Shown: positions 1 to 64,000 of the stretch, piece by piece
How the letters are laid out: each line of letters begins with the position of its first letter
Numbering within the stretch: the stretch's first letter is position 1
Origin: Sipunculus nudus
Lineage: Eukaryota > Annelida > Sipuncula > Golfingiida > Sipunculidae
Assembly (NCBI GenBank): GCA_026874595.1
Contig: CM049318.1
Location: 22,853,456 to 22,917,455, forward strand
Length of the DNA stretch: 64,000 bases
Direction of reading: 5' to 3'
Made by a program: the position numbers and the translations under genes
The notes under the pieces: model-generated
Seen by the model: the letters and a program-made list of their open reading frames with translations, nothing else
Told to the model about the DNA's origin: nothing
Database searches by the model: none

Positions 1-1376
1 ATTTCTACTGCTGGGTGGACCTTGTCCAAAGGTCTTGGCACAGTCGGAGTTAAGCCGGAATATAAACTCACGACCACTAAATCATAAGCCCGGCACCTTA
101 ACCATTACTCCATCGCCCCCGCTTAAACCAACGCCACCGTATAACCGGCTCATGGGTCATCTTAATGTTATAGCCATCAGGAAACAGAATGGGTCCCTTT
201 CAACAGGAGCTTAATAATCGTCGTCCATAAAACTAATGCAAACTAATAGTAATTTACACAGGAATGAGCGATCTACGTGCATGTGTCATCTGTAAGATGT
301 ACGATACAAGATACCTGAACTTCATGTATGCGATGGTAGAACGATCACTGAATCATTAAATTAATGAAGTTATTTGACTTAAGGTAGTTAGACGACAAGA
401 GATGGTGTTAGTAAAATAGGGTATGGTGCTTTGTCAGGCAGAGCTGGCTGGCCTGTTTTATCAATGACAGTTGAACTCAGTGTTTGGTGACTATGGAACG
501 GAACACGTGTCTCATGACAGAGGAGAAAAGGTTTAATCATTACAGCACCAATTGACCTAAAGCATAAAGAGCTTATCAGTGGTTTTTCCGTGCAGCATTT
601 TGGGTGATACGAAAAGCGTGAAACCTGCAAATCCCATCCCCCCTCCCCCCCCCCACACACACACGCAAACACACAACTCCGATTACGAAACTGATGGGGT
701 CAAACTCAGTGTGCGAAAGTGTGCATAAAATGGAAATTTTAAAGGCGGCAACAAATTGCAGATCACTGACTATGTTAGAAAATATCTCCCATGTATAATA
801 AATTCTCTTCAGTTTCTCAATTAAATATACTAATGGTATATCCTTAATTCCTACATGCGACATCTGTGGTTTAGCCTCACGCAAAAGACAGTCCGCATGA
901 ATGACTTCCAGAATTTTGCCCAGTCAGGGTATGACAAGAGAAAGTAAATACGACTGTAAAGTACTCAAAAGGACAGTTTCACAGTGGGAACTTATCTGCA
1001 GAAAGAGGTAGAAATGGATGGGACGCTCTGAGGATGACAACGCCCTCATCCGCAAATTACAGTAGGATTATTGACTGATAGCAGAAACAGTGCCTTAACT
1101 ATTTTCTAACACATGAACTTAGCACTTTATTACCCGTGTAAATAAAATATGTATACAGCAGTTACCAGGACATGAGATACACATGGAAACCGAGATACGT
1201 ATGCAAGTAAACAGGAAAACAGTCTTCATAATACTGCTTTAACGAAAATGTTCGTCGTAGGTTTGCAAACGTTAATTCATATTATTTTATGTATGCAGAA
1301 GCTACAGGAAAAGTAAAAAATCAACACAGTAACGCCATTTGGGTTATTGCAATGAAATTATCACAATGGCACGTGA
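1..1376. other. 3' flank of GULO, no gene seen
   Basis: AT-rich sequence downstream of the GULO stop codon. I see no conserved coding frame on either strand. The only short structured stretch is a C-rich and CA-rich run near 640-670. The GULO 3' UTR probably occupies roughly 1100-1376. Confidence 0.6.
1126..1131 (-). promoter_or_regulatory. Candidate GULO poly(A) signal (AATAAA on minus strand)
   Basis: The plus strand reads TTTATT here, which is AATAAA on the minus strand. It lies about 245 nt past the GULO stop, a normal distance for a 3' UTR. It is the nearest canonical hexamer I found. Inference only; no transcript data. Confidence 0.4.
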
Positions 1377-1517
1377 TTAGCCAGTAGTCTCCCCGAAGAA
1401 ACGTTGAAGGTTGTTGTTAAGGAAACGACCTTGAGGGTCCATTCTCTGCCTTATTTTACAGAACTCTCCCCATTTCGGATACATCTGAGCGAACTGTTTA
1501 GCCGTCACGCTGTGAGC
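1377..1517 (-). CDS. GULO: GULO exon 12 (C-terminus and stop)
   Basis: 46 codons plus [23 protein letters not shown], then [18 protein letters not shown]. Matches the rat C-terminus (FEKMYPAFQKFC, LDPTGMFLNAYLEKVF). Acceptor at 1518-1519. Confidence 0.95.
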   Translation of the reverse strand, partial: AHSVTAKQFAQMYPKWGEFCKIRQRMDPQGRFLNNNLQRFFGETTG

Positions 1518-3263
1518 CTGTAATTAATTACATAACAACATAACATGTCATTGTTTCACGATATAACCGAATTTTCACATGATATAGCACATTCGGCAGT
1601 CATCCGTTCCTAAAATACTACTCAAAACCATTCAATTTTCTTCGAATTTATTCTTGCTAAGCTATATGAATTTATTAGATTTGCAAATTTGAATAGATAA
1701 TATTCCTTCCATAAACTAACGGTACCAGTATGTTATATTCTATATTTAACTAGATGTCGTTAAACAATGGTCCTCAGAGGGCCCCGCATTTCTGGTAGTG
1801 CTGGACTAGTTTACATATTGGAAAAAAGTTTAATTTATAGTTAAAAATTATGACAAACAGATACAGGCTTTCATTAATATGCATGAAGGAAAAAAAATCC
1901 TACTAGTTCATATCATATTAAAGAAGATATGTCTGAAATAATGTGTGCAATACAAAATTATCCATTTTACTCTGAAGGCCTTATTTGAGCAAGTCTGTAA
2001 TTCAAGCACTCATGGGCACCAATCATCCCTGTGAATTTGTTAAAAAAAGATCACGGGTATTCTGTTTGTGGAATTGTTTGCAACACAAAATCATCGATTG
2101 TGCACTGGCGGCCATATTGTCATTCCGACAGGTCTATAATTCCAGAGTTCTCATGAGTACCATTCATCCCTGTGAACATGAGAAAGATCAAGCATGTTCT
2201 TGTTGAGATATCATGTGCGAAAGAAAAATCACCGATTTTGCTCTGGCGGCAAAATTGGAATCCGACAGGTCTGTAATTAAATAGGCCGGAGCCATTACAG
2301 GTATCAATCATCTCTGAGAATATGAGACAGACCAAGCATGTTCTTGTTGAGTTATCGCGCCAGAGAAAATCACCGACATGCGCTGGCGGCCATATTTGAA
2401 TTTTGACGGGGCCCTAATAAAGTTTTCTGGCTACATGAAAATAAATAACGTTAGACGAATAAAACTTATGACACTCCATTGATCATAGATCATAGAGGAA
2501 TTTCATTTCAATTAGGAAAGAGAAGAAGTTGGTCATATATTTTTCAGCATATATTTTGAATCTTTAAAGTTTCAGTTCACTGACTCGACATGAGACTGGC
2601 CCAGTCGCTGAAACATATAAAACTTGCTTTCCACTGGGAATCTAGTAAGACTTACTCCCGCTAAAATAACACCACCTATTCCAGACGGCAAATAATACAA
2701 CCAGCCTGTTAATACTGCAAGCCAAAACAAAAGGCCATATCTATCGAGGCATGGTATTACGTTTTATTTTGCATAATTTAATTTAATAGCAATTATTATT
2801 ACTGACGGACTGCCAGGTCTATAACACTACAGCTGGCTGCTTGAGAGTGCACAGGGTCTACATCAGACAGTTCCTTACTCTTGTTAGTTATGTGTAACGA
2901 GTCCTACCTTTGCCCAGTGAGGTCGTCCGCCCGCCTCTGCCATGATGCGTTCAAATGCTCTCCAATACTCCTCATGTGGTACAAACTTGTTGTAAGGTCT
3001 GCCCAGAATACAATTTTAATTAAAATTATTAGTCTCAGCTCTTAAAAAAGTTCCAATTAACAATCAGACCTAAATATTAAATTATGCTTAATTTATGATT
3101 AAATCCAATAAACTAAAAAAACCCAGTTATTATTGTTAATAAATTATTATATAACAATATGTATTATATAGCGTTGTGGTTGGAATCGTTGGTAATTAAC
3201 TGATTTCGGTTGTTTAGGAGTATGAAATTTCGAAACGTATAAATACATGTACATCATCTCAAG

Positions 3264-3313
<50 letters not shown>

Positions 3314-6300
3314 TTGCTAATACATGTACACTGTATTTGTAATGATCCTGTAGCTTTTATATATATATGTGTGTGTATGCGCAGTAATTTTAGATATGAA
3401 ATAACTAGTAAACACAGTCTTTTCTAGAATTTGCTCGAACGAATTAAATGGAAGCATACATGTGCAAAACATTGTAATCGATTATGCTCTTGCAAGATAG
3501 ATCATCAAATCGTTTTGCAGCAACCGATCCTTCATATATTAAAATTGATCTTCCCCCATTACTTAATAATAACGTGATTAGGTTTGATAAATTCCTGATA
3601 CGTTTTACTTGTTTGAGATTATGTTGATGTAGCAGGTGTTTTACCTGTATGCGATTACGTTGATTAATCAGATGTTTTACCTGTATGCGATTACGTCGAT
3701 TTAGCAGATGTTTTACCTGTATGCGATTACGCTGATGTAGCAGGTGTTTTACCTGTATGCGAATACGTTGATTAATCAGATGTTTTACCTGTATGAAATT
3801 AAATTGAATCAGCAGATGTTTTGCCGGTATGCGATTACGCTGATGTCGGAGGTGTTTTACCGGTATGAGATTATGTTGATGTAACAGGTGTTTTACCTGT
3901 ATGTGAATACTTTGATTAATCAAGATGTTTTACCTGTATGAGATAAAGTTGAATTAGCAGATGTTTCGCCAATATGCGATTACGCTGATGTCGGAGGTGT
4001 TTTACCTGTATGAGATTATGTTGATGTAGCAGGTGTTTTACCTGTATGAGATTATGTTGATGTCGCAGGTGTTTTACCTGTATGAGATTATGTTGATGTC
4101 GCAGGTGTTTTACCTGTATGAGATTATGTTGATGTAGCAGGTGTTTTACCTGTATGAGATTAAGTTGATGTAGCAGGTGATTTACCTGTATGAGATTAAG
4201 TTATGAGATTAAGTTGATGTCGCAGGTGTTTTACCTGTATGAGATTATGTTGATGTAGCAGGTGTTTTACCTTTATGAGATTAAGTTGATGTAGCAGGTG
4301 TTTTACCTGTATGAGATTACGTTGATGTAGCAGGTGTTGTCCCTGTATGAGATTATGTTGATGTAGCAGGTGTTTTGCCGGTATGAGATTAAGTTGATGT
4401 AGCAGGTGTTTTGCCGGTATGCGATTACGCTGATGTCGGAGATGTTTTACCGGTATGCGATTACGCTGATGTCGGAGGTGTTTTACCGGTATGAGATTAC
4501 GTTGATATAGCGGGTCTTTTACCGGTATGAGATTACGTTGATGTAGCGGGTGTTTTACCTGTATGAGATTACGTTGATGTAGCAGGTGTTTTACCGGTAT
4601 GAGATTACGTTGATTGAGCAGGTGTTTTACCTGTATGAGATTACGTTGATGGGGCAGGTGTTTTACCTTCATGAGATTACGTTGATGGAGCAGGTGTTTT
4701 ACCTGTATGAGATTACGTTGATGTAGCAGGTGTTTTACCTGTATGAGATTACGTCGATGTAGCAGGTGTTTTACCTGTATGAGATTACGTTGATGTAGCA
4801 GATGTTTTACCTGTATGAGATTAGGTTGATGTAACAGGTGTTTTACCTGTATGAGATTATGTTGATGAAGCAGGTGTTTTACCTGTATGAGATTATGTTG
4901 ATGTAGCAGGTGTTTTACCTGTATGAGATTATGTTGATGAAGCAGGTGTTTTACGTGTATGACATTACGTTGATGTAGCAGGTGTTTTACCTGTGTGAGA
5001 TTACGTTGATGTAGCAGGTGTTTTACCTGTATGAGATTACGTTGATGTAGCAGGTGTTTTACATGTATGAGATTACGTTGATGTAACAGGTGTTTTACCT
5101 GTATGAGATTATGTTGATGTAGCAGGTGTTTTACCTGTATGAGATTATGTTGATGAAGCAGGTGTCTCGCCCATGTGATGGACTAAGGTAAAGGTCATCA
5201 CCTTTTACGAAGCGGACCTCGGCTGGAAAATGAGCCTTAAATCCAGAGTTCTCTATCCATGCTTTCAGCTCAAACAGAACACAGGCGGTTTGACTCCTAT
5301 TATAATAATACACAGATCCATAAAAGTATCATGAATTCACTGATTTGATGTCACACGACAGTAATAACGCTGAATATACTTCAAAATGAACTGATTTAAT
5401 TTGTAATAATGTCTGAGCGCATATTATATACAGGAAGCTGTTCACTGTATAGAAATAATATTATTTAGTTAAATGTGCCACCAACACGTCGATTTTTAAT
5501 TAACTGAAGATGTTGTAACTATCAGTTTTTATCAAAAGGCCTGAGTGTCATGCTGCCAAGGCTAAATGTACGACAGATTAGCGCTCACATACATATATGA
5601 GCAGCGGCAAGGTAATTCATGTAAGTTGTTTAATACTGCGCTTAAGAATATATCGCAAAAATCATTATAAATTATCACAATTTTCTCGTCCGTAATCCCA
5701 GACCTAAAACTACATTTTAAGTTAAACATAACGGGACTTCACCTGGGTATTGCCCACTCCGTGACGTACTGCCTGAATAAACAATCAAAGTTGAAGATCT
5801 TATCACTCCTGTTGACCGTCACGGCCCGGTATGAGTAGAAGTACTTGTAGTACAGTTTGTTAATGTACGGCACCAAGCACGACAACATCGAACTGGAAAT
5901 ATTCCCAATATTTGCAAAAATAAATTTGTAAGAATAAGGATAAGATAAATTAAAAATTAAATGAAATATCAAAATTAAATTAGATGTGCTTAGATAACTA
6001 TAGATTTTATAATAAAATAAACAAAAATTACACATTCGAAGAACTACTCGTTAAACATCAATGATATCTAAAATACACTAGTAGAATTGTGAAATGAAAG
6101 TTATTTGAAAATATGGCATTGCCATAAATCACAATCATTGAATACTTTCTCCAGGTGACAACAAAGTGAAAAAAAATACAAGACGTTATTTTTAAATATG
6201 GATCAGACGCAAGACCCCTTTGTTTACCCGTATTTAAAAGGATTGATAGTTTGGAGGGATACCCGCCAAAACAACAAAAACTGTAGCAAACAAATTACAT

Positions 6301-9300
6301 ATCAATCTGGTACTGTCACAAGGCGTTGTTCTTAATGGGACCACCAGACCGCGCTGTCAAGGAAATATGATATAGTGGAATTTTAACGACAAAAATCAAA
6401 CTAAGAATCCTGTTTTAAATCGTTTTGCTGAAATGTAAAGCTCTTACTACTTACCTTATCCATAGGAGGAATTCAAATAACCAATAGCCAATCAAGTGAT
6501 CCCAGACCCAACTGTTCCCTGGGGTTGGCTTTGTCTAGAATAAAATACGTTTTATAATTTAAAAAAATCCCTAAATATTGCTACATGAGTTTTGATCTGA
6601 ATATCATGAGGTCTTTTAAGTAAAATTCAAGGCAGGTTTTGTCTTTGACAAAAACAGTTAATATTTTTGGTTCCTGATTGATGGTAACACCTACCTCCTT
6701 TGTCCGTTTGCTATGAAACACAAGAACGCCATCTGTATGTGGAAACCACATGAAACGGAAGTGGTCGGAGCTTCTGATGTGTGTGTCTAAAGTCTCCAGC
6801 ACCTGCCAATCATAGGACATAAATCATAGTAGACGTTATGAAAAATTAATTTATCCATTATATAATTTATCAGTAATACTACTGGTATATTTTGACATTA
6901 AATATCCAGTCATGCAAACAGCAAGATACAAACTGGCCTGGTATTTGTGTAAGTACGAGTACATATGGACAGTGTAGTTCATACCTAAGAGCACAAAGCA
7001 CCATTAACGATTTATCACTGGAGATAGAAGGGTTCATAATCTGCTGCAGGTATTCACTTTGCACCACAGGTATTATATTAAACCATGACACTCAATTTAA
7101 TTCGGGATTAAGTAGGCAAAGATGCCATAAACTCAATTTTGGGATTTAATCCGCAGGCGTACATTCTTTGATTGTTTAAACTTGTAACATGGTCAATGTT
7201 TCAATTTTCCATTGCTGTTTAACCTGCTGTTTTGCTGTGGGATGACAACTGGTATCGAAAGCAGCATTACTTGACACAATAAATACCGCTGATGTGTTCG
7301 TACCTCGTTAAGTTTTGCAGGGTACTGCGTCTGTTGGAGCATGAACGCTGGTTCACACTGTAGGGTGATTGTCAGGATCACACCTAGCGCTCCGAGACTG
7401 ACAGCCGCCGCAAGAAACGTCTCCTCGTCCCGGTCACGTGACACCGTGATGACATCACCCGAGGCACACATCAGCTCCATCTCAAGCACCTGGAAGCAAG
7501 CAGGATAATGTTAGTCAGCTGATTCTGAATTAATTTCGATGAATTTAGTCTATTCTTCAGTTTATTCTGACACCATTATCCTCCTAATTAAAAATTTGAT
7601 TTGCGCTCTAGACAGACCATTTACGAAAAGAAATCATTCGGTCAGATTCTTTTGTTGTAAACACAAATCACTCGGAATTATAGCAAACATCCCACACCAA
7701 ACATTGTATTTGATCACAACACAACTTTTATGACAAGGTTATCCTCGGCAACGTTCACGCCACCTTGAGACAGAAGGCTATATTGAGACTGGCAGGAGAT
7801 CTGCAGTTAGTGTCGGTGCCCTTCTTATAAAGTGATCATACGTACGTGTTCGTTGGCAGTCACTTTACTTACGTATGACGCAATGCACTTGAACTCCCCT
7901 CCAGTCCCATGAGTACCAGTTGACATTACCCCAGCAAGACTGAGGTCTGATACAGAACCCAGTCTACAATGAAATGCACAGTTATTAAAATGTGGTTAAA
8001 TAAATGGTACTTCAGCTGTTCTCAGTATAAAATATAACATAGAAGGATGACTTTACTGGAAACATTTCGCCGCTTGCTCAAATGAAAAGAATAATTGACG
8101 AAATTTCAACCTTTCAAACCAGTGTTTATGCATAATGAAAAGCATAAAGAAAAACGTTTCTACTTTCTACCATTATCTTTTGAAATCTTTAAGTGGGTAT
8201 AACTGTACGTCCTTTCGTGGTGTTTTATGCTATAATTATCGTCTAAAATCCCTATAAATAAATCAGCCCAAAGGTTTTTTATTTTAATTCATATAAGACC
8301 CCATAAAGTTTAATTTTTTTAAAACCTGGTACTGTAACCTTTCTGGTAGGAAACACGTTTGCACATGTTATAAGATTTTCATGATTTTGTAACATTTTAC
8401 AACAAAATTTAAATTTATAAAAAAGTACACTGTTTTAAGCACCCAGTAACATGTTCGTAAACCACATTTTAGTGGACTAATATTAAACTACATGAAAATA
8501 TATGAAAAACATTTTTTTTGTTTCCGTTCCACTGTGTGTCTTTCTTGTTGAAAAATAATTTTTTTATGGAATCCAAATTTTAAATTTCAGCTTTAGGCTA
8601 AATAGAAACATGATAGAGGAAAACAAAAGTTTTTCCTATATCGTACACTAACCAGTGACTAACTTCAAAAAGTGCTTAACATTGCGTGGGTTTAAAATAA
8701 TAAAAAAACAAAATAAATAACGTGAAAATAAGATAAAAAGTTCAAAAATATGTATATATTCAGAAAGATCGCAGTATCTGGTTTAAAAATAATGTATACT
8801 TTGTTGGGTATAATATGAATATAAACCACCTTTTACAGTGATTTTAAGTATAGGTTTTTTTGGACGATAATGAAGCTTTAAAACCCCTCTGACGGAACGC
8901 CTCATCAAGGACTAGAGTGTTCTGGAGACGGACATGCACTCTGACTCGGAGGTAAGGACTCAAGAAATCAGGCCAAGCTACCTTGAGTCCAACAGACAAC
9001 TCCATGGTAAGGTCTCGAGAAATCAGGCCGATCCACCTCGAGGTTAACAGACAACTCAGAGGTAAGGTCTCGAGAAATCAGGCCGAGCTACCTCCAGTCC
9101 AACAGACAACTCGGAGGTAAGGACTCGAGAAATCAGGCCGGACCATCTCGAGTCCAACAGACAGCTTGGAGGTGAGGACTCAAGAATTCAGGCAGAGCTA
9201 ACTCGAGTCCAACAGACAACTCGGAGGTAAGGTCTCGAGAAATCAGGCCGAGCCACCTTGAGTCCAACAGACAACTCGGAGGTAAGGTCTTGAGAAATCA

Positions 9301-12300
9301 GGCCGAGCCACTTCAAGTCCAACAGACAACTTGGAGGTAATGACTCGAGAAATCAGGCCGAGCTACCTCGAGTCCAACAGACAACTCGGAGATGAGGTCT
9401 CGAGAAATCAGGCCAAGCCACCTCGAGTCAAACAGACAACTTGGAGATAAGGTCTCGAGAATTCAGACCGGGCCATCTCGAGTCCAACAGACAACTCGAT
9501 GGTAAGGTCTCGAGAAATCAGGCCGGACCATCTCGAGTCCAACAGACAGCTTGGAGGTGAGGACTCAAGAAATCAGGCAGAGCTAACTCGAGTCCAACAG
9601 ACAACTCGGAGGTAAGGTCTCGAGAAATCTGGCCGAGCCACCTTGAGTCCAACAGACAACTCGGAGGTAAGGTCTTGAGAAATCAGGCCGAGCCACCTCG
9701 AGTCCAACAGACAACTTGGAGGTAATGACTCGAGAAATCAGGCCGAGCTACCTCGAGTCCAACAGACAACTCGGAGATAAGGTCTCGAGAAATCAGGCCA
9801 AGCCACCTCGAGTCCAACAGACACCTTGGAGATAAGGTCTCGAGAAATCAGACCGGGCCATCTCGAGTCCAACAGACAACTCGATGTGGGGGCTCGAGAA
9901 ATCAGGAGTGCCACCTCGAGTGCAACTGCCAACTCGAGGGTAAGGACTCGAGAATTCAGGCCGAGCCACCTCGAGTCCAACAGACAACTCGGAGAGAAGG
10001 TCTCGAGAAAAAAGGCCGAGCCACCTCGTGGTTAACAGACAACTCAGAGGTAAGGTCTCGAGAAATCAGGCCGAGCTACCTCGAGTCCAACAAACAACTC
10101 GGAGGTTAAGTCTCGAGAAATCAGGCCGATCCACCTCGAGTCCAAGAGACAACTCCGAGGTACGGACTCGAGAAATCAGGCCGAGCTACATCGAGTCCAA
10201 CAGACAACTCGGAGGTAAGGACTCGAGAAATCAGGCTGAGCCACCTCGAGTCCAACAGACAACTCGGAGGTAAGGACTCGAGAAATCAGGCCGAGCTTCC
10301 TCGACTCCAACAGACAACTCGGAGGCAAGGTCTCGAGAAATCAGGTCGAGCAACCTCAAGTCCAACAGACAACTCGGAATAAAAGTCTCGAGAAATCAGG
10401 CCGAGCTACTTTGAGTCCTACAGACAACTCGATGGTTAGGTCTCAAGAAATAAGGACGAGCCACCTCGAGTCCAACAGACCAATCGAAGGTAAGGACTCG
10501 AGAAATCAGGCCGAGCCACCTCCAGTCAAAAGACAACTCGGAGGCAAGGTCTCGAGAAATCCGGCCGAGCTACCTCGAGGTTAACAGACAACTCGGAATT
10601 AAGGTCTCGAGAAATCAGGCCGAGCCACCTCGAGTCCAAAAGACAACTCGATGGTAAGGTCTCGAGAAATCAGGACGAGCCGCCTCGAGTCCAACAGACA
10701 ACTCAGAGGTTAGGTCTCGAGTCCAACAGACATAATACTGCAGCTGTTATAAATCATAACGACTTATGTACCTGTTCTAACTACTCACTGAATATTACAA
10801 AATAATAACACTACATAAATGTTGTGGTTAACAGACAACTCAGAGGTAAGGTCTCGAGAAATCAGGCCGAGCTACCTCGAGTCCAACAAACAACTCGGAG
10901 GCAAGGTCTCGAGAAATCCGGCCGAGCTACCTCGAGGTTAACAGACAACTCGGAATTAAGGTCTCGAGAAATCAGGCCGGGCCACCTCGAGTCCAACAGA
11001 CAACCTGGAGGAGAGGACTCGAGAAATCAGGCAGAGCTAACTCGAGTCCAACAGACAACTCGGAATTAAGGTCTCGAGAAATCAGGCCGAGCCACCTCGA
11101 GTCCAACAGACAACTCGATGGTAAGGTCTCGAGAAATCAGGACGAGCCGCCTCGAGTCCAACAGACAACTCAGAGGTTAGGTCTCGAGTCCAACAGACAT
11201 AATACTGCAGCTGTTATAAATCATAACGACTTATGTACCTGTTCTAACTACTCACTGAATATTACAAAATAATAACACTACATAAATCAAGATTAGCTCA
11301 GCATCGTTAGCTACAAAGCCTGTGTGAAATAATTTTAAACTGTTTATGATAATCGGAATCATGCATGCAATTATCAATATTCATCAGATTAAATACAAAT
11401 AGCCAGGACCCAAAACAAGGATCAACATTGAACGTATGCTCACACGCTTATCCCCAGACCATTTTCAGCGAGAATTTCGTTCAGATGACTGATGAGGATT
11501 CCGCCCTCTGCTTTTACAATGTGTTTGTCTTTATCAATCTGTAACAGGAAACATCCTTAGAAATCACATAAAGCACGGAGTAAATGAGACACTACTGACT
11601 GGACGGAAATTTTATTGCATGGAATTTAATAATGCAAGTGATTAAATGGGTGATGTTAGATACGGGTTAAAAATGATACCAGTTAAATATTCTTAAAGGG
11701 GTCTATTCCAATATCTTACGTCTTTTAACTGAAGAGGATACCTCGAATCTTTGACTAAAAAAATATGCCAGAAAACGCTAGCCCCACCGCACAGAGGCCC
11801 TTCTTTTTACTTAGATCTACCTGCTAATAGCATGTTGGGGCCCGTCAAAATAATTCAAACACATTCAAAAGCTGACATCTGACGTAACACTGACATCTGA
11901 CGTCATGTAAGACAAACTAGAGTTTGAAAATGACGTTTTTTGCAACTAGTCACCTTTTATTCCGCATATCTATACATGACCACCTTAGGGTACATGTTTT
12001 TCCCCCCATTTGTCAACATTCTAGACCATACATCCGTTCCAGAAGCATTTCCAAGCAGGCATTACCTTAGGTTTATTAATATGTACAGAATGTATGCCAT
12101 AAATCACATAAATTCTTCAGGAAAGGTAGGTGAAAATACTAAACACGGGATGCGCTTGTACATTTTACATTGGATCTTGTGGGAGAGAAAATATTTGCAT
12201 ATGTATAAATGCGTCGTAATCAGCTTTCCTTATCGTTTGCTCGAATGTGTGGCTGTGTTCAAGTTATTTATGAGGGCAACTAAAACTCCCTTGTGGGGCT

Positions 12301-15300
12301 AATTTACTCTGTCCGATACATCTCATGGCGGAGGTACACTAGGCCGGAAAAAAATATGGGTAATTTTAAATCACTGACAGGTTTGCTTTCCAAAACAAGT
12401 GACCCATGGGTCATGACGCTCAGCTGACTGGGAAGAGATTTGTCAAAGGAAATTTTATCATCTAAATGGTAGTATATACCCATTCAACTGAAGCATCAAA
12501 CAGATTAACCAACAGGCCAAGATTGTGACTGTATTTATATATCTCAAAAATAGAGAAAAAAATGCATAAACTTTAAAAAAATACAGGTGGTTCCACCAGT
12601 CTGCAGAAACTAATAAAAACACTTAATGGTCAATATCCATGCAAATAATCATGGTGAACTCTGCATTAGTTGTTCAGATACTTCAGGTTTTGTATCAAAT
12701 TTTCCATTATTCTGAGGGATACTTCAGAGTCCTATAGCTTGAAGGATATGGGTAACAGAGACCTAATTTCACGTTTCCACAGACACTTTTCATGGGCCTC
12801 CTTGCATGACAAGAATGAAGATTCTAAGTCCTGTTGTTACAATTTGTGCCACGTTAACAGATGACAGCATCCTTAAAGGTCTCAAAAATAGAGAAAAAAT
12901 GGTAAAAATTTGAAAAAAATACAAGTGGTATCACCAGTCTGCAGGAACTGATGAAACATCTCTTGATTAATATGTATGCCAAAATCATGACCATCACTTT
13001 TGCAGTTATTGAGATGTTGCAGTTTTTGTATGAATTTGTTTACTATTCTGGGGGGGGGGTACTTTAGGGCCCCATAGTTTGAAAAATATGGATAACAGAG
13101 ACCTAATTTCTGGTTCCATGGAGACTTTTCATAGGACTCTCAGTGTGTCAAGAATTAAGATTCTAGGTCCAGTCTTTACGATTTGTGCCCTGTTAACAGA
13201 TGTTCACATTTTTAAAGGTCTCAAAAATAGAGAAAAAAAATCGTAAAAAATCGAAAAATACAAGTGGCGCCACCAGTCTGCAAACACTGATGAAACATCT
13301 CATGATCAATATGTGTGCAAAAAATCATGACCATCAGTGATGTAGTTAATGCGATATTGACGTTTTTGTATGAAATTGTTGACTATTCTGGGGGTGTACT
13401 TTGGGGCCCGATCGCTTGAAGGATATGAGTAACAGAGACCTAATTTCTAGTTTTCATAGAGACTTCTCATAGGACTCTCAGTGTGTCAAGAATTAAGATT
13501 CTAGGTCTAGTCTTTACGATTTGTGCCCTGTTAACAGATGTTCACATTTTTAAAGGTTTCAAAAATAGAGAATAAAATTCGTAAAAAATCGAAAAATACA
13601 GGTGGCGCCACCAGTCTGCAGGAAGTGATGAAACTTCTCATGATCAATATGTATGCAAAAAATCATGACCATCAGTGATGTTGTTAATGAGATATTGAAG
13701 TTTTTGTATGACATTTTTGAATATTCTGGGGGGTACTTTGAGGTCCCATAGCTCGAAGGATATGGGTAACAGAGATCTAATTTCTGGTTACCAAGGAGAT
13801 TTTTCATAGACCTCTCAGAATGTAAAGTTACAAGATTATAAGTCCAGCGGTTACGATTTGTGCCAGGTTAACAAACAGACGGACGGACAGACGGACAAAG
13901 AGTGATAGCTATAGCTCAGATGACTTACTGTCAGCTGAGCTAAAAAAGGACACGTCTCGCTGTTGTATTCCACTGGGGCGAATACCCATTCACATACACA
14001 GTGAACATATTTCTGTAGCCCCAGTGCCTACACATTTATTAGTCGCATGCATGTTAAGTGAATCACTAATTGCTACTTGGTGACCATCATTGCCTGCCCC
14101 AGCAGAGTATGCGTTCATTCGGGTTCCTGTGTTTTTAGGTGTGTTGTTGTGTATGTGTGGGTGTGTTTGTTCACGATATATCTCACTCACTCATAAACGG
14201 AATCTCATGAAGTTTTCAGGGCTTTTCGGGAAAGGACCAAGGAAGAATCAAAATTATGGTTTAGATCGGCCTCATAATCGGGGTCAGGGAAAGTCTTCCA
14301 GGAATATTTACAAATGTACAGCCACTTATAAACAAATTATCCTTGGAATATGGGCCGACTAGGTGAATGCAAACACGGGTTTGGGGGAACTTCTGCAGGA
14401 ATGATCCCGGGAGTTTGGGCAGAGTAAGACAATGCAAATATGTTTTGTGGAGTATCCTAAATTAAGGACCGCCCGCATGGCGGAGGCCTGCATTCCGGAG
14501 AATGCACATTTCTAGTTTATCATACCTTTCTCGGTGTGTCTTAGTGTATCAGTTACCTGTAGCACTTTGTTCATCCGTTTCAGGCTGATCATGTAGTCGT
14601 CGGTACACGCGATATCGGAGGGTGAATGTCCGTTCCCGACAACTCGCACCGTCTTATCATAACGCCGCGCTGCCTCCAATATCTGAAATTAAAATGTCAT
14701 AAGAATACAAATCGAAGTACCATTATATTTGTTCATATGGTTAACCATTGAGTATCCTTAAATGATTTTCCTGCACTTGCAATTTCAAAGTGAAATTCAT
14801 TTTATTTATTCTCTACTTGTAAAGTCCAAAGATAAAATTTATTAATGAATTCTACTTAACTGTGATTAAATAGTCCGTTAAATAAATAAGTCATCACAGT
14901 ATTGCTGCTACCTGGGCAAGTATTTCTTTACTCCTTTTATTAAGCCTGCATGCATACATCTTGAGCAATGTATATTTTCTAGGCTCACACATAATAACAT
15001 ATATAATAAAATCTATAAACAGTGCTAGTCATGTGTTTATCATTGGTGACATTCAGTCATTCACATGAAACACACCAGCGTTAATATAAATAACATTTTT
15101 TCCATACCTGACGGACTTGGCCAGCGGATTCTGGTTCAAAGTAGAGCTCGGGAAAAGAGGTGTAGGTCTCGGCCCAGTTTGTGTACTTGAAACCTTTGAT
15201 ACCAAGGTGCTACAATATATAGTGTTACGGAACCTAATATTAGATCACGTATGCGTGATGAACACAAATTTTGTAATGGATATAACAAAAATCAGATTCT

Positions 15301-18300
15301 GTAACACTAGGCAGCGGGAAATGTCTAGGGGAATGAATAAAGAAGTCAGTGGTTTTTTGTTAACAAATAACTATAATTTATTCCTAAAACAACCCTAACA
15401 ATACAATACAATAAGTCAATACAATTATACAGTGAAACAGCGGTATAGCAACAAGTCAATACAATACACAGAAAGATAATGGTCCAATACCTGAATACCA
15501 ACAGTGTCATCAAAATAAGTCCTTTGAATGTAAGCTCTCGGAGAATGACAGTCCAGTGGAAAGTTCTTGCAACAACACAGAATGTAAACTGAAGTCCAAT
15601 GTATAAAATCCAGGAAAGTTCTTGAAAAATCTATAATTGCCGCATTCGTCGAATAAAAACATCTTAGAATCTGACACGCTTCTGCGTCCGCTGGTATCTG
15701 CTCTGCTGTCTGCCCCCTGGTTCTAAAAACAGCCCATTATATACCTTCACACCTTCAGCCGGGAACCTTCTACTTCTCGAACATTCTACAAAGAACCCTA
15801 CTCCACAGTAAACAGAATTCTCCAGAAAGACATCGCTGTGTGTCCCTACACACACCAGGCTAATCACGTGACCCACGATCAAGCGTGAAAACTCCAGGCC
15901 CACATAACAACGAGAGTTCAACCAGTACGGAATGAAACAAAAACACGAGTTACGCCCGTGTCACATAATAGAACACCTGTAACAATAGACAACTAAATAC
16001 ATAACATAATGTAGAGTCCTCCCCTTTGGAAGCAGGGGCGTGACCGGAGGGGGAGGGGTTTGGTTGCAGGGGGTTACCCCCAGGCCCCCTCCCCCAGCCC
16101 CCCTCCCCACCCATCACCATCCCTATCTGACTTTCTAAGTGATATTGAGGTTAAACTTACCCAAAGCAGGAAAAATAATGGAAGGAAAATTGTTACGGGG
16201 TGCACATAAAAGCGGACCGAACTTTCTCACTAGTGAAGCTTGCTTTGCTAGCGAAGCGGAATTATAGATGTTCAAAGACTTTCATCTGGATTTTTTGCAT
16301 TTGGACTTTACTTTCTTGGTAGTAGGAACAATTTTCCACTGGACTGTCATTCCCCGAGAGTTCACATTTAAAGGACTTATCGTTGTGATGGTGCTGGTAT
16401 CCAGGCACTGTCCACATACATTATTTTCTCTGTGATTGTATTGACTTGTTGCTGTACCGCTGTTTTACTGAATAATTGTATTGATTTGGTGTATTGTATT
16501 GTTAGGGTTGTTTTAAGAATAAATTATAGTTATTTGTTAACAAAAAACAATGACTTCTTTATTCATTCCCCTAAACATTTCCCGCTGCCTAGCGTTACAG
16601 AATCTGATTTTTTTATCTCTGTTACAGAATTTGTGTTCATCACGCATACGTGATCTGTTTATATTAGGTTCCGTAACATAAAATTGGGGGCTTTCGTCGG
16701 GATGGTTTATAGTTTTCAAATTTATTAGGCCTTGATCTGGACACATTGTTTTATCATACATTGTTTACAAGATTACATATTGTTTACAGTACATTGTTTA
16801 CAGGATTTAACTCAGTGGTTTTTTGTTATTGTTTTGACATCTTAACATGGTAGATTTCAAACCTGAGACATTTGTTGACGATCCGGACCCTGATCAACTT
16901 GAACAGTTGTTGCGTTTGGGGCAACACTTAGGGCTAAGTGTTAAAAAAAGCTTTGAGAAAGCCTGATATCAATGCTAAAATCATGCACGACCTTATTAGC
17001 AAAGGTTTAATTGAAGAGACTGAAGTTGAAACATAAAAAAGACAGCCTTGCTATGCAATTAGAATTGAAAAAGCTGGAAATGCAACATGAGCTAGCATTA
17101 AAACAGTTAGAATTAGAAAAAGAGAGGGAAGAACGGTTAGAAAGAGAAAGACTAGAAAAAGAAATAGAAAGAGAAAGACTAGAAAAAGAAATAGAAAGAC
17201 ACAGACTGGAAAAAAAAAAAGAAAAAGAAATTGAGTTTAAACGACTAGAGTTAGAAAGACTTAAAGTAGAACGTAGTCTAAGTGCTGCCCCAACTCATAA
17301 TTTTAATGTTACTAAACACAATAGACTTGTCCTACCTTTTCAAGAAAAAGAGGTTGATAAATATTTCTTACACTTTGAGAAGGTAGCTGAAAATTTAAAA
17401 TGGCCTCAGGAAAATTGGACTATGCTGTTACAAAGTGTATTGACTGGCAAGGCCAGAGAACTTTATACAGAGCTTTCAGTAGAGGCTGCTGCTGACTATG
17501 ACCTGGTAAAACTGTTAATCCTAAAAGGTTATGAGTTAGTTCCAGAGGCTTACCGCCGGAAATTCAGAAATTGGGAAAAGCGCATAGAACAGACCTACGT
17601 TGAATTTGCTAGGACAAAAGAGCAGTTGTTTGATCGCTGGTGTAGTTCTAAAAATGTAATGAAAGATTATGGCAATTAACGCCAGTTGATTTTGCTTGAA
17701 GAATTTAAGCGCTGCATTAACGCAGATGTTAAAACTTTTCTTGATGAGAAAAGTCCTGAAACACTTGACATTGCTGCTCAATTAGCTGATGATTATTCAT
17801 TGACACACAAAATGTCCTTTACTAGCAAATCAAACAAGTCATTCACAAATAAGAATGTAAAACAGTATGGTCAAAAGAAGTTTACAGCGCAGTCACCCAG
17901 TACTAGTAGTCCTGATAGTTCAGCAAAGCCCATAGCTACACCTCAGTCCACGTCCACTGTGTCTAAGTCCAACAAAGACCAGTCACTTTCAAAGAAAATG
18001 TGTAATTACTGCAAGACGGAAGGCCATCGATTATTTGACTGCTGGAAACTTGCGAATACACCAAATAGCAAACCTTCTGGTTTTGTTTCAAAATCTACGC
18101 ATGGCATAGTACAAGAGCCAGGCTCTTTTCATGTAAATAAGGGGTACAACTCCTTTATTGACGGAGGCCCAAGTGCCGTCTGAATCTAAAGAAGAAGCCG
18201 TAGATTGCGGGGTAAAAACCTCAGTTGATTCCTGCGAGGAATTAAATAAGGCTAGGTCCTTTCAAGACTCCTACGAAGAGTGTTCTCTAAATGAGGCTAA

Positions 18301-20325
18301 GTCCTTTTATGACTCTTGCGAGAGTATTTCAAATGACGCCAGGTCCTCTTATGACAAACAAAAGTTTGTTTCTGCTGAGGAAAATTCCTCCGTTGACTTC
18401 CATGAGGAGTTTGATGATAAAAAGGATGTAGATTCCTTAGATGACTCTGAAACAGAGTTTATGACTGACACTGTCATTGTCAGTTCTTTGTTAGATGAGG
18501 TTGAGGTAGTAGATTCCTCTCCTGACTCTGAAATGGAGTTATTTGAGCCACTCATACATGATGGTTTTGTATCACTTTCGAGTGATTTTTCAGATTCTAC
18601 CCCTATTAGAATTTTGAGGGACACTGGTTCAGGGCAGACTCTCATGTTAGCAAACACTTTGCCATTTTCTAATAGGTCCTTTACTGATGCACATGCACAT
18701 GTTAATGGTGTGTTTTCAGACAGGCACACTTCAGTTTCGCTTCACAGTATCCATTTAAAGTCCGATTTGATTTCTGGGAATATTACTGTGGGCATAAGAA
18801 CTACTTTTCCCTCTAAGCGAATTCAGTTGCTACTAGGCAATGATGTTGCAGGTGATAAATACAGCCTGTACCAATAGTGACAGGAAAGCCTTCACTTGAT
18901 CAGGACACTGATCCGGAAAGTCAGGAAATTCCTGGTTTGTATCCTTTATGTGCTGTAACTAGATCTATGGCCAAGAAAAACACACATTAGGATAATGGTC
19001 CAGATAATAACACTCTGGGATTCACTAGTGACTCGTCTAATGACTCGCCCGTACAGGATGCAGCATTCTCAAGGTCAGAACTTATCGCGGAACAGCATAA
19101 AGACCCTGATATTTCATGTTTGTTTCCCAGGGCAGTTTCTAAAGATGAGCTGACGCAAAACCCAGTTTGTTTCTATGTTAAAAATGGAGTGCTTATGCGT
19201 AAATGGCGACCACTGTATGATGATTGGGCCATCAAACATCAAATAGTAATGCCCAAAAGCTTTCGCAGTCAAGTTCTAAGCATGGCACATGAGGCTCTTT
19301 GACTGGCAATTTAGGTATAAATAAAACTTGTAAGAAAGTTAGTACACACTTCTATTGGCCTAGCCTCAGGAAAGATGTTGTACAATATTGTGAATCATGC
19401 CATACATGCCAGATGTTAGGCAAGCCCAATCAGAATCCTTCTAAGGCCCCACTTAGGCCTATTCCTTCTTTAGAGGAACCATTCAGTAGGATTATTGTTG
19501 ATTGTGTTGGACCATTGCCCAAAACGAAATCTGGATATGAATACTTGCTGACAATTATGTGCGCATCTACCAGGTTCCCTGGGGCAATACCATTGCGCAA
19601 AATTAATGCCAAAAGGGTTGTCATAGCTCTGACCAAATTTTTTTACAACTTTTGGATTACCAAAATCCGTCCAGTCTGACCAAGGGTTAAATTTTATGTC
19701 TGGCTTATTCCAACAAGTTATGCTTGAGCTAGGTATAAACCTGTACAGCTCCACGCCATACTATCCTGAGGGTCAGGGCGCCCTCGAGCGTTTTCACCAG
19801 ACATAAAAAACATGATCAAGACTTATTGCTATGACACACAGAAAGACAAATGAATGAGGGGAAAATCCTGGGACGATCCCGGAGTCGAACCCAGCTCGGG
19901 GGCGAACAAGTCTGGCGTACCAACCGCTTCGCTAGCAAAGCAAGCTTCACTAGCGAGTCAGTTCGGTGCGCATATATGTCACCCCGTAACAAAATTTATT
20001 AGCAAAACATTAAATATATGTGAAGATTCATCACTATACACTTTCATCTGCAACACATCATGTAAAGAGATCAATATCGGGGATATTAGTTCTGAATTGG
20101 TCAAGAGAAGCAAGAATTCATTAACCCCAACTAATGATCAACTAACTTATAGTACAAACTGACTCATTCATCCTATATTTTCATCCACAATCAATTTCAT
20201 TAATGCTCCGGCAACTGCTCTTGTTTTGAGTATTAAACTGGTTACAATAAATTAAAATTCGAAGCTGATTCTGGGCAGAATCTTAAGTGTTCTTAGACTT
20301 CCTTCTCGAATTTTTTTTTTTACAA

Positions 20326-20410
<85 letters not shown>

Positions 20411-23400
20411 GTTTCGGTTGACAATGCATGGTAGTGCCAAAGATGGCAAGTCAGCTTTGAGCAGCGTCTGATGTGACTGAGTAGTTCCACTCTGGCATGA
20501 CAGTGTACGCTTGAATTGATGTAGATAGGACCATATAGACCTATTTCGAGCCAAAGCGAGGCTCCTCTGACGTAGGTCATTAATATTCAGTGGAGGCAGA
20601 AAGCTTGGGAAGCCCCTTGCCTCCAGCCTTTGCTTGTATAGCACTCCAGCACTCCAGCAAGCACCTAGGTGTTTCAATACTACAATAAAATCATGGTATC
20701 CAGCTGTTGTGTAGTTGGATGCACATCAAAGCACTGGACAAATCAAAGGGCGTCACACTACTCAGGATTCCAAAAGGCCCTAATAGTCCTGGGGCCAGTT
20801 TCCATAAGGATCCTAATTTCCAAGTTTGCTGCACCCCCCCCCCCCCCCGCCATTATTAGGTTTGATGCTAGTTTTCGTTGAAGTAATTAATAGATATGAT
20901 ATTTCAAACATTTCCTCCTGGAAAAGTGTCCACAAAGGCCTGAAATTGACAATTTTAAAGACTAATTTTGGTACAGATATTTAAAATAAATAGGCCTATA
21001 ATGGGTTAATGACCAGGGTTCACACTTGGAAAGTTATCTTGTGAAATGTATAGTGTTAAACTCAATCAGAGCTACCCTTTCTACCTAAATTTGATGGGCT
21101 GAATCCGATCAAAAATAATTGCGTAACTCTCTTTTTCACCATCAAACTTTAATATAAAAATGCATTTTAAAACCTTAATTTTGGGTAGGCCTATAATCTG
21201 GCAAACTATCCTAATCATCAATTCGATCAGCTTAGTCCAGTAAAATAGTCAATTCATTTACAAGTCTTGTTTTAAATTTAAAAATTCACGTTTGAAGATA
21301 GTTTATTGAATAAAATAAATATCGAATAATGTTTATGAAATAAATATCGAATAATGTTTATATTTTGAGTATTAAGTCAGTTTTTGAGCTTAAGCACAGC
21401 AGAATTTTGACGGGTACGTTCCAGTAAAACAGCATGGGGGTATTCATTTTATTTTTTCTAAATTTGTTTAAAATCAGGTTTAATTGAAATATTTTACTTA
21501 AATCTTGAATTTTAATATATTTTTTTTAAATATTACAATTTTGAATACATTTATATACATTACCTTCATGATTTGAAGTCAGTAGCATAGCAATACTTTT
21601 CCACTGAAACGGCACGGGGAAGTTTTAATGTAATATTGCGAAAAAGGGTGACAAAATAAGACCTTGCACAACAAAATTAACACAATTTCATGGACAAAAT
21701 CCAAAGAAATTGTGTCAAAATATTTCGAATCTATAACTTGAAACATATAGTGCGTTGAAATCTAAAATATGCACATGTTGGATGAACACATCTTTATTAA
21801 ATTTAAAACCAGCAGGAGAGCAAAGAGATTTATTTTAAAATAAATTTTATTAACGGACCTCTATAGTTGAGTATTTTTAGATACTTTTCAATGAAATGCT
21901 TGTTAATTGTCTTGCTTAACTTACATAGTTACATTATTTCAATCTTCAAATTTTGTTGAAAAGTTTTAAAATGTTTATATTTAATGTATACTATGGCATC
22001 TTGTTTTAATTTTGTATTGTGCACAGGACAGCAAAATCTTGGGAGTGATTATTGCATTGAAACATAATTTTATTTGTATTATTCATTTTCATAATAATTT
22101 GTTTGTCAAATTTAAAATCTCAAATTTCGAATGTATTAATAAAAGCGGCCATGAAGTAAGCATTTAGAACAGAACCTGATTTTGGATAAAATTCAGGCCT
22201 TAGGCTTTGTGTAAAAAAAAAAAACTGCCGAAGCTACCAAAGCAGCACAAGGTGGGCCTTGTACATAGTTGCCCTATCAGACATGCGTTGGCTGGGAAGT
22301 ATACATCTGCCTTTAGGTAGCTGCAATTACCATACTCAAATTACAGCACCTTCTTTGCATGACCACATACAAAGTAATTGTATGAGGGCAGTGCCTTGTA
22401 TGACTTCATTGGAAACCTTGATAAAAGGCCAGTGCTCTTAATCCACAAAGTGTTAATAGATGTCAGGGTACAGCTCAGGCCAGCATCTGGGATTGTCTGC
22501 CCACATAGAACCCTCAATAGCATATGGATCAGGCAGCACTGTACCATCATCTGTGGTCAGTTTGCTCATATACACCTGCTGGTGTTAATTGCTGGGCATA
22601 TGAGATGCTTTGTAAACTTAAGTTGAGTTTGATTGTGAACATTCTGAAGGAAGCGTGAAGGCAGCCATTGTCCTACTCATTGGAGTGACCAGTGCTGGGC
22701 AATGTTTTGCCTCCAGCAGGAAACCCAGTGCATATCAATGAGGTCAGGTCATATTACAATGAGCGCGGGGAAATAGGTCTATAGTGCACGGTTATATCAC
22801 GGTTATTCCACGGTTATATGTGTATGCGGAACGTATATGCGTATGCGGTACGTATGTGTATTCAGTACGTATACGTATGCAGAACCTATTTGCGTATGCG
22901 GTATGTATGCAGCAACAGCGGGCGTTTAGTATTGAGCTGCGTGAGTAGAGACGTCATCTGCCGCAGGATTAACCTATCACTGACGTCAAGGTCTGAAATT
23001 TACCTGTAGTTAATATGCTATGGGTTTTCCATTGCTTTACTAAGCGATCAGAATGTGCTGCATACAGGCATGCTTATAAAACTAGTGGCACATGGGCCAT
23101 GACGCTCAGCCATAAAATCATGAATTTTGTGAAGATTCGTTGGAAATGTCTGGTTTATGAGAAAACTCTGCAAGAAGGAATGACATGTCAAATTTCAGAC
23201 CAATACCGTGAACCCCTCCTTAAATATGAGCAATTTTCACCTAAAACATATGTACGGATGGAAGCCACAGGACAACAATTGCAGATGGCGCCACCAGTCT
23301 TGTGAACAAGATGGAGGAGTCCATGATATATGAACATGCACAATTTAAGGCCAATACGGCTCACCTCTAGCTCCTAAGAAAAGAGCATACATTTATTCTA

Positions 23401-26400
23401 TGGACACAGGAAGATAGGTAGCGCCACCAGTCTGGTTTACGAGAAAATTATTAATGATGGAAGGACATGCCAAAATTTTAGACCAATACCTTGACCCACT
23501 CCTGAGATATGAGCAGTTTTAACCCAAATCACATGTAGGGATGGAAGCCACAGGAAACGAGTGCAGGTGGTTCCACAAGTCTTGAGTAAAAGATGGAGGA
23601 GTCCAAGATCTATGGATTTCGACAATTTCAGGCAATTACAGCATATCACTCCTGAGAAAAAAAAGCATTAATTTATTCTACAAAAACAGGAAGGAAAGTG
23701 GCGCCACCTGTTTGGCTTATGAGAAAACTCTCCTTTTTGAATCTCCTAGATGCCAAATATCAGACCAGTACCTTAAACCACTCCTGAGCTTTTGAGCAAT
23801 TTTCACCTAAACCACATGTACATGTATGCATAAATGCCACAGGAAAACGATTGCAGATGGCACCACCAGTCTTCAGTACAAAATGGAGGAATCCAAAAAC
23901 TATGCACAGTTTCAGGCCAATATGGCAAATCACTCCTGAGAAAAAACTGGGAAAGAAGGTGGCACCACCTGTTTGGTTTACGAGAAAACTTTTCAAGATG
24001 GATGGACATGCCAAACTTCTGACCTATATCTTGAACTATTCCTGAGATATGAGCAATTTTCACCAAAAGCAAATATACTGATAGACGCCAGGCAAAAACC
24101 ACTGCAGAAGGTGTCACCAGTCTTATTTACGAGATGTAGGTATTGAGGATCTATGAACATGCACAATTTCAACCAAATACATTGAAAACCCCTAAAACTA
24201 ACAGATTGAAAATGACCAGATGGGCACCATGAAAAACGTATTGTAGGGTGCGCCACCAGTCGCGATTATGAGATGGAAAGATCCAAGTTCGTGTTGCACC
24301 GAAAGGGTTGCTGGTGGTGCCACCTGTCTTTGTTAGGCAAAACAACATAGTTGAAGGAACAATTATGCTGGGTTTTTGAAAGATCGGTCCAAGGGTCTCA
24401 GAGGAGTTCTCTGGAAACTAACGCAGAGTTTTTGTGTCAATGCATTAGTTGTTCAGATACTTAAGCTTTTGTTTCAATTTATTTAATTATTCTGAGGGGT
24501 ACATACAAGAGCTCCATAGTTCAAAGGATATTGGTAACGGAGACCTAATTTCAGGTTCACACTGAGACTTTTTATGGACCTCCCATGATGTCAAGTGAGA
24601 AGATTCAAGGTCCAGCGATTAAGATTTGTGCCCTGTTAACAGATGACAGCTTCTTTGAAGGTATCAAAAAAAAGGAGAAAAAAATTCGTAAAATAAGGAA
24701 AAATACCGGTGGCACCACAGGATGTTGAGAAACTGAAGGAACACTCCATGACCAATATTCATGCAAAGAATCATGGTGATAAATGCATAAATTATTCTGA
24801 TACTTGAGCTTTTGTATGAAATTTTAATTATTCTGAGGGGTACTTACAAACCCAACAGCTCCGAGGATATGAGTAACAGAGACCAAATTTCATGTTTCCA
24901 CAAAGACTTTTCATGGACCTCCCTGGATGTCATGTAGAAGATTCAAGGTCCAGCAGTTACGAATTGCGCCTATTAACAGATGACACCTTCTTTGAAGGTA
25001 TGAAAAATGGAGAAAACAAAAATTGTAAACATTAATTGTAAACATGTCAAGTTCGAAGATTCCAGGTCCAACGGTTACGAAGAAAAAAATCTTAAAAAAT
25101 AGAAAAAATACAGGTGGCGCCACCAGTTTGCTGGAACTGATGGAACTCTCCATTATCCATATTCATGCAAAAAATCATGGTGGTCAAGGAAGTAGTTATT
25201 CTGGCTCTGAAGCTTTTGTATCAATTTTTTTTATTATTCTGGGGGGTACTTACGAGTCCCATAGCTCGGAGAATATAGGTAACAGAGACCTAATTTCAGG
25301 TTTCCAAGGAGATTTTAATGGACCTCCCTTGATGTCAAGTAGGAAGATTTCAGGTCTAGCGGTTACGATTTGTGCCCAATTAACGGATGGCCGGACGGCC
25401 AGACGGACGCCGGACAAAGAGTGATCGCTATAGCTCAGATGACTTTCAGTCAGCTGAGCTAAAAACGCATACGCACTGCATATCATTAATGCAATCACTT
25501 CGAGGGCAAATAATATGTACAATTTACAGCTGCATATACATTGGGATCCCACAATTACGACCACCCTGGGGACTGAGCAAAGTGGTCGTAATTTGGGGGT
25601 GGTCGTATTTGCTAAATTCTTACCTTGGTCGCATATAACACGCCGATGATTACAATGTGTATCATTGTGTATGTATTGCATATCTTTAATGTGAATAATA
25701 GCAAAATATTTTACTTAGCGGAGGAGCCTTATAAGAAGGCTTTTTGTGTGTAGCTTAAAAGAAAAAAAATGTTCTATATATTAATTCATGATAAACTAAA
25801 AATACATAAACACATAGGAAAGTGACTGATGTTTAACGCATAATTACACTAGAGGCAATACGGAGACAAGATACTGAATATATATATTGAACATATACGT
25901 GTCTGTCATATATTTAGCCTCCTGCTTGAGTATATATAGCGTGCACTTGAGTTTTACTAACGCTAAACTGCCAAGTCTTATGGCGCTGACTGCATCCTAG
26001 TGCAAGCAATTTAAACGCACACTGAACCAGTTGAGAAATAAACTGATAGCGATCTATCTGACAAGGCGAGACAATGTGGGGGATTTGCCCATATGCATGC
26101 TTTATTTATAGATTTTACTGACTGCTCAATACTCAGTGTGAGTAAGGAATGAGCACAATTAGGATTAAATATGTCGTTGATTTGTCCAAACGAGGATCAA
26201 ACAATATGTGATGAGTAGAAAAATTAAGCTCTCACCCCCGCACTTAAGGTAGCTGTAATACAGGTGATCGCTGAGGGACAATTATCATCGCTAGCTAAAG
26301 ACCCAGGGCAATTTGATCTTTTGTCGCCCATTTCCGTCATCCCTCGTCCGCCATTTGTCGTCTCTGTTCACACCTACCCGCTTTTTTTTTTCCAGTCCGC

Positions 26401-26475
26401 ATCCGCACTCATCTTTTTTTCATATTAAAAACACTATTATCTTTCACGTAAGTTAATATATATATATTAATATAT

Positions 26476-26570
<95 letters not shown>

Positions 26571-27117
26571 TAGCATAACGCAAATTTTGTGATTTTCCGC
26601 ATCTCCTCTGATACCACTGTACAGGTTGCGTGATTTTCGACATACAAATGTTCCGGGTTTGTCCGAAGAGATTCCACTCACCTTTATCCGCAAATTTGCG
26701 GATTATGTGCATGGTTAATAATTTTAGTATTTGCCCCTATGGGCGTCCCTTTTCTTGGTGCGTTCAGACCTGGTAGCACAACCGCCATAGAGTATGTTGG
26801 CTCTATGCGGGGATTTCGTGCAATTCGCGGTCACTGGCCGGAATAATGCCCCTTGGTGAGCCTTTCTCAAAAGACAACCTCCGCGCGGGGACAGGATCTT
26901 TTGTGCACAAGGAGTTCTCGCATGAAGAGAATGCTTAACAGGGGGAACTTTGAAAGAATCGTAATTACCCGAATGGCATTGCAGGGCGGACAAAGGATAG
27001 AGGGAGGAGAAAGGGCCGTTATCAGTTGCGCATCCAGAAAATCGTGGGGGGGGGGGGGGGTAATATTTCGTTGGCGTTTGATGGGAAATTTTAAAAATGT
27101 ATTTCAGTGTTTAAATA

Positions 27118-27169
<52 letters not shown>

Positions 27170-30100
27170 TATATAATAAGAATACTAATAATAATAATAA
27201 TAATAATTACAACTAGATGGACCATGATCCTCAGAGAGCCCCACAGTGAGATGTATTTTTAGTGGTGTATTTAGATGTTACTTGAAAATCAGCGATTGGG
27301 CTGTGATGGCCAAACTGGAATTCCAGGTGTGGAATTCAAAAATCTGGAGCCCTCATATATGTGCCAATTTCCCGGTGAATATGGGAAAGATAAAGTATGT
27401 TTTAGTTGAGTTATCACGCGCGAAATAAAATCAGCGATTCGGCCATAGCGGCCAAATTGGAATTCCGACAGTTCTGTAATTCAATAGGACCGGAGCTCTC
27501 ATATGTGCCTATAATACCTAGGAATTTCGGAAAGCTGTAGTATGTTGTTGTTGAATTATCGCGCGCGAAATAATACCAGCGACTGGGCTCTGGCGGCCAC
27601 ATTGGAATTCCGACAGATCCGTTATTCAATAGGTCTGGAGCATTCCTATGTACCAATCATCCGTGTGAATTTGGGAAAACTAAAGTGGCTTGTTGTTGAA
27701 TTATCGCACGTTGGAAAAAACTGCGATTGGTCTTCCGCGGTCATATTGGAATTCCGATAAGTCAGAAATTCAATAGGTCTGGAACCCTCATATGTACCAA
27801 TCATCCCTGGGAATTTGGGAAAGCTGTTGTTGTTGAGTTATCCGAAAGAAATTTAAATGTCACTGACGGAAGTACGAAAGGACCGACTGACAGGGTGATC
27901 ACTATAGGGCACCGCTTGTCAAGCGGTTTCGTAATTATGAACCATCTTAATTGCAGGTACATGAGGGGGGTAACCCCCTTCCATATGGGGAAAATATTTG
28001 AATACGACAAGGAGGAAATTAGAGAGAATTTTCACAAAATCATATGAGGATTTTTTAAATGAATTCAAACTGAAGATGGGATCAATATTTCATATTTATA
28101 TTTCTCCTACGTTCTTTACACAGCGCTTTAACCATGCATAGGCCTACTCCCTATATCGTAAGGGCTGTTTGTTATGACCTCGTATCCTGAGTTGCTACAC
28201 CAGAGGGGAGCACTGTATTTTTGTCCAGTCAGATGAGACCTTGTGCTGGAAGACACGGCCAAGCAAGGAATACACGGAGCCAATCATGTTCATTTCGTTT
28301 TGAGTGACAGCTCATCGCACCGGTAACCGTCTGAACAGGCAACAGGCTAAAAAAGAACCAGACGTGGTTTGCTTGGGGCCTTGGGCACATAGGATGCACG
28401 GCCGGCGAGTTGTAATTCAAACGAAACGTAAGATCAAAGCCTGCGTGCACACCTTGCTGGCTGGTTTCAGTTCTGCAGTCAACAGATACATGGCTACGCT
28501 AACACAGTCATAATGTCATAATCGAATCGGTCGATGATGCGAGAATACAGAAGGAGCAATTAAAATTCGACCGTTAACTCTCATCAAGCGGCGCTTGAAG
28601 CGCAGCTATGGGCGGAGCCAGGATGCCTGTCGAGTGTTTGTTTATTGCCATCTGGTTGGCTGCTTGTCACATCTTACGCACGTTTATTTTTTCAGCGGAA
28701 AACGAACCATCATCTGGTGTCTAATCTAATACTTATAAAAGGAATTCGGTTCACGTTTGTTCGCAGTGTTCTCTAAAACCGCGTTGTGTACAATACTGTG
28801 CCATACATCATTTTAAAGGTTATTATATCCGCAGTGACATAGGCGATATGAGAATAAATAATTTTAATGTACATATAGTTTTGAGTGATTTTTCAGTTTT
28901 TATTGACTTGCACAGACCGAGCACAGCCGAACAGACTTCGGCAATGAGCGGAATGCTTGCATCGTGGTCACTCAACCTCAAAAGACTATTGTTCATATGA
29001 ATAACGCTTGCTTTCAATGAGGGATCTGAGCATGTCTGGCCCTTCAAATATGAACAAGGCTCTCACCCACGTGCGTGGTGAGTAAAAGAGAAAAAACACA
29101 TGTTACTCGCTTTAAGAAATGGATAGTTCAACCCAGCAGGATTAATGACAAAACCTATTTCAAGGTCCCGCTATTTCAGGAACAGGGGTGAGGTGGGGTG
29201 GACTGGTGGCGGGGGTTTCAGGCCTCAAAATATGTCTGACACGATAAAAAAAATAGTTGCGGTGGCTGAAAATGGGATCTCGACCCTCTGCATGGAATCC
29301 CGTTGGGTCCGCTTCTGCTGCTTACGAGGTATGCATATTTCTGTTTTTTTCTTCTGAAAAGGTTTCCTTGCAACATACATTTAATAAATCTTTCATGTGT
29401 TACCACATCATCCTTATCTTTATAAGTCTAAAGTCATCATCACTGACCAGGTCTTCAAGGTAAACATACCGGGGTATGAATTTCTTGCTACGAACACAGA
29501 GCCACTAAATAAAAGTAAAACATATTTATACACACTTAATTGAGAGTTTCTCACTGAAAAAAAAAACTATTTTCTGTTAACTTTTAGAATAAAAAAGGAG
29601 CCAACATTCCACATCTCAGTTAATATATCTCCCCAACCCCGGTAATAAGCCCGATATACTGGGTTTATCAGCTAGTTAGTTATATTCTCGATTCTCCAGC
29701 TGGAATGTTAGATGTGTATAAACAAGTCTAACTGCCGAATACTGGCTACAGTAGAACGGGCCTTAGAGCTCTGTGGCTTTGTAGTTTAGCGAATTGAGGG
29801 ATGAGACAAAGGGTTTCTGTTTAATTTTGCGCAACTCGTCAACGATGTGGAGGATGTTCCATGATGATTCTGAGAGGTAAGTACAGTTTGAATCGAGGAG
29901 AAGCTTTTCTGCTGCAATTACTTCTATCGCTGCCCTGACACAATCTACTATTAACAGAAGTTTGGTGATGCCAAATCAGCAGTTTGGCAGTGCAGTCGTC
30001 CCTGGGGTTGCTTCATCAACTTCTCAGGTGAAGCAGTGTCTGTAGATTTTACGCTCTTGGAGATCGTATAGTCTTGTAGGAGCCTGAGACCTGAAATGAC

Positions 30101-30798
30101 GCCTCACCATCTCCAGAATCCCAATATATAGAATAAGGGCCTTTCCAGAAAAGTCTGTGACACGGGATAGCCTCAAGGAAAAATACTGGAGCCCCTCTCT
30201 GTGGCTGAATATTAGGTGTTGTATTATGGAAGTCTAGGCCAAATTCTTCAGCGACACAATCGGGATTACCAAGCATCTGCTGCAGCTAATGAATGTTACT
30301 GTTGGGACGTGAGTCCTTGAGAGCCTCCGATGGATACCAAATGAACACTTTATTCTCGGATCCTGCATAATAGAAACGTGATCCGGCCAGTGGCCAGGGA
30401 TTACAAAGTTTGCAACAACACCGGTGCCATTATACGTAGACTCACACTGTCCCTGATTCAACGAAAGAGCGTCTAGTTATATCATAAACGGTCAAAGCTG
30501 GCAGCGTCAAAATCAGTTGCTTCTTTAGAAGCGCAAGATTTCCGCTGCCTCGGGAGCGTATATTTTTTCAGACTTATGATATAATATTTCAGTTTTTTTA
30601 ACATGCAATGAGAACAGCGATTGGGTGCATCCACGTTAATTTGTAAAATATCTCTTTAATGTAATTTCGGGAGAAGATATATGGAATGTTGAAACGTAAT
30701 GCTAAACGTTGCATTAAACTGTGGTTTGTAGTGTCGACAGCATACAGGACCTAACGGAACTTACATCGTGAGCTATATATATATATATACATCGTGAG

Positions 30799-30865
<67 letters not shown>

Positions 30866-30921
30866 GGCCGAAGCCTCGGGCCCCAAGCCCAACTAGGATT
30901 TGAGGTGCAAAAAATATTCAA

Positions 30922-30973
<52 letters not shown>

Positions 30974-31153
30974 CATTTATATAAGTATTGACCGATAGAC
31001 TACAGCAAAAATGCACTGTAATGCAGTAGAATAGGCCCCTACATACATTTTGTTTCCAAATTTTCCACACCGTGGGAGGGGGTGTATTCCCTCTTCGGGG
31101 GCTTTGTCCCCTCGCATCCGCTCCCCCCCCCCCCCTCAGGCTACGACCCTGTA

Positions 31154-31228
<75 letters not shown>

Positions 31229-31360
31229 TTACTATTGGGCCCCTCATGAATATTTCCATTTGCCGCCAATGACCTAGTCTATAACTGCTAGTGTTCGTTC
31301 CGTTTACAGTTGCTAGTATCAGGGCATAAGTTCACTTACCTCCACTGTATAGTCGGCCAT
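1377..31360 (-). CDS. GULO: L-gulonolactone oxidase, complete 12-exon gene
   Basis: The enzyme oxidises L-gulono-1,4-lactone to the immediate precursor of L-ascorbate, using FAD and O2; in animals it acts at the ER/microsomal membrane. Exons in gene order: 31340-31360, 15108-15209, 14557-14682, 11444-11538, 7873-7963, 7304-7489, 6695-6802, 6455-6534, 5743-5892, 5135-5296, 2908-2998 and 1377-1517. All junctions are GT-AG, the phases agree at every joint, and the sum is 1353 nt (450 aa plus stop); rat GULO has about 440 aa. Residues about 56-64 read VVGNGHSPS; the His (about residue 60) is the covalent FAD attachment site of the family. GGRPHWAK at about 397-404 carries the conserved HWAK. A hydrophobic stretch at about 245-285 matches the membrane-associated region of vertebrate GULO. 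No frameshift or stop breaks any exon, so the gene looks functional. Exon 1 is the only uncertain part. The large size comes from repeat-filled introns. Confidence 0.92.
1980..2430. repeat. About 130-bp tandem repeat, three diverged copies
   Basis: Units carry the shared phrases tccgacaggtctgtaattc, accaatcatccctgtgaa and ctggcggccatattgg. The same family occurs as a longer array at 27275-27905, so this is an interspersed tandem-core element rather than a local satellite. It lies in GULO intron 11. Confidence 0.7.
2908..2998 (-). CDS. GULO: GULO exon 11 (HWAK motif)
   Basis: [20 protein letters not shown] then [10 protein letters not shown]. The GGRPHWAK sequence is diagnostic for GULO and related aldonolactone oxidases. 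Acceptor gggcag, donor GTAGGA. Confidence 0.95.
3263..3311. repeat. (TA)n microsatellite
   Basis: Uninterrupted TA dinucleotides in GULO intron 10. Confidence 0.95.
3590..5165. repeat. 36-bp minisatellite, about 43 copies, carrying a splice-donor motif
   Basis: The plus-strand unit is gtatgagattacgttgat followed by gtagcaggtgttttacct (36 bp). On the minus (sense) strand each copy reads like the last 31 nt of GULO exon 10 plus the first 5 nt of the intron, so it includes CATACAG|GTAAA. Copies diverge gradually. In the exon frame each extra unit would read through the donor into TAA. Long open frames inside the array (HLLHQRN-type peptides) exist only because the period is a multiple of three; I do not consider them genes. 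Confidence 0.95.
5135..5296 (-). CDS. GULO: GULO exon 10
   Basis: Encodes [19 protein letters not shown], then [17 protein letters not shown] and CFINIISYR, matching rat VEVRFTRGDDILLSP and CYMNIIMYR. The donor CAG|GTAAAA sits exactly at the edge of the 36-bp minisatellite, whose unit copies this exon end. Confidence 0.95.
5743..5892 (-). CDS. GULO: GULO exon 9
   Basis: Encodes [18 protein letters not shown], then [20 protein letters not shown], matching rat [20 protein letters not shown]. Phase 2 on both sides; donor GTGAAG. Confidence 0.95.
6455..6534 (-). CDS. GULO: GULO exon 8
   Basis: Short exon [20 protein letters not shown] then EFLLWI, matching rat SNWFWDYAIGFYLLEFLLW. Ends in phase 2 (AG) at GTAAGT; it contributes part of the hydrophobic membrane-associated segment. 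Confidence 0.9.
6695..6802 (-). CDS. GULO: GULO exon 7
   Basis: 36 codons, phase 0 to 0: [20 protein letters not shown] then PHTDGV. Matches rat LDSHLKKSEYFRFLWFPHT. Donor GTAGGT. Confidence 0.95.
7304..7489 (-). CDS. GULO: GULO exon 6
   Basis: 62 codons, phase 0 to 0. They include [11 protein letters not shown] and [17 protein letters not shown], closely matching LTLMTADGEV and LGCLGIILTVTLQCVP of rat GULO. Donor GTACGA. Confidence 0.95.
7873..7963 (-). CDS. GULO: GULO exon 5
   Basis: Encodes [20 protein letters not shown], the conserved GTHNTG-type FAD-domain motif of aldonolactone oxidases. Ends in phase 0 at donor GTAAGT. Confidence 0.93.
8935..10735. repeat. 55-bp minisatellite, about 32 copies
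   Basis: Unit phrases: aacagacaactcggaggtaa, ggtctcgagaaatcaggccg, agccacctcgagtcc. CTCGAG occurs up to twice per unit. Lies in GULO intron 4. Short open frames on both strands come from the repetition and are not credible proteins. Confidence 0.95.
10808..11198. repeat. Second block of the 55-bp minisatellite with duplicated flank
   Basis: About seven more units. The non-repetitive flank after the first block (10731-10820, ataatactgcagctgttata onward) recurs after this block at 11198-11287, exactly 467 bp later. The end of the array and its flank were therefore duplicated in tandem. Confidence 0.9.
11444..11538 (-). CDS. GULO: GULO exon 4
   Basis: Encodes [20 protein letters not shown] and on to ENGLGIS, matching the FAD-domain strand VDKEKKQITVEAGILL of rat GULO. 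The donor GT|GTGAGC leaves two bases that join exon 5 in frame. The downstream intron holds the 55-bp minisatellite. Confidence 0.88.
11540..12395. other. Intron sequence with nothing recognised
   Basis: AT-rich GULO intron 3 sequence. The open frame at 11940-12302 shows no family resemblance or codon pattern I can support. Confidence 0.5.
12396..13950. mobile_element. Interspersed element with four 338-bp core repeats and ACGG tail
   Basis: The phrase tctcaaaaatagag recurs at 12542, 12880 and 13219 and as tttcaaaaatagag at 13557, a constant spacing of 338-339 bp. The left end holds CTCAGCTGACTG (12419-12430), and the right end holds its near inverted copy CTGTCAGCTGAG (13928-13939). An ACGG-rich tract (about 13870-13900) precedes the right end. 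The same ends and core occur at 23080-25465. Inference: a non-autonomous transposon with a tandem core. The layout recalls the pearl-type elements reported in bivalves, but I could not test homology. Confidence 0.65.
13985..14520. other. Intron sequence, nothing recognised
   Basis: Sequence between the tandem-core element and GULO exon 3. I see no coding or structural signal beyond short overlapping open frames. Confidence 0.5.
14557..14682 (-). CDS. GULO: GULO exon 3 (FAD-attachment motif)
   Basis: 42 codons in phase 0 on both sides. They include [19 protein letters not shown], the FAD-binding PP-loop with the covalently modified His, and end KRMNKVLQ as in vertebrate GULO. Donor GTAACT. 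Confidence 0.93.
15108..15209 (-). CDS. GULO: GULO exon 2 (N-terminus of FAD-binding domain)
   Basis: 34 codons beginning [16 protein letters not shown], matching the HGYKGVQFQNWAKTY region of rat GULO, then PELYFEPES. The donor is CAG|GTATGG. The acceptor AG (15210-15211) lies only 11 nt from an inserted LTR, and its upstream tract is poor in pyrimidines (see the LTR entry). Confidence 0.9.
15223..15984 (-). mobile_element. Solo LTR in GULO intron 1, sense to the gene
   Basis: On the minus strand it begins TGTTACAGG and ends CCGTAACA, and it is flanked by the 4-bp target duplication ATAG (15219-15222 and 15985-15988). Its 3' portion is homologous to the plus-oriented LTR at 16191-16678. It carries a TATA box on the minus strand (ggtatataat, about 15733-15745) and AATAAA (15377-15382 on plus as TTTATT). 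The LTR ends 11 nt before the GULO exon 2 acceptor AG, so the normal polypyrimidine region is LTR sequence. Promoter and poly(A) signals point in the gene's direction. Confidence 0.85.
16191..16678 (+). repeat. Left LTR of the retroelement
   Basis: 488 bp, starting TGTTACGGGG and ending CCGTAACA. From about 16258 on it is homologous to the inverted solo LTR 15223-15984, but its first 68 bp are unrelated to that LTR's U3. Those 68 bp recur inverted at 19925-19992. Confidence 0.8.
16685..16703 (+). other. Candidate tRNA primer-binding site
   Basis: TGGGGGCTTTCGTCGGGAT lies 6 nt after the LTR end. It resembles the TGGGGGCTCGTCCGGGAT type of site complementary to tRNA-Pro, with small changes. 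Confidence 0.5.
16847..18183 (+). pseudogene. gag remnant of retroelement (SCAN-like capsid, zinc knuckle)
   Basis: A start at 16847 opens [20 protein letters not shown]. The frame breaks in an A-run near 16947, again near 17010-17030, and at a stop at 17677-17679. Parts recognised in order: a charged Glu/Arg coiled coil (about 17050-17270), a SCAN-like capsid helical region (about 17330-17800, with [14 protein letters not shown]-type text) and a CCHC-type knuckle [15 protein letters not shown] (about 18000-18045). Known: SCAN domains were domesticated from the gag of Gmr1-like elements. This copy is not functional. Confidence 0.75.
18158..18877 (+). pseudogene. Retroelement spacer and aspartic protease remnant
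   Basis: Overlaps the end of the gag frame by 26 nt in another frame. The first about 140 codons are acidic Ser/Glu/Asp-rich repeats (DSCEE, DSYEE). They are followed by [16 protein letters not shown], a retropepsin active-site motif (DTG at 18620-18628), and [14 protein letters not shown] near the end, typical of retroelement proteases. The frame itself is open. Without an intact gag and RT it is probably inactive. Confidence 0.75.
19082..19800 (+). pseudogene. Retroelement integrase remnant
   Basis: Contains [16 protein letters not shown], then the HHCC zinc-binding region with [20 protein letters not shown], and the start of the catalytic core ([19 protein letters not shown], first Asp present). 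Frame breaks occur near 19302 and near 19640-19690; beyond that the core continues in another frame up to about 19800 ([10 protein letters not shown]-like). Text then stops with no RT downstream. Confidence 0.8.
19855..19945 (-). repeat. tRNA-like sequence (A and B boxes) at the retroelement edge
   Basis: On the minus strand TAGCGAAGCGG fits an A box and GGTTCGACTCC is a perfect B box, about 30 nt apart. The flanks do not form an acceptor stem, so it is not a working tRNA gene. More likely it is the head of a tRNA-derived SINE fused to the LTR start. Confidence 0.5.
20333..20408. repeat. (TA)n followed by (GA)n microsatellites
   Basis: A TA run to 20356, then GA repeats to about 20408. Confidence 0.95.
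20693..20775 (+). pseudogene. THAP-type zinc finger fragment
   Basis: The frame from ATG at 20693 reads [18 protein letters not shown], then GFQK. This matches the N-terminus of THAP domains (M-x-x-x-C-x-x-x-x-C with early basic residues). The frame then loses similarity before the downstream Cys and His. THAP exons are common in P-element-like and other transposases and their host derivatives. Only this fragment is supported. Confidence 0.45.
20890..22800. other. AT-rich intron sequence without recognisable gene
   Basis: Low-complexity AT-rich DNA to about 22200. At 22240-22650 there is a more balanced block with short open frames on both strands (60-82 codons). It looks like decayed transposon coding sequence, but I cannot assign it. 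Confidence 0.5.
22816..22912. repeat. Degenerate short repeats of gtatgcgg/acgtat
   Basis: Several imperfect copies of gtatgcggaacgtat-like words in a row. Confidence 0.6.
23080..24415. repeat. About 285-bp tandem repeats, four to five copies
   Basis: The left end (acatgggccatgacgctcag) matches the left end of the element at 12396. Units share gatggaggagtcca (about 23310 and 23594, aatggaggaatcca about 23883), caccagtct and cactcctgagatatgagcaa. This block runs directly into the 338-bp family block that follows. Confidence 0.7.
24416..25465. mobile_element. Second copy of the 338-bp tandem-core element
   Basis: About three diverged core units (aacagagacctaatttcagg, attctgaggggtacttac) end in an ACGG/GACGG tract (about 25386-25415) and ctatagctcagatgact, with the exact terminal word CAGTCAGCTGAG at 25447-25458. 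Same family as 12396-13950. Confidence 0.7.
25470..26450. other. Intron sequence, nothing recognised
   Basis: No coding signal. A short inverted arrangement of ttacgaccaccc and gggtggtcgta sits at about 25555-25615 and may be the edge of a decayed transposon. Confidence 0.5.
26457..26570. repeat. (TA)n microsatellite
   Basis: Over 100 bp of nearly pure TA with occasional TAAA interruptions. Confidence 0.95.
27115..27176. repeat. (TA)n microsatellite
   Basis: TA repeats followed by a short (AAT)n run. Confidence 0.95.
27275..27905. repeat. About 130-bp tandem repeats, five copies
   Basis: Units share ggccaaattggaattccgac, aataggtctggag, accaatcatccctg and gttgttgaattatcgcgcg. The array ends in a degenerate ACGG-like tract and gggtgatcactatagggcac, paralleling the 338-bp family ends. 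Same core family as 1980-2430. Confidence 0.75.
28726..29395 (+). repeat. Left arm of a large diverged inverted repeat, with TATA box
   Basis: Homologous in reverse to 31775-32424. Shared text includes ctaatacttataaaaggaat (TATAAAA at 28734-28740), taatgtacatata and ggcctcaaaat. It looks like the 5' part of a transcription unit or a transposon arm. No intact protein is seen. Confidence 0.65.
29763..30545 (-). pseudogene. Decayed TatD-family metallohydrolase
   Basis: Read on the minus strand, fragments in two frames follow the order of a TatD protein. [20 protein letters not shown] and KCSFGIH lead to the conserved FGIHP position. [14 protein letters not shown] aligns with the GEIGLDYHRTT motif. 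A C-terminal [20 protein letters not shown] then KIKQKPF aligns with the region after the ETDSP motif. Frameshifts (about 30250) and stops break it, and the N-terminal HxH metal site and the ETD motif are not preserved. Known family: Mg-dependent DNases. It is dead, and probably a retrocopy or a transposon-carried gene. Confidence 0.6.
30773..31225. repeat. Three (TA)n microsatellite blocks
   Basis: TA tracts at about 30773-30862, 30925-30972 and 31157-31224, separated by a short G/C-rich sequence. Confidence 0.95.
31340..31360 (-). CDS. GULO: GULO exon 1 (start codon, 7 codons)
   Basis: Minus-strand ATG at 31358-31360 opens MADYTVE and ends exactly in phase 0 at a consensus donor GTAAGT. 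Exon 2 starts in phase 0 with HLGIKG and has no ATG, so a short upstream coding exon is required; vertebrate GULO also has very few residues before this motif. Distance (16 kb) and small size make this the least certain exon. Another ATG exon in intron 1 is possible. Confidence 0.5.
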
Positions 31361-31560
31361 AGTTCTCAGGACTCCGTGAACAGCAACAACATCTGTGCTC
31401 CCGCGTGCTTAAAAAAGAAGTGAATGACACGTCGTTGGTGTCACATGATCAAGGCACGTCACGTGACTCGTCGTCCCGGCTTAGCTTGTTCCACATTATT
31501 ATGTACTATGGCACGTACCACGCCGACGGTTCAAACGTTGTAGATAAACGTGCAGCGTGG
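31361..31560 (-). promoter_or_regulatory. Putative GULO 5' UTR and promoter with palindromic E-box
   Basis: Just upstream of the proposed GULO ATG. The 10-bp palindrome GTCACGTGAC at 31458-31467 contains the CACGTG E-box bound by bHLH-Zip factors (USF/MITF type). No clear TATA box was seen. It depends on exon 1 being correct. Confidence 0.35.
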
Positions 31561-31774
31561 GTATTATATGTACAAATATATTAGCCTATAGGCCTTCATT
31601 TATTTTGTGGCGCTGTGCTCGTGGCAAGAAATTCATACACCGGTATGTTTATACCTTAACTGAAGACCTTGTCAGTGATGATGTTCACATTTGCGAGCCA
31701 GAATGGGACTTGGGGACACTCAGGTTTTCGCTGGTTTTTGACGGGTTATTATTGTTGGACGTTTAAATAAAAGG

Positions 31775-32424
31775 TTGATGTGAGAAAGACATAAAAGATT
31801 AATTAAATGTACGTTTTAAGGCAAAGAAACTGTTCCTGAAGAAAGAAACAGAAAAAATACGCACACCTCATTAGGCTCACCATAACGGAACTCAATGCAG
31901 AGGGTCCGTATTTTATTTTCAGCGGCCGCAACATTTTGTGCATTTTGAGGCCTGGGAAACCCCGAAAACACCCAAACATCATCCCTTTTGCAGAAACGGG
32001 GACCTTGTATCAGTGTTGTTATTACTCCTCCTAGGCTGAATCCCTTCTTTTCATAACGCGAGAGTGATGTGTGTTTCACATTGACTGACCACTTATGGGG
32101 TTCAGAGCCTTTGTCAAATTTCAGGCAAAACAATCCGTCACTGAAAGCAAGGTTAATCACATGAACCGGAAGTGACCACAAAGACAACCCGGTCTTTGCC
32201 GAAGGCAGTTCGGCTGATTTCGGTAATAGTCTCCACTCAAGTCAGAAAACACGCACAAATCACTCAAAATTATATGTACATTAAAAATTATTTATTTTCA
32301 TATCGCCTATGCACAGCGGGATAATAACCTTTATAAGGAGGTATGGCACAGTGTCATACACAATGCGGTTTCAGAGAACATTGAGGACAAAGGTGGAGCG
32401 AATTCCTTTTATAAGTATTAGATA
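31775..32424 (-). repeat. Right arm of the large inverted repeat, with TATA box and 123-codon open frame
   Basis: Reverse-oriented copy of 28726-29395, with TATAAAA at 32407-32413 on the minus strand. A minus open frame at 31816-32187 (MSLWSLPVHVINLAFSDGLF at its start) is not preserved in the other arm and has no recognised family; I treat it as unproven. Confidence 0.65.
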
Positions 32425-33101
32425 GATTTATGGGTGCATGGGTTTTGACAAATATTAAGGAATTGATATTTCCTTTTAACCCATAGCGAATCTACATCAT
32501 TGATATCTAACGTTATCACATAGTTCGGTACCACCTTCTTGGGCAATAACAACTTATTTTAGAGTTTGAACAAAAAAAAAATTGCGACCTGCACAGACCT
32601 TTTCCTTTCCGGACCAGAGGACCTGTTTTTTTTTTTAGTCTTCCTGCATTTGACCCCTTTCCAAAATCCTGGATTCGTCCCTGTTAACATATATGGACAC
32701 CAAAGACTGAACTGATTTCATAAGGATTGATGTCTTTACAATATAATACCCTCTCTCTCCTTCTCTGTTTCCCTATCTGTGTCTGTCTTTCTCAGTATCT
32801 CTGTCTCTCTCTGTCTCCTTTTCTCTCTCTGTGAACGCATGTGTCTTCCTATTGATCCAGCATTATGCATACGTATACCATGCCCTAAGATTATTGACGG
32901 TCAATGCTTAAGTTTTACATACAACAAGTACTTATCATTATACTCTGTGCTAACTGGGATTCTATTTGGTATTTTGTAAATGAAAATATATGTTTTAGGT
33001 TTTACTTTTGCAAAATGTTACAAGCCATGGAACAGTGGCGGATCCAGAAATTCGAGAACAGCGCTAATATACTGGGTAAGCGTTTCATGGGTATTAAGTC
33101 A

Positions 33102-33106
<5 letters not shown>

Positions 33107-33175
<69 letters not shown>
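33107..33175. repeat. (TA)n microsatellite
   Basis: About 68 bp of pure TA. Confidence 0.95.
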
Positions 33176-33177
<2 letters not shown>

Positions 33178-33414
33178 AATACTATTACCATGTACGTAAT
33201 ATATTTGCATATTATGAAAATATTATTTTTTTATGTCACGTGTATGTATACAATCTAACCATGTTCATTTGGGAAGTAAATTAAAGATAAATGGGGTAGG
33301 GTATATCTATATGGTGAAAATGCGTATCTTCGTTTTTACTTATGTCACTTTTAAATGTAATCCTCATGGTAACATTATTGACATATTCAAGTCGAATATT
33401 AAACTTTGCATTTA

Positions 33415-33560
33415 ACCGGCTTCTGTGGTCTGGGCAGCGCACCTTTCTCAACAGAGCACAGGTTGGGAGTTCGAGTATAAACCGAGGAGCCCCGAGGTTT
33501 GTCACGGTTGACCATGCTGTTGGTCCCTTTGGACCAATGCATGGAAAGGGGGGGGGGGGC
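33415..33560 (+). repeat. tRNA-related SINE-like copy
   Basis: Begins ccggcttctgtggtctgggc and has a B-box-like gagttcgagtataa. It then reads ggtccctttggaccaatg. Its start and middle resemble the copies at 42681 and 52905. Confidence 0.5.
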
Positions 33561-33844
33561 TTCTCAGTGTTATGACCCTTCAAAGAGGTATAACGGAAAA
33601 ACTCCTTCTCTTATTACAGACACATTTGGATGCTATCTTAATAACAGGTTGTTCATTAATATCCTCAACTTCTTATTAATTAGAATGTAATAAACTATAT
33701 AAATTAATTTTTTAATTGCTAGGGAATAAAACAAAACAGAAACAGATACAATGAGAGATGTTTCAGCTCAAGGAGGGGAGGGGGCAGGGTCAGGGGCGCC
33801 CCCCCCCCCCCTAGATCCGCCACTGGTTGAATATACATGTATGC

Positions 33845-33845
<1 letters not shown>

Positions 33846-33890
<45 letters not shown>
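33846..33890. repeat. (GA)n microsatellite
   Basis: Pure GA dinucleotides. Confidence 0.95.
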
Positions 33891-33891
<1 letters not shown>

Positions 33892-33899
33892 CAGACATG

Positions 33900-34930
33900 T
33901 ACAAACACTTCCACATGGGTCCGAAATACTCACACGACTTACACATGCACACAAAACCTATAACATTTCAAACAGAGCTTTTGCATGTATTTTATTGTAA
34001 AAAACAAACATGTACAGACAAAATTACTTTCAGTATACATGTTATGAAGTTCTGCACATGTGTGACAAAAGATCATTGTGTGTTATCTATCTTATTATTA
34101 TATGCAGTTAAAGCTGTGACAGCTCTTTTTAAAGCTCCTGTGAATTTATTGCATATTCGACGAATCACAATAACAAGTATGTGTCCTTGTAAATTAATTA
34201 AAACAATAAACTCTCATACCCTTCCTTTGTCCAATTATGATACGGGAATATAAAAAAAAATAAAAATCGCATGACTAGATTCAATAGAGCAGGCCGCTTA
34301 TGCCATAAATAACACGTGTATAAATATATACAGACGAAGAATTAAATGTTTGTGCAGGTTAAATGGGTGCATAGTGTTAACACTTGAATGAACAGCTGGA
34401 TCTGCGTTCGATGGCGAGGTCCTCTGTTATGGTGGAAATTATATCGCCCAGTAACCTTGTATTATACATTTAACGGCAGACAGCAAAGGAGATTTTAAAC
34501 ATTCAGTACTGACAAAGAATTTGATAATGTTGGCTAACCTGTATGCAGTAGTCCATGTGCGGCTTCATGGATAAAATTAAGTTAAATCCTTAAATGACCA
34601 CCCGTGCTGTCATCGTAACGATGATATCAGGCCAACCATCCAAATCCGTTACACCATTCAGGCAATAATTAAGGGTTTCTAAGCCGCAGTTTTGCCTGTT
34701 CGGGTAATGATATCAGGCCTTGACCAAAAGTGTGATGTATAATTATGCAAATTAAACAGTTTCGGCATCTAACCATGTGACCTTATAATATGCAAACGCC
34801 AGGAATTCCCCCTAGTGAATGAAATTTGATCCTGTTTTTTTGGTTTCCTTTGTAGTGATAAATAACCAATTCGTAACACAATTCAACAGTAAGACAATAA
34901 CGTATACATCATGTCTCCATGTTTCCTTTG
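33900..34930. other. Intergenic spacer downstream of the lectin receptor gene
   Basis: AT-rich; probably includes the 3' UTR of the gene ending at 34931. No canonical AATAAA was seen on the minus strand close to the stop; the nearest is about 790 nt away near 34143. Confidence 0.5.
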
Positions 34931-35151
34931 TTAAATTTCCTTTCCTGCCCAGTAGCTTCGATCCGTTGCTTCGTCTGTGTATTTATCGATGAGTGATTTG
35001 AGTTTTTGCCAGTCTACTAAAATATGCCAAGGGTCAAGGACGCCGTACCCCTCTCCAGGCAGATACTCCCAGGGGTGGCTACACATGTCAATCAAAACAC
35101 GTCGCATCACTGAGGTTTTCTTTAATTGTCTGTACACAGCTTCATCAATCC
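34931..35151 (-). CDS. Receptor exon 13: module 2 tail and stop
   Basis: GIDEAVYRQLKKTSVMRRVL, then IDMCSHPWEY and VLDPWHILVD, ending in YWAGKEI and TAA. Same tail type as exon 10. Confidence 0.85.
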
Positions 35152-38100
35152 CTGAAATAAATAAAAAAAAAACTATTTATGAATATTCATATATATCTTT
35201 GTCAATCTGTCGTTATTTGATATTATCAGTGTGATCCGTACTCTTGTACGTAACTGGCCCTGACATGGTTTAAGTGGTTATAAAACTAAGCCTCAGCTTT
35301 AATCTTACTTATGCCCGGTTTTTAAATAATATAATGAGATCACTTTTAATATATTAATGTGTTATAAATATTTATTAGAAACAACTTGTTCCAAGTGTTT
35401 TGATATACTTCCGACTGATCACTCAAACGTAAATACGAAGGGATCATATAACAATATGCAAAGGAATATATATTGTCCTGAGTCCTGGAAGTCATTTACA
35501 TTAATGTACTAGTCCAAGTATGTTCATAGTACCATTAAACCTGTAACGGGCTGAATAATGTGGATGGTGCAATATAAAATAAAATTAATTCTGGCCTTCC
35601 ATGTAAAAAAAAATCTTTACTGCATACCCATAATGTTTCTTAACTGCATTTGACATCAAAATAATCGATGTATGATATTAGGAAATAATTTAACCTAAAA
35701 CAAGATATCGAGCTCATTGTTTACATATATACAAACTAATAGAAAATCAGTTAAACTTTAACTTCCTAAAGAGAGGGTCAAGGCTGGTGATATAATCGGC
35801 GTCACGTGACCTCTACTTCTCAATAGCTCTGCCCACGGAGGCACCAGGTATTCCATGATCATATGATCATAAAATTCAAGTTGGGCTAGCATTATATGTT
35901 TTAATCCTTGTATAAGATGCTAAAAAGGTTAATCCTCCATCAAAACGATCAAACTAGAGCGCCCTCCGCTGTTTCAGACAAAAAACAACTTGTAGTTTGT
36001 TGCATGCTGCAACTTTTGTGAAACATTTCATTTCGTTTTCAAGTCTGTCCTTGCACTGTCTCAACATTATAGTTTGATCAAGCGAAGAACTGGTGACAAT
36101 GCACGTATTTGTGAACTTACGCAGATGGCGCTCCAGTTAGATCGTTGATCTTAATAATAACCATATCTAAAGAATAAGAGAACCTTGTGTACGGAACTCC
36201 TGGTAACTTACCATGTGCCTTTGCCAACATAAGAACGAACGCTGTAATAAGAGCGGCATACCAAGGGCCGTAATCCTCAATAGACTGGTCCTCCTCATCA
36301 TCATTTTTCTTTACGGGCACCTCAATGGGCGCCACAAAATCCAACCTCCCACCCGCGGCCATGTAAGGCGCTTCGTCAAGATCGGGCGAAACCACGCCCA
36401 CTCCTATGACGTCAGAGCTCGGGAAGGTGTGACCGGGATTGTCAGGATCATAAAACGCACTAGTTAAGACAACAGAGTTCTTCTTTATTTTGTTAAGAAT
36501 TTCGTGCACCCGACTGGTTGCCAATGGCTGCGCCATATTATCTGTCTGTATCACAATATCCTGGTTTTTATTGGCCACCTGCTCTATGGCTTCCCTGTAT
36601 TCGTCGTGATCTCGGTCGTAATCATCCCATTCGTAGGTAGTTCTTGACTCCTGTATGTATTTTAAGAAATGTTTAGGAGTGTCTCGCAAGTTAACCCCGA
36701 GGACTTTAGCCCAGAACGGCACCAACCATTGTGACCACGTAGATCCCGCCACGATTCTGCTCCCCTCTATCGGGATACCGAATAACCGCGCGTAGAAATG
36801 CATTTTTTCATCAGTTCCAAGCATGACCAACTTGATCATCTTTGCTTTTCCTTTGAGCAATTCTTGTACTTTCGCAAAGTTTGCAGTCCTGCCACTTTTC
36901 ATTACCCCTTGAGCTGTTGACTGAAAAAGCAAGATGGTATATAGTACTATTTACTATCATGCAAATTATTTCTCCTAGCCGTTATTTTACATTGCCAGGG
37001 TAACAGACACAATGCACGCTTCAAAATTACGCAAATACACTTAACATTTTAAAGGATTTTTGTTTTGCGCTGAAACTAAATTTTGCATAGTTGCCTTTTC
37101 CTGTTCTTCCTGTTTTACTCGTTAATTTTACGCTATATTCAGTGTTAAGATAAATATGTTTGTAATTTTGAAGCTGAACGTATGCATTGTATGGATAATG
37201 CATGCTTTTACAAAACAGGGGCAATACAGAGTCAGCAAAAAAAAAAACATGCTTACCTCAGAGTATCGTCTGCTATTCTCACGAATCAAGCAAGACCTTT
37301 CATCCATATTTACACTGTAAGAAATATAAATTTAACATTTTATTATCAGATTAATATTGAGCGTCTACATAAGGATTTAGGAAAAGAAGGGGTCAAAATT
37401 AAAAGTACTTATGACAAAACCTAAAATTCTGGAAGAGGCTGCCAAAATTGGTCTAAAACCCTTTAAATAGGGTTATGGCGGTCGTAAAAAAAAGAGGGGG
37501 GGGGGGGGGGGGGGGGTCCGGACCCACTGGATACCTACTGGGTCCGCTTTTTGACATATGTAATGTCAAACCAGTGTTGTACCCCTTATTTCATTGAGCT
37601 TTGTGGTGACATTTCTGTTAAAAACCGAAAGTTCAAGGATTAGCTGTATATAAATTCGACAGTCAAAACACATTTTGTGTACCTAAGGCTAAACAAATAA
37701 CATATACCGGTAACACGGTATGACAGCTATTTAACAGGTTCTAGAAATTGCATAGAATTGATAGCCCTTTTTACTTTGAGTGTCTTTTCCTAATACTTTG
37801 CATTATTAAATTTGCCTGATTGGCAAGTCAAATTATACATTATTTTCTGTTGTAAACTTTTTTTTTTATCTTGTTCGTATGCCGGTATAGCATTACATAT
37901 ATAACTTACAGTTTGTATTAAAATGCCCCCGTTTTACACGCAATATAAAATTTTAATGCGGGATTTGCTTGCCTTTACCTTTGACTTAGGTGGTCTTCCG
38001 TTAGCTTTCTGATTTTATCAGGGTCTGCTGGTATTTCTTTTAGTCTCAGATGACCAAAGCCATCTGTCACGTGATGTTCATTTGGTGACGTGCAAAGGTC

Positions 38101-41100
38101 AATCAGTACTCTTCTCATGACATGAGACGACTTTAAAGAATCTAAGGCAATCCCATCTGTAATAAGTCAAAGAAAGTATTCCAGATGACACACACAGTGA
38201 CCCGAGCACTAGAAATAAGGTAATAGGCAAAATTAAGTGAATACATCTATGTTACATGAACAGTAGGGCTAAGTGTATCCTTTATATTGTTTTCTCTCTT
38301 CCTCTCCTTCCGTCTCTCTCAAATGATTTCGGGGTGTAAAACACTTCATAATGGAAAAAAAAATCTAAGGTCGCCATCTGTATTCCATTGCAAAGTTCAA
38401 TCATATCTAAAGATTATAAAGACTTTTTTTCAGATTTTTTTATGGAATCAACTGACCTACAAAGTTTGCTCCTAGCAAGATGGCCGCGGCGGCTGCCATG
38501 GCGCCAGCTCCCGCCAGTTGGTTAGAATCATATTCCTCCTCGTTCTCTATGGTGTTATCCAACATGAGATCTTCAAGCTGTAAGACAAAGTCCAACAGAC
38601 CTCCACAGGCTGTTCCGGGGTCTGTGTCGGCGTGGATGCTCCCAGAACCAACCGCTATCGAGGACTGAGCCAAACGTGCCATGTCGTAAAACGGTGACGG
38701 CACGGTTGCTGTGGTGATTACGACACATTTTGCCATCAAACGATGCAACTTTTCCTCAAAATCTACGTAATCATCAACAGGCTGCATGACTTGTACAGGA
38801 AGATACACTACGCTGACGTCACTTTCCAGGAAATAATCCAAAGCTTTCTCCAAAACCGGCTCACCAATCACCTCCCCTGGAACCACAACGTGTTCAATAG
38901 CGACGGTTTTGATTATCTTCCCCGTTGCATTTTGTATATTCATGATTGTATTAGTAAGTTGTTTTGAGAGGAACTCTATGATGAGTTTGGACCATTTACA
39001 ATCCGTTTCCAGTGCCCCGGCTGCCAGCATATTGTTCTGAATAACCTTGATCTTCTTATAGGGCAGTTTCTCTGTGACACACGGTGGAGCAAGGAAGGCA
39101 ATGTTGGCCTTGGCTGCTCCTACATTCATCAGCGGAAGCGTATCTTCAACTACGTTCAGATTTCTGTAACAGCAGTGATAAAAGATAAAATTACAAATGA
39201 ATTATTTTTATTGGGTTATATATATACAATTTGACTATATTGTAAATATGGAACGTTCACTTTACATTTATAATATCAATAGTAATAAATTATAACTTGA
39301 CGTTTCATATGTGCCTGGTAAGGAAATTATAACTTTTTTCAGTTTGACTTAAAACTGCTTTTCTATATTGTTCAATAAAACTTTACAAAATGGATCGTAT
39401 TTTATCATGTAAAAGTCGGCGTAAAACTTAAAAGGTATTCCTAAGAGTACTGACAACGTTAAGCCATATGATCTGTTCATTGATCCTTGCTTAGACGACC
39501 ACCTCGAACATGTGGCAACTTTATTGAGGTCCTGTTAGTGGTCGTTAATCTCAGTTTTAACTGAACATAAAATAAACTATAACTTACCTTTTCTGCGTGG
39601 CCGCCCTTCGGCGACGTACAATAACTCCAGCGATGACAACTACAATGACAGCAATAGCGCCAACAGCGAGTGCCACCTGGAACCCGATCGTCTGGTGAAA
39701 CGGCGTCCCTAATACGATAAGACAACAGTCTATCAAAGTATGTGTTCCACATTAAACAGTTAGAATGTAGTTATAAAGAACATTAAAATGAAACGCATCT
39801 CATTTTGTTGGTTCTCAGGCTAACCTTGTAATATGTGCAGAATAATCCTGTCATAGATGAAATATTACATGATTTTCTATAAAGTGTAGCAAGGGCCTTC
39901 AATCAGAAGAAAATGTGATAATTCCAGGAAGCTCATGACAACATTTTGGCTGGTCAAATAGGCACTTGGTGCGTCCCAAACATGGGGGGGGGGGGGTGAC
40001 CAATGTCGAAACTAAAGGTGTTGTGTCTACATGATTTCTTTCTTATTTTACATTATGTTATCAGATATGATCAATATGTCATTATATAATTATTTAATCC
40101 GAGTGAAAACTAAGGGTTTGTTGTCAGCACAGTGTTTACACAAATAACTAGTATCTGACTCTGCTATTTGTACTCATATAGTTCCATCTTGCATATAAAA
40201 GATACAGCAAGTCTCTCTGACTAAGTAAAATGAACACAGAGACATAATCCTTTAATATTTAGGAACAAAACATTAAATCAAAATGGTTCCATATATCTTT
40301 GCCGGCTGTATTACAAACTATGTATTTTAATTGCTTTGCTTGCAGACACGCTGGCATATTCCCCTGGCAATTTACAGACGTGTATTATCTATTAATGGAC
40401 TATATATTTATTTTATTACTGATAGCTATATAGCGTGCTCGGGATTAATTAGCCGGATGAAACCGAAAGTGTAATTACCTTCCTTTCCGTCTTTTCCCGG
40501 GTCGGGCTCATCAACTGGACCTGGAAAATGTACATTTACCACTTGATAATTCAATATTCATTGCCAACATGTATTGTCTACCAAAGGCAGCTTTGAAAAT
40601 ATTAAATAATATCCGCCCATACAGGTCGGATCTGTATAATCTATATATGAATATCTGTTTAAATCGTAGTTTTTTAAGAAACACAAATGCAAACGGGGGG
40701 GGGGGGGGGGGTGAGTGGTGGGGGTATAGTTATACCTTCTCGTCTCCATACTATCAAGCCTGTTGTAACTGCGCTTTTAGAGACCTTTATTCGTTGAGCC
40801 GCTTTGGCGTCTATTTTGTAATAAAGACCAAAGCAAGTAGGCCAATCAAATGACTGTCGAACGTCTTGACCGAACGTTTTAGAACAAACGTTCAGCAACG
40901 AGAATGTGACCACTAGAATACAGCCATATAAACCTCTCCCCTTTCCGGTCCATGTGTATTTATTCCGGAGGCGTAGGAACAGTGCATTATTAAGATTTGA
41001 TTCATCGGTTTTGATTGACAGTTGTAATTACGGCACGAACACTTGCAGGCTTGATCAATCAAGGTTCGTGAAAGCATAGCTGCCACAGACTTGAACGTAT

Positions 41101-44100
41101 ATGAAGAATCACCGTCATCTTCAGTCCATAAGGAAGATTCTTTAGTGTAAGTTTAATTATGTTAGATTTTATAGTGTAAGGTTAATTATGTTAGATTTTA
41201 TAGTGTAAGGTTAATTATGTTATGATGAGCCAGTTTGTATCTCATTAAAATTGATTATTACATTAACTTGATTAAATATCGTATTAATTTCACAAGATAT
41301 TTGTTAAATTATATACTAGTTCGCATAAAATACAATGGAATTACTTGAAATATATGGGACAGTGTGTAATTATATTCGTATATCCGAAGATCGTAGAATC
41401 CTGAGACGGACTTACCTGCAGCGAAGGATACTGGTCCCTTTGCGTCACCTGCGATCACATAGAAAACATAGTTGAGTTGCTACACTTTGAATAAAACATA
41501 GAAAAAAAAACATATTTCTCACTAAAAACATAAGAACCTGTTAAATAGACAGAGAAAACATGTTAAGGAACTTCAGATTGTGGGGAAATTACGTTGCATT
41601 GCCTAACATATCGGAATAAAGAAAAAAATGTTGCATGCTTCTGAGCTCGTTCAATTATCTGTTGAAAATTTAAAGTGTCGTTTTTCGATGTATTCGCAGT
41701 CCACTTTTAGAATTATTTGAAATTATTAAATCAAACCCTCCCGAACTGCAAACATAATTCACCCTAATTAGCAATAACATATCTTATGGACCACTGGTCA
41801 CCTGAATATAACCTAAGAATTCTGTGAATCTGGGACAACCGTTCAGTGATTCTACATAACCTAATTTGCGGAGTAATTAAATGATTCGTCTTGGAGCTGC
41901 TACATGAAATCCTAGATGATAAATAGAATTATTTTTTTTGTAATTTTAGTATAAAATAATATAAGGATAAAGGAATGTACGGATTTTGATAAAATTTTGT
42001 CCCAGGTTAAGGTAACAGCCATGGAACAATAAGTTGGGGTTTTGAGTTAACCTGGACCATCCAAAAAAAATTTCATTCCAAGGATCATATAATATTTTCA
42101 CATACGGCTTTTCTTTGTCCGAGTCGAGAGCATCATCCATTAGTGGACGTCAACAGGGTCTTTGTTCTAGAGATAACATGTGCTGGAGTTTTTTAGCTGG
42201 GACAAAATTGTGTACTTGGGAACCTGGCGTGGCGTCAATATATAGGAGAGCTCTAATTACAAACCTAGGGTGTTTTTTTATTATTTTTGTGCGTGCATTT
42301 ATTTATCATAAATTATGAGCTGCCGAATTATCTATGATAATGTATTAAACATGCCTTTTTCTGAGGACCCTTTTTTTATTTTTCTCTGGTCTTCCTTGGT
42401 TGTTTCCCGTCCCTTTTCACAAAATCATAGTTATGAAAACGGGGATTCAACTGAACCATCTGTTTATTCATTTTACAATTTCTTTATTATGCTTCTACTC
42501 ACTTTTCTGACAGATGACACCACGAGTGTCCTCACACCGGGTGGCCTTCCACCTGATCCCATCTGTGTGCAGGTGGGCAGCCGAGCAGTCGGGTCCTGCA
42601 GATGGTTCACCGGGAAACCACTGATCCTTTGTCACTGTGCGCGGTTCTAGAAGAATAAAATTATGAAATATAAGAATATAACCGACTTCTCCGGTCTAGA
42701 GGTAGAGCGAAAGGCTCTGTATGCTTAATGGGGTGACTGTACCAATCTATCGTATTTCAATAATAAACGAGTGCGCCTCCCGGGAGTTCCTCGGTGTTAA
42801 ACACCCAGGACCCGCAGGTGTCTGGTTGACACAAGGGCAATCATGTGTTTCCGCACTGGCACGAAGTCTTCAACACGCATTCTGCTGATGGATATAGTAG
42901 CTGGTTAAAACGGCAGTTATAAATGGAGGCAGCTACCCCCTCAAGCATATATTTAACAAAAATATATATTAACAGATGCTCTAGACTAATTATTCCATTC
43001 GTTGGTACTTTACCTTGTCCTGCATTTCACGTCTGTATTACATTAACTGTAAACAGTCTGCTGTGCTTTTTGTCTAACATGTTCGGTTTATACGTGACTG
43101 AGTATAATGCGACAGCTTTAGTAAGTTCCGAAAAAAGAGTAGCATATACCTTGTACTAGTATAACGTAAGTTTACTTTAAAACTTGAAGAAACCTTGTAA
43201 TGCGGAATACATTGAAACCTATGTAATAAGACCACCTGGATACTGGCCACGAGCGTTCTTAATTTACAGGAAATCTGACTAAATAGGTCAGTTTTAACCA
43301 GTGTGAAGGCCTTCGCTTTACTAAAGGGCGGTCTTAACAAAAAAGTTGTCTTATTGGAGGAGTGGTCTTTCAAGAAGGTTCCGCTTTATCGTTTTAATTT
43401 AAGTACCATAAGGTGCCCAGGAATGACTTCACATTTTGTAAGTAAAACCTGTTTGACACTCAGTAGGCAGATCATTTGTATAAATATTAATCCAGCAGAG
43501 TTACATATTCCTCACGAACTTTACTTACTATTTCCATTGTGCACCCACTGTTCTTTTACGAGGCCGACCCAGTAGTACCGGCAGGGGGCGCTAGTCAGGT
43601 TTGTCCCTCCAAACGCATTAACCTTCTCGTCACTGTCCAGCACAGCTAGACTTGCTCCCTGCTTCCGGCATATCTCCCGAGCGGGGAACAAGTCGCCCAC
43701 AGCGCAAGTCAAGGAGTAGGTTGTCTCTTCTACGGTGAAACATGGCGACTGACCAGCAGTATCGGGACACTTCATTGTACCTGTTGATAAAAATATAGGA
43801 TGTGCCAATGTCTGTTAGCCTCCATTTATTATGTACTGTTTCATTTTCTTACCACTTTAAATCCAGATATTCCAGGCTTTGTTGAAAGTATCATTAGTTC
43901 CCCGTGAAAGATAATGTAGTGGTTCATGTTGATAGATACAGACTGTGTACTGGGGCTGTATATATAACGATACTATATCTAACGATACAATATGTCTCTC
44001 GATATTTTAACGCCGATTCGAGACACCAACCGATACATTCATACAAATACCGTAATATTAAAGTTAAGATTCAGGTCGTGCATACAGAAAGATATATATA

Positions 44101-44761
44101 CCTCTTCTACTACAATTTATTTCTGAAACCACAAAAATCATTTCGAATTAATAAGTAAAACCTTAAGCAGAGACACACATACATTAATAAATGATCACTC
44201 TGTACTGATGCATGTATTGTTCGCCTTGCCGTTGCCGCTTCAGTTATTATTTATAATGTACCTCGGTAATCAAAGTTATAGGATATACATGGCCGAAAAA
44301 CGAGAAATATATTGGTGCTTGGTCTTTGATGTCCTTTCTTAATAATTTCTCATTGTGATTAAATATCAGTCACACAGGAGCAATATTGACGCTTCTTAGC
44401 ATTCCCATGCAATAAGTTATCTCATGCAATACGTTAGGTGCAGATAACCTGTATATTGTAACCCTAGGGATCAGATTATTATAGCCGCACGGCACGGATG
44501 CGGATAATAAATATGTGGCTATTAAACCTAGATAGATTATCAGTATTGAGCGCAGATTGAGATGTACCAGCGATTAAACGGAAGGTGGGCTGACTTTCTG
44601 TAGCCATGTACTCTTTCGTAGGCTCAAAGCCACATGTACAGTGTACACAGAGTACCAACAGTACAAACAAGAGTCAAGATAAAAGATGGGGGGGAACGTT
44701 GGCCTACTGTTCACCAAGTAGAGGTTTTGGAGATTTGAGCGATCCTAATTAAAGAATAAAA

Positions 44762-44796
<35 letters not shown>

Positions 44797-47700
44797 CATA
44801 TATATATATATGTATATACTCATATATTATAATAATAATGTTGAATATAATAGAGTCAGCAGTATCTCCTTTACAGACAATTAATAATCTACTTGTGTAT
44901 ATAATTATTAATCTCCTTGTATCATCCTATCAAGCTACGAAACACCGACCACCCCCTCCCCTACCCTCTAAAGGCACCTTCACATAGGGCTGCCACCTTT
45001 GTGCCACCTATGAGCGACCGAAAAATATGACCGGGTCGCTGAATGGTCGCCTAACGCAGAAAATCCTGTTTCTGTGTAACTGCTCGTTAACCGTTTCAGC
45101 GATACTTGTGCCTCCCCCGAACCTCCTAAAACGCGGCATTAGGTCATTTTTATGCCTGCCTTCCCTCTGCTTCCCAACAGCCACAACAATGCTTGTGCCT
45201 CCCCTCTGCCTCCTTTGAGCTACCTTTGAGAAATCCTCGGCGACCTTTGTGCGATTGTCTTGAACATGTTCAAAAATCCATGGCGTCCATGGCGATGTCT
45301 GAAACTCCTGTGTACCACCTTTGTACGACCTTGGCAACCATTCTGCCTTCTTTGAGCCTCCTACTACGACCTAGTAAACTTTGTGGTTGCACACGGGAGG
45401 TAAAAGGTCGTTATTTTGTGTAAAGGCCCCTTAAATGTTTCACTGACATATGAGGGATATAAGCTGTCCCTCTTGATTTGCCTGTGTAATTAAACACAAT
45501 TAAACGGAGATACAATATTTTTATCGGGAAAATGTGTTTAACCATGATAAGCATATATGTCTCGGATGTTCCAAGCGTCATAAAAGAATGTCAATCTGGC
45601 ATGCACCCAAGCACTTGTTTCTTGTGCATCAACAAGATTACACCATTTTTTTTTGTGATCAGATAACATATTTTGAATTATCTGCATGATTATGCCTTTA
45701 CATCTTGTCTGTCTGTTTGTATCCTGTGTACAATAAGTGAAACAAGAATAAACATGTTAAATTCAGACCAGTCTCAATGCTTAGAAAAGCGATTCAAATA
45801 TTGGAGCAGATCCGAACCCAAGATTTTATTATTTAGATACCTAAGTTACGTTAGAATTATACCAACCACTTATACTCACACCGAGGAGAGAGAGTGGGTA
45901 ATTCTTAGAGAGGCACCGTCAGGTAATGAAACCTTCGTAGGTCTTTGAATTTCTAAATCTATGGCATAAACGATGGTGGTGCCATTGTACTTTTGTCACG
46001 CAACTGTTTGTAGCCACACCATGATCTTGGGCTGTCGGATTCGATCCCAGTGTGTCCTTAGGGGGTTATTTTCCATATTTCCCCATAAATCCTGAGATTT
46101 TCCCTTTTATTTCTGTGCGCCACCCATCAAGAACTACGTGAACTGCATAAGAACGATTTATATACTATTTCAGTAGAAGTAAAAAGAACAAAATAACAAA
46201 AAAATCGTCGATGTTGTTTGTTGAGGTATGAACTGCAGTTACCTGGATGCTGGCATACGACACCTCGAGGTTCCTCTGCTCCACAAGGGAGGGCGTGGAT
46301 TGTCAGGTTGGTTGATATGGCTCCCCCACAAGCTTCGCTGTCCGCGCTCACAGGTCTAGTAGCTAGGCATAACAAAATGACAATAGGGTTTACAAGAACT
46401 CTTTTAAATGAGACTTATAAGTGCACTTTCTTAAAGCCTATACCTTGTATAAAAGCATCATGATTTAGTATGAATACCATTTGGTGACTAGTATTTATGA
46501 AATTCTTCGATTTATGATATTTCCCTTTATACATGTCGATGTTGTATGAGTCTTACTTTCATATTGTAAATACGTTCATAAAATTTCATTTAATTTTATT
46601 TAAAACACGCTTTACTTTTGCTTTGGAAACATACATGAGTATTTCCTCATGGGACTGATTTTGAACGTTTATACAATTTACCTTTAAAGTATACAATAGT
46701 ATATATGAACTAACTTTACCATACGTTTAACAGCTATATTTCAATGTACATATACTGAAAAACAATCCCATAGGATAGCCATAGAAAACCCCGTTAAGGC
46801 GTACAGAATAGCCTGACCAAAATAAAACCGAAGTCACCACACAGCTTGGCCATATAAATACCTAACTGATTATAGCTTTTACAGAGTAATACCTAAGTAC
46901 GTATAGCCTTTCAAGAATAATACCCAAGTAAATATAACCTGGGGGATGTAATTATAGCCTGTCCAGAATAATACTCAAGTAACTATTACCTGGACAGTTG
47001 TAATTTTAGCGTGTCCAGAATAATACCCAAGTAACTATAACCTGGGCAAATGTAATTGTTGACAGCCCAAGTAACTATATCCTGGGCAGATGTAATTGTA
47101 CCCTGTCCAGAATAATACTCATGTCACCATAACACAGGCAGATATAATTGTGGCCTGTCCGGAATAATTCTCAGTAACTATAACCTGGACAGATGTAACT
47201 GTAACCTGTCCAGAATAATACCCAAGTCACTATAACATAGGCAGATATAATTGTGGCCTGTCCAGAATAATACTTAAGTCACTATAACATAAGCAGATAT
47301 AATTGTAACCTGTCCGGAATAATACCCAAGTAACAATAACATAGGCAGATGTAATTGTAGCCTGACCTGTGGTATTTAAACTCTTTATAAACATCATTAA
47401 GGCTTTGACCTACTGGCTGCTCCATTCCTCCAGGCCCACTCTTTCAAACTCTGTCTTTGAAGACTCATCCATGTGGACTTCACGTTATTTTCCCGCATGT
47501 ACTCCGCCAGGGCGTCGCCATCTGTCTCGTCGTTAGGAAGATGATGTTCCGGTCCCAGGTGCTTGCAATATTCTGTCGCCGCTTGGTATGTCTTATCTTC
47601 TGAACCATAGCGGACTACAGCTCCCGCTGTACATATACAAGTTAAAGTTCAACATTTTACAAACTTTTGAAACATGTAATAAGTAATAATGAAGGTTTTG

Positions 47701-48045
47701 CAAAGAATGTTCCTGAAAGGAAGCTACGAGAGCATAATTGACTTAAGAGCCCGTTGGGAGAAACAGTGATATTTTACTATTTAGCTATCTATTTACTTAG
47801 CAAAAACTTTGAGCTTTACTAACACTGAGCTAACAACAACAACACACACACACACACATATTAAATGTGTGTGTGTCCTAAGTGGGAGTGAACCACCTTA
47901 AAAAGTAATCAGTGTAACTTTAATGGGCCTGTAATAAGACAATGACAACTCATGATGAAATAATTGTTTTAAATTATGGTTTTCTAATATACCACACAAG
48001 CTAGTTGTACCGGAATCTATAAAGGATGTTCTAGATTCCCAACCG

Positions 48046-48102
<57 letters not shown>

Positions 48103-48816
48103 AATCGAAAACCTGGTCGAATATCAGTTTGCGATTAAAGGGACATAATCAGGAGCAATATTATACCTATTCTTTTACATTATCAGTTCAGTTTTGCTTT
48201 ATACAAAAGTTTACCAGCAATATCATCCCAGTACACAGTATCAGTAACTGTTTAACACCTTGTTATGGCGATGCGTGTTTAAAAACACAGTCCACGTGTG
48301 TTTGTTTACCATAACAAGGCCGCTTGACCGAAGGTCCGATTATGAGCCGAAACACACGAAGTTTCAGCCAGCGGGAACATGTAAAACATTTGGGGCAAAG
48401 TCAGTCAGGGCATCTCGTGATTGGCAGGTGTTGTGGCTCAGCGATGCACAGATTCACACGCGCTACGTTTATGTTGAAACCTTTGATCGCGCCCGGTCCA
48501 CTGCGTTTTACACTCGTTGACAGGAGTAAGCAAACGGTTCCAGAGCAATGTTTTGACAGGTAAATATTTACTTTAGAGGAAAGAAGCTATTTTTTGTGTT
48601 AATTCAACATGCTTTATAGGTGATTGGGTTCCTTTAATATTTTGTGTGCAAATGCTGTAAGCAAATATGTGTATGTTTGTGTGTGTATGCATGAGAGTGA
48701 GTGAAAGAGAGAGAGAGTATATAATCTTGAAACTGTTCGAACCAAAATAACACTAGTTTGCAATTAATATTGGTGTACAAATGCTGTCAGCAAAGTGTTT
48801 CCATGTTAAGACAAGA

Positions 48817-48864
<48 letters not shown>

Positions 48865-49973
48865 CAAATTATATATCATATGTGTATGTGCTACAATAAA
48901 AACAACTCATGAGGCCAGGTAATAATCCTTTATATACAACTGTCCTCCCACCTAAAATTTCACTGCACAAGATCTACATTATAACAATATATAGACCATT
49001 ATCATAACGAGTGAATAAGTCGGCTGCCGTCTAGATAAGCAAGACCACTCAAGATAAAGTGACTGGGTGTACACTAGTGTGACAACGAGCAGCGGTTCGG
49101 TGTCCGTGATATGATCGTCGTACCAAAGCAAGGCCGACAGTAAACAATTCAAAGTTATAATATATCAGGACTGCCAATTGTAAACGATTTCAAAATTCGT
49201 TCCCCCCAAATCAGAGCGCTCGGAGGGAGAAACTTTTCTGGTAAGAGCCGGGGTTAAATATACATACAATAAAACCTCATTCAGGTGTGACCCGTTCCCG
49301 AGCTAAAATCTCCTAATGCCAGAAGTTGGGTCCTTGTATGTTACCGTTCGTATATTGCGGATTTAGGAACAGGGACCATGGACGTCTGAGCTCTTCATCC
49401 ACGTCGTGGTATTTAATGATGATTGATGGTTTCAAACCAAATTTTGCAACCCGGTACCATCTTTTAAATTATTGAGGGATTTATTAAGGATTTCTCATAT
49501 GTCTTCCTATAGGTTCCCCCCCCCCCAAAATTTTCAATAAATACAATAATTCCTACCTCAATTTCCCTCTTTCGTTTGCCAAAATGGATCCCTACGTATT
49601 TACAACCCAGACTGAAATAATGTATGTGCAATTTAAATGTTCCTGCTATTATATGATTGTGCATGTCTCAGCAAAACGGAAAAATTCGTCATTGATATAT
49701 CTGTTACTCTTTCGAACAAGTACCTGAAGTTGAGGCGCATCGTTCCTTGAGAGCAGCTCTAGGGTTCAATCTGAGACCGTGATTTCATACTCTCAGTTAC
49801 GGGGTGTGAGTGTTTTGAAAACGTCTATATCAATGTGCACAATTGATAATTACTGGAGGGGGGGGGGGATATGTCGAACCTTGATGTTGAAATTTGTAAG
49901 GTAGTAAACTGATCTTACCTGCAAGAGTTATTAATATTCCAAAAAGTATTCCCAGTTTTAAGCAAGGTTCCAT
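34931..49973 (-). CDS. Lectin-type membrane receptor with two cytoplasmic subtilisin-fold pseudoenzyme modules
   Basis: Complete gene of 13 exons: 49919-49973, 47410-47626, 46243-46355, 43529-43780, 42503-42646, 41416-41448, 40479-40520, 39588-39708, 38457-39163, 37979-38156, 37257-37314, 36212-36920 and 34931-35151. All introns are GT-AG, phases agree throughout, and the total is 2850 nt (949 aa). Layout: signal peptide 1-18; C-type lectin-like domains about 19-128 and 129-260; linker 261-290; TM helix about 294-316 then RRRR; module 1 at 326-561 with tail 562-620; linker 621-640; module 2 at 641-876 with tail 877-949. The modules resemble the C-terminal half of peptidase S8 (VIGVGVV, LDFVAP, a helix like GTSMAAP-xVAG), but the Ser position is Trp or Gly and no Asp/His site is seen. 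Function unknown; inferred surface recognition linked to an intracellular scaffold or signalling module. A paralogue lies upstream at 60478-63883. Confidence 0.85.
36212..36920 (-). CDS. Receptor exon 12: subtilisin-fold-like module 2
   Basis: 709-nt exon, 236 aa. Motifs: NQDIVIQTDNMAQP (place of DVINMSLG), SVVLTSAFYDPDNPG (place of AAAGN), FPSSDVIGVGVVSP, GGRLDFVAPIEVP and GPWYAALITAFVLMLA, where Trp replaces the nucleophile Ser. An acidic insert (DDEEDQSIED) precedes the last helix. The reading frame runs on past the donor (GTAAGT at 36206-36211), but the paralogue and the phases support splicing here. Confidence 0.85.
37257..37314 (-). CDS. Receptor exon 11: inter-module linker
   Basis: 58 nt encoding VNMDERSCLIRENSRRYSE. 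Phase 2 to 0, identical to the corresponding exon 61988-62033 of the paralogue. Donor GTAAGC. Confidence 0.75.
37490..37517. repeat. Poly-G run
   Basis: GAGG followed by more than 20 consecutive G in receptor intron 10. Confidence 0.9.
37979..38156 (-). CDS. Receptor exon 10: module 1 tail
   Basis: DGIALDSLKSSHVMRRVLID then LCTSPNEHH. The MRRVLIDLC core recurs in the tails of module 2 and of the paralogue. Phase 1 in, phase 2 out. Confidence 0.8.
38457..39163 (-). CDS. Receptor exon 9: subtilisin-fold-like module 1
   Basis: Single 707-nt exon. Recognisable S8-like order: YFLESDVSVVYLPVQ, CVVITTATVPSPF (place of the oxyanion region), SSIAVGSGS, GGLLDFV and GAGAMAAAAAILLGA (place of GTSMAAP). 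The catalytic Ser position appears as Gly or Ala. Phase 2 in, phase 1 out (donor GTCAGT). Confidence 0.8.
39588..39708 (-). CDS. Receptor exon 8: transmembrane helix
   Basis: VALAVGAIAVIVVVIAGVIV followed by RRRRAATQKR: one membrane-spanning helix with a basic cytoplasmic anchor, giving a type I topology after the signal peptide. Ends in phase 2 at GTAAGT. Confidence 0.88.
40479..40520 (-). CDS. Receptor exon 7: extracellular linker
   Basis: 42 nt encoding GPVDEPDPGKDGKE, Pro/Asp/Gly-rich and probably flexible. Phase 1 to 1; donor GTAATT. Confidence 0.7.
41145..41225. repeat. 29-bp repeat, three copies
   Basis: agtgtaaggttaattatgtt plus agattttat repeated in tandem, in intron sequence. Confidence 0.85.
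41416..41448 (-). CDS. Receptor exon 6: extracellular linker
   Basis: 33 nt encoding SDAKGPVSFAA, flanked by consensus sites (acceptor atcgcag, donor GTAAGT). Called because its phase (1 to 1) joins its neighbours without a stop. Confidence 0.7.
42503..42646 (-). CDS. Receptor exon 5: lectin-like domain 2, C-terminal part
   Basis: QWFPGEPSAGPDCSAAHL, then RCEDTRGVICQK. GEPS replaces the GEPN sugar-site motif and WND is absent. The closing Cys pattern is intact. Donor GTGAGT. Confidence 0.9.
42681..42890 (+). repeat. tRNA-related SINE-like copy
   Basis: ggtctagaggtagagcg resembles a tRNA D-arm/A-box. The body (gttcctcggtgttaaacacc, caggacccgcaggtg) matches the copy at 52905-53290. Lies in receptor intron 4. 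Confidence 0.55.
43529..43780 (-). CDS. Receptor exon 4: lectin-like domain 2, N-terminal part
   Basis: MKCPDTAGQSPCFTVEE, AREICRKQGASLAVLDSDEK and YYWVGLVKEQWVHNGN are classic long-form C-type lectin features (extra N-terminal Cys pair, WVGL). A potential N-glycosylation site NLT is present. Phase 1 in, phase 1 out. Confidence 0.9.
44764..44815. repeat. (CA)n/(TA)n microsatellite
   Basis: CA repeats passing into TA repeats. Confidence 0.9.
44967..45435. mobile_element. Possible MITE with imperfect terminal inverted repeats
   Basis: The left end aaaggcaccttcacatag and the inverted right end aaggggcctttacacaa are similar. The interior is GC-richer than the flanks and has no long open frame. 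The type cannot be fixed from the ends alone. Confidence 0.45.
46243..46355 (-). CDS. Receptor exon 3: lectin-like domain 1, C-terminal part
   Basis: ACGGAISTNLTIHALPCGAE then GVVCQ supplies the last three Cys of the fold. No EPN/QPD or WND calcium-site motif, so calcium-dependent sugar binding is doubtful. Phase 2 in, phase 1 out (donor GTAACT). Confidence 0.8.
46840..47375. repeat. About 52-bp minisatellite, about nine copies
   Basis: Unit words: ataatacccaagtaactata, cctgggcagatgtaattgta, gcctgtccaga. It fills much of receptor intron 2. Confidence 0.9.
47410..47626 (-). CDS. Receptor exon 2: lectin-like domain 1, N-terminal part
   Basis: Contains ATEYCKHLG, TWMSLQRQS (the WIGL position of C-type lectin folds) and EWAWRNGAAS. 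First canonical Cys present. Acceptor gtacag, donor AG|GTCAAA in phase 2. Confidence 0.8.
48042..48863. repeat. Two (GA)n microsatellites in receptor intron 1
   Basis: GA tracts at about 48042-48099 and 48818-48863. The sequence between them shows only unsupported short open frames. Confidence 0.9.
49919..49973 (-). CDS. Receptor exon 1: signal peptide
   Basis: MEPCLKLGILFGILITLA: a basic residue then a hydrophobic core, cut expected near the exon end. The donor GTAAGA leaves one base that completes an Ala codon. An acceptor-like TTTTGCAG directly before the ATG suggests a separate 5' UTR exon further right. Confidence 0.8.
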
Positions 49974-49979
49974 TCTGCA

Positions 49980-50203
49980 AAATATAAAAAATAAATTACA
50001 TATAATAAAAATTACATATAATAAATAATATATTCTAAATATGTTTGGTAAATTGTGTCATTTAGGATTTTTCATTCACCTGCCGTTTAACCTCAGAATT
50101 AAAAAAAAATCGGTATTTTACGCTTATTGGTGTCAGTTCAAATACTGTTGAACATGAGGAGAACTTGGTTTATATGAGCATACATTGTATTGACGTGTTG
50201 TAT

Positions 50204-50250
<47 letters not shown>

Positions 50251-52080
50251 GCTGTGGAATTGTTCTCGTATGTCATGGCACAAAGATTAATGAGCATATG
50301 GTATTATTTACTCTTTGACATCATGCGGTTTATTATCCTATGATTCATATTTCAAATAATTAATGGAACAAGAATGTCATTACATGTGGCTTTTGATAAG
50401 TCATACCCACCCCCCCCCCCCCCCCCCCACCTGCAACCGTGAACAAAATCTGACCCCTTAATAATAAATACACTTAATGAATAACTTTGTTTAATGGAAG
50501 CACGCAAGTTAACAATAATTTATTGATTATTTTGTATAGAAAACCTGTACATAAACCTAATTAGAATACACATATAAATAGGTTCAGAAATGCTTTTGCT
50601 GTACTTTGGCTGTTTATTTATCTCTTAGGCCACACCAAGAGGCCTAATAGTTCTATGGACTCTGTGATAAAAACACGACGCGAGCGGCGATTATTTTCCA
50701 TTTTTTAATTACCTGTATGAACACTTTGAGTTAGTTCCATATTCAATCATATCCATATGAAATTATATCTTTATTTTTACACTGATTACTTCACTGAAGA
50801 GAAAAAAGCAAGAGAAGCAATTAGTAGCATCAAAACTGCTGACTTGGTGCTCACTCGCCAAAAAGAAAAGAAAATTTTGACCCATGAATCCGTGAACGAT
50901 TATTGTTTTGGTGTGGACCAGCAAAAGCATCACGTTTGTTCACTGAGTGACATGCACAGAATGGAGGTTTCAACGTGACCGGTCAAAATCATTGGTAATC
51001 CGTGCAAATATTTATGGACGGCCACGTAATTTAGGGATCACCTGATAGTTTATGCAACCGAACTCATATTGACCTATCCGACCTTAAAAGAACCAGGGCT
51101 TTTACCTGTGTCACGTGACCAGGCCTTGAACCGATTAATTTACCAATCAAGGCCTACCACATAAGTGCACAGACCAAAAAGTATTGCTACTCGCAACACT
51201 AGATTTTTAGATGAAATTATTTTTTTCTTTCATACATGGAGTATTTTTGCATGATCCGTTTTATATCTTGATGACCGTTTTAAAGAAGGAATTTATTCGG
51301 ACGATGGTAAACTTTCTATTTACCTCCACTTACCTATTCCAAACAACATAAGTGACCACGCATACATATTTATGAAATTAATTTATAGCATTCTACTCAT
51401 TTGTGTATTATGTATTTTATAATGTTTGTGACACTACTTTAACTTAATATTTCAGCCACCAGAATACCATATGTGAGTATATTGTATGAATTTCTAGGCA
51501 TATATGTATCCGTATTATTTTTTATTTATTGAGTTTTTTTTTGTTTTTGTTTTGCTTGTTTATATTTTTTTTTATTTATTTTTTTTTATTTTTTTATCAT
51601 TTATTTAATATTGTTTTACTTTTTTCTCTCTTTTTTTTATTACGTTATTTCTATTCATAGTTTATTTTAACTGCTTTGTTCATATTGGTGACGCAGTTGT
51701 TGTTTGAAATTGAATGGTACATATGTACCACATGAATGTTGGAACTTTGGGCCTGAGGCCTTGTTTTTCTGAATAAACTGTTTCTGTTTCATAGCACTCT
51801 AGCTATTTCTGACAAATGCGTATGTTCGATGGAGTCCACCAATCTATTTTTTTTCAACTTAGCACGTAACACCTCTACATATTAAACCCTTTGGAAAATT
51901 AGAAAATAAAAACTGTGAAGCAGTATACCTTTATGCGTAATTAACTTAATTAAAGGCTATCGTCTTAAAACAGAGTCCCCATTTGGGTTTTTGAACCAAT
52001 GACAAGATAAGTACGCCAGCACATACGGCCATGGCCAAGGTTGTAAAACTTACAACATCATTATATCACCGAAATAGTCC
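49980..52080. other. Intergenic spacer upstream of the receptor gene
   Basis: Contains (TA)n at about 50210-50244, a C-run at about 50410-50429 and a T-rich stretch at 51530-51660. At 51700-51795 it ends gaataaactgtttctgtttc, which looks like the 3' end of a degenerate LINE. No gene was recognised; the receptor promoter or first non-coding exon may lie here. Confidence 0.5.
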
Positions 52081-52083
52081 TAC

Positions 52084-52600
52084 AGGTCTGGCCGTTTTTT
52101 TTTTTTTAATTACAGTCATAAAATGATATGGCGTGACTAAGAGTGGAATACCTGTCCACTTAAAATACCAAACAGACATGAAACATGTTGTACATGGTCG
52201 CTAGTGTTAATATGTGATACGGTGGATAGGCGATTGCAGAATTATTGAAATCTGGAAAGGGGGGGGGGGATGGGATAAACATAGCCAAAATTGGTGTGAA
52301 CACCTTAAGAAAATGTTGCTGCGGGCTTCCAGACAGGTCTAGAGGTCTGGCCGTTTTTTTTAATTACAGTCATAAAATTACATGGCGTGACTAAGAGTGG
52401 AATACCTGTCCACTTAAAATACCAAACAGACATGAAACATGTTGTACATGGTCGCTAGTGTTAATGTGAGATACGGTGGATAGGCGATTGCAGAATTATT
52501 GAAATCTGGAAAAGGGGGGGGGGGGATGGGATAAACATAGCAAAAATTGGTGTGAACACCTTACCTTGAGAAAATGTTGCTGCGGGCTTTGAGACCCCCC
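52084..52600. repeat. 259-bp direct tandem duplication
   Basis: aggtctggccgttttttt starts at 52084 and again at 52343. Both copies contain gcgtgactaagagtggaata and a long G-run. Near-identical, so recent. Confidence 0.9.
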
Positions 52601-52904
52601 CCCCCCCCCCCGGAACCACTTCTCCCGGATCCGCTTCTGTGGCCCAGTGTAATTAAACATATTCTGTTGCTTAGGCATCTGAACTCTATGAAATATTCAA
52701 AGGTCGATAGTTGTATTCTCACATGGCACCTACATTAATCAATTTAATGACCTGGTATTCTGATGTATGTTTATAATTGTTATTATGGTTGTTAAAAAGT
52801 AAAATAAAGAGGGCACTATTATAGTGAACACATATACGGGATGGGTGCGTCGTGTATTTTTAGACATTAGTTAGGCCTGCATCAGGTAATCATATCAACA
52901 AAGC

Positions 52905-53295
52905 CGGTTTCTGTGGATCAGGGATAGAGTTAAGGACCTAGAAGCCTGGAGTTCGTGAGTTCGAATCTCAGCCGAGGCGGGGAGATTTTTCACTGTCTGC
53001 CCCACTCAGGATGAGCACTCTGGAGGCTAAATTGGAAGGCAGTGCCCAGCGGCAGCGTTTCACTCACAAAACGAGTGAGCCTTTCGGTGGTTCCTCGGTG
53101 GTATGACCCAGCAATGAGAACGATTACACACCCAGGGCCCCAGGGGCAGGTGACACCGGGCCTGGTTAACATCAGGATATAAATGAGAGAAAGCGTGTGA
53201 TACTGCCCTGTCGGGCATTGGATTCTGGAGATGTACATGCACTACGTTGAGCTAGCAATTACAAAATTACCTCAAAAATAAAAAAAATAAATAAA
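52905..53295 (+). repeat. tRNA-derived SINE-like element with A-rich tail
   Basis: B-box-like gagttcgaatctca near the start, a body shared with 42681-42890 (gttcctcggtgg, cacacccagggcccc), and a 3' tail aaaaaaataaataaaaaagc. Confidence 0.6.
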
Positions 53296-53299
53296 AAAG

Positions 53300-53894
53300 C
53301 ATAACGTAACCTTTGGGAATGTATGCATATCATACAATTACCTGTGGCGGCCGTGTGTTCTTGGCGTAATCCAGCTTCAAAATGGTCATGAACGGACATT
53401 TTGTTTTGCAAATCATCATATAAAAACTCGGTGTATTGTGCTCAAGGAAGATTTAAGAACCTAACAATGATAATGATTGAAAGCAGATAGTTTTCATATT
53501 GTATGTGAGAAAATACGCCCTGCCTTTTGCCAATATATACCCGCCGATAACAGCTGATGTTGATTTATCAAGCAAAATATTTGTTAACGAAAACGACATG
53601 TGGTCGGTTTGTTTACAATCGTGTCCCACTAGTCTAAAGTGCATGATTTGCATTGGTCACAATAACATAATGTATGGGGACAAATTCTTTTCCACTGAGG
53701 ACGAAAAAACTGGTTTTATTATCTTATGTCGATATAACATATAGGATCCTATCTCCTATAGATGATATGATGTAGCACGACTTTAAGCAATTACTGGTTG
53801 TATATAGTGAATCATTTAATCAACAGGACCTCGATTAAGTGGTTGAACTTTTGAGTTTGTCGTCTAAGTGAGGTCTTAATGAAGTGGTCGCTGA

Positions 53895-53943
<49 letters not shown>

Positions 53944-56900
53944 CACCGACAGAGAAAGAGAAAGAAAGAGACAGACAGTGCCCGAGCGAGAACACACGTA
54001 TTTTTCATGTTAATAATGTACGGAATTCATTACCTAAGTGAAGCGCCCCCCCCCAACATTTGACTATAAATAGCATAGCGAATTACATATATCCTTTTAT
54101 TGAACAACTGATGATATAAAATTGCCCATACCAAAGAACATACTAAAAATAACACCGGGAATTCGGAGCGTAACAAGTTGGTGTTACAATCCTATTACGC
54201 GGTCAACCAGTCAGCGGTTATATCACATAATGTATAAGGGAGGTGAAAATGAGAGTTCACAGTTCACACAGCCTTGGGAAACGGTCGCACGTAAATACGC
54301 TCACTAACTTAACAAACGGTGCATGCAGGCCATGACACGCTCCCGTCTGTTTACAGGGTTATCAGTGAACTGTCCTGGGAAGAGATATATTACAGGCAGG
54401 AGAAACCAGCAAACTACAGTTCCCTTCTTCTATGTGTTTATGGTCTTAACAGAGAAGTTTTTAATCGGCGAATGAACTTGGTGTCTCACGAACATAAAGT
54501 ATCTATATACACATACAGATAGAGTAATATATGTATTATCATTATCAGTATATATATGTCATGACAGCTTTATATGCCGTGTCTCATATTCTAATAATCA
54601 GGCAGATACATATCAACAAGATAATAATGCAAAATATGAATGTTGTAGGACTCATTCAGCAAGGCGTGAGTGACAAGGCGGGAAGCACCTAGAAAGCGTG
54701 GCATGTATGTGTATCCCATGATACAGAAATCGTTTGAAAATATAAGTAATTATGGTGCAATTTGTGTTAGTTTCAGGGCTACTGTTCGGTATTGGCCGCG
54801 AATTGTTCTGATACCCTGATTGCTTGGGTCCGCTTTACTTAATCTGCTCCTGTATAAATACAGAATGCATACATATATACATTTATAATTACCAAATACA
54901 TATTATGTATGTGTCCTATACTTGTAAAGGCCATGGGAAATGCAGGCGAACAAGAGCGGACACAAGAGCAAACAAGTATATTTATCATGTGTAGGCCTAT
55001 TCACCTATTCGTAATCGCAGAAATTATACCGTGGCTCCGCAGCTGTTATTGACTTTCCGGCAAGTACATACCACTGTTTATTTAAACTAATATACAAGTA
55101 CAAGCCTACGTCAAATAACTGGAGTTTCAGCTCACGGAAGTTTAATGCTAACTCTACAGGAATGATAAATGTAAATAAAACTGAAACCCTTCACGTAAAA
55201 ACGCATCTAATATGATATGCGTGGCACCGATCCTAAGCTGCCAAAAGATCAAATGCATTTTTTTAACATACAAAGGCTCATATAGATTTATAGCACACTG
55301 ATTATACCGTGTACATGCGCACTAGTTGTGGTCCCTTAATGTTGATCAGGCCCCAGGCATATTTATCAAACCCTAACTATAGGCCTAGTTACAATATCGA
55401 GTGCCACTGAGTATAGCATTCACACACAAGGACATTTCAAAATAGCATTTGAAGCTCTTAAACGTCTTTCAGAACATACAAATAGTTTGAATTATGTAGG
55501 GCCACAGATAAACTTGACAAGCTGTCAGTAAAACTAAAAACGTGGAGTTAAAATACCTCAGCCACCTACCTTTATACTGACAACAGCTCAGGATCGGGGC
55601 GTTAATGGCCTTTACACCTGACGTGAGCTGGTCCGAGCATGTCATTTAATCTATATCCCTGTTGATAAGATTTGGTATATAGCCCTTTGGTTTAGTGACT
55701 TGATCGTTTAATGTGTCCATACATTGACATGTTCTGTCACGCCGAGTTCATGGTGCATCTGGTAAAAACACGGACCTTTAAATATAAGCAAGGTTACAAC
55801 ATGGGTTTACCCTGTGTATATATTGGGATTTCTAATCTGATGAAACGTGCATATGTTTACTATTGGTAGTTACGCTTTTCGACGGCAGACGGCAGCACCA
55901 GTTTGTTTGATTTGTCGGGCGGGGGGGGGGGGGGGGGGGTCGGGGGGGGGGGGGGGGGGGGGGGGGGGTACGTGGTTATTGGTAATCCATGGGGTCATCC
56001 GTGTTTTGTGGGCCTGAAATGAAGCACAATGAAGCACAATGAGGTCAAAACCAGTCCAAAAATTAGGAGAAGGAATGTATACTTGTAAACTGAGAATTAT
56101 TGTACGATAATTATATTGATGCCTTCACCGCAAATGTCGAATTCCAAGTACCTCTTGTGTGTTACTTGAAACAATTAAAAAAATTTTTTTTTGTCATTTC
56201 GAGTTTATGCTTGGTACTTTAATAATAATTTAATATATGGGTTTACATGATATTACATTATATAAGTATTATTTTATACAATGTTATATATATAACTTAT
56301 TCTATATAATGTGGGTGGGTGCCCAGTAAAAATGATCTTTGCGAGGATGGAGCCACTGAGTGGAATATGAAGCCTGGCATTAATATGGACTTGCACAAAA
56401 AAAATAATTTTTATTTTTCTTGGACATTTTCTATATCATTGGATAGAGAAAAAGAAATTATGACTTACGACACCAAGATTTCAATATAATTATTATCAAC
56501 AAGTAAGATATTTAAAAAAAGAAAGTATCTGAAACATGCACTGTTTTTTTTACCTGCCTTAAATTATTACAGCATTGCATCATGATGTATCAGACTTGTA
56601 CTTATTTTGTTTAAGGAAGCATTAAATATATAATAATTTAATTACTATTATTTTATATCGCTGTTCCAACGAGGAAACTGTATATAACCATACCAGGTTG
56701 TATGTACACTAACAAATGATTTATATCGATAATCAGGTTATTTTGTCCGTAATCGGCCACTAATCCGCATCAGTTCGACTGTAATCCGCTTGAAAGGCAG
56801 TCTACAGTAGTGTGGTTCGGTTTACAGTAAATTACCGGTTCCCAGTGCATACACGCAGATCAGTGTCTAGTCTGCACGAGGCTAATTTTGGTACCGTTTA

Positions 56901-57120
56901 ACAAAATCTTTCAAGCGAAATTTCACTTTCACCACCAACCGAAATAAGATCAACAGACAGATGAGGACAGCAAACACACGTTTTATTGAATAAACCGATT
57001 TAGGCTTTTGTAAAGCTACCTACAGAGCGGACGTAAAGCATACTGCTTCCAGACATAAGCAAGCACATTTTGTTCAATCCTTATTTATATTTAGATACAT
57101 TAGATACATATGTACGTAGT
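53300..57120. other. Repeat-rich intergenic spacer, no gene seen
   Basis: AT-rich spacer. It holds (GA)n at about 53899-53937 and a G-run of about 50 nt at 55917-55969 interrupted by tc. Short open frames at 54122-54522 have no family resemblance. Confidence 0.55.
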
Positions 57121-57132
57121 CATGATCAAAGG

Positions 57133-59402
57133 CAGTGGCGTACCGAAAGGGGGGGGGGGGGGGCAGGGGCGGTCCGCCCCGGGAGGCACATTTTTTTAGG
57201 GGGCGGCATTTCGAGGAATTAGTAAATGAGTGTCGCAAGGAATTCCTCCAAAATACAATTTTTTTCCTTTTTGTCCCATGTTCAAGTATTCCAGGGATTA
57301 TTAACAGGACAATGGAACCTACCAAATAATTAGCGAATGATTTGTACTTTTTTTTCATTTCTGGGATTTATTATAATCAGGTGCACAAGGAGTTCACAAA
57401 TTGTACAAATTTGGCCTTTTAGTCCCATGTTCAAGTATTCTAGGGATTATAAACTGGACAATGGAACCTACTAAATAATTAGTGAACGTTATGTACATTT
57501 TTATGGGCTGCATTTCTGGGATTTAGTATAATCAGTGGCATAAGGAGTTCTCAAAAAGTACAAACTTGGCCTTTTTTTCCAATGTTCTAGTATTCCAGGG
57601 ATTATAAACTGGACAATTGAACCTACCAAATGATTAGAGAACGTTTTGTACATATTTTTTATGGGCGGCATTTCTGGGATTTAGTATAATCAGTGGCATA
57701 AGGAGTTCCTCAAATTCGGCCTTTTTGTCCCTTTTCAAGAATTTCAGGGATCAAACACTTGGCAGTGCAACCAACCAAATAATTTGCGGACAATTCTATA
57801 CAGGCAACCTATACGCAAAAAGAAATACATATCTGTAGTTATCCTTGTTAGATATGTGGTCTTGCAAAGTCAGAACGCCATCGATAAACTGACCAATCAT
57901 GCAAAAAGCCTGCATTTCAGGGCGGTCGTCGTTGACAGAAATCAGTAGCAGCACCTGATAACCACCAGGGAAAAACCCTGCCAGAAGACCAATGGCCCCC
58001 GGTGGTGGGGGTGAGGTGTCTGTCATACATATTGTGCGAAAAATATTTTGACGAATTGTGTTGCTCTTTCATTGGAAAGTATTTAGAATTTCTATTCTTG
58101 AACCCTTGAATTCCCGAAATTCCAGGATATTTAAACAGCCTGAAACAACTTGAAACGCCCATTTTTCCACGATTCTTCATACTCTAAAACCAGTCTTAAC
58201 TACAGACGTTTACACTATAATGAGTACTACCTATAAATGCATGTGTCTTTTGATTTTCAAATATGGCCTGCCTGATCTTTTATGTAACGTGAATAAAAAC
58301 AATAAACACCCAGCCCTATGTAAGAATTATTTAACTTTAAATAAAATTCTATTATAACTGTCCGGCGGGATGAATCCGCCTGGCCACTTAGTCAATATTC
58401 AATATACGTATCAAGTATCCGTTTTAACTTTTAGAGATCAAAACTTAAATTAAAGATATATTTACCAGTACTGTAAATTCTGTAATTAACAGTTTAATTA
58501 TCCACTACCTACAGACAATTGTTGTATATTGTGACAAATCATTTGAAATTAAATTATATATATATTTAAATTATATCATTACTTGAAATTTATTTAGATA
58601 CTTTATTGAATAACAAATAGTAAAAGTTCATAAATAAAACCTCGTAAAGTGCATAATCACTATAATTCTGAAATGATTTTTATGTAGCCTTGAAATAAAG
58701 TATGCTTTTAACTTGGAGGATTTTTTAATTAAACAAAGTCAGTTGGTCCAAACAGTGGATTTTTTATGTGAAAATATTAAACATGCCCTGCCTACATATA
58801 TCGGCTAAACTCATGAATTACGCTTTTTTAGTAAAGACTAAAGTGCCTTGCATGCAGCAGTACCATGAATATGTCAATAGCTCTATTAGGTGTACCTGCT
58901 GTCATATGCATTAACAAGAGGTGGAGTTATAAATGTGACAAGGTATTTGTATACGTTGAGAATGGAATAACACACACAAAATAAAGTTTTTTTCCCAAGC
59001 TGAGTATAAAGTAATCATGAATCGTGTTTACATGAATGATGAAAGTTTAATTTCACACATATGTGTATCCTGTAAATTGTTTATTGTTACAGTTTATTCG
59101 TTTTTTTTTCTTAGTTTATTCTTTTTTTTTTCTTTCTGTTCACTTCATGATGAAATATAATTGTTTGAACTTCGAGCGATCTTTTGATTTACATTAGCAA
59201 AGAGATGTCTGCTCTTTAATATGTGGCGGAAGAATTCCCTGCCAGTGAATCCATATGATTGTGTTGTGGTCAAATACAAGCCTGTAACAAGGACATTTGA
59301 CACGATATATTTCAATATGTTATCCAGGTTTGTAATGTTTTGTTAGAGGGGCGGCGATTTCTAAAAACGCCCCGGGCGGCAATGAGGATAGGTACGCCGC
59401 TG
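57133..59402. mobile_element. Non-autonomous hAT-like DNA transposon
   Basis: Left end CAGTGGCGTACC, right end inverted CAGCGGCGTACC; both ends continue into GCCGCCC/CCGGGGC-type sequence. Flanked by an 8-bp target duplication, atcaaagg (57125-57132) and atcaatgg (59403-59410), with one mismatch. 8 bp is typical of hAT elements. No transposase frame was found. The left half carries about four tandem copies of a 150-bp unit (57195-57790: aagtattccagggattataa, aacctaccaaataatta). Confidence 0.75.
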
Positions 59403-59410
59403 ATCAATGG

Positions 59411-60448
59411 GTCGGGGGCGGAAAGCGATCGAAGCTTTAGTCTCAAGGTTTAAGACTTTGACCACTTAATATTTTTTGTTATTAATATTATTCTGCAAAA
59501 TGGATGAACTCGATAAATAAAACGCAGAATAAACCGTATATCCTTAATCCATTATAGCCTAAATAACTCCCGTTATTCGGATAAAATATCTAGATGCCTA
59601 CCCATAAGAGTTACACTTTTGCAAAGATTCAAATCCTCGTCTCTGTTTAAAGTAGACAGTCTGTCATGGGAACTCGAGATAACTAACCCTACATCATTTT
59701 AGGGGGCGGATCCAGGATTCTGAAAATTAGGGGTCCAACGGAGCAGGACTAAAGAAAAATATTTAATTTTTCATTAAAGCCGTCAGATGGCTGCCAAAGT
59801 CTTTTCTATTGGGGTAGAAAGGAAAACCTTCAGCCATGTTTATGTTTAAAAATTCGGACATATGGAGGATGACTGGAGGGGCGAAGGCAGGCGGGATGGG
59901 GACAAAACCATTATGACTGACCCTATCACAAATACAAGGCCCACTGCGCGTATGCATCGGTCGCTTGGCCATGCCTTTAGGGTCCTTGGTTTGACACCAC
60001 AATCTTCCTCAGCGATTTTGTTATGTTGGATAAGTGTTCGCATTATAATACTGATTTATTTATATATTTCCCTGTGAGCAGCTATTCAAAAGATATTTTT
60101 AACTTAACCTATCCTAAGAAACGAATTGCTAAAACAGCCCGAATTTTCGGGTTGACATAATCCTTTATTGATATTTAGAGGAAAAAGCAATTGATGATCG
60201 GGATCATTATAATCTGTTGCCAAGGATTTAAAACAATATGTCATTGAAGACATATACATACTCTTTGTTTCGCCAACTCAATACATATAGCTTGTATTTG
60301 TAGACTTTTTATCATACAAGATAATGCAATAATATTAAATGTTCAGAACATTTCACGTTACAGTTCTGTACAATGTTCGATGCTCGATCCTATTGTATAA
60401 TTCAGTTCTATAGTTATGAAGCTTATATCTGAAACTGCGATATGAAGG
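59411..60448. other. Intergenic spacer
   Basis: No coding signal. At about 59700 agggggcggatccaggattc looks like the end of another hAT-type element. Confidence 0.5.
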
Positions 60449-60454
60449 TTTATT
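60449..60454 (-). promoter_or_regulatory. Candidate poly(A) signal of the partial paralogue
   Basis: TTTATT on plus (AATAAA on minus) 24 nt after the stop codon. It would give a very short 3' UTR; uncertain. Confidence 0.3.
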
Positions 60455-60477
60455 ATAAAATAGATAAGCTCGCTGCA

Positions 60478-60671
60478 CTAAACTGAGGTACTTATAGAAG
60501 TACTTTGCGTGTATTTGTTGATGAGTTCTTCACAGGCATCCTTATCTGATAATGTGTCCCATGGATTAAGGAGTAATACCTTCTTCTTTCGAGTTTTTGT
60601 TTGATCACAAAGATCTGTCAGAACTCCATGCATAATCCCTGTTGACCTAAGACGTCGGTATCGTGCATCAT
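60478..60671 (-). CDS. Paralogue terminal exon: module tail
   Basis: DARYRRLRSTGIMHGVLTDL then CDQTKTRKKKVLLLNPWDT, ending KYTQSTSISTSV and TAG (60478-60480). Acceptor tcctacag. Confidence 0.8.
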
Positions 60672-62793
60672 CTGTAGGAATAAGACATATGTTTATAAAA
60701 CAGTCGTTTATAAGTCCAATAACAAGTACAGGTGCTACGTGATATTATGTTTAAAGTACTAATAAAAGTAGTAATGATTTTATTTTTATTTTGATCAGGA
60801 TTATATACGTGTGTATTTGTATACGTGTGTAAACGACAAAAATCTAACGAGGTGCTTAACTCTTAGTTACTTACATTTATTTATATACAATAGGCCTTCA
60901 AGAAATTCGAATAAATAGTTAGTAACCGTAATTTCTTTATTATGATTTCCATATTTAGTAGTTATTGTATGAGCTACTTTGCATAGACGTCCCAGAGAGG
61001 AAAACCCTTGAAATTTATCAGAACCTCAACAGACCCCATCAGAAATAGTAAAAAGGAGCCGGGCGTATTAATAAAGACAACAGTATCCATTGAACAAGGT
61101 GTTTTCAAGTCTTAGAATAGTGTCGAACAAGTCGTATTATAAGTTAATTATAAAATATCAGTTTACTCACATTTACTTCCTGCATACATAAGTACAATGG
61201 CAGACACCAGAGCAGCAAACCACGAGCCTACTTCCCTGAACACTTTACCAGATGGACCGCTTATTGTGTCGACGGGCGCATAAAGCGCTGCAACATCTGT
61301 CTTCTTCTGATTTAAATCAGGTAAAATTCCGACACTAATGGCGGTCTGACATCTGTTTTGCTTGGACATGGTTTTTCGGTCAGCGGTAAAGACTGTGCAA
61401 GAATTGACAAGTTCTGTCCATGGTTCGCTTCCGAGTATCTCTCCTTCTTTTGGGAAATCAATAATTATAACAATATCTGGAATTTTCTTCTTGATTTGTT
61501 TTATCCTCTCCAAAAAATATTTATGATTATCTGAAGCTGAATTGTCAAATGTGTTCCACGTGGAGTTGATGAAATCTAAAACGTTGAGTTTTAGATTACC
61601 AGGATTAATATTTAATATTCGTTGGAACAGTTCATTGTGAAATCTTATGCCAGATCCTATTCTAAGTTCCTCTTCATAAACTTGTTTTGTCTGAGTAGAA
61701 GACAAGACCTGGAGGTGTATGTATGTTCCACCCACATTAAGCCTTGTCCTTTTTAAATTATTCTCTATGTCACTGTATATCTCAGCAGACTCGGCTGTTT
61801 CCTATAACAGAACACATGGCTAATATGATAAATCAATTAACCACACAATAACACCTCAATCATAACTAGCAAACTCAGTATTTGATAAATATATCAAAAA
61901 GCATTATTAAATTACAAAATTGAATCATATTTTGGAAAGTAGGAAGTGTGTGAAATATAAACATTATCATACGCCAATATAACCAACCTCTTTTCCAGCT
62001 TCCGTCCCATTTAAAGCTTGTTGATCAGCATATCTGGAAGTGAAACGTAATATAAGCGTAGTTGTACGCACAGACCCGTCCAACATATTGTCATGAATAC
62101 GATATCCACTTAATTGGACCACTCTCTGTTATATGAAATTGGGCATTCCTCTTATTTGAAATGTTTATAACTAATACACACTATCTACCACTTTTTAGTT
62201 GTCAGAAGTAAATTAAACGAACTCCCAAAGGCCGTCTCACCTGTGACGCGGAATGATGCTTGACTGTTCAGCATTGCATTCAGGAATCGTCCACGGGTCC
62301 CTCTCGGCGGGCATAGTGATTATAATTGCGGTATCTTCCAGATGTATCGTCTGACTGTAAAAGAAACATTTCATATTTTACCAGGCAGGACCATCGTTGA
62401 ACTGTGTGCAAATAAGCTAGTTATTACCTTTGCCGCTATAGAATGCAGGTTTACAAATTTGGATCGTGTTGCTATTTTATTAAATAGCTAGGTCTGGTGC
62501 CACATTATTTTTAATAAACCAACATACGTTGGAAAATAAGATCAATGCAAAATGAATACTAGTATTTGTTCTATAAATTCTACCAGTGACTCTTGATTAT
62601 GGGATATGTTCTGTATTGGGTCTCTATGTATAATGGCATTTGCTCTTAATAAGTGTCACCTGTCACCAGGGCTAAAATCCCGATTAAAAGTTTGAGGGTT
62701 CGATTATAGACACTATAAGATTACACATACTTTTATTTGTTCAATTTTTTTTACTTATTCTGTTGATACTTATTTGCAGAGTAACAATGATGA

Positions 62794-62886
<93 letters not shown>

Positions 62887-63883
62887 TATGTTTTTGTGTG
62901 TGATGTTGTGTGTTACCCATGGGTACTGGAGGGCTTGTTTTCTGCAGCTTCCTGTGATAATGCAGGCAGACCTGCCACGGCCTCGTCCCGTAGCTCACGT
63001 GGAGGCATTTCTTGACTATACGCACACGAAACATATAGGATTATTATAGGATATATTCATCATGCACCTAATATACACAATGATTCGTATGCTATAGACA
63101 AGCCAGTTTGTACGGTATTTTATCTGGTTACACGGCAATATGCGTATATCACACCAAGACAATAAATCTACTGTAAACATTAAGAAAGTTGTGATCAATA
63201 CACGGTCCCTATCGACGGGCATGGTGTTTATTCTAATTGCGATATCTTCCACATGTTTCGTTTGACAGTAATAGGAAACGTTCCATATTATACCAGGCAG
63301 GACCATCTTTGATCTCTGTGCAAATGTGGCAAGTAATTACCATTGCCGATAAGAAATGCAGGTTTATAACATTGGTTCGTTTTGTTATTTTGTTACATAA
63401 TCAGTTCTTGTGCCATTTTTCTTTATTTTTAATAAACCGAAATACATAAGAAAATAAGACCAATGATGATGAATATTTGTTTTAAAAATTCCGACGGTGA
63501 CTCCTGATTATGGGAAATGTTTTGTATTTGGACTTTATGTATAACGATATCTACTCTTAATGAGAGTCACCTCTCTACCACGGGCTAAAATCAAGACTAA
63601 AAGTTTGATTTTTCAATCAAGACTAAGACTAAGAAGACACCTACACATATCTGTTCATTGATCTTTCTACTTATTCTGCTGATAATTATGTGCAGTGTAA
63701 AACTTGTTCAATGATCCATTGCATAAAACGAGCGCTATATAAATAATGCATTTTCATATATATATATATGTATTTGTGTGTTACCCTTGGGTATTGGTGA
63801 GATTGTTCTCTGTAGCTTCCTGTGATGATGCAAGTAGACCTTCCTCGGCCTCCTCCGTTGGCTCATGGGGATGAGTTACTTGA
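60478..63883 (-). CDS. Paralogue of the lectin receptor's cytoplasmic part, 5' end outside window
   Basis: Exons in gene order: 63785-63883, 62917-63015, 62241-62354, 61988-62033, 61171-61801 and 60478-60671 (stop). Splice phases agree at each joint. The last three exons have the same phase pattern (2 to 0, 0 to 1, then end) as exons 11-13 of the gene at 34931-49973. The module (about 210 aa) has PDIVIIIDFPKEG, TAISVGILPD, YAPVDTI and VGSWFAALVSAIVLMYAG, the last like GTSMAAP-xVAG with Trp in place of Ser; the tail has GIMHGVLTDLCDQ. Upstream exons encode Glu/Ala/Ser-rich linkers and a piece (AIIITMPAERDPWTIPE) like the end of another module's tail. No TM or lectin part is visible; these may lie to the right. 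Function unknown. Confidence 0.75.
61171..61801 (-). CDS. Paralogue module exon: subtilisin-fold-like pseudoenzyme
   Basis: Starts ETAESAEIYSDIENNLKRTR in phase 0 and ends after AGSK with donor T|GTGAGT in phase 1. Shorter than the modules of the other gene (631 versus about 707 nt) but colinear in its C-terminal half. Confidence 0.8.
61988..62033 (-). CDS. Paralogue linker exon
   Basis: 46 nt, YADQQALNGTEAGKE, phase 2 to 0, matching exon 11 of the other gene in position and phase. Donor GTTGGT is a weaker site. Confidence 0.6.
62241..62354 (-). CDS. Paralogue exon resembling a truncated module tail
   Basis: QTIHLEDTAIIITMPAERDP then WTIPECNAEQSS. Phase 2 to 2; acceptor ttttacag, donor GTGAGA. 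A decayed copy lies near 63195-63260. Confidence 0.6.
62800..62890. repeat. (TA)n microsatellite
   Basis: TA/TG dinucleotides; a shorter counterpart lies at 63755-63770 in the duplicated copy. Confidence 0.9.
62917..63015 (-). CDS. Paralogue linker exon, copy 1
   Basis: QEMPPRELRDEAVAGLPALS then QEAAENKPSSTH. 99 nt, phase 2 to 2. Same sites and length as 63785-63883. Confidence 0.6.
63785..63883 (-). CDS. Paralogue linker exon, copy 2
   Basis: QVTHPHEPTEEAEEGLLASS then QEATENNLTNTQ. Colinear with 62917-63015 (GL-A-SQEA-EN shared). Both copies stay open although they have diverged, which argues for coding. Confidence 0.6.
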
Positions 63884-64000
63884 CTATAAGTGCACGAAAC
63901 ATCATGATAAGATAAATTCATCATGCACATAAATATACAGGAAATCGTATGCTCTTGACAAGCCAGCTTATCCGGGTTTTTATCTGGTCAAACGGCCATC

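Follow-up and report, generated by a model that had tools for sequence, protein, structure and literature searches.

What kind of protein is encoded on the minus strand between positions 34931 and 49973 of the 64,000-nucleotide stretch of Sipunculus nudus DNA analysed here (the window), and what might it do? An earlier note had read this region as a lectin receptor with two cytoplasmic modules resembling subtilases (peptidase family S8), proteins that are normally secreted or processing enzymes.

Read from the sequence, the gene comprises 13 exons, all with GT/AG borders and matching phases, and its open frame runs unbroken from the ATG at 49973 to the TAA at 34931. The predicted protein has 950 amino acids and consists, from N- to C-terminus, of a signal peptide, two C-type lectin-like domains (CTLDs), a transmembrane (TM) helix and two cytoplasmic modules, here termed M1 and M2. 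The thirteen in-phase exons of the earlier note were thus retained, whereas its count of 949 residues was superseded when the junction of exons 2 and 3 was revised on the basis of paralogs: the exon 2 donor at 47414 (phase 1) agrees in position and phase with predicted donors at three paralogous loci, and exon 3 begins at 46362 according to the matching acceptor. The sequence of this donor, GTAGGT, is not the best donor.

All exons are given on the minus strand. Exon 1 (49919-49973) carries the start codon and the predicted signal peptide (MEPCLKLGILFGILITLA), recognised by its hydrophobic N-terminus and followed by a GTAAGA donor. Exon 2 (47414-47626) is assigned to the first half of CTLD 1 by a Pfam Lectin_C score of 24.3 bits, above the cut-off, and exon 3 (46243-46362), assigned by phase and acceptor, would provide a short second half that lacks the W..GEP loop; it is backed by one paralog (C13:21.64M) with similarly spaced C, G, ST and C residues and the motif GVVCQH (C-x-G..ST..C..GVVCQH). 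The first half of CTLD 2 is attributed to exon 4 (43529-43780), which reaches the Lectin_C cut-off with 22.6 bits and has homologous exons at three paralogous loci, and the second half to exon 5 (42503-42646), which alone scores 16.6 bits and falls below the cut-off. Over the joined ectodomain, Pfam assigns 65.8 bits in two stretches (cut-off 22.6), a score computed on the 949-residue splice version. Exons 6 (41416-41448) and 7 (40479-40520), separated by an intron and placed by phases and GT/AG borders, would form a short extracellular stalk, and exon 8 (39588-39708) encodes the predicted TM helix followed by RRRR, with the positive charges on its C-terminal side. In a 19-residue hydropathy profile, strong peaks mark the N-terminus (2.28) and the TM segment (3.13), and two weaker ones (1.79 and 1.47), one per module, lie at the position of a buried S8 helix. 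Pfam and hydropathy together place CTLDs (PF00059) outside the TM helix; the signal peptide, the two lectin-like domains and the TM helix proposed earlier are all supported. Motifs which we take to be those of Ca-dependent sugar binding, EPN/QPD and WND, were not found: CTLD 2 reads EPS and WKA at these places and CTLD 1 lacks the loop. Both predicted extracellular domains are described as degenerate C-type-lectin-like domains.

On the cytoplasmic side, the E8-E9 junction restores a matching split codon. Exon 9 (38457-39163) represents the main part of M1, assigned as a dead S8 domain by family profile and HHalign and 33% identical to a paralog at C13:56.15M, while exon 10 (37979-38156; MRRVLIDLC..GFG) is its C-terminal part, matching further C-terminal exons in this family at 31-44% identity across 30-52 residues. 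After a linker exon (exon 11, 37257-37314; phases, GT/AG borders), exon 12 (36212-36920) supplies the main part of M2, likewise assigned as a dead S8 domain by family profile and HHalign, with paralogs at C13:56.15M and on C16, and exon 13 (34931-35151), assigned through paralogous C-terminal exons, its C-terminal part, the ending WAGKEI and the stop codon. Compared with 11 paralogous exons, each aligned as far as its end, this last exon is 46-60% identical; ten of the 11 finish in WAGKD(I/M), and the ending does not occur in four more distant exons. Because the large exons 9 and 12 are each completed by the following exon, module lengths come to about 295 and 309 residues. As complete units the modules align with nearly the full S8 domain, their elements keeping the S8 order between the first strand and the terminal GxG motif. 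The S8 likeness noticed earlier is therefore upheld, while its extent, about 235 residues corresponding to the C-terminal half of S8, is not.

The fold relationship to S8 is supported, at the level of sequence, by profiles and paralogs. A profile of ten modules searched against the PDB retrieved subtilases only among the best 60 of 67 matches (best E 3.3e-4; aligned range 15-241 to 22-253), in a search extending to E 10 in which many matched entries are variants of few subtilisins. HHalign gave 97.8% over 239 aligned columns for the family against five S8 proteins and 95.6% for a set restricted to C13, as compared with 0.06-1.95% for controls (reversed S8, CTLD); the comparison of profiles, a kind of check that the earlier note had proposed, thus points to S8 and to no rival fold. 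The values depend on the sequences included: module-1 sequences alone reach 59% against the five S8 proteins and 0.6% against three bacterial ones, and the C13 set drops to 55% against the latter. Taken alone, the window modules, single exons included, yield no match to Pfam S8 (PF00082, cut-off 21.8 bits), and the best dead paralog tested, from C16, stays below that cut-off with 20.6 bits (E 3e-4). A further profile, A5, matches subtilisin DY with E 1.6e-18; it was used for mapping and not as evidence, since it includes two genuine S8 sequences. With one C16 module as query, phmmer returned no subtilisin, only a creatininase (E 0.47) and a phage protein that were taken as chance matches, and CdiI_ImmP (E 0.07-0.09) and other sub-threshold Pfam matches on exons or window modules were disregarded as weak. 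The single-sequence AlphaFold model of exon 9 (pLDDT 36.6) was not usable.

In the alignment with five S8 proteins, the Asp-His-Ser triad and the oxyanion Asn are missing from both M1 and M2: there is no serine at the S221 position, no equivalent of D32 or H64 and no oxyanion N. Two alignments disagree by two residues around H64, and neither offers a histidine. Since triad and oxyanion residues are gone, the modules are predicted to be pseudoproteases, relatives of S8 and not members of the enzyme family, which agrees with the dead protease fold suspected before. The same genome also carries S8 exons with the full D-H-N-S set, and triad-complete relatives lie at C13:34.1M and C17:37.6M; the donor behind the exon at C13:34.10M (L057) agrees in phase, and roughly in position, with the donors of the module exons.

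The modules are not confined to this gene. Homologues occur at 18 other genomic places according to protein searches, and an HMM identified one more in the window; short module fragments at C16:2.60M and C11:14.91M were excluded from these counts. The second family gene in the window is represented on the minus strand by a main module exon in an open frame at 61163-61801 (family HMM, weak, E 0.024; aligned with the family) and a C-terminal module exon in an open frame at 60478-60744 (C-terminal-exon HMM, E 7.8e-10), coordinates that mark open frames and not exon borders, and its 5' part would fall past the end of the window. ZU5-like exons seen by eye in a lectin receptor on C12 had no Pfam support and were set aside.

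Where the loci were read through, at one place on C16 and one on C11, the tandem M1-M2 pair sits behind a CARD. The C11 CARD (PF00619), its halves joined by eye, scores 27.9 bits against a cut-off of 23.9, and the C16 CARD is 53% identical to it (E 1e-36), while itself giving no Pfam match at E 10. CARD proteins act mainly in immunity and cell death signalling, and the CARD preceding M1-M2 may be taken as a first independent pointer to immune signalling. In five duplicates on C16, codons at positions which we take to be equivalent to the subtilisin substrate cleft are variable in 19 of 27 cases vs. 28 of 114 elsewhere (Fisher 1.3e-5), where the list of cleft positions was drawn up only after the clustering had been noticed. 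At cleft-equivalent positions pN amounts to 0.266 vs. 0.070 elsewhere, a value reached by none of 20,000 random sets; the cleft pN/pS of 2.0 is not significant alone, 1,745 of 20,000 random sets being equal or higher. These data stem from the CARD paralogs of C16 and not from the window gene. Quick replacement in the cleft of the CARD sisters would suit an arms race.

Based on these predictions, we consider it rather probable that the window gene encodes a type I membrane receptor whose dead-subtilase pair M1-M2 binds and does not cut, and that it serves innate-immune or self/non-self recognition. A ligand bound outside would cluster the receptor; M1 and M2 would act as binding modules in which the old substrate cleft grips a peptide or partner protein without cutting it; the receptor would feed the pathway that CARD-M1-M2 proteins use, perhaps through contact between its modules and theirs; and CARD assembly could then set off NF-kB-type or death signalling. 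More tentatively, and with clearly less confidence, in this animal lineage a protease domain may have turned into a recognition domain, its former substrate cleft now a hypervariable binding groove, and a single non-catalytic recognition and signalling module may be common to cytosolic CARD sensors and membrane lectin sensors. Pseudoproteases are usually viewed as regulators of their active relatives. A receptor family with dead subtilases as its cytoplasmic pair, alongside a CARD-bearing sister family with a rapidly changing cleft, would give animals that lack antibodies an intracellular recognition module of a new class, and would raise the question of what occupies the groove.

The best-surviving alternative accepts both the receptor and the dead subtilases and assigns them a role in cell-cell or gamete recognition, development or trafficking, with M1-M2 as a scaffold. 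It would agree with the fact that the window protein shows neither a Pfam match to TIR, kinase, death-fold, CARD or other known signalling domains nor, by eye, an ITAM, the element which myeloid C-type lectin receptors use together with Syk; likewise, CTLD 2 lacks the sugar-binding motifs, and large tandem lectin families can also act in self-recognition. On the other hand, a CARD precedes the same module pair in sister genes and the fast cleft replacement in those genes fits an arms race, which leads us to regard a non-defence role as rather unlikely and to prefer an immune or self/non-self receptor.

Some sister copies contain stops or frame breaks, and the window copy could be a decaying pseudogene of the family, a reading to which the shortness of CTLD 1 and the suboptimal exon 2 donor GTAGGT would lend themselves; with 950 codons in 13 exons free of stops and frameshifts, the remaining splice sites good and the C-terminus conserved, we judge this quite improbable. 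A false join of a lectin receptor gene to a separate intracellular module gene lying beside it appears very improbable. For five of the 11 module loci outside CARD clusters, the search of the 12 kb upstream turned up no lectin exon, as such a join would allow, although only 150 of 548 lectin candidates were scored and lectin exons may therefore have been missed. At the other six, a lectin exon lies on the same strand at most 12 kb upstream, lectin before module. In the window gene the phases close across all 13 exons and the split codon between exons 8 and 9 fits. The chance of meeting a lectin in a 12-kb stretch is roughly 0.06% (150 matches in 1.43 Gb), an estimate to be read with the loci being possibly mutual duplicates and hence not independent. 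The lectin-plus-module layout thus recurs in a gene family of the same genome, which speaks against the separate genes that the earlier note had named as a refutation. That the modules are active through a non-standard catalytic set is highly improbable: the C16 copies and the one at C16:27.5M do retain a serine at the S221 position (NATS, NAAS), but the window modules have none of the S8 catalytic equivalents, and for sedolisins (S53), which use a Ser-Glu-Asp triad with an E-x3-D and oxyanion-D pattern, neither a Pfam match in the window protein nor, by eye in the S8-based alignment, that spacing and pattern was found.

Among the literature matches listed, in which subscription literature is thinly covered, no titles or abstract openings describe an animal protein combining CTLD and S8 or CARD and S8. 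With peptidase S8 itself (PF00082) the modules share a profile match over nearly the whole domain and the order of elements from first strand to GxG end; unlike it, they lack the catalytic D, H, N and S and are predicted to lie in tandem on the cytoplasmic side of a TM receptor. Receptor-like proteins with TRADD-N in bivalves resemble the present family in being lineage-specific expansions with odd intracellular adaptor domains in marine invertebrates (PMC8195603), whereas their domains are others and the word subtilisin does not occur in the main text of that article. The soluble spore pseudoproteases CspC and CspA of the bacterium Clostridioides difficile, a germinant sensor or signalling node, are likewise subtilisin-like proteins engaged in signal detection instead of cutting, while the abstract names no lectin, TM helix or CARD (PMC6636752). 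Some fungal NLRs carry Peptidase S8 at the N-terminus, an arrangement that PMC4986451 lists as a serine protease joined to a NOD-type receptor, and there too S8 is one module in a family of intracellular recognition receptors; the window modules differ in being predicted dead, and Pfam finds neither NACHT nor NB-ARC in the window protein. Comparable with the proposed pathway are the myeloid C-type lectin receptors that feed CARD9, as outlined in PMC4820464: there, too, a C-type lectin receptor sits in the membrane, and a CARD protein is the suspected downstream partner here, but in the window gene, with no ITAM seen, the link would be made by the dead-subtilase pair that receptor and CARD proteins share.

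The window gene runs on the minus strand from 49973 to 34931 and comprises 13 exons, all flanked by GT/AG splice borders and compatible in phase: E1 (49919-49973), E2 (47414-47626), E3 (46243-46362), E4 (43529-43780), E5 (42503-42646), E6 (41416-41448), E7 (40479-40520), E8 (39588-39708), E9 (38457-39163), E10 (37979-38156), E11 (37257-37314), E12 (36212-36920) and E13 (34931-35151). Joined, they give 950 codons with the frame open throughout, in agreement with the in-phase chain described in the earlier note except for one residue, added to the 949 stated there at the E2/E3 junction. This sole doubtful junction is taken as settled, because the predicted E2 donor has counterparts of equal position and phase at three other loci of the genome and because one paralog of E3, at 21.64 Mb on C13 (the contig carrying the window), reads VCAGVSTVSQNIQPKSCNYGSNLEGVVCQH where the window gene has ACGGAISTNLTIHALPCGAEEPRGVVCQH.

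The ectodomain is matched in two stretches by the Pfam model Lectin_C (65.8 bits, cut-off 22.6). Sugar-binding C-type lectins carry EPN/QPD and WND motifs. The second C-type-lectin-like domain has EPS and WKA at these positions and the first is short, so that ordinary calcium-dependent sugar binding is unlikely. Two strong hydropathy peaks (19-residue window) are found in the whole protein, one at the N-terminus (2.28) and one at the transmembrane stretch, residues 298-317 (3.13). Since the latter is followed by RRRR, the two modules, M1 (E9+E10) and M2 (E12+E13), should face the cytoplasm. Lesser peaks in module 1 (1.79) and module 2 (1.47) both lie at the helix after the catalytic serine position in subtilases. 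Taken together, these data bear out the proposed order of signal peptide-like N-terminus, two lectin-like domains, transmembrane helix and two cytoplasmic modules.

E9+E10 and E12+E13 constitute one unit in two copies. Pfam searches with the window modules did not find peptidase S8, while one copy on contig C16 of the same genome reached 20.6 bits (E 3e-4, cut-off 21.8). When a ten-member family profile was compared with the PDB, all 60 matches listed, from a total of 67 at E ≤ 10, were subtilases, including many variants of a few subtilisins; the best of those listed was subtilisin DY (E 3.3e-4, with profile positions 15-241 aligned to chain residues 22-253). Comparison by HHalign with five S8 proteins, three bacterial and two encoded in this genome, gave 97.8% for all modules, 95.6% for those of C13 only, 98.6% for C16, 93.8% for module 2 and 59.3% for module 1; against the three bacterial proteins only, the corresponding values were 93.0, 54.9, 97.4, 55.5 and 0.6%, and controls with reversed S8 and lectin-like domain alignments gave 0.06-1.95%. 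Module 1, which scores weakly against S8 itself, is thus tied to it chiefly by way of the related modules (94.9% with module 2, 95.5% with C16). The resemblance to S8 noted earlier is thus upheld, but not its limitation to the C-terminal half, as the family match spans nearly the whole domain.

Alignment with S8 proteins indicated that both window modules lack Asp, His, the oxyanion Asn and Ser. Neither of two alignments, which differ there by two residues, places a His at the catalytic-His position. Ser alone of the catalytic set is retained in the C16 copies and also in the one at C16:27.5M. Other S8 domains above the Pfam cut-off form clusters on C13 (28.8-29.0 and 34.1-34.3 Mb), C17 (37.0-37.6 Mb) and C15 (53.0-53.1 Mb), most of them matched inside a single open frame, about 280-310 aa long. 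Two were read, C13:34.10M and C17:37.63M; both possess the full set DSG, GHGT, ASN and SGTS and may be extant relatives of the dead modules. The donor behind the C13:34.10M exon matches that of the module exons in phase and roughly in position, and the dead modules may therefore derive from an intron-bearing S8 gene family still present in the genome.

Whole-genome protein searches with the modules (1.43 Gb, 153 contigs) revealed module homologues at 18 other places, two short fragments not counted: on C13 at 21.565, 21.630, 23.145, 23.231, 56.148-56.155, 56.193, 56.248-56.252 and 56.262 Mb, on C16 at 27.53, 48.94, 48.99, 49.25, 49.33 and 49.39 Mb, and on C11 at 67.914, 67.928, 68.017 and 68.041-68.050 Mb. 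In the main exons, the window gene shares about a third of its residues with its nearest module relatives in this genome. HMMs added a second module-family gene in the window, with a main module exon (open frame 61163-61801, minus strand) and a C-terminal one (60478-60744, minus strand); it sits at the window end, such that its 5' part would fall outside, and its C-terminal end is unlike the common WAGKDI. Elsewhere in the window, zinc-knuckle-like and integrase-like stretches occur in frames (17011-19679, plus strand) that resemble, by eye, gypsy-type retroelement remains, and a minus-strand frame (7193-7510) resembles, likewise by eye, part of a FAD-linked gulonolactone-oxidase-type protein. 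Long minisatellite arrays with units of 36 and 55 bases (3602-5165 and 8944-11188) partly hold open frames mimicking repetitive proteins.

Lectin and module HMMs placed same-strand lectin exons upstream of module exons at C13:21.63M, 56.19M and 56.26M, and searching the genome with a single lectin exon (150 scored matches among 548 candidates) added C16:27.53M and C13:21.56M, the module at the latter being itself identified by a weak match (E 0.013). With the CARD clusters described below left out, 11 module loci were counted, the eight on C13, the window gene (22.888 Mb), the second window gene (22.914 Mb) and C16:27.529 Mb; six of these have a same-strand lectin exon at most 12 kb upstream. 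At the other five none was found within this distance in the flanks read and among the scored candidates, the nearest lying 27 kb from 56.248 and 39 kb from 23.145. The 150 scored matches, many of them clustered, e.g., at C9:42.4-43.1M and C12:20.7-21.0M and also on C17 and C13, suggest a very large receptor family whose cytoplasmic parts may be of several types. At C12:20803801-20812800 a member of the same lectin-exon family precedes different exons that are ZU5/UPA-like by eye, for which Pfam gave no support. Thirteen of the 150 matches fall in long frames of the putative high-copy element described below.

CARD contexts were read at three loci. At C16:48.98M, two exons reading MAGAAGSEEENWKTLLMKHRVELLTTMKFKNTLFWDFLMQYGVVSKEQYLFQ and DNTDLDMGRYLLDLIGFKPQYEGFLRALRDSGQVHVADMLKG are followed by an M1-type module with its C-terminal exon and then by M2. 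The matching halves at C11:68.05M, joined by eye, are recognized as CARD by Pfam (27.9 bits, E 2.3e-6, cut-off 23.9). Pfam did not match the C16 version, which is called CARD because it is 53% identical to that of C11 (E 1e-36). Both modules follow the C11:68.05M CARD, and this copy may be broken, since its M2 exon appears in two frames. At the third locus, C11:68.02M, both half-domains recur, in a broken frame, together with an M1. Across the 60 kb of the C11 cluster that were read, lectin exons were not detected. The tandem dead-subtilase pair, as judged from these gene arrangements, thus occurs both behind a lectin ectodomain with transmembrane helix and behind CARD with no ectodomain seen. 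Broken sister copies, such as C11:68041686-68042466 and C16:49.390M with a frame break or in-frame stop in a module exon, are a sign of birth and death in the module arrays. Separately, CARD occurs with equal or near-equal scores in an open frame of 230 aa (once 201) at 51 places on many contigs, e.g., C1:77762706-77784598 and C5:167862-184826, accompanied within roughly 25 kb by more CARD frames, of 275 and 422 aa, and by frames of about 360-440 aa with a C-type lectin; the arrangement resembles that of a large mobile or virus-like element, present in high copy and bearing domains of immune type.

On C16 the M2 main exon is present in five tandem copies, which belong to CARD sisters and not to the window gene; they are 80-85% identical pairwise with dN/dS of 0.57-1.00, and one has an in-frame stop. 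Via conserved anchors, 141 codons were mapped onto subtilisin numbering, including 27 of 28 positions that form the substrate cleft of subtilisin, listed after clustering had been noticed. Variable codons make up 19/27 of the cleft-equivalent positions vs. 28/114 of the others (Fisher 1.3e-5), and pN is 0.266 vs. 0.070, a value reached by none of 20,000 sets of 27 drawn at random from the mapped positions and, with the two first-noticed loops left out, by none of 5,000. When the broken copy is excluded, 16/27 vs. 27/114 codons vary (p 5e-4), with 0/20,000 random sets and, again leaving out the two loops, 6/5,000; in a circular-shift test on positions with three or more residues among these four copies, 1 of 140 other shifts did equally well. 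Owing to the scarcity of synonymous changes, the cleft pN/pS of 2.0, vs. 0.67 elsewhere, was reached by 1,745 of 20,000 random sets. The mapped codons thus show fast replacement in the predicted groove and only suggest positive selection.

At the sequence level, then, there is a recurring gene family of lectin-like receptors with two apparently dead cytoplasmic subtilase domains, and there are sister loci in which a CARD replaces the receptor part. M1 and M2 would serve for binding and not for cleavage, receptor and CARD proteins could act in one pathway, and their role might be in defence or recognition. The literature matches listed, from a coverage outside which most subscription journals fall, include no description of a lectin receptor or CARD joined to a dead S8 pair. 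This layout is likewise not seen in the accessible portions of the reports on the nearest precedents found, which are the pseudoprotease CspC of C. difficile (PMC6636752) and the fungal NLRs bearing S8 (PMC4986451).
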